32,138 nucleotides of DNA. Origin: a virus. Under the pieces are notes generated by a model. That model had not been told where the DNA came from and searched no databases. It saw only the letters and a program-made list of their open reading frames with translations. The DNA is taken from positions 1 to 32,138 of IMG/VR virus record IMGVR_UViG_3300049846_000900; one strand, written 5' to 3'. This document shows, in pieces, positions 1 through 32,138 of this stretch. How positions within the stretch are numbered: position 1 is the stretch's first letter; the number at the start of each line of letters is the position of its first letter. Made by a program: the position numbers and the translations under genes.

Positions 1-142
1 CGATGAGAATTATGATTCGCGTCGTGTTTATGAAGAACTTCTTGCAGAGGTTCAGTCTCTTTCTAAGTATTATGAGGAGAAGCATAAAAAAGTCTCTAGA
101 CTTTATGATCTTCTGTTGGGACATCGCCCAGTAGATCTCTAA
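1..142 (+). CDS. 3' end of an unidentified gene (partial)
   Basis: An open frame enters from the left edge (codons in phase from base 2) and stops at TAA 140-142, leaving 46 visible residues. They are charged and helix-prone, rich in E, K and Y, and end in HRPVDL. No family can be assigned from this tail. It ends 11 bases before the first tRNA, and a CTAAATA box overlaps its stop codon. Confidence 0.6.
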   Translation, partial: DENYDSRRVYEELLAEVQSLSKYYEEKHKKVSRLYDLLLGHRPVDL

Positions 143-145
143 ATA
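138..145 (+). promoter_or_regulatory. Late-promoter-like box TCTAAATA before tRNA-Val
   Basis: TCTAAATA resembles the T4 late promoter TATAAATA. It ends 8 bases before the tRNA 5' end and overlaps the stop of the preceding gene. The same CTAAATA core recurs in this window before several genes (near 3673, 6002, 12033 and 23823). Confidence 0.35.
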
Positions 146-153
146 TACAAAAT

Positions 154-225
154 GGGCGATTAACTCAGTGGTAGAGTGGCCTCCTTACAAGTGGTAAGTC
201 ACTGGTTCGAATCCAGTATCGCCCA
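154..225 (+). tRNA. tRNA-Val (UAC)
   Basis: 72-nt cloverleaf. The acceptor GGGCGAT pairs with ATCGCCC and the discriminator is A225; CCA is not encoded. The D stem is ACTC/GAGT, the anticodon loop CTTACAA carries UAC at 186-188, and the T arm is ACTGG-TTCGAAT-CCAGT. The anticodon stem has one U-U mismatch (182/192). It reads GUA codons. The acceptor and D arm look like cyanobacterial tRNA-Val, consistent with host origin. Confidence 0.9.
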
Positions 226-231
226 TGTTTA

Positions 232-239
232 CATAAATA
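232..239 (+). promoter_or_regulatory. Late-promoter-like box CATAAATA before dps-like gene
   Basis: CATAAATA fits the T4-like NATAAATA late box and lies 14 bases upstream of the ATG at 254, downstream of the tRNA. It suggests late transcription of the Dps-like gene. Confidence 0.45.
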
Positions 240-253
240 CTAAAAAAAGTATC

Positions 254-691
254 ATGGAAACACTCTATAAACTTCTGAGTGACACTCAAGCGTCACTCTT
301 TTTGCTATTTCAGAAAACTTGGGTTTATCACTGGCATGTTGTTGGACCTGATTTTAAGCAAATTCATGACCTTTTTGGAGAGCAATATAATGATCTTCAG
401 GAAGAAATTGATAGAATCTCAGAGCACATGAGATTCTTGGGCATTAAACCAATCAGTTCTCTTTCAAGAGTTTTGGAAGTGTCTGGCGTTTCTGAAGCAA
501 AAACCAATATTTCCGCAATGGAAATGATTCGCGATCTTCTAGAGGATCATAAAAAGATTGTATCTATGTTAGATGCCGCTGCAAATGAGGCAGATAATCA
601 AAAATCTAGAGGAACTGTGAATCTTCTTGATGATTTAAATGAGGCGCATGGCAAAGTTATTTGGATGCTCAAATCATTTGGTGATGTATAA
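254..691 (+). CDS. dps: Dps-like ferritin (DNA protection during starvation)
   Basis: 145 residues, close to the usual Dps length. The start at 254 is chosen because the in-frame upstream extension would run back into the tRNA. Dps proteins form 12-mer shells that oxidise and store iron with peroxide and often bind DNA. The Dps signature is clear: YHWHVVGPDF followed by IHDLFGEQYNDL. Expected ferroxidase ligands are present at H26, H38, D53 and E57. The residue four past H38, usually acidic, is G42, with E43 beside it, so iron chemistry may be altered. The C-terminal part (DLLEDHKKIVSMLDAA) matches the fourth helix region. In an infected cyanobacterium it could buffer iron or peroxide. The family is confident; activity and role are inferred. 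Confidence 0.85.
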   Translation: METLYKLLSDTQASLFLLFQKTWVYHWHVVGPDFKQIHDLFGEQYNDLQEEIDRISEHMRFLGIKPISSLSRVLEVSGVSEAKTNISAMEMIRDLLEDHKKIVSMLDAAANEADNQKSRGTVNLLDDLNEAHGKVIWMLKSFGDV

Positions 692-694
692 ATA
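687..694 (+). promoter_or_regulatory. T4-type late promoter box TATAAATA
   Basis: An exact match to the T4 late consensus TATAAATA, overlapping the stop codon of the Dps-like gene and 22 bases before the ATG at 717. Confidence 0.55.
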
Positions 695-716
695 AGTAGT
701 TAAACATAATGGGACC

Positions 717-965
717 ATGAGAGTTAGATGTAAGGCGTGTAATAGGGAAATAGAAAATTATCTATCAAGACCTATTTCGTGTGGTTGTGATAATATGACA
801 ACAATTGCACAGGATAAAATTTCAGCAGTTGACTTGAGCAAGGTGGTTATGATAAACTCACCACATGCCGCAAAGAAGAGCGGTGTTTTATCGAATGAAG
901 ATCTTGCATATCAGGAATCAAGAAGACAACGAAAAGTTAAGAGACTTGACTTCGAAGTTCGTTGA
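717..965 (+). CDS. Small Cys-rich protein, probable zinc ribbon
   Basis: 82 residues. The N-terminus has two close cysteine pairs, C5-x2-C8 and C22-x-C24, a spacing suited to one zinc site (treble-clef or ribbon-like knuckle). The C-terminal half is very basic (SRRQRKVKRLDFEVR), which would suit nucleic-acid or ribosome binding. A late-type box precedes it and its stop lies 10 bases before tRNA-Ser. The family is not recognised and the function unknown. Confidence 0.7.
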   Translation: MRVRCKACNREIENYLSRPISCGCDNMTTIAQDKISAVDLSKVVMINSPHAAKKSGVLSNEDLAYQESRRQRKVKRLDFEVR

Positions 966-975
966 CATTATAATT

Positions 976-1058
976 GGAGAGGGTCCGGTTGGTCGAGGAC
1001 ACCGCCTTGAAAGCGGCTGGGTGTTAAAGCTTCGCAGGTTCGATTCCTGTTCTCTCCG
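976..1058 (+). tRNA. tRNA-Ser (UGA)
   Basis: 83-nt class II cloverleaf. The acceptor GGAGAGG pairs with TCTCTCC (one G-U), discriminator G1058. The anticodon loop CTTGAAA carries UGA at 1008-1010, the variable arm is long (from about 1018), and the T arm is GCAGG-TTCGATT-CCTGT. It reads UCA codons. CCA is not encoded. Confidence 0.92.
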
Positions 1059-1078
1059 TTGTCCTTTAGGATAATTAA

Positions 1079-1231
1079 ATGGATTCACATACTCTAGAAA
1101 ATTGGAAAAAGGTTAAGGAGGCTATGGAAGCTTCTGGAAATACCAATAACATGTTCTACACAAGAGCGTGTGCAATTCTAAAGTCCGGGAAGGACCCATT
1201 AGAAAATATTCTTGATAAAAAGTTTCTGTAA
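1079..1231 (+). CDS. Small hypothetical protein (50 aa)
   Basis: ATG 1079 to TAA 1231, 50 residues, starting MDSHTLENWKKVKEAMEASG and ending LENILDKKFL. It is a soluble, charged, helical-looking protein without a recognised motif. It lies 20 bases after tRNA-Ser, and the next small gene begins within about 7-13 bases, suggesting a shared transcript. Coding status rests on position, clean start and stop, and the dense packing of the region. Function unknown. Confidence 0.6.
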   Translation: MDSHTLENWKKVKEAMEASGNTNNMFYTRACAILKSGKDPLENILDKKFL

Positions 1232-1237
1232 TTGGTA

Positions 1238-1420
1238 ATGATCATGAATGATGGTGAGAAAAGTGAAATTCAAGAAATGATTGATAGGTCCATCGATAAA
1301 GCGATGGCGAAACACAATCGAACAGCAACTTTTATTAGTTCTGTGCTTGGAACAACCGTCCTTGCGTTTTATACTCACGGATTGATTACCGTTGTAAACG
1401 CCATGAGGCACGGAATGTGA
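1238..1420 (+). CDS. Small membrane protein (60 aa)
   Basis: Two ATGs are possible (1238 and 1244). A TTG at 1232 is also in frame but less likely, and no strong ribosome-binding site decides. The first half is charged (EKSEIQEMIDRSIDKAMAKH). The second half is one hydrophobic segment of about 25 residues (FISSVLGTTVLAFYTHGLITVV), giving a single-pass topology. Its stop overlaps the GTG start of the next membrane protein, so the two are probably translationally coupled. Function unknown. Confidence 0.6.
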   Translation: MIMNDGEKSEIQEMIDRSIDKAMAKHNRTATFISSVLGTTVLAFYTHGLITVVNAMRHGM

Positions 1421-1695
1421 TTCCCATCATCTTTCTGGTATTATTCCTTGTGATCCTCAGTATGGTCATTCATGGAATTATTGTCATGAAAGAAACTCAC
1501 GGATACATCAAGTGTCCAGAGTATAAAATACACCCGGAGATGCGTGGAGTTAAAGCAGGAGAAGAATTGATTGTGATGAAGCTAGAAGATGATGACCTAA
1601 AGGAATTGCAAGATAGAATTCTAAAGCAAAAGATGGAAGAGTTGTTTGAAGAACCTTCCACTTATGAAGATGAACTTGATGATGAGGGGTATTAG
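1417..1695 (+). CDS. Single-pass membrane protein with acidic tail
   Basis: 92 residues from GTG 1417, overlapping the previous stop by 4 bases (GTGA). The N-terminus is a strong transmembrane helix (residues 2-24, IPIIFLVLFLVILSMVIHGI). After it comes a soluble region ending in a very acidic stretch (EDELDDEGY). No known domain is recognised. Together with the preceding gene it forms a coupled pair of small membrane proteins directly before gnd. Confidence 0.65.
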   Translation: MIPIIFLVLFLVILSMVIHGIIVMKETHGYIKCPEYKIHPEMRGVKAGEELIVMKLEDDDLKELQDRILKQKMEELFEEPSTYEDELDDEGY

Positions 1696-1696
1696 T

Positions 1697-2749
1697 ATGA
1701 AAGTTGGAATGATTGGTCTTGGTCGTATGGGTGAAGGAATGTCCCGTAGGATTATTGCCCGCTCAAAGCGACTGATGCAAGAATCTGGTGAAAATATTTC
1801 TGTGTGGGGATATCGCAGGAATTATGAGGCGGCATGTGAAGCATATGAAAATGGATATGTGAGTGGTGTCGTTACAAGTATTGAGCAACTAACAAAGGTT
1901 CTTTCTGGTGAGGAAAGATCTGTTTATATGCTGGTGGTTCCGGCAGAAACTGTGGAGGACACGCTGAATGAATTACTACCATTTTGTCGCCGTGGAGATA
2001 TTATTATTGATCATGGCAATAGCAATTTTAAGGAGAGCCGCCGTAGAGCAGAAAGGCTTCATGATCAGTATGGCATCGAATATATTGACTGTGGTACTTC
2101 TGGTGGTGTGTACGGTATGGAGCGTGGATACTGTCTTATGGTTGGAGGCAGAAATTCTGCAGTCTCCTATTGTAGCCCCATCTTCAACGCGCTCGCCCCA
2201 GACATCAGTACCGCACCGCGCACCGATTATGGCTCAGATATAACTTCAGCAGAACTTGGGTGGTTGCATTGTGGCGAACCTGGGGCAGGCCATTTCGTGA
2301 AAATGGTTCATAACGGAATTGAATATGGAATCATGCAAGCATACGCTGAAGGATTTAATATTCTGCATAACGCAAATCTTGGGTCGCAGTATGTCAGAGA
2401 AGGTGATGCAGAAGTTGCTCCTATGGCGGATCCGGAGAGTTATCAATATGATATTGATGTTGCTGAAGTGGCTGAGCTTTGGCGTCGCGGTAGTGTTGTT
2501 GGTAGCTGGTTACTTGACCTTACCGCTGCTGTTCTTCGCCGGGATGGTGGACTTGAATCATTCGATGGAGGGGTTTCCGACAGCGGTGAGGGTCGTTGGA
2601 CTGTTTCTGCCGCTGTGGACCTTGGGGTTCCCGCTCCTGTCCTTTCTAGTGCGTTATTTGCGCGGTTTGAGAGTCGCAGGTTAGGGAATTTCGCAAATCG
2701 TGTTCTGAATGGAATGCGATACATGTTTGGTGGGCATCACGTTCGCTAA
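1697..2749 (+). CDS. gnd: 6-phosphogluconate dehydrogenase (decarboxylating)
   Basis: 350 residues from ATG 1697, one base after the previous stop, with a GAGG ribosome-binding site about 10 bases upstream. The enzyme oxidises 6-phosphogluconate to ribulose 5-phosphate, making NAD(P)H and a pentose for nucleotides. The Rossmann motif GLGRMG is at residues 7-12. It is followed by the substrate signatures DHGNSNFKESRRRAERL, DCGTSGGVYGMERG and the catalytic-helix segment GHFVKMVHNGIEYGIMQAYAEG. Length fits the short bacterial form rather than the ~470-residue form. Pentose-phosphate genes are recurrent host-derived genes in marine cyanophages, where they are thought to redirect carbon to nucleotide synthesis. 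Confidence 0.93.
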   Translation: MKVGMIGLGRMGEGMSRRIIARSKRLMQESGENISVWGYRRNYEAACEAYENGYVSGVVTSIEQLTKVLSGEERSVYMLVVPAETVEDTLNELLPFCRRGDIIIDHGNSNFKESRRRAERLHDQYGIEYIDCGTSGGVYGMERGYCLMVGGRNSAVSYCSPIFNALAPDISTAPRTDYGSDITSAELGWLHCGEPGAGHFVKMVHNGIEYGIMQAYAEGFNILHNANLGSQYVREGDAEVAPMADPESYQYDIDVAEVAELWRRGSVVGSWLLDLTAAVLRRDGGLESFDGGVSDSGEGRWTVSAAVDLGVPAPVLSSALFARFESRRLGNFANRVLNGMRYMFGGHHVR

Positions 2750-2761
2750 ACTCCCTGTGCC

Positions 2762-2806
2762 GGTGGGGGAACTGTCCATTAAAACCCCCCACCTTCATAC
2801 GGGTGG
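2762..2806 (+). promoter_or_regulatory. Two mutually exclusive RNA hairpins before a strong RBS
   Basis: GGTGGGGG (2762-2769) pairs perfectly with CCCCCACC (2786-2793), 8 bp with a 16-nt loop. The same CCACC (2789-2793) can instead pair with GGTGG (2802-2806) with an 8-nt loop. There is no U-run, so it is not a standard terminator. A near-perfect ribosome-binding site, AAGGAGGT (2826-2833), follows before ATG 2842. The arrangement resembles a switchable leader or an RNA-processing site; this is inference. Confidence 0.4.
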
Positions 2807-2841
2807 ATATGATGTAAGTATCGGAAAGGAGGTCACTACTC

Positions 2842-3003
2842 ATGCATCTGGTTCAATTGTTCGTTAGGAGTGTGATGCAAAACTCCGTTGCTTTGGGAGT
2901 TATGGGCACTCTATTGGTCTTTGTTCCTATTCTGGGAATTTGGGCAATTCACAAATACAACTGGCAACACTGGGCACCGCTTGATAAATATAATCATAAG
3001 TGA
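2842..3003 (+). CDS. Small membrane protein (53 aa)
   Basis: ATG 2842 is preceded by an excellent Shine-Dalgarno (AAGGAGGT, 8 bases upstream). The 53-residue product has one hydrophobic span at residues 15-36 (SVALGVMGTLLVFVPILGIWAI) and a short tail rich in W, K and H. The strong ribosome-binding site and the complex leader make it a convincing gene despite its size. A late-type box (GATAAATA, 2983-2990) lies inside its 3' end. Function unknown. Confidence 0.65.
   Translation: MHLVQLFVRSVMQNSVALGVMGTLLVFVPILGIWAIHKYNWQHWAPLDKYNHK
2983..2990 (+). promoter_or_regulatory. Late-promoter-like box GATAAATA
   Basis: NATAAATA-type box 26 bases upstream of ATG 3017, embedded in the end of the preceding small gene. 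Confidence 0.45.
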
Positions 3004-3016
3004 CCAGAGAACAGAG

Positions 3017-3271
3017 ATGCTTACTTTCAGAGAGTTTTATGAGATCTGCGAGGGCAAAAAACCCGGCATTCCTCCACATGCAGTTCCTGGAACTTATAGT
3101 GAAGTGGATGGTGTTAGGACTTATACTCTTCAGTCTGCTACTGCACCTGTTGGACAGAAACCAACTAAAAAGGAAATTAAAAAACTTGTGTTAGATCGCA
3201 GTGGTGGCAAAGCAGTCAAGCAAGAACTGAATCGCAGACAGAAGGAACTTGACAAGAAAAACAAGAAGTAG
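3017..3271 (+). CDS. Small basic hypothetical protein
   Basis: 84 residues from ATG 3017; an in-frame upstream extension overlaps the preceding gene and is rejected because the late box sits just before 3017. It begins MLTFREFYEICEGKKPGIPP and has a strongly basic C-terminus (residues 60-84, many K and R, ending KKNKK). No domain is recognised. Its 3' end contains the promoter of the following tRNA-Pro gene. Confidence 0.65.
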   Translation: MLTFREFYEICEGKKPGIPPHAVPGTYSEVDGVRTYTLQSATAPVGQKPTKKEIKKLVLDRSGGKAVKQELNRRQKELDKKNKK

Positions 3272-3277
3272 TATGAT
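3249..3277 (+). promoter_or_regulatory. Consensus sigma70-type promoter for tRNA-Pro
   Basis: TTGACA (3249-3254), 17-base spacer, TATGAT (3272-3277). Transcription would start near 3284, two bases before the tRNA, which is well placed. The -35 and spacer are inside the preceding gene. Confidence 0.65.
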
Positions 3278-3285
3278 GTGAATAA

Positions 3286-3362
3286 CGGAATGTAGCTCAG
3301 TTTGGTAGAGCACTGCTTTTGGGAAGCAGGGGTCGCAGGTTCGAATCCTGTCATTCCGACCA
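3286..3362 (+). tRNA. tRNA-Pro (UGG), with encoded CCA
   Basis: The acceptor CGGAATG pairs with CATTCCG, discriminator A3359, and CCA is encoded at 3360-3362, unlike the neighbouring tRNAs. The anticodon loop TTTGGGA carries UGG (3320-3322) on a perfect CTGCT/AGCAG stem. The T arm is GCAGG-TTCGAAT-CCTGT. It reads CCA codons. Confidence 0.93.
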
Positions 3363-3383
3363 CTTAACTCTTTATCTTTTTAA

Positions 3384-3557
3384 ATGGAAACCTATTCTGT
3401 TGACGAATTCCTTGAACGTTGGGATGAAATGATGGATCGAGTTGAAACAGGAGAGACTATTGGAATTCTTGATAATACTGGCAAAACAGCAGTAATGGTG
3501 CCAGTAACTGATGAATTTCTGCGAATACATACGGTAGATAATACTGATGCACAATAG
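3384..3557 (+). CDS. Phd/YefM antitoxin-like mini-protein
   Basis: 57 residues, ATG 3384 to TAG 3557, lying between two tRNA genes. The layout matches the N-terminal DNA-binding fold of Phd/YefM antitoxins: Y-S-V-D-E-F near the start (residues 4-9), an amphipathic helix, the V-E-T-G-E turn (20-24), a short strand, then the T-A-V-M-V-P-V strand (35-41). The C-terminal toxin-binding tail of typical antitoxins (about 80 aa) is nearly absent, and no toxin gene is adjacent. It could be an autonomous repressor or an anti-toxin decoy. The similarity is by eye; moderate confidence. Confidence 0.5.
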   Translation: METYSVDEFLERWDEMMDRVETGETIGILDNTGKTAVMVPVTDEFLRIHTVDNTDAQ

Positions 3558-3566
3558 TGCTTTTAT

Positions 3567-3657
3567 GGGGGTATAGTTCAACGGTAGAACAGCGGCCTTA
3601 TAATCCGTATTAGCGCCAGATTAGCGCGAGGTCTGGGTTCGAATCCCAGTATCCCTA
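3567..3657 (+). tRNA. Probable tRNA-Ile (UAU) with unusual insertion
   Basis: The acceptor GGGGGTA pairs with TATCCCT (two G-U pairs), the D arm is GTTC/GAAC, and the anticodon loop CTTATAA gives UAU (3599-3601). The T arm is a perfect CTGGG-TTCGAAT-CCCAG. The variable region is 24 nt: a normal five-base GAGGT preceded by 19 extra bases made of two copies of ATTAGCGC spaced 11 bases apart, able to fold as a GCGC/GCGC stem. Isoleucine tRNAs normally lack a long variable arm. The anticodon stem has one mismatch. It would read AUA if functional. Confidence 0.65.
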
Positions 3658-3671
3658 TAACTTATAATTTT

Positions 3672-3679
3672 TCTAAATA
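3672..3679 (+). promoter_or_regulatory. Late-promoter-like box TCTAAATA
   Basis: CTAAATA-type box 26 bases before the HNH endonuclease start. Confidence 0.3.
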
Positions 3680-3705
3680 GTTATGTAGATATTCATAACA
3701 CCATT

Positions 3706-4149
3706 ATGTTTAAACTAATTTCAACTTGTAAGGGTTGTGGATGTGAAATTGTTAATGAGAGAGAAACTAAAGGTCGCCTCAAAACTTGGTGTAGCGATAA
3801 ATGTAGACATCAATGGCGTTATCAAAACGATCCAAAATACAAAACAAGTCAACAACAAAGAAATACCTATGATAGGCAAAAGAGAGTTGCCTATGAGAGA
3901 AAGTGGTCAGCGATACAATCAAAAGGTGGAAAGTGTCAACAATGTGGTGAAAGCAGACCAGCAATGCTATGCTTCCATCACAGAGACCCATCAGAGAAAA
4001 AAATTAGACTGGATTCTAGAACATTTAGTAATACAAAACTCAAATTACTCCTAGAAGAAGTTGACAAATGCGACCTTCTATGTCATAATTGTCATCAAGA
4101 ACTCCACAACGCTGATGGGTGGAAAGAGTTCTTTAATAAGCAGGTTTAG
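3706..4149 (+). CDS. HNH endonuclease (homing-type), ends inside a tRNA
   Basis: 147 residues. The N-terminal zinc knuckle has CKGCGCEI and WCSDKCRHQW (residues about 8-37). A basic linker follows, then the HNH core: KCQQCG, CFHHRDP and CDLLCHNCHQELH, which supply the metal-binding and catalytic histidines and the structural cysteines. Such enzymes are mobile in T4-like phages and cut intron-less or tRNA-adjacent sites. The final codons read into the next tRNA: the TAG stop (4147-4149) consists of tRNA bases 8-10, so the gene overlaps the tRNA by 10 bases. This suggests insertion of the endonuclease beside a tRNA target. Confidence 0.88.
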   Translation: MFKLISTCKGCGCEIVNERETKGRLKTWCSDKCRHQWRYQNDPKYKTSQQQRNTYDRQKRVAYERKWSAIQSKGGKCQQCGESRPAMLCFHHRDPSEKKIRLDSRTFSNTKLKLLLEEVDKCDLLCHNCHQELHNADGWKEFFNKQV

Positions 4150-4214
4150 CCATCTGGTAGAAGGCAGCGTTCTCATAAAGCGCCATCAGGAGAGTTCGAT
4201 CCTCTCAACCTGCA
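4140..4214 (+). tRNA. tRNA with CAU anticodon (Met, or Ile after lysidine modification)
   Basis: 75 nt. The acceptor GCAGGTT pairs perfectly with AACCTGC, discriminator A4214. The anticodon stem is GCGTT/AGCGC with loop CTCATAA (CAU, 4174-4176), and the T arm is GAGAG-TTCGATC-CTCTC. CAU can mean elongator Met or, after tilS modification, Ile reading AUA; sequence alone does not decide. The first 10 bases overlap the HNH coding sequence. Confidence 0.85.
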
Positions 4215-4243
4215 TTGACCATTAGCACTCTTTGAGTTATAAT
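4215..4243 (+). promoter_or_regulatory. Consensus sigma70-type promoter inside a dyad
   Basis: TTGACC (4215-4220), 17-base spacer, perfect TATAAT (4238-4243). The start would be near 4250, six bases before tRNA-Leu. GACCATTA (4217-4224) is the exact inverse complement of TAATGGTC (4240-4247), so the -35 and -10 hexamers lie in an 8-bp inverted repeat. Confidence 0.7.
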
Positions 4244-4255
4244 GGTCCCATACAT

Positions 4256-4328
4256 GCCCGTGTAGCCCAGCGGAAGAGGCAGAAGACTTAAAATCTTTTC
4301 AGGGTCGGTTCGAATCCGACCACGGGTA
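4256..4328 (+). tRNA. tRNA-Leu (UAA) with class I body
   Basis: 73 nt. The acceptor GCCCGTG pairs with CACGGGT (first pair G-U), discriminator A4328. The anticodon stem is GAAGA/TCTTT with loop CTTAAAA (UAA, 4289-4291), and the T arm is GTCGG-TTCGAAT-CCGAC. The variable loop is only five bases (TCAGG), whereas bacterial leucine tRNAs have a long variable arm. The anticodon reads UUA. Confidence 0.8.
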
Positions 4329-4330
4329 TA

Positions 4331-4350
4331 GGACAGATCACAAACTGTCC
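4331..4350 (+). other. Hairpin between tRNA-Leu and an early promoter
   Basis: GGACAG (4331-4336) pairs with CTGTCC (4345-4350) around an 8-base loop. No U-run follows, so it is more likely a tRNA 3'-processing or partial termination structure than an intrinsic terminator. Confidence 0.4.
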
Positions 4351-4357
4351 CACACAC

Positions 4358-4386
4358 TTGACTTCATTCAGTCAAGCACCTATAAT
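4358..4386 (+). promoter_or_regulatory. Consensus early promoter with dyad at the -35
   Basis: TTGACT (4358-4363), 17-base spacer, perfect TATAAT (4381-4386). CTTGACT (4357-4363) is mirrored as AGTCAAG (4370-4376), a 7-bp inverted repeat around six bases, which could be an operator. It would drive the run of small genes starting at 4410. Confidence 0.75.
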
Positions 4387-4409
4387 AAAAAGGTAATCAA
4401 TTATTAGAC

Positions 4410-4625
4410 ATGACCATCGTTTCTAAATTCAAGAAAGACCTGCAAACCCTTCGAGGTGCTGCAAACGGTGACTTTTATCTTGATGTAAAGAATCCAAAAC
4501 TTTATAAAAAGGTCCGTCGTTATTATGAAAATGAAGGTGTAGTTTTTTCTGGTGATCCTTTGGATGACTATGAAATGCTCATGGAATATGTTTATCAGGA
4601 CCTTGAATCTCTGGAAGTCGCATGA
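4410..4625 (+). CDS. Small hypothetical protein, first gene after early promoter
   Basis: 71 residues, starting MTIVSKFKKDLQTLRGAANG, mixed charge, aromatic-rich middle (LYKKVRRYYENEG) and acidic C-terminus. It lies 24 bases after a consensus -10, so it is likely expressed early. It overlaps the next gene by 4 bases (ATGA). No family is recognised. Confidence 0.75.
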   Translation: MTIVSKFKKDLQTLRGAANGDFYLDVKNPKLYKKVRRYYENEGVVFSGDPLDDYEMLMEYVYQDLESLEVA

Positions 4626-4855
4626 AACCAAAAGTTCTTCTTGAGCGTGATGGATACAGATTCGTTGAATGTGGCATCCTAGAAATCAACGGTAAACCTG
4701 ATTATCGTATGCAAAAGCAGGATTATTATACGAAGCGTTGGAGAGACATTTACCTTTTTGATAATCAACTTCAATGTCTTACCGCAATGGAAGATGATCA
4801 GTATGCTCGTTGGTTGGATCCAGATAGGGTTCCCTGTTATGTAAAAGACGACTGA
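4622..4855 (+). CDS. Small hypothetical protein (77 aa)
   Basis: Starts within the stop codon of the previous gene (ATGA overlap), indicating translational coupling. It is a soluble, aromatic-rich protein (YTKRWRDIYLFDNQLQ in the middle, DPDRVPCYVKDD at the end). No motif is recognised. It is part of the early transcript led by the promoter at 4358-4386. Confidence 0.75.
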   Translation: MKPKVLLERDGYRFVECGILEINGKPDYRMQKQDYYTKRWRDIYLFDNQLQCLTAMEDDQYARWLDPDRVPCYVKDD

Positions 4856-4869
4856 ATCTCAAGAATGTC

Positions 4870-5109
4870 ATGAAAAACTTAATACTGCATCGTCCAACAT
4901 TTTGGCGTTATGTAGGAAATCTATTCTTAATAATTGGATATGTTATTCTTTTATGGGGGGACATCACCTTTGGTTTATGTGTTAAACTTATTGGTGGACT
5001 TTTGGTTTTACCATCTCTCTATTATCTTAAAATGTGGGATGCTTTGGCTTTGTGTGGGTTTTTCACCGCAATTGAATTGGGCAAACTTTATGATTTATTA
5101 GGACCCTAA
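4870..5109 (+). CDS. Small polytopic membrane protein
   Basis: 79 residues from ATG 4870 (the ATG at 4864 is followed at once by a stop in its frame). The protein is hydrophobic throughout, with three likely membrane spans (about residues 12-30, 32-52 and 55-72). No family is recognised. It lies one base before the Nudix gene and in the same transcript. Confidence 0.65.
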   Translation: MKNLILHRPTFWRYVGNLFLIIGYVILLWGDITFGLCVKLIGGLLVLPSLYYLKMWDALALCGFFTAIELGKLYDLLGP

Positions 5110-5110
5110 A

Positions 5111-5566
5111 ATGTTTATCGATCGGGATCTTTATTTAAAAATCAGAGAGGTGATGCCAACCACCTGCGTGGATTTGGTGGTGACAAATCCAAATGGTGAG
5201 TATTTACTTGTTCATAGAAAAGAAGAACCTGCAAAGGACATGTGGTGGATTCCTGGAGGGAGAATACATAAAAACGAGTCTTGGATCGCAGCTGCTCATA
5301 GAAAATCTTTAGAGGAGTTGGGAGTTGATTTGAAGTTAGTTGGATTTACTTCCCTAGAAGAAAGTATCTTTCATGATGTCGGGTATCATACGATTAATAT
5401 TACAGTTCATATGAAATATGATGGACTACATCCATTAACAATTGATTCGAATCATAATGATTATAGATGGGAACGATATATTTTAGATGGTCTTCATGAA
5501 GCAGTAGTCAATCCACTTAAAAAACTTGGATTTGACTATGAAAAGAAAGTCACGGATGGACTATAA
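5111..5566 (+). CDS. Nudix hydrolase, GDP-mannose mannosyl hydrolase-like
   Basis: 151 residues. The Nudix box runs from G49 to about V72 (GGRIHKNE, seven residues, R-K-S-L-E-E-L-G-V). The usual R-E pair is R-K here, a deviation in the same place as in E. coli GDP-mannose mannosyl hydrolase. That family also shares the N-terminal pattern (start MF, then D-L/F-V-V) and the late HNDYRW motif. Those enzymes hydrolyse GDP-mannose or GDP-glucose to GDP and sugar. The link is notable because the next region uses GDP-mannose as precursor. It could instead act on another nucleotide sugar. Confidence 0.8.
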   Translation: MFIDRDLYLKIREVMPTTCVDLVVTNPNGEYLLVHRKEEPAKDMWWIPGGRIHKNESWIAAAHRKSLEELGVDLKLVGFTSLEESIFHDVGYHTINITVHMKYDGLHPLTIDSNHNDYRWERYILDGLHEAVVNPLKKLGFDYEKKVTDGL

Positions 5567-5621
5567 CAGCACTGGTGGAGTCAAATGACCCTTAATACAC
5601 ACAATACACAGGAGTGAATAA

Positions 5622-5831
5622 ATGACACCGTATCAATTGAGATTTGAAATTTTCAAGCAGACATATAATATGCTAAATGATAAATTTAGTATTGAATATG
5701 ATACTGCTCGTTGTTGGAATGAAGATCCTAAAAACACTGTCAAGATGGATTTTCCACAATTTCCTTCTTTGAATGAAGTGCTTACACAAGCAGAGATTGT
5801 CAATAACTTTGTTTCTGGTCCAACAAAATAG
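5622..5831 (+). CDS. Small hypothetical protein (69 aa)
   Basis: ATG 5622 with a GGAG ribosome-binding site about 10 bases upstream. The 69 residues begin MTPYQLRFEIFKQTYNMLND and end NNFVSGPTK, with a predicted helical first half. No family is recognised. It is the last gene before the terminator at 5969-5996. The 190 bases after it hold a small hairpin (GTCCC/GGGAC near 5846-5868), the terminator and a promoter, but no convincing gene. Confidence 0.7.
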   Translation: MTPYQLRFEIFKQTYNMLNDKFSIEYDTARCWNEDPKNTVKMDFPQFPSLNEVLTQAEIVNNFVSGPTK

Positions 5832-5968
5832 GTTCATTACTCTCAGTCCCCACAGGATAAGGGACATTAAATATGCCTGTTGGTGCGGATGGGAATCTCT
5901 CCTGCCTGGTTTCCAATTACCAGTCAAAAAATTGGTGGTGGCGGGAAGCGACTATAAAACCAGATTTG

Positions 5969-5996
5969 AGGAGGTTGACAAATACCTCCTTTTTTT
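5969..5996 (+). terminator. Intrinsic terminator
   Basis: AGGAGGT (5969-5975) pairs with ACCTCCT (5984-5990), 7 bp with an 8-base loop, followed directly by six more T. It separates the early small-gene region from the sugar cluster. Confidence 0.8.
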
Positions 5997-6008
5997 GTAG
6001 ACTAAATA
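5975..6008 (+). promoter_or_regulatory. Promoter overlapping the terminator, plus late box
   Basis: TTGACA (5975-5980) lies in the terminator loop, followed after 17 bases by TAGACT (5998-6003, four of six matches to TATAAT). A CTAAATA late-type box (6002-6008) follows, 12 bases before ATG 6021. Together they could start the 16-kb sugar transcript early and late. Confidence 0.45.
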
Positions 6009-6020
6009 TGATCAGACAGT

Positions 6021-7082
6021 ATGAATTCTATGAGTGAGTATAGGAAGACGGCACTTGTTCTTGGTGCTGGTGGTTTTATTGGAAGTCACATGGTAAAGAG
6101 ACTGCGATCTGAAGGATATTGGGTTCGCGGTGTTGATATTAAGTATCCGGAATTTTCTGAAACTGCTGCGAATGAATTTGTCCTTGGAGATCTTCGTGAT
6201 AAAGCACTTGTAGAACGAGTGATCCAGTTCAAAGGACATCTTGGCAATTTTTACAAATTCGTACCCTCAAAATATGTTGATACTTTTGATGAAATTTATC
6301 AGTTTGCTGCCGATATGGGTGGCGCTGGATTTGTATTTAGCGGCGAAAACGATGCTGAAATTATGCATAATTCTTGCGCAATCAATTTAAATGTTCTTGA
6401 GTCTGTTCGCGAATTGAATGATTTTAAGGGTGTAAATAAAACCAAAATCTTTTATTCTTCTTCCGCATGTGCTTATCCAGAGCATAATCAATTGGATCCT
6501 GCTAATCCTGATTGCAGAGAGGAGTCTGCGTATCCTGCTGCACCTGATTCTGAGTATGGATGGGAAAAACTATTCTCCGAGCGTATGTATTTCGCTTATC
6601 ATAGAAATCACGGCATTCCTGTTCGCGTTGCACGTTATCACAACATCTTTGGGCCAGAAGGGACCTGGCGAGGGGGGCGTGAGAAGGCACCTGCTGCCAT
6701 CTGTAGGAAGGTTGCTTATCTTCCCGCTGCCGGCGGTGCTGTGGAGGTCTGGGGCGATGGTAAACAGACCCGTTCGTTCCTATACGTGGATGAATGCGTA
6801 GAGGCAACTCGTAGATTGGTTGATTCTGATTTCATTGGACCAGTGAACATTGGATCAGAAGAAATGGTGACAATTAATGAACTGGTTGATATTGCTGCAA
6901 GAGTTGCTGGCAAAGATGTTCATAAGGTTCATATTAATGGTCCTCTTGGTGTTCGTGGTAGGAATTCTAATAATGATTTAATCCGCGAAAAATTGGGATG
7001 GGATTACTCTCAGACCCTGGAAGAGGGAATTCGTAAAACTTATAATTGGATTTCTGAGCAAACTAAAAAGGTTTTGGGTTGA
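6021..7082 (+). CDS. gme: GDP-mannose 3,5-epimerase-like SDR
   Basis: 353 residues, extended SDR. The NAD site GAGGFIGSH is at 15-23. The segment FAADMGGAGF (95-104) and the active-site features of plant GDP-mannose 3,5-epimerase are present at the expected spacing: SSSACAYPE with catalytic C150, Y179-x3-K183, and GTWRGGREKAPAA with R220 and K222. GDGKQTRSF and GPxGVRGRNSNN (with D/N) follow as in the plant enzymes. Those convert GDP-D-mannose to GDP-L-galactose or GDP-L-gulose. Ordinary 4-epimerases lack the catalytic Cys/Lys pair, so the assignment is fairly specific. It is the first gene of the sugar cluster. A second ATG at 6030 is possible. Confidence 0.85.
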   Translation: MNSMSEYRKTALVLGAGGFIGSHMVKRLRSEGYWVRGVDIKYPEFSETAANEFVLGDLRDKALVERVIQFKGHLGNFYKFVPSKYVDTFDEIYQFAADMGGAGFVFSGENDAEIMHNSCAINLNVLESVRELNDFKGVNKTKIFYSSSACAYPEHNQLDPANPDCREESAYPAAPDSEYGWEKLFSERMYFAYHRNHGIPVRVARYHNIFGPEGTWRGGREKAPAAICRKVAYLPAAGGAVEVWGDGKQTRSFLYVDECVEATRRLVDSDFIGPVNIGSEEMVTINELVDIAARVAGKDVHKVHINGPLGVRGRNSNNDLIREKLGWDYSQTLEEGIRKTYNWISEQTKKVLG

Positions 7083-7083
7083 T

Positions 7084-7935
7084 ATGAAAATTACTGTATT
7101 AGGATCTGCTGGACAGATTGGTGCATATCTTGTTGAGTATCTGCGTAAAAAGGGACATTATGTTTATGAGTTTGATCTTGTAAACAATCCTCATGAGGAC
7201 CTTAGGATGATTCCAAATCCTCTTTTGGAAGAACGAATTATGAATTCTGATTTTGTATTCTTTCTTGCATTTGATGTTGGCGGTTCTCGATATTTGAAGA
7301 AGTATCAACATACATTTCAATTCATTGACAACAACACTCGTATGATGGCAAATGTATTTGGACTTCTGGAAAAATATAAAAAGAGGTTTGTATTTGCATC
7401 ATCACAGATGAGTAATATGAGTTATTCTCCTTATGGGGTCATGAAGAGAGTTGGCGAACTCTATACCACAAACCTTAATGGATTGACTGTTAAGTTTTGG
7501 AATGTATATGGTATTGAAAAAGATCTCGAAAAATCACATGTAATTACTGATTTTATTCGTAGGGGATTTGAGGAGCGTCAGTTTGAAATGATGACCGATG
7601 GAACAGAGGAACGTCAGTTTTTATATGCTGAGGATTGTTGCGAAGGTCTAGAAACAATCATGGAAAATTATACTGACTTTAAACCAGAAGACCCTCTTCA
7701 CATCACATCATTCAGATCGACCTCCATCAAAGAAATTGCTGAACTTATTCAGGGGCAATTCAATTTGATTGGATACTATGATGTTAAGATCAAACCCGGA
7801 ATCGCTAAAGATAGTGTTCAAATGGACAAGAGAAATGAGGCAGACACTTACATAACTGGTTGGTGGTTGCCAAAAACTTCAATTGATAAGGGCATTGCAA
7901 AAGTCTTTGAGGAAATGAAACATGCTTGGGTTTAA
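7084..7935 (+). CDS. NAD-dependent epimerase/dehydratase (extended SDR)
   Basis: 283 residues. The nucleotide-binding motif is GSAGQIGAYL (7-16), the active-site segment is SSQMSN followed by Y-G-V-M-K (Y-x3-K), and the C-terminal nucleotide-sugar region contains EERQFLYAEDCCEG. It starts one base after the stop of the 3,5-epimerase-like gene and overlaps the GT11 gene by 14 bases. The substrate cannot be told; a GDP-sugar is suggested by its neighbours. Confidence 0.8.
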   Translation: MKITVLGSAGQIGAYLVEYLRKKGHYVYEFDLVNNPHEDLRMIPNPLLEERIMNSDFVFFLAFDVGGSRYLKKYQHTFQFIDNNTRMMANVFGLLEKYKKRFVFASSQMSNMSYSPYGVMKRVGELYTTNLNGLTVKFWNVYGIEKDLEKSHVITDFIRRGFEERQFEMMTDGTEERQFLYAEDCCEGLETIMENYTDFKPEDPLHITSFRSTSIKEIAELIQGQFNLIGYYDVKIKPGIAKDSVQMDKRNEADTYITGWWLPKTSIDKGIAKVFEEMKHAWV

Positions 7936-8776
7936 TAATATTGGACGAATGGGACGTTTGGGCAATCAGATGTTCCAATATGCTGCTCTGAAAGGAATTG
8001 CAGCACATCATGGATTTGATTATACTATTCCATCATATGACCCGAATCTTCAGATTGATAATTATGGTCTACTTGAGGCATTTGAACTTACCACAAATAA
8101 AAACGTTGCGTGGTTGAGAAATCAAAATGCTGTTCAAGAAAGGCATTATCACTTCGATCAGGAATTGTTTGATAATTGCCCAGATGATGTAAATATCAAT
8201 GGTTTCTTTCAATCTGAAAAATATTTTAAGCATGTTGAAGAAGATCTTCGTAAGGATTTTGTTTTTCGGGAAGAGTGGTTAGAACCATGTAAGGAATTCA
8301 TGAGTGAATTTGAGGGGCAAGAAGTTGCTTTCCTTCATGTTCGCCGGGGAGATCCTAATCTTGCAGACAAAAGGGGATTTAAGTGGGCATATGTGAATAT
8401 TCAAGACCAACATCCTGTGCAACCGCTTGAATATTATGAGGAAGCATTGAGGAGATTTCCTGAAGACATGCCAATTATTGTATTTTCTGATGCAATTGAT
8501 TGGTGTAAAGAGCAGGAATTTTTTGCTCCGGATAGGTTCTTCTTCTCAGAACCGGAGCATGTTTATGAAGATGGGGCTTTGGTTCCTTATGTGGATCTGT
8601 GCTTGATGTCTTTGTGTGATCATGCTATAATTGCTAATAGCAGTATGAGTTGGTGGGGGGCATGGTTGATCTCTAATCCAAATAAGAAAGTTATTGCGCC
8701 AAAAATGTGGTTTGGTCCTGCATATGCAGATAAGGACACTAAAGATTTAATACCGACTGAATGGGAGAGAATTTAA
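7922..8776 (+). CDS. GT11 glycosyltransferase (alpha-1,2-fucosyltransferase-like)
   Basis: 284 residues. The GT11 signatures are present: GRLGNQMFQYAALKGIA (11-27), the donor-binding HVRRGD (139-144) and the C-terminal NSSMSWWGAWL. Known members transfer L-fucose from GDP-fucose to galactose through an alpha-1,2 bond. Length is typical. It overlaps both neighbours. Because a GDP-L-galactose-forming enzyme is encoded just upstream, and L-fucose is 6-deoxy-L-galactose, the natural donor might be either sugar; that is inference. Confidence 0.88.
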   Translation: MLGFNNIGRMGRLGNQMFQYAALKGIAAHHGFDYTIPSYDPNLQIDNYGLLEAFELTTNKNVAWLRNQNAVQERHYHFDQELFDNCPDDVNINGFFQSEKYFKHVEEDLRKDFVFREEWLEPCKEFMSEFEGQEVAFLHVRRGDPNLADKRGFKWAYVNIQDQHPVQPLEYYEEALRRFPEDMPIIVFSDAIDWCKEQEFFAPDRFFFSEPEHVYEDGALVPYVDLCLMSLCDHAIIANSSMSWWGAWLISNPNKKVIAPKMWFGPAYADKDTKDLIPTEWERI

Positions 8777-9564
8777 TGGGATACTGCGAATGGAATGTTC
8801 CAGAACAAGATATTACTGATTATCTTGGATCATGTAAGAGATTTTGTAGAAATGATGTAGAATTTGATAATTTTAAACGCGATCGAGCATATCGTGTAAT
8901 TTTGGAGCACACTACTCGGCAGGGAGGACAAATCTTCATTAATCAAATGAAGAATGCATCTATCATTACTGATGAGCAACTTCAAAAAATCAAGCAGAAT
9001 GATCTTTACGGAAATCCAGAACTATTTTCGTATGATGTATTTGGAGAAATCTCCCCATCTACCTTAAGATATGTAAAGAATTCTTTGGATATTCTTGATT
9101 TTGTTGGGGATGAAGTTGGTGACATTGAAAATGTTGTTGAAATTGGTGGGGGATATGGTGGACTTTGTAGAGTGCTGAGTTCCTTTATTGATTTTGAAAA
9201 TTATGTTTTAATTGATCTTCCAGAGGTAAATCAACTTTCAGGAAAATATCTTGGAAAATTTTCAGATCTTGATGATAGAGTATCCCAACTATCCTGCTTT
9301 GAATTGGATGAGATTGTTGGTGCCGATCTTGTAATCAGTAACTATGCATTCTCCGAGTGTAGTGAAGAGATACAAATGCATTATTATAATGATGTGATTG
9401 CTAATGCCAATAGATTTTATATGGCATATAACAATTTCACGCATGGAAATATGAATTCTGATAGATTTATTGAGGTTGCATCTAAAGATTTTGAAATTGT
9501 AGTCGAGGATGATCGTTGCCCAACAGGTGCACCGAACGTTCTTCTTTATGGAGTTAGGAGGTAA
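8776..9564 (+). CDS. Putative sugar O-methyltransferase
   Basis: 262 residues from ATG 8776, which shares a base with the previous stop (TAATG) and has GGGAGAG upstream; an in-frame ATG at 8761 is the alternative. The SAM-binding motif is VVEIGGGYGGLCRVL, followed by the acidic strand LIDLPEVNQLS and the VISNYAFSECS motif. This pattern resembles the putative sugar O-methyltransferases found in polysaccharide clusters. It would methylate a sugar hydroxyl. The exact target is unknown. Confidence 0.75.
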   Translation: MGYCEWNVPEQDITDYLGSCKRFCRNDVEFDNFKRDRAYRVILEHTTRQGGQIFINQMKNASIITDEQLQKIKQNDLYGNPELFSYDVFGEISPSTLRYVKNSLDILDFVGDEVGDIENVVEIGGGYGGLCRVLSSFIDFENYVLIDLPEVNQLSGKYLGKFSDLDDRVSQLSCFELDEIVGADLVISNYAFSECSEEIQMHYYNDVIANANRFYMAYNNFTHGNMNSDRFIEVASKDFEIVVEDDRCPTGAPNVLLYGVRR

Positions 9565-9568
9565 TCTT

Positions 9569-9994
9569 GTGCATTTAGTATATTCAAAAGTACAAGAAGG
9601 TAGACTTCTTCATTTAATTAATCGGTTTGATGAAATTACCGAAAGAACTAATGTCGCTCCTGATAATGAGTTTCTTCAATTAGCAACTTTGAGAATGGAT
9701 GCGGGAAAAACATTTCGCCCTCACAAACACATTTGGAAAAATGTCCCTGGTGTGGATCAAGTGATCGCTCAAGAATCTTGGGTGGTGATTCAGGGATCTG
9801 TGAGAGTTCATATGTATGATCTTGATGATCAACTTCTTGAAAGTCAAATTCTAAATCGGGGGGATTGTTCCATGACGTTTGAGGGCGGTCATACATATGA
9901 TATTCTGGAAGATGATACTGTTGTGTATGAATACAAAACTGGACCCTATCAGGGAATTGAGTTTGATAAGGTATTTTTAAATGAAATTAGGTGA
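9569..9994 (+). CDS. Cupin-domain protein
   Basis: 141 residues from GTG 9569, chosen for its strong AGGAGGT ribosome-binding site. An in-frame upstream start would overlap the methyltransferase more deeply. It is a single cupin: the metal motif includes PHKH, then QESWVVIQGSVRVHMYD, with a second motif histidine in EGGHTYDI. In sugar clusters such cupins act as isomerases or epimerases (FdtA/WxcM or WbuC relatives). Which one applies here is not clear. It overlaps the acyltransferase gene by 14 bases. Confidence 0.7.
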   Translation: MHLVYSKVQEGRLLHLINRFDEITERTNVAPDNEFLQLATLRMDAGKTFRPHKHIWKNVPGVDQVIAQESWVVIQGSVRVHMYDLDDQLLESQILNRGDCSMTFEGGHTYDILEDDTVVYEYKTGPYQGIEFDKVFLNEIR

Positions 9995-10505
9995 AGATGT
10001 ATACATAAATGAATATGTAAATATCACTAGACCGGAACTTGTTGAGATTGGAAATCATGTTGCAATTGATTTTGGATTTGTGTGCACTACTGGTCTACGA
10101 ATAGGTGATTATGTGCATATATCTCCACACGTATCTGTAATTGGTGGAAAGAAGACCTTATTAAATATTGAGAGTTTTTGTTTCATATCAACCGGTGCAA
10201 GAATGATATGTGGTTCTGATCTTTTTCAGGGAGATGGTTTGATTGGTCCTATGATTCCAGATATGTATAAAGATAGTCAGATTTTAGAACCAATAAACTT
10301 GCGAAGATTCTCTGGAGTTTGTGCAAATTCTGTTGTTATGTCTGGAGTAACTATGGGAGAGGGGTCCGTTCTGGGAGCAAATTCATTTCTTAAAGAAGAT
10401 ACTGAACCTTGGACAATTTATGCAGGAAGTCCAGCTAGACCAATAAAATCACGAAAAAGTATACAAATGATTCAATATGCGCGGGAGTTAGGTTATGAGT
10501 TTTGA
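9981..10505 (+). CDS. Hexapeptide-repeat (LbH) acyltransferase
   Basis: 174 residues of left-handed beta-helix pattern, with I/V-G-x4 hexads such as VEIGNHVAIDFGFV and LRIGDYVHISPHVSVIGG, and the closing signature GVTMGEGSVLGANSFLKED followed by YAGSPARPI. These trimeric enzymes O- or N-acetylate sugars with acetyl-CoA. The likely catalytic histidine is in HISPH. Flanked by a cupin and a DegT-like gene, it suggests modification of an amino sugar. It overlaps the next gene by 11 bases. Confidence 0.82.
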   Translation: MKLGEDVYINEYVNITRPELVEIGNHVAIDFGFVCTTGLRIGDYVHISPHVSVIGGKKTLLNIESFCFISTGARMICGSDLFQGDGLIGPMIPDMYKDSQILEPINLRRFSGVCANSVVMSGVTMGEGSVLGANSFLKEDTEPWTIYAGSPARPIKSRKSIQMIQYARELGYEF

Positions 10506-11085
10506 TCCAGTCACAGAATTGGAGCAAAGAGTTGCAGAATTTTTTGGTGCTCCATATGCTCTAGCAGTTGATTCTTGCACTCATGCTTTGGAACTTTGTT
10601 TGAGGTATGAGGGATATAGTAAGGTCACTGTTCCCCCCAGAACTTACATTTCAGTTCCGTTTCTTCCTATGAAACTTGGAATTGAGTGGGAATGGCGTGA
10701 AGACAATTGGAAAGATTATTATTATCTTGGGCATACGAATATCATCGATGCTGCCGTTCTCTGGCAGAGAGATAGTTACATCCCAGGAACTTATATGTGC
10801 TTGAGTTTTCAATTCCAGAAACATCTGAGTCTTGGTAGAGGTGGAATGATTCTTTTGGATAATGAAGAAGCACGACAATATTTGGAACCTTTCTCATATG
10901 ATGGTAGAATGAGAGGGACTCCCTGGAGACAGCAGGACATTAAGATGTTGGGACATCACTATTATATGACACCAGAAACTGCTGAATTGGGTCTGCAGAA
11001 ATTGCCAGCAGCGATTGCAACAGAACCTAGGCGATGGGACATTTCTGATTATCCTGATCTAAGAAACATGGAGGCATTTAAGTGA
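10495..11085 (+). CDS. Half-length DegT/DnrJ/EryC1-like PLP aminotransferase
   Basis: 196 residues against about 370 in the family. The N-terminus has FFGAPYALAVDSCTHALEL (cofactor-phosphate region). The D-A-A of the ring-nitrogen aspartate is at D85, and the probable Schiff-base lysine K109 lies in SFQFQKHLSLGRGGM, followed by the glycine turn. The inter-domain insert is shortened and most of the C-terminal domain is missing, but there is no frameshift visible and the gene is coupled to both neighbours (GTGA overlap with gmd). It may be a compact active aminotransferase on a 4-keto-6-deoxy sugar, or a degenerate one. Confidence 0.75.
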   Translation: MSFDPVTELEQRVAEFFGAPYALAVDSCTHALELCLRYEGYSKVTVPPRTYISVPFLPMKLGIEWEWREDNWKDYYYLGHTNIIDAAVLWQRDSYIPGTYMCLSFQFQKHLSLGRGGMILLDNEEARQYLEPFSYDGRMRGTPWRQQDIKMLGHHYYMTPETAELGLQKLPAAIATEPRRWDISDYPDLRNMEAFK

Positions 11086-12047
11086 AAAGAGCATTAATTA
11101 CTGGAATTACTGGACAAGATGGATCATATCTTGCTGAGTATCTTTTGGATCTTGGATATGAAGTTCATGGTATTGTTCGTCGTCAATCTGTGGCAGAAAA
11201 TCAAAGTTCGCGACTTCAGGAGATTGATCAACGCATAACAAGGCATTATGGGGATCTTTTAGATGAGCATTCTTTGTATAGTGTTATAAAAAAGGTTCAA
11301 CCAGATGAGATCTATAATCTCGCCGCGATGAGTCATGTGCGAGTTAGTTTTGATGTTCCATCCTTTACAATCAAAACAAATTCTCTTGGTGTTTTGAATA
11401 TACTTGAAGCATATCGTAATGTTGTGCCAGAGGCAAAGTTTTATCAGGCAAGTTCATCTGAGATGTTTGGCAATTCTGTCGATGAAGATGGATGCCAAAG
11501 ATTGACAACTGTGATGAGTCCTGTCAGTCCATATGGATGCTCCAAAGTGATGGGATATAATCTCACACGCCATTATCGCAATGCATATAAACTTCATGCT
11601 TGTAATGGCATCCTCTTTAATCACGAATCTCCACGTAGAGGAACTAACTTTGTAACTCATAAAGTTGTGAAGGGTGCCGTTGAGATTAAGAAAGGTCTTC
11701 GTGATAAACTGGAAATGGGGAATATGGATTCCAGTCGTGATTGGGGACATTCTTATGATTATGTTCGTGCTATGCATCTCCTTCTGAATCATGAGATTCC
11801 TAGGGATTGGATTGTTGCAACTGGAGAAACTAGAACAGTTAGAGAGTTGTGTGATTATGTGTTTACTTCCTTGGGACTTAATTATCAGGATCATGTTGTT
11901 CAGAATCCAATTTATATGAGAGCTGAAGAACTTAAGTATCTTCGTGGCGATTCTCATGAAATTCGTGAGACTCTTGGATGGGAACCAAAGTATACTTTCA
12001 ATAGTATGATTGATGAAATGATCGAGGTGTGGCTAAATAAGGTGTAG
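11082..12047 (+). CDS. gmd: GDP-mannose 4,6-dehydratase
   Basis: 321 residues from GTG 11082 (GGAGG upstream, 4-base overlap with the previous gene). It converts GDP-D-mannose to GDP-4-keto-6-deoxy-D-mannose, the precursor of GDP-L-fucose, GDP-rhamnose and GDP-perosamine. Family marks: GITGQDGSYLAEYL at 8-21, the arginine-rich IVRRQS, the active site S125-S-E127-MFG and Y151-G-C-S-K155, and FNHESPRRG. Length is slightly below the usual 340-370, losing some C-terminal residues. The position after the DegT-like gene suggests shared use of its product. Confidence 0.92.
   Translation: MKRALITGITGQDGSYLAEYLLDLGYEVHGIVRRQSVAENQSSRLQEIDQRITRHYGDLLDEHSLYSVIKKVQPDEIYNLAAMSHVRVSFDVPSFTIKTNSLGVLNILEAYRNVVPEAKFYQASSSEMFGNSVDEDGCQRLTTVMSPVSPYGCSKVMGYNLTRHYRNAYKLHACNGILFNHESPRRGTNFVTHKVVKGAVEIKKGLRDKLEMGNMDSSRDWGHSYDYVRAMHLLLNHEIPRDWIVATGETRTVRELCDYVFTSLGLNYQDHVVQNPIYMRAEELKYLRGDSHEIRETLGWEPKYTFNSMIDEMIEVWLNKV
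12033..12039 (+). promoter_or_regulatory. Late-promoter-like CTAAATA box
   Basis: CTAAATA box inside the end of gmd, 23 bases before ATG 12063. It could refresh late transcription of the twin fucosyltransferase-like genes. Confidence 0.3.
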
Positions 12048-12062
12048 TCATCACCAATAAGG

Positions 12063-12848
12063 ATGAATATTTTACTCGATGTTGGGGCAGCGGGTATATT
12101 CAGTAAAGTGATGTTTGCCATTCAAAATTTAGTAAAATATAATCCCCAAAATGCATATGTAAATTGCAGTGACGACAACGCCAATATAATCTATACAAAT
12201 CCGTTTGATTATGTTTTTGTTCAACCCAAGGTTGACAATACATATCAGCGGTATTTTGCACAAGGAATGAGCTCTTACACTTACAGAAATAAAATCGAAG
12301 AATCTGCATTATTTCAATCATATAAACATTGGGCTCAAAGGTTTATTTTTACTGATGATTTAGAACAATTGATCTGTGAGCATAAGCGTTTAGTTTTTCA
12401 TAATACAATTGGGGTCCATGTTAGATTGACAGACATGAATGTGCTTCATAAAATCTATGGAGTATATAATATTGATCACTATTTGCACCTATCAGAATCT
12501 TTATTATTAAAATCAGATGCTAAGTTATTTGTAGCGTCTGATAATAATGAATCGTTGCATAGATTCAAAAGTGAATTTGGTGAACGAGTTGGGTATGTGC
12601 CAAATATGTTGAGATGTGAATATGATAATGGCAATTCCACACAACTCCAATATGACTATATTCACAGGAAAAGATTTTGGTTGGAAGCATTTTTGGAAAT
12701 GTGTCTTTTAAGTAGATGTGATACTATTGTTTGTAGAACATCTAATCTTCCAAATGTGGCAAAGATATTTTCCAAAAAGAAGCAAAACTATATTTGGTTG
12801 CCACAATTGGCGACATGGGACTGGAAGGAAAAACGGAGACCTAGATAG
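12063..12848 (+). CDS. Fucosyltransferase-superfamily protein, copy 1 of tandem pair
   Basis: 261 residues. The central GVHVRLTDM (117-125) matches the GDP-binding motif of GT-B fucosyltransferases (GT23/NodZ and GT65/68 relatives). It is followed by KLFVASDNNES and the helix EAFLEMCLLSRCDTIVCRTSNLPN, where GT23 proteins have a similar acceptor-side motif. It is shorter than NodZ. It is clearly paralogous to the next gene. The donor is probably GDP-fucose or a close GDP-sugar; the acceptor is unknown. The end is basic (KEKRRPR). Confidence 0.65.
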   Translation: MNILLDVGAAGIFSKVMFAIQNLVKYNPQNAYVNCSDDNANIIYTNPFDYVFVQPKVDNTYQRYFAQGMSSYTYRNKIEESALFQSYKHWAQRFIFTDDLEQLICEHKRLVFHNTIGVHVRLTDMNVLHKIYGVYNIDHYLHLSESLLLKSDAKLFVASDNNESLHRFKSEFGERVGYVPNMLRCEYDNGNSTQLQYDYIHRKRFWLEAFLEMCLLSRCDTIVCRTSNLPNVAKIFSKKKQNYIWLPQLATWDWKEKRRPR

Positions 12849-12858
12849 ACATCTTGCC

Positions 12859-12866
12859 AATAAATA
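12859..12866 (+). promoter_or_regulatory. Late-promoter box AATAAATA between the tandem paralogs
   Basis: NATAAATA box in the 42-base gap, 25 bases before ATG 12891. It is one of the few non-overlapping junctions in the cluster. Confidence 0.5.
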
Positions 12867-12890
12867 ATTACCGCCAAATATCCTAAGCAT

Positions 12891-13685
12891 ATGAATATTA
12901 TACTGGATATAGATGCAGGCGGAGTATTCAGTAAAATGATGTTCGTGGTTCAAAATCTATCAAATTTGACATATGAGAATGCTTATTTAAATTGTGTTGA
13001 TAATAGGGCAAATTGTTTTGGGAATCCATTTGATTATATTTTTCAGCAACCAAGTTTTGATTGGGATGAGTGTGAACGAATTCCTGCAAGAGGATATTGC
13101 ACACATACTCATTTAGACCCTATAGAAAATGCGTTTCTATTTGGAAAATATAAGGACATTGTTAAACAATATCCATTTACTGATGAGATGCAAAATTACA
13201 TAGATCAGTATAAACATCTCATTTCTACCCCAACAATAGGGATTCATGTTAGAATGACTGATATGCATATTGAGCATCCGAAGCATGGGATATATACGAT
13301 CGATCATTATCTGAAAATAGTGGAATACTATAGTTCATTATCTGAATGGGAGAATTCAAATATATTTGTTGCATCGGATAATAAAGAAAGTATCTATAGA
13401 TTCGTTGATAAATTTGGAGATAGAGTTCGATACGTTGATAATTTGATGAGAGCGGAGAGTGCGAATGAGAATAGTATTAAAATGCAACTTTTAAATTTTC
13501 CAACAAAAAAATGGTGGATGGAGGCATTTCTAGAAATGTATCTTTTGAGTATGTGTAATTTGCTTATTTGTAGATCTTCCAATCTGACAAATGTGGCAAA
13601 AATATACTCAGACGGAACACAGGAGTGGGTTTGGATGCCTCAGGATGGTGCAATTTTTTGGCAGAAACTTTTTGCATATAATTAA
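12891..13685 (+). CDS. Fucosyltransferase-superfamily protein, copy 2 of tandem pair
   Basis: 264 residues, aligned end to end with the preceding gene: MNIILDI(D) start, FSKMMFVVQNL, GIHVRMTDM at 117-125, IFVASDNKES, EAFLEMYLLSMCNLLICRSSNLTN. The two have diverged strongly, so the duplication is old or both were imported. The GT-B fucosyltransferase fold is inferred from the HVR-x-TD motif. It has its own late box. Substrate specificity may differ from copy 1. Confidence 0.65.
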   Translation: MNIILDIDAGGVFSKMMFVVQNLSNLTYENAYLNCVDNRANCFGNPFDYIFQQPSFDWDECERIPARGYCTHTHLDPIENAFLFGKYKDIVKQYPFTDEMQNYIDQYKHLISTPTIGIHVRMTDMHIEHPKHGIYTIDHYLKIVEYYSSLSEWENSNIFVASDNKESIYRFVDKFGDRVRYVDNLMRAESANENSIKMQLLNFPTKKWWMEAFLEMYLLSMCNLLICRSSNLTNVAKIYSDGTQEWVWMPQDGAIFWQKLFAYN

Positions 13686-13708
13686 GTAATAAACTATGGT
13701 GTTTGATT

Positions 13709-14581
13709 ATGATTGGATTTGATGAACTTGGTAGAAAGGGATGGTTGGGAAACACTATGTTCCAATATGCAGCTCTGAAGGGCATTGCGGCATATCATGG
13801 ATATACTTATTGCGTACCACCAAATGACAGCACCAGAGTGTCGAATTACTTATTACACGATGTCTTTAAACTTCATGATGTAAAACATCTTGGGTATATT
13901 GGGCATCCTACATATAAGCACAGATCGTCAGACGATCCCTGTCATTCTACAACATTTTATTTTAATCAAGAGTTTATGGATGAGTGTCCGGATGGAGTGA
14001 GTATTTGTGGATTCTTTCAATCCGAAAAATGGTTTAAACATATAGAAGATGATGTTCGTAAAGATTTTGAATTTGTAGATGAAATTTTTGATGAATGTAA
14101 GTCATTAATTGAGTCTTTTGATAATGCACCAATATTTCTTCATGTTAGACGCGGTGATTATGTAAAACGACCACAGTATCATTATAATTTGACACTGGAT
14201 TATTTTGGCGAAGCATTAACTCACTTTGATGATGATATTCCAGTTTTGATATTTTCGGATGATATTGATTGGTGTAAACAACAAAGCGCGTTTGATCCAG
14301 ATAGGTTTTATTTCTCAGAAACTGATGATAGAATGCCAATAAATTCTTGGTTGACTAATCAAGGATATGAGCAAAGTGCATTGATCCCATATAATGACTT
14401 GTGCTTGATGTCTCTATGTAATGGTGGTATAATTAGTAATAGTTCATTTAGTTGGTGGGGTGCTTGGCTGCAGAGAAATAGGACAAGACCTATTGTATGC
14501 CCAAATAAAGATAAGTGGGGTGGACCACTAAACACTCTTGATCATTCAGATGTATGTCCCGATTCTTGGATTAAATTGTAA
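13709..14581 (+). CDS. Second GT11 glycosyltransferase (alpha-1,2-fucosyltransferase-like)
   Basis: 290 residues from ATG 13709 (TTG 13703 is the in-frame alternative). GT11 marks: LGNTMFQYAALKGIA (13-27), HVRRGD (145-150), NSSFSWWGAWL near the end. It is paralogous to the gene at 7922, sharing FQYAALKGIAA and GFFQSEK. The stop overlaps the next start by one base. Two GT11 enzymes suggest two different fucose-type linkages or acceptors. Confidence 0.87.
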   Translation: MIGFDELGRKGWLGNTMFQYAALKGIAAYHGYTYCVPPNDSTRVSNYLLHDVFKLHDVKHLGYIGHPTYKHRSSDDPCHSTTFYFNQEFMDECPDGVSICGFFQSEKWFKHIEDDVRKDFEFVDEIFDECKSLIESFDNAPIFLHVRRGDYVKRPQYHYNLTLDYFGEALTHFDDDIPVLIFSDDIDWCKQQSAFDPDRFYFSETDDRMPINSWLTNQGYEQSALIPYNDLCLMSLCNGGIISNSSFSWWGAWLQRNRTRPIVCPNKDKWGGPLNTLDHSDVCPDSWIKL

Positions 14582-15441
14582 TGAAAATATTAATCACAGG
14601 TCATAAAGGATTTGTAGGAAAATACTTTATGATGAAGTATGCAGATCATGATATTGTTGGAGTTGACTTAAAAGAAGGAAATGATTGCAGAGACTTCTTT
14701 AAAACTTCTAACGACAGGTTTGATTTAGTGGTTCATCTTGCAGCAATTGTTGGTGGAAGGCAGACCATAGATAAAGATCCACTATCAGTCGCGACAGATC
14801 TATCGATCGATTCTGAGATGTGCAACTGGGCACTCAGAACAAAACCTGGGAGAATAGTATACTTCTCATCCTCTGCTGCATATCCAACCAAACTTCAAGT
14901 TGGAAAGTATCAGTTGACTGAGGATGATATTGATCTTTCAAATGTAAGTAATCCGGACATGACTTATGGATGGGCAAAACTTACTGGAGAATTTTTGTTG
15001 CAGTTTCTGAGTGCTGAGGGAATTAAGACTCACGTATTCAGACCTTTTAGTGGATATGGAACGGATCAGGATTTGGATTATCCATTCCCATCCTATATTG
15101 CTAGAGCAGATAGGTTGATGAACCCCTTTGATATTTGGGGTGATGGGAATCAGGTTCGAGATTTTATTCATATACGCGATATTGTCGATGCCGTTGACGA
15201 TGCAATCAAGTTGGATATTACAGTTCCTGTAAATCTTGGATCTGGAGTGGCAACATCATTCAACGAACTATGTGATCTTGTCTGTAGCGTTCGTGGATAT
15301 TCACCAGAAGTAAATCATATTTTGGATGCCCCGGTGGGAGTTCAGTATAGAGTATCTAATAACAGTAGAATGTTGAGTTTTTATACACCAAAGATTTCTT
15401 TGGAGGAAGGTATTAGAATGGCATTAAGAGGGGAGATTTGA
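14581..15441 (+). CDS. NAD-dependent nucleotide-sugar epimerase/reductase
   Basis: 286-residue extended SDR. The N-terminal motif is TGHKGFVGKYF (6-16). It has HLAAIVGGRQ, SSSAAYP and the Y-G-W-A-K catalytic pair, then GDGNQVRDFIHIRD. The HLAA-x-VGG motif is shared with GDP-L-fucose synthases, but the cysteine those enzymes have before the -YP- is alanine here (AAYP). GDP-fucose synthase is therefore possible but not supported. It could be the reductase or epimerase completing the Gmd pathway. Confidence 0.78.
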   Translation: MKILITGHKGFVGKYFMMKYADHDIVGVDLKEGNDCRDFFKTSNDRFDLVVHLAAIVGGRQTIDKDPLSVATDLSIDSEMCNWALRTKPGRIVYFSSSAAYPTKLQVGKYQLTEDDIDLSNVSNPDMTYGWAKLTGEFLLQFLSAEGIKTHVFRPFSGYGTDQDLDYPFPSYIARADRLMNPFDIWGDGNQVRDFIHIRDIVDAVDDAIKLDITVPVNLGSGVATSFNELCDLVCSVRGYSPEVNHILDAPVGVQYRVSNNSRMLSFYTPKISLEEGIRMALRGEI

Positions 15442-15443
15442 TT

Positions 15444-16142
15444 GTGAAAATTTGTATTCTTACTATTGCAACTAATAAGTATTTGCAATTTGTTGAAAAA
15501 CTCTATGATGATATTGCAGAGAAGTTTATTCCGGAAGCAGAAATAAATTGCTTGCTTTTTACGGATCATGAAATTGAGGAGACATCTGATAATGTTCGTG
15601 TTCATTATATTGACCATGAACCATGGCCAATGCCAACTCTAAAAAGGTATAATTACTTTGTGAAAGAAAGGGATTATATTCTTCAGCATGATTATTGCTT
15701 CTACTTTGATGCTGACATGAGAATTGATAATCCAGTCGGCACCGAAGTTCTTGCTGATGGCGTGGTTGCAACTCAGCACCCATATCAATCATTTCATAGT
15801 ATTATGGATATGTCTTATGATAGAAATCCAAAGTCTCTTGCATATGTTGCACCCGGTGATGGAAATACTTATTATGCGGGTGGATTTAATGGAGGAAGAA
15901 CCAAAGAGTTTATTGAAATGTCAGAGGTGATTGCTGAGCGAGTGAATAGAGATCTTGAGAACGGTGTTGTTGCCCTTTGGCACGATGAGTCTCACATGAA
16001 TAGATATTTGATTGATAATCCTCCGGCGAAGAGTCTAACCCCTTCATATTGTTGGGCAGAAGAATTCTATAACAATCCAAATTATCCATACGAACCAAAG
16101 ATCATTGCACTTCAGAAGAATCATAAGGAATTGAGAACATGA
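15444..16142 (+). CDS. GT6 glycosyltransferase (ABO blood-group transferase homologue)
   Basis: 232 residues from GTG 15444, chosen because GGGGAG lies 8 bases upstream (TTG 15438 is too close). It reads as the catalytic domain of GT6: PWPMPTLKRY, then the D89-A-D91 metal motif in YFDADMRI, YYAGGFNGG (A145-G146-G147, the donor-selecting position), ALWHDESHMNRYL with nucleophile-position E182, and PSYCW. Animal members are the A and B blood-group transferases, which add alpha-1,3 GalNAc or Gal to fucosylated galactose. It has no membrane anchor, as in bacterial members. From memory, many bacterial GT6 proteins carry NxN in place of DxD; here DxD is kept. Confidence 0.88.
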   Translation: MKICILTIATNKYLQFVEKLYDDIAEKFIPEAEINCLLFTDHEIEETSDNVRVHYIDHEPWPMPTLKRYNYFVKERDYILQHDYCFYFDADMRIDNPVGTEVLADGVVATQHPYQSFHSIMDMSYDRNPKSLAYVAPGDGNTYYAGGFNGGRTKEFIEMSEVIAERVNRDLENGVVALWHDESHMNRYLIDNPPAKSLTPSYCWAEEFYNNPNYPYEPKIIALQKNHKELRT

Positions 16143-16777
16143 AATTGAAATTGACAGAACTGCCAGTTCTCTATATCAATCTGGATAGAGATGTTGAACG
16201 TAGGCGGAGAATGGAAGATATTCTGGATGCGTTGAATTTTAAGAATGTAACTAGGGTTGCTGCAACTGAAACTGAAATTGGTAAGGTTGGATGTGCTATT
16301 TCTCATGCTGAAGCACTTGGTATGATTGAACCTCCATTCATTTTATTAGAAGATGATTGCATTCCGCTTTCGTTTTATGATGAGATTGAGATTCCCGATG
16401 ATGCCGATGCTCTATACCTTGGAGTGTCCTCCTGGGGAAGGATGAATTCTCATTCCGGCCCATTTAATCAATATGAGAGGATTGACAGGAATCTGCTTAG
16501 GATCTATAATATGGTTGGTGCACATGCCATTCTATACCTTTCAAAGGATTATACATCACTCTGCAAGAGAATTGCGGAGCATGGGTATAAAATTGAAGAT
16601 CATCATGATATAGGATTTGCTGAGGTTCAAAAATATTTTAATGTATACTCTGTTGACGATCCGATGTTCTTCCAGACAAGTTCTCTGGAAGCAACTAATC
16701 AGAAATTGACTTCATATCCTACTGATGAATGTTATATGTTTAATAGAAGATATTGGTTGCCGTTGAGGACAAATTGA
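16139..16777 (+). CDS. GT25 family glycosyltransferase
   Basis: 212 residues. GT25 (LPS beta-galactosyltransferase LgtB/LpsA type) pattern: LYINLDRDVERRRRMEDIL (11-29), GCAISHAEALGMI and the acidic LLEDDCIP. The second half is divergent. It starts in the stop of the GT6 gene (ATGA overlap) and ends in the next gene's start. It probably adds galactose or a related sugar from a UDP donor. The sugar is inferred from family only. Confidence 0.8.
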   Translation: MKLKLTELPVLYINLDRDVERRRRMEDILDALNFKNVTRVAATETEIGKVGCAISHAEALGMIEPPFILLEDDCIPLSFYDEIEIPDDADALYLGVSSWGRMNSHSGPFNQYERIDRNLLRIYNMVGAHAILYLSKDYTSLCKRIAEHGYKIEDHHDIGFAEVQKYFNVYSVDDPMFFQTSSLEATNQKLTSYPTDECYMFNRRYWLPLRTN

Positions 16778-17676
16778 TGGAACAGAAATTAAAAACATTG
16801 GTCACTGGAGGATGTGGGTTTATAGGATCAAATCTTGTAGATCTATTAGTGGATAGTGGGCATGAAGTCGTAGTCATAGACAATCTTTCTTCCAAGGGAA
16901 CTCCACATTTTAATAAAAATGCAACATATGTTATAGAGGATCTTACTGAGTATGATAGGGTTCAGCACTTATTTGAAGGTGTTGACTGTGTTTATCATAT
17001 GGCATCCGAGGTTTCTATTCAATATTGCGTTGAATATCCAAATGAGTCGATGCGCAATAACGTTCTATCGACAACAAATGCCCTAGAGGCATCACGTAGT
17101 CATGGGGTAAAACGGTTTGTATTCTCTTCAACTTCAGCAGTTTACGGGAACAGTCTTTTCCTTCCCAGCATAGAAACAAACACTGCAGATTGCTTTAATA
17201 CATATTCCATCTCCAAATATACTGGAGAGCAGTTGTGTAAAATGTATTATGAACTATACGGAATGGAAACAATCACCTTCCGTTATTTTAACGTATATGG
17301 AAATCGTCAACCATCTCAGGGTCAATATGCTCCGGTGATGGGAATTTTTAGAAGGCAAAAGGAAGAGGGTAAACCATTGACAATTGTTGGAGAAGGATTC
17401 CAGACAAGGGATTTTGTGAATGTCTCCGATGTTGTTAGAGCAAATCTTCAAGCGGCAACAGTTCTTTTGAATAAGTATGGTGAAGTTTATAATGTTGGAA
17501 CTGGCGAGTCTGTAGCAATTGAGCATATTGCTAGAATGATCTCTGATTATCAAATTCATCTTCCTCCCAGGATTGGTGAGGTGTTGCATTCCAGAGCAGA
17601 CATTGGTAAAATTAAAAAGGACTTTGGTTGGGAACCTACTATTAGATTGGGAGATTGGTTGAGTGAAAACATTTAA
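16777..17676 (+). CDS. UDP-glucose/GlcNAc 4-epimerase-like SDR
   Basis: 299 residues from ATG 16777 (GAGG about 10 bases upstream). It is a classic GalE/WbpP-like layout: TGGCGFIGSNLVDLL (11-25), DNLSSKG, SSTSAVYG, Y-S-I-S-K catalytic pair, FRYFNVYGNRQ, FVNVSDVV, YNVGTGES. It would interconvert UDP-Glc/UDP-Gal or the N-acetyl forms, giving donors to the GT6 and GT25 enzymes beside it. The substrate cannot be fixed from motifs. Confidence 0.85.
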   Translation: MEQKLKTLVTGGCGFIGSNLVDLLVDSGHEVVVIDNLSSKGTPHFNKNATYVIEDLTEYDRVQHLFEGVDCVYHMASEVSIQYCVEYPNESMRNNVLSTTNALEASRSHGVKRFVFSSTSAVYGNSLFLPSIETNTADCFNTYSISKYTGEQLCKMYYELYGMETITFRYFNVYGNRQPSQGQYAPVMGIFRRQKEEGKPLTIVGEGFQTRDFVNVSDVVRANLQAATVLLNKYGEVYNVGTGESVAIEHIARMISDYQIHLPPRIGEVLHSRADIGKIKKDFGWEPTIRLGDWLSENI

Positions 17677-18610
17677 AAAAGCAGTTGTATGGGGGCATAA
17701 GATCGGAACTCATACGCATTCTTATGTGCATTTTGGGTATTGGAGAGCTCTTCAAGAACTTGGATATGAAACCGAATGGTTTGATAATAATGATGATGTC
17801 AGTGGAGTTGATTTTTCGGACACGGTTTTCATCACAGAAAATAGTGTAAGTCAGAATATGCCAATTAGATCGGATTGTGCATATTTTGATCATTTCTCTG
17901 ATCTGCCATTTGAGATTACATCTGAGCGCAGCGAGGCAAGAGTAACTCATCCGCATTATTATAATTTTGTATTCTTTTCTGATCGTTGGATTCCTGAGTG
18001 GAACGTTAAGTGGCCACATGACATGGAATTGACCTACTTAAGTCAGCATCATTATTTTCATGAGTATACAAAAACATTAACTACAATGTGGGCAACTGAT
18101 TTGCTTCCAGGTGAGATTGATGAGATTGAACCAAAATTATTTGATGAGAATGCCGAACACATCTTTTTTGTTGGCACTCCACAAGGAGCAAATATTAAGA
18201 GGTTTGAGCAGATTTGCAATTCTCACAATAAACATTTTATGAATGTTGGAGGATGGAATGCAATCAATGCAAATGTTGAGTATGATATCAATCTGAACAT
18301 TGATCTGGTCAGACAATCATTTATTTCAGTTGACATTCGGGATGAACCCCATTTAAGAATGGGTCGTTATTATCCTTGCAGACTATTCAAAAATATCAGT
18401 TATGGAAGATGGACGGGATCAAATCATGAAGGGATTGAAGACGTTTTTGGACCACACTTCACTTGTCATTCAGATCTGGAGGTACTCTACGATCGTCTTG
18501 TAGAAGACTCTAGAAATTGTACAGAGGCAAAATTGCGTGATGCGATGAATTTTGTTCGCGATCATCACACATATGTAAATCGAATTCAAGATATGTTTAG
18601 GGTATTATGA
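17663..18610 (+). CDS. Glycosyltransferase-like protein (GT-B type, tentative)
   Basis: 315 residues from GTG 17663, overlapping the epimerase by 14 bases. The N-terminus resembles a GT-B nucleotide-binding half (VVWGHKIGTHTHSYVHFGYW). The C-terminal part (GRYYPCRLFKNISYGRWTGSNH, then HSDLEVLYDRLVED) resembles the donor-side end of glycan-processing GT-B proteins. No specific family is recognised. It pairs with the similarly organised gene that follows; function inferred from context. Confidence 0.55.
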   Translation: MKTFKKAVVWGHKIGTHTHSYVHFGYWRALQELGYETEWFDNNDDVSGVDFSDTVFITENSVSQNMPIRSDCAYFDHFSDLPFEITSERSEARVTHPHYYNFVFFSDRWIPEWNVKWPHDMELTYLSQHHYFHEYTKTLTTMWATDLLPGEIDEIEPKLFDENAEHIFFVGTPQGANIKRFEQICNSHNKHFMNVGGWNAINANVEYDINLNIDLVRQSFISVDIRDEPHLRMGRYYPCRLFKNISYGRWTGSNHEGIEDVFGPHFTCHSDLEVLYDRLVEDSRNCTEAKLRDAMNFVRDHHTYVNRIQDMFRVL

Positions 18611-19641
18611 GGGTTTTGCATCTATCGCATCATTATGGATGCCTAAAGGATCATCAGTATATTGCTCATGAATTGGGATTTGAAATCGAATCTCAATTTT
18701 CTCATTGGGATGAGAGACTTCCATATGATTCGTATAGGATGAGTGAAGATCTTGCCAATCAAATTTGGGAAGATAACAAAGACTACTTTAATCAGTTTGA
18801 TTATGTGATCACCAGCGACACGGCACCCATTTCTAGAATCTTCCTACAGAATTTTGATGAATTTCGTGGAAGATTGAATATTTGGGTGTCAAATCGATTT
18901 GACTATGTGATGGATGGTGATGTTGGATATTATAATCTCTTTCGCGGTGCTTTAGAACTAGATAGAGTTAAGATTATTCCATACACCGAATTTGAAAGGG
19001 TGTGGATGCAGCGGTTTAATATTTACTGTGAGTATGAAACAATTAGACCTATCGGAAAAACCATAGCAAATCCACTGTCTGAAAAGGATGTTTATGAAAA
19101 TCTAGTTGGATTTAGTGGCGATCATCATAACGATTTAATCGACAAAGGTATTTGTGGAGATGTTTTAGTATCACGATATCACAACGACAATATCTTTCAA
19201 GATAGTAAAGAGATTTGCGAAGAATATGGTTTAATTGCTGCTCATGCAAAATATCGGGGAGCAGAAGAGTTGAAGATTCTATCTAAAAACTTTTCCTGCT
19301 TCTTGATGCATCCAGATGCGTATTCAAAATTTACTGCATTTGAATTGATGCAACTTGAAATGCCCGTTATTTTGCCAAGCGAAGAACTTTTCTTCAGTAT
19401 GTCTAGAATGCCTAGATACTTCTTCAGCACAGGAGTAACATCAGATACTGTTCAATTTGTTGAATGGTATAATGAATACTATTCACAATATGCAGTTTAT
19501 TTTGATGATCACTCTCAAATTAAAGAGTGTGTAGAAATTGTGAAGGAGAATAGAAATGAAATTTGTGCTATAATGAGAGAATGCTCTGAACAACACACAA
19601 CGAAAACCTTAGATCAGTGGAGAAAAGTATATGACATCTGA
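18607..19641 (+). CDS. Glycosyltransferase-like protein (GT4-like C-terminus)
   Basis: 344 residues, overlapping the previous gene by 4 bases (ATGA). It begins MRVLHLSHHYGC, typical of GT-B enzymes. Near the C-terminus is FTAFELMQLEMPVILP, which matches the donor-binding E-x7-E-like helix and the following strand of GT4-type enzymes (usual form G-x-x-x-x-E-A-x-x-x-G-x-P-V). The donor is unknown. It overlaps the methyltransferase gene by 11 bases. Confidence 0.6.
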   Translation: MRVLHLSHHYGCLKDHQYIAHELGFEIESQFSHWDERLPYDSYRMSEDLANQIWEDNKDYFNQFDYVITSDTAPISRIFLQNFDEFRGRLNIWVSNRFDYVMDGDVGYYNLFRGALELDRVKIIPYTEFERVWMQRFNIYCEYETIRPIGKTIANPLSEKDVYENLVGFSGDHHNDLIDKGICGDVLVSRYHNDNIFQDSKEICEEYGLIAAHAKYRGAEELKILSKNFSCFLMHPDAYSKFTAFELMQLEMPVILPSEELFFSMSRMPRYFFSTGVTSDTVQFVEWYNEYYSQYAVYFDDHSQIKECVEIVKENRNEICAIMRECSEQHTTKTLDQWRKVYDI

Positions 19642-20350
19642 TGCCCTTGAGCGTTACAAGCACTATATGGACAACTGTATGTCCGGATATTATTCTGATG
19701 AAGAAATCATTGGATACTTTGATAGACTTCCAAAATTGAGATATGATACATTTAAGTATTGTTGGAATGAATTTTTGAAGAATAAGTTTAACCTTATTGT
19801 TGAAATGGGAACATCCAGAAGTTTTGTGGATGGCAAGTATCCGGGATGTAACGAAGATGATCCGAAGTATTGGCAACCAGAAAATCCAGATGTTTGGGAT
19901 TGGAGTGCCGGGTGTTTCACTAGAGTTTTTGGTGAGTTGATTCAGGGAACATGTATTGAATTAATCTCCATTGATCTTGATGCAAGGCACATTAAAAGAT
20001 CCCAAACTATGGTTGATGGATTGGAGAATATTGAATATTATCATATGAGTTCTGAAGAATTTCTTGAATCTGGTGAGGGACAAATTGATTTTCTTTACAT
20101 TGATACTGGAGATATGACTCCAATTGAGCATACCGCTGCATTACAATTGCGCGAAGCTAAGATTATTGTAGAACGTGATCTAATCAGTGAAAATGGAATT
20201 ATACTGATAGATGATGTTCGCAATGTTCAGGCACAGAGGCAAGATGAGAGGAGTGAGTATGGAAAGGCAAAATACTCAATTCCATATTTTCTAGAGAATG
20301 GATTCTATATTGCCAAAGATGAATATCAGGTTGTTTTGAGGAAGAATTGA
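19631..20350 (+). CDS. Class I SAM-dependent methyltransferase
   Basis: 239 residues. Motif I is IVEMGTSRSFVDG, the acidic end of beta-2 is ISIDLDARH, the motif-III-like segment is IDFLYIDTGD and post-III is GIILIDDVR. This layout fits the Methyltransferase_24-like group often found in glycan clusters. The N-terminal 55 residues are additional. It is the second methyltransferase of the cluster and produces SAH, the substrate of the hydrolase encoded at 22574. Confidence 0.75.
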   Translation: MTSDALERYKHYMDNCMSGYYSDEEIIGYFDRLPKLRYDTFKYCWNEFLKNKFNLIVEMGTSRSFVDGKYPGCNEDDPKYWQPENPDVWDWSAGCFTRVFGELIQGTCIELISIDLDARHIKRSQTMVDGLENIEYYHMSSEEFLESGEGQIDFLYIDTGDMTPIEHTAALQLREAKIIVERDLISENGIILIDDVRNVQAQRQDERSEYGKAKYSIPYFLENGFYIAKDEYQVVLRKN

Positions 20351-21060
20351 TGTTTAAGATTTTTACAGCAGCAGTAAATAATCCATTTTTCTTGCTTGTT
20401 CAAGCAGTTAATTTTCAGAGATTTCTAAAGTGTGATTATGAATTTTGTGTTCTGGATGATGCAAAGCAAGAGGAGGTAATCTTCGGACTTCAGGACATTG
20501 CTAGAGATCAGCACGTAAAATACATTCCATATCCCCATAGAAATCCCACAGTGGGATCCCCATCGACTGATAGTGTAATCCAGTGGGCATGGGATAATAT
20601 TATCACTAAGGAATGCCAAGATGATTTAGTCTTTTTCTTGGATTCTGACATGTTTTTAATGGAATCTTTTGATCCATATGAGTTTATGGGGGATTATCCT
20701 ATTTCTGCCAGTCTTTCGCAGAGAGGACATGTTAGGTATATCTGGAATGGAATCATGTTCTTTGACATGAAGCAAGTATTAAAAATGAATGGAAATCTTA
20801 ATTTCAATCTTGGCAACATTGAGGGGGAAATGTGTGATAGTGGTGGACACACCTATTATTTCCTTAAAGAAAATAATGTTCGGGTGAAAGAATTAGAACC
20901 CACTTTTGGAGGACTTTATAGGGGAATAGAATTACTGAATATGGAGCATTTTATTGATGGAAAGTTTCTTCACTTTAGAGGGGGATCTCTATGGGATGGA
21001 AAAGTTGACCTATATAATCAGAAGATGAAAGTCCTTGATACGATTCTTAAGACTCTGTGA
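20350..21060 (+). CDS. DxD-type (GT-A) glycosyltransferase-like protein
   Basis: 236 residues from ATG 20350, sharing one base with the previous stop. The mid-protein acidic motif VFFLDSDMFLM (D-S-D) is a GT-A metal/donor site. NGIMFFDMKQ and a late HFRGGSLWDG follow at acceptor-side positions. It does not fit a named family by eye. It starts MFKIFTAAVNNPFFL, with no signal peptide. Confidence 0.6.
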   Translation: MFKIFTAAVNNPFFLLVQAVNFQRFLKCDYEFCVLDDAKQEEVIFGLQDIARDQHVKYIPYPHRNPTVGSPSTDSVIQWAWDNIITKECQDDLVFFLDSDMFLMESFDPYEFMGDYPISASLSQRGHVRYIWNGIMFFDMKQVLKMNGNLNFNLGNIEGEMCDSGGHTYYFLKENNVRVKELEPTFGGLYRGIELLNMEHFIDGKFLHFRGGSLWDGKVDLYNQKMKVLDTILKTL

Positions 21061-21857
21061 ACAACATTATGGATAAAAATAAATCAGTTTATAAATTGCG
21101 TAATTTTGGTCCCATTTATTTGATCAATCTTGATGGTCAACCAGATCGTTGGGAATATATGGAGGATCAGTTTAAGTATTGGGAATTGGAGGATTATACT
21201 AGAATTTCTGCCTATGATGGGCGCGAAGATGATCTTAGTGATATTATTAAGGGTAGATATCCGGAAGCAGTATCTTCTGGAGAGATTGGATGTGTAACGT
21301 CCCATCTAAAGGCAATTAAGCATTGGTATGAAACTTCTGATAGTCCATATGCAATCATTATGGAAGATGATTGCAACATTGACATTGCTAGATACTGGAA
21401 CTTTACCTGGACGGATGTAATCTCTAGAGTTCCTTATGATTGGGATGTGTTACAGTTGGCAATTATTTGCACTGGAGATCTGCACGTTCATTTGCATAAG
21501 AGATTTGTGAACGACTTTTCTACAGCATGTTATGTAATTACTAGGCATCATGCAGAAAAGATGCTTAGACTTCATGTTCGTGGCGATAAGTATAAACTTG
21601 ATAATGGTGTAAAACCACGTGCCGTTGCGGATGACCTGCTTTATAATTCTGGGAATACTTATAGTATGCCCCTCTTCCTCTATAAAATAGAGTTGGGATC
21701 TTCTATTCATCCAGAACATATTAATGCGTTTCATAGACAATCGCATGACGGACTGTTGGATTTTTGGACACAAATGGGAGCTCAGACGGATATTTCTAAA
21801 CTTATGGATTATAATCCATTCCTGGGACGTGTTACGGAACCATCACAAACAACATAA
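21057..21857 (+). CDS. GT25 family glycosyltransferase, second copy
   Basis: 266 residues from GTG 21057 (GTGA overlap; ATG 21069 is an alternative). GT25 marks: IYLINLDGQPDRWEYM (20-35), EIGCVTSHLKAIKHW, IIMEDDCNI. It is more complete than the gene at 16139 and diverged from it. It is the last gene of the sugar cluster; after its stop come about 95 bases with promoter signals for the outer-membrane gene. Confidence 0.82.
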   Translation: MNNIMDKNKSVYKLRNFGPIYLINLDGQPDRWEYMEDQFKYWELEDYTRISAYDGREDDLSDIIKGRYPEAVSSGEIGCVTSHLKAIKHWYETSDSPYAIIMEDDCNIDIARYWNFTWTDVISRVPYDWDVLQLAIICTGDLHVHLHKRFVNDFSTACYVITRHHAEKMLRLHVRGDKYKLDNGVKPRAVADDLLYNSGNTYSMPLFLYKIELGSSIHPEHINAFHRQSHDGLLDFWTQMGAQTDISKLMDYNPFLGRVTEPSQTT

Positions 21858-21862
21858 AATAC

Positions 21863-21922
21863 TTGACTTAAGATCTCTTAATATAGTAATATTCCTTTGT
21901 CCATTTATGGACTTGATAAATA
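21863..21922 (+). promoter_or_regulatory. Composite promoter region of the OMP gene
   Basis: TTGACT (21863-21868), 18-base spacer and TAATAT (21887-21892) give a possible sigma70 promoter of moderate quality. A GTCCAT-TT-ATGGAC inverted repeat (21899-21912) follows, then a late-type box GATAAATA (21915-21922). The AAAGGAG ribosome-binding site (21940-21946) precedes ATG 21952. Confidence 0.5.
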
Positions 21923-21951
21923 AACCTTGTAATTATTAGAAAGGAGTATAT

Positions 21952-22515
21952 ATGATTACTAAACTATTTGCTGGTGCTGCGATTCTTGCGTTCGCTGCTC
22001 CTACTTTCGCCGCTGATCCGGCCACCGTTCCCGCAGAAGTAAACAGTCAGATTACTGATGCTGTTCCTGCTACTCCCGCTACTCATGGTCTACGTGGATC
22101 CTACGCGGGTGCTGGTGTTGCAATTGGTGTCAATGGCCAGGGCGCTGCCCCATCTGTTATAGGAAGACTTGATCTTCGTGAACTGGATGTAAAGGCGCCA
22201 CTTTCTTTCCGCCCTCAGGTCACATTCTCAGATTATTCTGAGGCTGCTCTTGGACTTACTTATGATTTTGCTGTGGGCGAAAAGATTAATGTTTATGTTG
22301 GAGGAGGAGTTGCTTTCCGTGAATCTGGTCCAAGTTATTGGGGATGGCGTCCTGAGCGGGGCATTCTTACCAGACGTGATGCAACAGTTGGATATGTTCA
22401 GGGTGGTGTAGAGAAAGAGATTGCTGAGAATGTTGTTCTTTTTGGTGATCTTAAGTATGGACTTGGTAATGGATCCACACTCGTTCCAACTGTGGGTGCA
22501 GCATGGCGTTTCTGA
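21952..22515 (+). CDS. Outer-membrane beta-barrel protein with signal peptide
   Basis: 187 residues. The N-terminus is a clear signal peptide (MITKLFAGAAILAFAAPTFA, cleavage after A20). Next is a short A/P/T-rich linker (to about residue 45), then alternating amphipathic strands with G-rich turns (GLTYDFAVGEKINVYVGGGVAF, GYVQGGVEKEIAENVVLFGDLKYG). It ends in W-R-F, the usual C-terminal aromatic signal for the BAM complex. This fits a small opacity-type or OmpA-like 8-strand barrel. It has its own promoter and terminator, so it is an independent unit. Role unknown; surface change in the infected cell is a possibility. Confidence 0.75.
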   Translation: MITKLFAGAAILAFAAPTFAADPATVPAEVNSQITDAVPATPATHGLRGSYAGAGVAIGVNGQGAAPSVIGRLDLRELDVKAPLSFRPQVTFSDYSEAALGLTYDFAVGEKINVYVGGGVAFRESGPSYWGWRPERGILTRRDATVGYVQGGVEKEIAENVVLFGDLKYGLGNGSTLVPTVGAAWRF

Positions 22516-22532
22516 TCTAGTATAGATATTAC

Positions 22533-22555
22533 GGGGGATTCTTCCCCCTTTTTTT
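22533..22555 (+). terminator. Intrinsic terminator after the OMP gene
   Basis: GGGGGA (22533-22538) pairs with TCCCCC (22543-22548) around TTCT, followed by seven T (22549-22555). A classic strong terminator. Confidence 0.9.
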
Positions 22556-22573
22556 ATTCTTTGGAGAAGTTGA

Positions 22574-23830
<1,257 letters not shown>

Positions 23831-23852
23831 AATTTAGTATTGGGATAGGAAT

Positions 23853-24539
23853 ATGACTGTAGATCTTCACAATTTTTTTGAATTTTTTGATCCGACTAAT
23901 CCGAAGCATGTTGCTGCTGTGGAGCAGTTGGAAGTTGATATGCAGAAAAAGTGCGTGGAGTTATTGGATGAAGGTGCCAATTGGGTTCGTATCTATAGAA
24001 CGAAATTACAAGAAGATATTCTAAATGTCCCATATTATCCACAGACAGATAATTATAGAGATAAAGATAGAACATGCAATAGTTCCTCCTGTGCTATGTG
24101 TTTGGAATACTTAAAGCCTGGAACACTTAAGGGGGAACGTGGAGATGATGAATACCTTAGAAAGGTGTTTGCGATTGGAGATTCTCCCGATCATTCTGTT
24201 CAAACCAGAGTGTTAAAATCATATGGAGTGGAGAGTAGTTTCACACAAACTATGGGATTTTCTGACCTAGATAAACAACTTGAAAATGGAAAACCAGTTG
24301 TTCTAGGAATTCTTCATCGTGGACCTTTGACTAGACCTTATGGCGGGCATATGATTGTTGCCATAGGAAAAACCAAAGATGGTGATTATGTTGTCAATGA
24401 TCCATATGGATCCTTAAATGATGGATATACTGGACCAGTTACAAATGGAAAGAGAGTTGTATATAAAAGGAATGTATTGGAATATCGCTGGTTGACACAA
24501 AAAGTTGATAAAACAGGTTGGGGCAGGACATTCTCATGA
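23853..24539 (+). CDS. C39-like cysteine peptidase
   Basis: 228 residues. The N-terminal ~55 residues are helical. The papain-like C39 domain then begins with VPYYPQTDNYRDKDRTCNSSSCAM (Q64 oxyanion position, C75 as the likely nucleophile), with GGHMIVAIGK (H166) and VNDPYG (D183) completing the triad. The family includes bacteriocin-processing and cell-wall-associated peptidases. It overlaps the lysozyme gene by 4 bases (ATGA), so a role in lysis or wall penetration is likely but unproven. Confidence 0.78.
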   Translation: MTVDLHNFFEFFDPTNPKHVAAVEQLEVDMQKKCVELLDEGANWVRIYRTKLQEDILNVPYYPQTDNYRDKDRTCNSSSCAMCLEYLKPGTLKGERGDDEYLRKVFAIGDSPDHSVQTRVLKSYGVESSFTQTMGFSDLDKQLENGKPVVLGILHRGPLTRPYGGHMIVAIGKTKDGDYVVNDPYGSLNDGYTGPVTNGKRVVYKRNVLEYRWLTQKVDKTGWGRTFS

Positions 24540-25162
24540 CTATGAAATTTAAAGATGCTGCATTTTGGTATAATCAGGAATCTCATCAAATGGATGCCTG
24601 GGATTATCTTCAAGAACATGTTGATGAAAGTGTTTTAGATCACTTTACAAAAATTTATAGAAAGGAAGTTTCTATTCATCAATATGATTATGATAATATT
24701 CCTAAAGTTGGAGTAGATCTAATTAAGAAATATGAGGGGTGTAAATTAAAAGCATACTATGATCCCGGAACAGGAGGTCTTCCAATTACTATTGGATGGG
24801 GAAGCACCTCTAGAATGAATGGACAACCATTTAGAATTGGAGACACAATTACTCAGGAAGAAGCAGATAAACTTCTTTATGAGTCTCTACTTAAAAAGTA
24901 TCTTCCTCAACTGGAAAGAATTCCACATTGGGAAAATATGAATGATAATCAAAGAGGTGCCTTATTATCCTTTGCATATAATCTTGGCGCATATTTTTAT
25001 GGTGGCGCAAATTTTGAAACAATCACTAGAGTTTTGAAGAATGGTGAATGGAGCAAAGTTCCTGATGCATTATACCTCTATCGAAACCCTGGCAGTAGGG
25101 TAGAAGAGGGACTTCGTAAGAGAAGAATTGAGGAAGGAAATCTTTGGAGTAAATCTGTATGA
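24536..25162 (+). CDS. GH24 lysozyme (endolysin) with N-terminal module
   Basis: 208 residues from ATG 24536 (4-base overlap with the peptidase). The GH24 lysozyme domain begins near residue 60: VDLIKKYEGCKLKAYYDPGTGG, with the catalytic E-x8-D followed by PITIGWGS. It continues through NDNQRGALLSFAYNLGA and the closing GLRKRRIEEGNLW. The ~58-residue N-terminal extension (FKDAAFWYNQESHQMDAWDYLQ) is outside the catalytic domain and may target the enzyme to the wall or virion. There is no signal peptide, so a holin would be needed, or it may be virion-borne. Confidence 0.9.
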   Translation: MTMKFKDAAFWYNQESHQMDAWDYLQEHVDESVLDHFTKIYRKEVSIHQYDYDNIPKVGVDLIKKYEGCKLKAYYDPGTGGLPITIGWGSTSRMNGQPFRIGDTITQEEADKLLYESLLKKYLPQLERIPHWENMNDNQRGALLSFAYNLGAYFYGGANFETITRVLKNGEWSKVPDALYLYRNPGSRVEEGLRKRRIEEGNLWSKSV

Positions 25163-25359
25163 ATCATGTTGTCCTTCTGTCATTGTGCTTTTTGCCTTTG
25201 GCAATTATTTTTGTGGTGACGAAACTTGCATTATGGTTAACAGAAACCACTAAAGAAGTCGATTATGTCGCACATGAACCAGAACGAATCAGAGGACCAT
25301 ATTTGGAAAACCCATATGGAGATCTTGATGATGAGGAAGAGAGTGATGGAAACTGGTGA
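25159..25359 (+). CDS. Small single-pass membrane protein
   Basis: 66 residues, overlapping the lysozyme stop by 4 bases (ATGA). The N-terminus is one transmembrane helix (residues 4-27, VVLLSLCFLPLAIIFVVTKLALWL), and the rest is an acidic tail (DLDDEEESDGNW). Its place directly after the endolysin fits a holin or spanin candidate, but one helix and an acidic tail are not diagnostic. Confidence 0.65.
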   Translation: MNHVVLLSLCFLPLAIIFVVTKLALWLTETTKEVDYVAHEPERIRGPYLENPYGDLDDEEESDGNW

Positions 25360-25477
25360 GATTATTTCCAAAGCAATAAGTGATTGGTACTTTGAAAGTG
25401 GAATTCCAGAGCCCAAATGGCGCACAAAAAAAGACCCCGATTGGTGGATCGAGGAAAAGAAAAAGCATAAAGATTAG
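25346..25477 (+). CDS. Small hypothetical protein (43 aa)
   Basis: Taken from ATG 25346, behind AGGAAGAG (about 25334-25341); an upstream in-frame start at 25265 would overlap the previous gene deeply. The 43 residues begin METGEIISKAISDWYFESG and end in a basic stretch (EEKKKHKD). It overlaps the preceding gene by 14 bases. It is the last + strand gene before the minus-strand block; only four bases separate the convergent stops. Confidence 0.5.
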   Translation: METGEIISKAISDWYFESGIPEPKWRTKKDPDWWIEEKKKHKD

Positions 25478-25481
25478 ATTG

Positions 25482-25739
25482 TCAATAAAAAATATCAATA
25501 GGTTGAGAGCTATTATCGGTTGACCCTATAGTTGCGACTTTTAGGTGCTTCTGAAAATTAGCTCTTTTATATCTATGGATAAAAATATCCGGACACCAAT
25601 TAGTTTCTGTGTATTGAATATCGTCTTTATTGATTAAATTCAAAAATTTCTCTACAGTATAATTGTTATACACACCTGTCTGTATATACCCATCATGTAG
25701 AATGATGGTATTTTCATTTAACTGATAAACATACAGCAT
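25482..25739 (-). CDS. Hypothetical protein (85 aa)
   Basis: Minus-strand gene starting at ATG 25739; a TTG at 25748 overlapping the previous stop (TTGA) is the alternative. It begins MLYVYQLNENTIILHDGYIQ and has a mixed beta/alpha look with late TNWCPDIFIHRYKR. No family is recognised. It is the last gene of the minus-strand block, facing the + strand gene ending at 25477. Confidence 0.55.
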   Translation of the reverse strand: MLYVYQLNENTIILHDGYIQTGVYNNYTVEKFLNLINKDDIQYTETNWCPDIFIHRYKRANFQKHLKVATIGSTDNSSQPIDIFY

Positions 25740-25744
25740 AATAA

Positions 25745-26110
25745 TCAATGTGAGGGATTATAAAGAAAGTTTAAAACAGAGAGATTAGATGCTTCAAAGT
25801 GTAAATGTGGGCCAGTAGACCAAGAACCTGTATTGCCACAAGTTCCTATTTGTTCACCAGTTTTATAGGAACCCGCAGGTTTCATCGTATCCATATGACT
25901 ATATCGGGTTTCCAATCCATCAGAACTCACTAGAATAAATGTGTTTCCATGAGTGTGAGATGTGCTTCCTCTTCCAACACCATCATGAGCAGCGTATATA
26001 GGTTCACCAACCATACATGCAATATCAATCGCTTGATGATGCTCTCTTATTCTCTGCGTCACAACTCCATGCATGGGAATTGTGAGTGATGCTAGAAGTT
26101 CTAGGATCAT
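25745..26110 (-). CDS. M23-family peptidase (LytM-like), single domain
   Basis: 121 residues: a minimal LytM domain with all zinc ligands in order. H25-x3-D29 lies in HQAIDIA and H104 in GPHLHFE, with the additional histidine H72 in RYSHMD. The pattern GEPIYAAHDG ... GNTFILVSSDG ... GEQIGTCGNTG is standard. It cuts peptidoglycan cross-links. There is no signal peptide or binding domain. The start overlaps the nuclease stop by 4 bases, indicating one transcript. Confidence 0.85.
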   Translation of the reverse strand: MILELLASLTIPMHGVVTQRIREHHQAIDIACMVGEPIYAAHDGVGRGSTSHTHGNTFILVSSDGLETRYSHMDTMKPAGSYKTGEQIGTCGNTGSWSTGPHLHFEASNLSVLNFLYNPSH

Positions 26111-26505
26111 AGTTCTGCTAGTGTATGAAGGTCTTCTCCTGCACGATTTCCCCCATCATAAGACCATGCGTATCCGTTGGCAAGCATGAATTCATTGGCA
26201 GTTACGTCTCTGCCTTCTTTATAGACTATTCCCAATCCTCTTCCATACTTATCTTCAATACTAGTGCTGACGAAAATTAGTTTTTCATCGCCACTGGTAA
26301 GATATTCTTGAAGTTTTTCTTTTGCCCTTAGTCCATATGCCTTTACGTTTTCATCTAACGTGCGACACTCTGGAGCATCAATATCCAATAATCTGATATT
26401 CTTTTCAAGATATGTATGAAATCCTAGATCGATTCTTGCTACAAAAGAATCTCCATCAATTACTCTAACAATTTCTTTGATGTAATATGTGTACATTTTA
26501 ATCAT
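26107..26505 (-). CDS. Staphylococcal-nuclease-like (SNase) protein
   Basis: 132 residues from ATG 26505 (ATG 26496 is the alternative; the longer upstream frame overlaps another gene). It has the SNase fold marks: VIDGDSF (D17, D19), IRLLDIDAPE (R38, D43, E46), DKYGRGLG (R89) and ANGYAW, which map on the catalytic Arg35, Asp40, Glu43 and Arg87 of the staphylococcal enzyme. It would be a calcium-dependent DNA/RNA endo-exonuclease. Without a signal peptide it may act in the cell on host DNA. Confidence 0.85.
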   Translation of the reverse strand: MIKMYTYYIKEIVRVIDGDSFVARIDLGFHTYLEKNIRLLDIDAPECRTLDENVKAYGLRAKEKLQEYLTSGDEKLIFVSTSIEDKYGRGLGIVYKEGRDVTANEFMLANGYAWSYDGGNRAGEDLHTLAEL

Positions 26506-26626
26506 CCGACTCTTCTTTGATTTGCATTTCTGCGTTTGCTTCCTGTAAAATTGAGAATACCCAATAGAGGGTTCCAGCCATAACCATAGCAAGACCGAAA
26601 GCAACTTCCCAGGGAAATCCATTCAT
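26498..26626 (-). CDS. Small membrane protein (42 aa)
   Basis: ATG 26626 to TAA 26498, 42 residues, with one transmembrane helix (residues about 7-29, VAFGLAMVMAGTLYWVFSIL) and an acidic C-terminus (QIKEESDD). It overlaps the upstream gene by 4 bases (ATGA) and the nuclease gene by 8 bases, a chain typical of phage operons and good evidence that it is translated. Function unknown. Confidence 0.65.
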   Translation of the reverse strand: MNGFPWEVAFGLAMVMAGTLYWVFSILQEANAEMQIKEESDD

Positions 26627-26799
26627 TTTAATTCTCCAAATTTAGTTATTATATCAGAAATATCTTCAGGTGTCGAGCAATATATTAGAGCAGATGATAG
26701 TTCTTTTTTGTGCGAATCGTAAAGATCAAGTTTACATAAATCCGGTCCAACAATAGAAAACCCCACCACATTAATTGTTAGTAGTGTAAATAGAATCAT
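26623..26799 (-). CDS. Small protein with signal-like N-terminus (58 aa)
   Basis: ATG 26799 to TGA 26623, 58 residues. Begins MILFTLLTINVVGFSIVG, a hydrophobic signal-anchor-like stretch, then a soluble part (LCKLDLYDSHKKELSSALIYC) with two cysteines, C22 and C41. Overlaps of 4 bases with the genes on both sides (ATGA) support it. The family is not recognised; a secreted or inner-membrane-anchored role is inferred. Confidence 0.6.
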   Translation of the reverse strand: MILFTLLTINVVGFSIVGPDLCKLDLYDSHKKELSSALIYCSTPEDISDIITKFGELK

Positions 26800-26987
26800 C
26801 TTCCCTCTTCTTTATGAATCCAGGTTTTGAGTTCATTAACATATGCTCTAAGCATGGATGCTTTTTCCAGATGCCAAGTATCTCCACTCTTGAAATATTC
26901 TTGAGTGTGATTGTCAATTGCCTTTAAAATATTATGAATCGGAGCATTCCAAGGCTCACGCTTTGGAGTATTCCATTCTCTTGGCAT
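26796..26987 (-). CDS. Small hypothetical protein (63 aa)
   Basis: 63 residues starting MPREWNTPKREPWNAPIHNI. It is soluble and Trp-rich, with a helical central part (LEKASMLRAYVNELKTWIHK). It overlaps the next minus-strand gene by 4 bases and lies seven bases from the Lys-rich gene upstream. No motif is recognised. Confidence 0.65.
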   Translation of the reverse strand: MPREWNTPKREPWNAPIHNILKAIDNHTQEYFKSGDTWHLEKASMLRAYVNELKTWIHKEEGR

Positions 26988-26993
26988 AATACC

Positions 26994-27104
26994 TCACTTC
27001 TTTTTGCCGCCGTTTTTTGCTTTCTTAGCAGTTGTATTTCCTTGATTCTGTTTACCTTGCTTAGCGGGACCTTTTTTTGAACCTTTGTTTGCGGATTTGG
27101 CCAT
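26994..27104 (-). CDS. Tiny lysine-rich basic protein (36 aa)
   Basis: ATG 27104 to TGA 26994. It begins MAKSANKGSKKGPAKQGK and ends KNGGKKK; about a third of residues are lysine, the rest mostly G, A, N, Q, S and T, with no hydrophobic core. It looks like an unfolded nucleic-acid-binding tail, similar in composition to histone H1-type tails. A CTAAATA box (27136-27130 on this strand) lies upstream. It is the first gene of the minus-strand block. Confidence 0.6.
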   Translation of the reverse strand: MAKSANKGSKKGPAKQGKQNQGNTTAKKAKNGGKKK

Positions 27105-27129
27105 GTCCGTAACTAGAAGTAGATATTGA

Positions 27130-27136
27130 TATTTAG
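27130..27136 (-). promoter_or_regulatory. Late-type CTAAATA box, minus strand
   Basis: TATTTAG on the + strand reads CTAAATA on the minus strand, 26 bases before the Lys-rich gene. With the + strand box at 27152-27159 it makes a divergent promoter pair. Confidence 0.4.
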
Positions 27137-27151
27137 GAGGTTATCGCTTAT

Positions 27152-27159
27152 AATAAATA
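27152..27159 (+). promoter_or_regulatory. Late promoter box AATAAATA before the fibre gene
   Basis: NATAAATA box, 26 bases upstream of GTG 27185, as expected for a late virion gene. Confidence 0.55.
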
Positions 27160-27184
27160 TTCCTATAAGTAAGTGATTGTAATA

Positions 27185-29014
27185 GTGGCACTTAAGAGAC
27201 CATCGGATTATTTTAAGAAGAAGGAAGACTCTGTTTCAGTTGACAGCACGATTCAAAGTGTGTCGAAGGATGTCAATCTGAACACGTTTTCTGCTGCATT
27301 TGAATCTTTTAAAAGCAATCTAGAAAAGATCGAAGTTCTTTCTGAATTTTCTGAGACTCTGGACAATTACAGAATTAATATAGAAAGAGTAAATCATCTT
27401 TCTAGTAGAGTTGATGATGTTCAATCCGAAATACAAAATCTTTTAAAAAGGGAAGATCTTGATCGTGCTATGATGTCTCAACTTATTGTAGTTGAGCAAA
27501 GCATATCAGAACTTCAAAATAAAGTTAAAGGAATAAATCAGAAGAATCTGACAGAAATTAGACTGGATGTTTCTACACTAACTCAGTCTGTAAATGAATT
27601 TCTGGAGATCGAAGTTCCAAAGTATAAAAAGTTAATAGTTGATTCTGAATATAGGACTAACAGTAGATATGAGGAATTAGAGGAGAATGTTAATCAAACT
27701 CTTGATGGAATTGGTGAGTTTGTAGATAAGAAGTATGAAGAACTTACAAGCACATTAGAGAGTATCAATGAAAGCAGCCTTTCGGTAATATTAAAAGAAT
27801 TTCAGGTGCTGGATAAAACAGTATCTGAATTGGATGTTGATAGAATCAAGGCACTTCCATCAAAAGTCGATAGGGAATTAAAAGAGGTTGAGCAGTATAA
27901 GGAAGATCTTACTAAGAAAATATCCGATCTGGAAGTTGAGATACTTCGTAATGAATCACATATCAAAACTCAGAATGAATATATTGAAAATATTCAGGAA
28001 GAACTCATTCGTGACGTAATTAAAAAAATACCAGTAGATAGACTTGAAGAAAAAAGTCACGAATTAAATAAAAAATTAAACAGACTGGAAGAGGTCTTTA
28101 ATAAGTTTAATGAAAGAGAGATTCTTACAGAAACAATTATTGTTGATGCGCCATCAACAAAAAATTCAGATCCAGTAACGCCTCTTGATCAGAATTTTGT
28201 AACTCTGCAGCAACTTCAGGAACATTACAGAATATTCATTAATCGTGTTCAGCAGCAGCTTGCTTCTATTGGTGGTGGCGGTGAAACTCGTCTTGAATTC
28301 CTAGATGATATTGATAGAGATAGTGCTAAAGTCGATGGAAAATATCTAAGATATGATAGTTCGACTGGAAAATGGGTCGGAGCATCAGCCGGCGGTGCAG
28401 GATCACAAGATCTTAATACCACTCTTGGGTTAGGAAATACATCCTCATTGGGAATGAGTGTTGGAGTTGTAACTGCATCTGGGTTTGTTGGTAATGGATC
28501 CAATTTAACCGGAATCGTAACATCCTTAACTGCTGGATCTGGAATTTCAATAAATCAATCCACAGGAAATGTTACTATTAGTGCTACGGGAGGCGCCGGA
28601 AATTCTTACTGGGTTGCGGCTGGCGCTGGCATTCACACCTTGTCCAATATTGGTGTTGGAACCACTAATGCGACTTCAAGATTAACAGTTTCCGGAGATG
28701 GATATTTTACTGGAATAGTAACTGCGACAGATTTTAACTCCGCATCTGATGTCAATCTAAAGCAAAACATAAGTGTAATTGACAGTCCGTTAGATAAAGT
28801 TATTAAACTGCAAGGTGTAAATTTCCAGTGGAAAGAAAGTGGCAGAAATTCATTGGGCGTGATTGCTCAAGAAGTTGAAAAAGTTTTGCCCGAATTGGTG
28901 TCTGGCGAAGAAAGCAAAACAGTGAATTATAATGGATTAATTGGTCTTTTAATAGAATGTGTGAAGCAGCAACAAATTGAGATAGAAGATCTTAAAAAAC
29001 GCATTGATAAATAA
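27185..29014 (+). CDS. Fibre-like structural protein with C-terminal S74 chaperone
   Basis: 609 residues from GTG 27185 (MALKRPSDYF); GTG 27173 is an in-frame alternative. Residues about 20-330 are long heptad-patterned coiled coil (E/K/L-rich). A glycine-rich bend follows (SIGGGGETRLEFL), then a short beta-rich zone with GVVTASGFVGNGSNLTGIV near residues 430-445. The last ~90 residues are an intramolecular chaperone of endosialidase (peptidase S74): ASDVNLKQNI, GVNFQWK, GVIAQEVEKVLPELV, VNYNGLIGLLIECV. These domains trimerise phage fibres and are usually cleaved off themselves. A virion fibre or whisker-type protein. Confidence 0.85.
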   Translation: MALKRPSDYFKKKEDSVSVDSTIQSVSKDVNLNTFSAAFESFKSNLEKIEVLSEFSETLDNYRINIERVNHLSSRVDDVQSEIQNLLKREDLDRAMMSQLIVVEQSISELQNKVKGINQKNLTEIRLDVSTLTQSVNEFLEIEVPKYKKLIVDSEYRTNSRYEELEENVNQTLDGIGEFVDKKYEELTSTLESINESSLSVILKEFQVLDKTVSELDVDRIKALPSKVDRELKEVEQYKEDLTKKISDLEVEILRNESHIKTQNEYIENIQEELIRDVIKKIPVDRLEEKSHELNKKLNRLEEVFNKFNEREILTETIIVDAPSTKNSDPVTPLDQNFVTLQQLQEHYRIFINRVQQQLASIGGGGETRLEFLDDIDRDSAKVDGKYLRYDSSTGKWVGASAGGAGSQDLNTTLGLGNTSSLGMSVGVVTASGFVGNGSNLTGIVTSLTAGSGISINQSTGNVTISATGGAGNSYWVAAGAGIHTLSNIGVGTTNATSRLTVSGDGYFTGIVTATDFNSASDVNLKQNISVIDSPLDKVIKLQGVNFQWKESGRNSLGVIAQEVEKVLPELVSGEESKTVNYNGLIGLLIECVKQQQIEIEDLKKRIDK

Positions 29015-29046
29015 TAAAGACTACCTAGCGTAACGCGAAGACGGTA

Positions 29047-32000
29047 ATGGCAATTAAAATACAAGGATCTACCATTATTGATGATGGTAGAAATATAGTT
29101 AATGCTGGTATTGTAACCGCGTCAGGATTTGTTGGAAATCTGACGGGAACTGCCACTACCGCTGGTATAGCAACTTATGCATCCACAGCAGGAGTCTCTA
29201 CTTATGCTTCTAATGCTGGAGTCTCTACTAGTGTTAGTGGTGGTCCAGGAAGTCTAACCCAACTTAACGTATCTGGTGTTACTACTTTAAGCACAACTAA
29301 TACCAATTCTTTAGTCGCCACCCAACTCAATGTTTCTGGTATAACAACTCTAGATGGAACTGGAGTGACGCAATTAAACGTATCCGGAGTTTCTACATTT
29401 TCAAATAATATTAATGTAATTGGATCTGCTACTTCTGTTGGAATTAGAACCAATGATTATGTTGCAGCATTTGTAGTAGGAAATGTTTCAAATGTCGTTG
29501 TTAATAGAGGGGCAACTGCTTTTAAGACACTCCCAAATAGCAGCACAGTTGCTGAATCGGCAATTTACATTGAAGAGCAAAATGGCAGCGAAGGTTGGTA
29601 TTTGAATGTTGACGTTGATGGGGACCTCAACTTCAACAATTCATCCTCAGCAATAAACTCTGTTGAATTTATAGATGCAACTGATGACGTTCTAATTAGA
29701 AAAGGTCATCTTGGCATTTTAACTACAACAGCAACTGATGCCTTAACTGTTTTTGGAAATGCAACGATCACTGGTGTTACTACACTAACAACCACCACCA
29801 CATCATCATTAAATGCAACACAACTTAATGTTTCTGGTGTTTCTACCTTTGCTGGAATTACTACGGTCACTGGATCCACGCTATTCTCCAAGCAACTATG
29901 GGTTTCTGGCGTCTCAACAGTAACAGACCTAAAGGCAACTCAAACTACAATCACTGGGGTTTCAACCCTTGGTGTCACTGGAGCATCACAACTTAATGTA
30001 TCCGGTGTAACAACAGTAACTGATCTCAAAGCAACTCAGACCACCATTACTGGAGTCTCAACATTAGGAATCGTTAATGGTTCCCAATTAAGTATCACTG
30101 GTGTCTCAACAGTAACTGATCTCAAAGCAACTCAGACCACCATTACTGGAGTCTCAACTTTAGGTGTTACTGGGGCATCTCAACTTAATGTTTCTGGTGT
30201 TTCTACCTTTGCTGGAATTACTACAGTTACTGGATCAACATTATTCTCTAAGCAACTATGGGTTTCTGGTGTCTCAACAGTAACTGATCTCAAAGCAACT
30301 CAAACTACAATCACTGGTGTTTCTACTTTAGGTGTTACTGGGGCATCTCAACTTAATGTTTCTGGAGTCTCAACAGTAACTGATCTCAAAGCAACTCAAA
30401 CTACAATCACTGGTGTTTCAACTCTTGGTGTTGTTAATGGATCTCAATTAAGTATCACTGGTGTCTCAACAGTAACTGATCTTAAGGCAACTCAAACTAC
30501 TATTACTGGAGTTTCCACTTTAGGAATCGTTAATGGGTCTCAGTTGAGTATTACTGGAGTTTCTACTTTAAGTACAACTAATACGAATTCCTTAGGAGCA
30601 TCACAACTCAATGTAACTGGTGTGACTACACTGGGTGGGATTACCACAATCACCGGATCGACTTTGTATGCTAAGCAAATAAATGCTACTGGGGTAATCA
30701 CTGCATCATCATTTCATGGTGATGGTTCTGGATTGACCGGAATAATTGCAGCAGGATCTGGAATTGTAGTTCAGGACGATGGATCCACCGTTGGAACCGC
30801 TGGGACAATTGATTTTGGATCAAATCTATCAGTAAGTTTTTCATTAGGAATTGCAACAATTACTGCTACAGGAGGAAATTCTGCATATGCTTCTAATGCC
30901 GGTGTAGCAACTTATGCATCCACAGCAGGAGTCTCTACTTATGCATCCACAGCAGGAGTCTCCACTAGTGTTAATGGCGGAACTGGAGATTTAACTCAAC
31001 TTAATGTCACTGGAGTATCTACTCTAGGTGTCACTGGAGTATCACAACTTAATGTTTCTGGAGTCTCAACAGTAACTGATCTCAAAGCAACTCAGACCAC
31101 TATTACTGGAGTTTCCACTTTAGGAATCGTTAATGGGTCTCAGTTGAGTATTACTGGAGTTTCTACTTTAAGTACAACTAATACGAATTCCTTAGGAGCA
31201 TCACAACTCAATGTAACTGGTGTTACAACACTAAGCACTACCAATACTAATGCCTTAGGTGCAACTCAACTTAACGTATCCGGAGTTTCTACTCTAGGTG
31301 TTGTTAATGGATCTCAGTTGAGTATTACTGGAGTTACTACTGTAACAGACCTAAAGGCAACTCAGACCACAATCACTGGGGTTTCCACTTTAGGAATCGT
31401 TAATGGTTCCCAATTAAGCATCACTGGTGTTACTACCGTAGGAGATATTAAAGCAACTCAAACAACAATTACTGGAGTCTCAACTTTAGGTGTTGTTAGT
31501 GGATCTCAGTTGAGTATCACTGGAGTCTCAACTTTTGCTGGAATCACTACAGTTACTGGATCAACTTTATTTGCTAAGCAACTTGATGTATCCGGTGTCT
31601 CAACAGTAACTGATCTTAAGGCAACTCAAACTACAATTACTGGAGTCTCAACTTTAGGTGTTGTTAATGGATCTCAATTAAGTATCACTGGTGTCTCAAC
31701 AGTAACTGATCTCAAAGCAACTCAAACTACAATTACTGGAGTCTCAACTTTAGGTGTCACTGGAGCATCACAGCTTAATGTATCCGGTGTCACGACAGTA
31801 ACTGATCTTAAGGCAACTCAAACTACAATTACTGGAGTATCTACTCTAGGTGTCACTGGAGTATCACAACTTAATGTTTCTGGAGTCTCAACAGTAACTG
31901 ATCTTAAGGCAACTCAGACCACTATTACTGGTGTTTCTACTTTAGGAATCGTTAATGGGTCTCAACTGAGTATCACTGGAGTTACAACACTAAGCACTAC

Positions 32001-32138
32001 TAATACTAATGCCTTAGGTGCAACTCAACTGAGTATCACTGGAGTTACAACACTAAGCACTACTAATACTAATGCCTTAGGTGCAACTCAACTGAGTATC
32101 ACTGGAGTTACAACACTAAGCACTACTAATACTAATGC
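29047..32138 (+). CDS. Giant repeat fibre protein, 3' end outside window
   Basis: An open frame of 1030 codons from ATG 29047 with no stop to the window edge. It starts MAIKIQGSTIIDDGRNIVNA, a common N-terminus of cyanophage structural proteins. A unique insert lies around residues 125-235 (29420-29750). Around it the sequence is built from 16-residue units of the form A-T-Q-L-N-V-S-G-V-S-T-L plus four variable residues, usually in 32-residue pairs with TVTDLK. A non-repeat block with ASSFHGDGSGLTGI occurs near 30700. Repeats of this type form long beta-helical fibres. It is probably a tail or receptor fibre; no enzymatic motif is seen. Confidence 0.85.
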   Translation, partial: MAIKIQGSTIIDDGRNIVNAGIVTASGFVGNLTGTATTAGIATYASTAGVSTYASNAGVSTSVSGGPGSLTQLNVSGVTTLSTTNTNSLVATQLNVSGITTLDGTGVTQLNVSGVSTFSNNINVIGSATSVGIRTNDYVAAFVVGNVSNVVVNRGATAFKTLPNSSTVAESAIYIEEQNGSEGWYLNVDVDGDLNFNNSSSAINSVEFIDATDDVLIRKGHLGILTTTATDALTVFGNATITGVTTLTTTTTSSLNATQLNVSGVSTFAGITTVTGSTLFSKQLWVSGVSTVTDLKATQTTITGVSTLGVTGASQLNVSGVTTVTDLKATQTTITGVSTLGIVNGSQLSITGVSTVTDLKATQTTITGVSTLGVTGASQLNVSGVSTFAGITTVTGSTLFSKQLWVSGVSTVTDLKATQTTITGVSTLGVTGASQLNVSGVSTVTDLKATQTTITGVSTLGVVNGSQLSITGVSTVTDLKATQTTITGVSTLGIVNGSQLSITGVSTLSTTNTNSLGASQLNVTGVTTLGGITTITGSTLYAKQINATGVITASSFHGDGSGLTGIIAAGSGIVVQDDGSTVGTAGTIDFGSNLSVSFSLGIATITATGGNSAYASNAGVATYASTAGVSTYASTAGVSTSVNGGTGDLTQLNVTGVSTLGVTGVSQLNVSGVSTVTDLKATQTTITGVSTLGIVNGSQLSITGVSTLSTTNTNSLGASQLNVTGVTTLSTTNTNALGATQLNVSGVSTLGVVNGSQLSITGVTTVTDLKATQTTITGVSTLGIVNGSQLSITGVTTVGDIKATQTTITGVSTLGVVSGSQLSITGVSTFAGITTVTGSTLFAKQLDVSGVSTVTDLKATQTTITGVSTLGVVNGSQLSITGVSTVTDLKATQTTITGVSTLGVTGASQLNVSGVTTVTDLKATQTTITGVSTLGVTGVSQLNVSGVSTVTDLKATQTTITGVSTLGIVNGSQLSITGVTTLSTTNTNALGATQLSITGVTTLSTTNTNALGATQLSITGVTTLSTTNTN
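30499..30623 (+). repeat. 125-base exact direct repeat, copy 1
   Basis: The same 125 bases recur unchanged at 31099-31223, exactly 600 bases (200 codons) downstream, preserving frame. Confidence 0.85.
31099..31223 (+). repeat. 125-base exact direct repeat, copy 2
   Basis: Second copy of the repeat at 30499-30623. The flanks differ in third-codon positions, so this block looks recently copied. Confidence 0.85.
31961..32138 (+). repeat. Perfect 63-base tandem repeat
   Basis: 2.8 identical copies (starts at 31961, 32024 and 32087) of a 21-residue unit, LSITGVTTLSTTNTNALGATQ less one residue at either edge. The identity contrasts with the diverged copies upstream and the array continues off the window. 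Confidence 0.9.

Follow-up and report, generated by a model that had tools for sequence, protein, structure and literature searches.

Does a phage gene for a GT6 glycosyltransferase, lying in one cluster with two GT11 genes, belong to a pathway that makes a glycan of the blood-group A/B type? We analysed this question on a virus record of 32,138 nucleotides (IMG/VR record IMGVR_UViG_3300049846_000900), and the whole of this 32-kb stretch is referred to as the window. The record is very probably that of a marine cyanomyovirus (Kyanoviridae type), as its gnd shares 73-75% identity with cyanomyovirus genes, six genes for tRNAs (Val, Ser, Pro, Ile, Met, and Leu, at 153-4329) lie 5' of the sugar cluster, and the nearest GT6 proteins among named phages are those of P-SSM2 and its relatives (66-68% identity). 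The proximity of cyanophage LPS clusters to tRNAs was noted earlier (PMC3037559).

Our preferred reading, to which we give a probability of about one half, is that the gene set of this cyanomyovirus remodels a host surface glycan to a branched trisaccharide of the blood-group A/B type. In the first step, a GT25-type transferase would add a terminal beta-galactose. In the second, a GT11 enzyme would use a GDP-sugar to attach a deoxy-sugar, most likely L-fucose, in alpha-1,2 linkage. In the third, the GT6 enzyme would link GalNAc (or Gal) alpha-1,3 to the same galactose. We infer both this order of enzyme action and the host surface as the target.

The sugar cluster comprises about 16 kb (about 6021 to 21857), and its genes overlap or are closely spaced (Table 1). 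It runs from GME through the gene at 7084-7935, a GT11, the O-methyltransferase, the cupin/hexapeptide/aminotransferase trio, and gmd to two FUT8-like genes, the other GT11, the GFS-like gene, GT6, the GT25-type gene, GalE, several genes that match no Pfam family, and a GT25 gene. The GT6, the two GT11 genes, gmd, and the GalE-like gene, which the sequence-only reading had placed in one strand-consistent cluster, were all confirmed there on the plus strand. That reading had not mentioned the GME, the tandem fucosyltransferase-like genes at 12063-13685, or the GT25-type gene behind GT6, nor that a canonical GDP-L-fucose synthase is missing. In a promoter scan of the window, sites were no commoner than in shuffles. 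A sister contig, L006, is collinear with the window for about 21 kb, with a nucleotide identity of 75-83%. Further 3' in the window, we observed an S-adenosylhomocysteine hydrolase gene (22574-23830) with matches in three phage records only, none of them from a cyanophage, the best being to a human faecal phage contig (51%). A lysis-type block (23853-26622) contains a C39-like peptidase and a phage lysozyme on the plus strand and an M23 peptidase and a staphylococcal-nuclease homologue on the minus strand. A very long open frame (29047-32136) with near-identical repeats (TQLNVSGVSTL..., VTDLKATQTTITGVSTLG...) runs off the window end, and its product is probably a tail-fibre-like protein.

Table 1 Features of the sugar cluster and its borders in the window
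Feature	Position	Strand	Basis
Terminator-like hairpin and T-run, just 5' of the cluster	5968..5991	+	consensus scan only
GME, GDP-mannose 3,5-epimerase	6021..7082	+	phmmer to Arabidopsis GME 2c59, E 5.8e-85
NAD-dependent epimerase/dehydratase family gene	7084..7935	+	PF01370, E 2e-23
Second GT11	7922..8776	+	PF01531, E 1.2e-19; HVRRGD
Putative sugar O-methyltransferase	8761..9564	+	TIGR04371, 59.8 bits (cut-off 44)
WbuC-like cupin, hexapeptide acyltransferase, short DegT-type aminotransferase	9509..11085	+	TIGR04366, PF00132, PF01041
gmd, GDP-mannose 4,6-dehydratase, 321 aa	11082..12047	+	PF16363, E 1.5e-111
Tandem relative of the 12891..13685 gene, HVRLTD	12063..12848	+	250 bits with HMM from the 12891 gene
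Divergent fucosyltransferase-superfamily gene, HVRMTD	12891..13685	+	weak FUT8 match, phrog_2644, motif
GT11 (alpha-1,2-fucosyltransferase type), nearest GT11 to GT6	13709..14581	+	PF01531, E 4.9e-21; HVRRGD
GFS/GME-like short-chain dehydrogenase	14581..15441	+	alignment to 7ll6
GT6 glycosyltransferase, 232 aa	15444..16142	+	PF03414, E 4.3e-34; AlphaFold model; dN/dS
GT25-type glycosyltransferase, putative galactosyltransferase	16139..16777	+	family PF01755 matches; structure model
GalE-like nucleotide-sugar 4-epimerase	16753..17676	+	4zrm, E 2.4e-54; WbpP 1sb8, 9e-37
GT25 glycosyltransferase, cluster end	21057..21857	+	PF01755, E 1.2e-12
Strong terminator-like hairpin, 3' of the last cluster gene and one more gene	22533..22548	+	consensus scan only

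Among the cluster genes, none matched a Pfam family of initiating transferases, flippases, polymerases, or ligases. Hence, the set would modify a glycan built by the host or by other phage genes. The lack of flippase, ligase, and polymerase matches would also suit a glycan placed on the phage's own virion; the capsids of chloroviruses are known to be glycosylated, and tail-fibre-like genes lie a few kb 3' of the cluster. However, we found no link of the cluster to any structural gene, and host LPS is the usual reading of such cyanophage genes (PMC9602691), so that we consider a virion glycan improbable. A role of the glycan set on the virion or in superinfection, which the sequence-only reading had considered, is speculation.

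GT6 gene and donor site: The GT6 protein matches PF03414 with 118 bits (cut-off 25), and its gene starts with a GTG at 15444, where the ATG of the P-SSM2 homologue aligns. The antisense ORFs across the gene, of 78 and 77 aa, are short and resemble shadow ORFs. With NCBIfam NF041524, the protein scored 197.9 bits, under the threshold of 250, and is related to that subfamily but outside it. All motifs that had been read from the sequence are present: DAD (residues 89-91), YYAGGF (143-148), and WHDESH (179-184). The AlphaFold model (pLDDT 91.8) is closest in Foldseek to BoGT6a (4cj8; TM 0.93, 1.9 Å), and human GTA/GTB, with which a structural comparison had been proposed, are the next-best match (TM about 0.9); by model comparison, the fold is GT-A of the ABO/alpha3GT type. 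In BoGT6a, Tyr13, Arg73, Asn95/Ala96, Glu192, and Lys231 contact UDP-GalNAc (PMC3961637), and the alignment maps these contacts to Y13, R68, D89/A90, E182, and K225 of the phage enzyme. DAD 89-91 and E182 align with the DxD and Glu303 of GTA, and E182 is the predicted catalytic Glu. The AGG donor triplet is identical to that of BoGT6a, and the donor-selecting positions 266/268 are occupied by small residues (A145/G147). BoGT6a is a characterised GalNAc transferase with 2'-fucosyl-lactose as acceptor (PMC3961637). The suggestion that the small Ala-Gly-Gly leaves room for GalNAc is thus supported in that the donor site is GalNAc-compatible, and GalNAc would be the donor, although a call from a three-residue motif is weak and the QGC lineage of GT6 described below shows that the site varies. 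The C-terminal KNHxxxR equals KNHQAVR of human GTA. As the phage enzyme, unlike BoGT6a, combines DAD with this vertebrate-like motif, metal dependence is expected. As a member of the GT6 family, the phage enzyme is a putative retaining alpha-1,3 Gal/GalNAc transferase.

Acceptor site: Tyr114-Gln115 stands at the position of Gly235-Phe236 of GTA in the alignment, and Tyr114 is also found in P-SSM2. Among 112 non-redundant viral GT6 proteins, the acceptor motif is HPYQS in 56 and HPGF in 22. The substitution may change the acceptor, and the claim that the GT6 acceptor is exactly Fuc-alpha-1,2-Gal was too strong, as the pocket residue at GTA 235 is Tyr and not Gly/Ser; we retain a fucosylated galactose as the presumed acceptor. 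The altered pocket at GTA positions 235-236 also suits another explanation, in which GT6 and GT11 are both parts of a general cluster for surface polysaccharide and work on unrelated acceptors, so that the alpha-1,3 GT6 needs no fucosylated galactose. The related alpha3GT acts on unfucosylated Gal. In addition, the cluster holds many other transferases, so that any two families would co-occur, and the GT6 is nearer in gene order to the GT25-type gene than to a GT11.

The distribution of the two families bears on this explanation. In the phage collection, GT6 occurs in 71 records and GT11 in 103. All 16 named cyanophages with GT6, a count that leaves out two GT6 records labelled 'Bacteriophage sp.', also have GT11: P-SSM2, P-SSM5, AG-345-E02, -E15, and -F15, DSL-LC02, DSL-LC03, SynMITS9220M01, S-CAM9, S-8S53, S-8S55, S-8S56, S-PRM1, Bellamy, B23, and ACG-2014f. 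Conversely, at least 17 named cyanophages have GT11 without GT6. GT11 is far from universal: of the records with the name Synechococcus phage or Cyanophage, 434 carry a T4-type baseplate gene. For IMG/VR, we admitted loci in which GT6 is flanked by 8 kb or more upstream and 4 kb or more downstream (n = 82, or 55 after dereplication). GT11 lies within 10 kb of GT6 in 73 of the 82 and in 49 of the 55, these being raw counts that ignore shared ancestry. When the whole contig is considered, 79 of the 82 have a GT11, which covers six of the nine exceptions to the 10-kb rule. Only three large phage contigs (L130, L131, and L133) carry GT6 with no GT11 anywhere, as does one cyanobacterial genome (G281), and these cases favour unrelated acceptors. 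GT11 may be upstream or downstream of GT6, adjacent or up to 8 kb off, and hence a single frozen gene order does not by itself account for the coupling. Both genes share a strand in 154 of 154 cases (the window may be counted twice), but this is weak evidence since whole clusters sit on one strand. GT11 is also near 25 of 46 bacterial GT6 loci.

This one-way pattern is what is expected if GT6 acts on the GT11 product. The coupling of GT6 to a GT11 partner across viruses is much stronger than one window could show, and the finding that GT6 viruses almost always have GT11 suggests a working pathway rather than filler DNA. Given the one-way dependence in all named cyanophages, the bacterial loci, and the adjoining GT6 and GT11 of the QGC lineage, we regard unrelated acceptors as possible but rather doubtful.

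GT6 lineages: By their donor triplets, the phage GT6 proteins form two lineages, AGG and QGC; in a quick ML tree of 113 sequences, the two are not grouped with each other. Both are paired with GT11, and in the QGC lineage GT6 and GT11 are side by side in most isolates. Some contigs have both lineages in tandem (L072 and L073, 10001-11427, AGG then QGC/QGS), which suggests two different terminal sugars from one virus. As to origin, we found no picocyanobacterial host source of the phage GT6. In a scan of bacterial genomes, the 80 best loci reached at most 46% identity, in a Bacillota MAG, and Moorena and two Melainabacteria/Gastranaerophilales MAGs were the sole cyanobacterial names among them. 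GT6 was found in 11 of 386 cyanobacterial-phylum genomes, several of them like Gastranaerophilales. One of the 11 is a 2.3 Mb single-contig genome (locus L225) with a GT6 of 42% identity; this gene (5242-5997; DAD, triplet QNC) lies directly 3' of a secA-like gene, and no GT11 was found in that genome.

GT11 and related genes: The two GT11 proteins of the window are 50% identical to each other and match PF01531 with 71-76 bits (cut-off 23.9), and HVRRGD in both is of the HxRRxD type. By these features, they are putative fucosyltransferases that would transfer from GDP-L-Fuc to galactose. The GT11 family also includes an alpha-1,3 enzyme, HhFT2 (PMC4202792). Between gmd and the nearest GT11 to GT6, we observed two divergent FUT8/NodZ-like genes in tandem, both with HVRxTD (12063-13685). 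The second gene matches FUT8 with E 7.4e-6, under the cut-off, and phrog_2644 with E 2.4e-7; L006 has one such copy only, 48% identical to the second copy of the window.

Sugar supply: The gmd product scored 364 bits with TIGR01472 (cut-off 415). The GFS/GME-like gene directly 5' of GT6 was the sole candidate near GT6 for a GDP-L-fucose synthase, and it was rejected as a canonical one. Compared with 7ll6, it has SSA for SSC and YPFPS for SHV.P and retains YxxxK, so that the epimerase Cys (now Ala) and His of GFS are both missing; the product is probably a 4-reductase or 4-epimerase, to judge from these residues. The gene at 7084-7935 is more distant still and was also rejected. In the 32-kb window, which is part of a phage genome, no canonical GDP-L-fucose synthase with epimerase Cys and His was found. 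The parts list for fucose proposed by the sequence-only reading is therefore incomplete in the window: either the synthase comes from the host or other phage genes, or L-galactose takes the place of L-fucose.

The latter alternative holds that the GT11 enzymes use GDP-L-galactose, one step from the phage GME, which gives an L-galactose analogue of the A antigen. Characterised relatives of GME make GDP-L-galactose/L-gulose, and the window GME is intact, with its SSSACAYP and REKAP catalytic motifs, and is also kept in L006. Plant alpha-1,2-fucosyltransferases take GDP-L-Gal if GDP-Fuc is lacking. In 8 of the 82 GT6/GT11 loci, the flanks contain GME but neither gmd nor GFS, and in SynMITS9220M01 GME is directly 5' of GT11-GT6. 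On the other side, gmd is present and conserved, which points to a 6-deoxy sugar, and the synthase may come from elsewhere, GFS-like genes being common in cyanobacteria. Moreover, gmd and GDP-fucose synthase occur together within the 10-kb flanks of 38 of the 82 viral GT6 loci, and Cys and His are retained in 48 of 65 synthase-like proteins tested. We therefore consider the L-galactose alternative unlikely. The full chain, in which GME makes GDP-L-galactose, GT11 places L-galactose on galactose, and the GT6 with its Tyr235 pocket caps it with GalNAc, is a little less likely again. It could also be that gmd feeds another 6-deoxy or amino sugar via the aminotransferase trio. For the third step of the blood-group-type pathway, UDP-Gal/UDP-GalNAc might be supplied by the GalE-like gene, the product of which has the UDP-glucose 4-epimerase 4zrm as best PDB match.

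GT25-type gene: The gene directly behind GT6, the start of which overlaps the GT6 stop, would be the galactosyltransferase of the first step. Its protein has no PF01755 match, but 21 of 40 relatives match (best E 3.1e-6). For the model (pLDDT 95.9), the closest structures are COLGALT1, mimivirus R655, and a bacterial beta-1,4-GalT, all weak matches with TM about 0.5, and the protein is likely a GT25 enzyme. Of the 55 dereplicated viral loci, 35 have a GT25-type gene immediately 3' of a GT6. We infer that this gene could make the acceptor galactose, a first step missing from the pathway as first proposed. In the trio, the WbuC-like cupin scored 37 bits with TIGR04366, under the cut-off, and the DegT-type aminotransferase is unusually short (196 aa).

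Selection: Comparison of the window with L006 gave dN/dS values of 0.03-0.10 for the main enzymes and most cluster genes; as dS is about 1 or higher and thus near saturation, the ratios are rough. The values are 0.037 for GT6, 0.048 for the GT11 at 7922-8776, 0.10 for the GT11 at 13709-14581, 0.094 for the GT25-type gene, 0.043 for gmd, and 0.092 for GME. The trio (0.07-0.09) is kept in L006 under purifying selection as well, and hence the short aminotransferase is not a decaying fragment. A paper of 2010 left open whether cyanophage LPS genes are functional or fill the capsid and raised the possibility that such clusters are non-functional 'stuffer DNA' in the head of large-genome phages; it is to LPS clusters that large cyanophage genomes owe most of their extra size (PMC3037559). 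The highly variable gene content would fit this possibility. However, the strong purifying selection argues against it, as do the open frames and the retained active sites. The selection result largely refutes the stuffer reading, and we consider it very unlikely for this cluster. Together, the one-way GT6 dependence, the repeated pairing in two lineages, and the purifying selection point to a real pathway.

As gene content, the set is not new. The sequence-only reading was right that a GT6 has been noted in a Prochlorococcus phage, since P-SSM2 has an annotated one, and by 2014 GT6 had been noted in two cyanophages (PMC3961637). No description of the combined set was known to the sequence-only reading, but P-SSM2 and ACG-2014f have the same GT11/GT6/gmd/epimerase set in their annotation, GenBank naming GT6 and GT11 for both, and the GT11-GT6 set is found in P-SSM2 and 15 other named cyanophages. 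A comparison of 2010 reported that seven LPS genes including T4-GC 260, 265, and 266 co-occur in three phages (PMC3037559); by annotation, these three are the GT11, epimerase, and GT25 of P-SSM2. In the freely accessible literature that we searched, no paper was found that reads the cyanophage set, P-SSM2 included, as an A/B-antigen pathway. New are the one-way GT6-GT11 pattern, the GT25-type neighbour, the two GT6 lineages with GT11, and the strong purifying selection. Blood-group reagents or mass spectrometry could be used to look for the predicted product. If the pathway is real, viruses of very abundant ocean phototrophs share a type of terminal sugar structure with animals and some gut bacteria, with consequences for marine phage-host recognition.

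Among known systems, the LPS cluster of P-SSM2 (AY939844, PSSM2_257-271) is the closest, with a GT6 67% identical to that of the window. Like the window, it has gmd, a GFS-type epimerase, GT11, GT6, a GT25-type gene, an epimerase, and GT25 on one strand; it differs in its single GT11 (two in the window), in that the GFS-type epimerase is present, and in that no GME or FUT8-like genes were found in its flanks. In cyanophage S-SCSM1, a single block holds gmd, GFS, GME, an alpha-1,2-fucosyltransferase, and additional fucosyltransferases (PMC9602691), without a GT6. BoGT6a, the histo-blood-group-A synthase of Bacteroides ovatus (4ayj, 4cj8), shares fold, AGG, and donor and catalytic residues with the phage GT6 at about 33% identity, but it has NAN and is metal-independent, whereas the phage enzyme has DAD as in vertebrates, and the acceptor region reads HPGF in BoGT6a and HPYQ in the phage enzyme. 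Human GTA/GTB share the fold (TMq 0.9), DxD, WHDESH, and the C-terminal KNHxxxR at about 27% identity; the phage enzyme has no membrane anchor or stem, and it has Ala at 266 (human Leu/Met) and Tyr at 235 (human Gly/Ser). The E. coli O86 O-antigen system differs in its bacterial chromosomal location and its Gal donor, and it is likened here by gene set and not by sequence: there, the GT6 WbnI and an alpha-1,2-fucosyltransferase produce a B-type epitope on a glycan of the bacterial surface (PMC4202792, PMC4982269).
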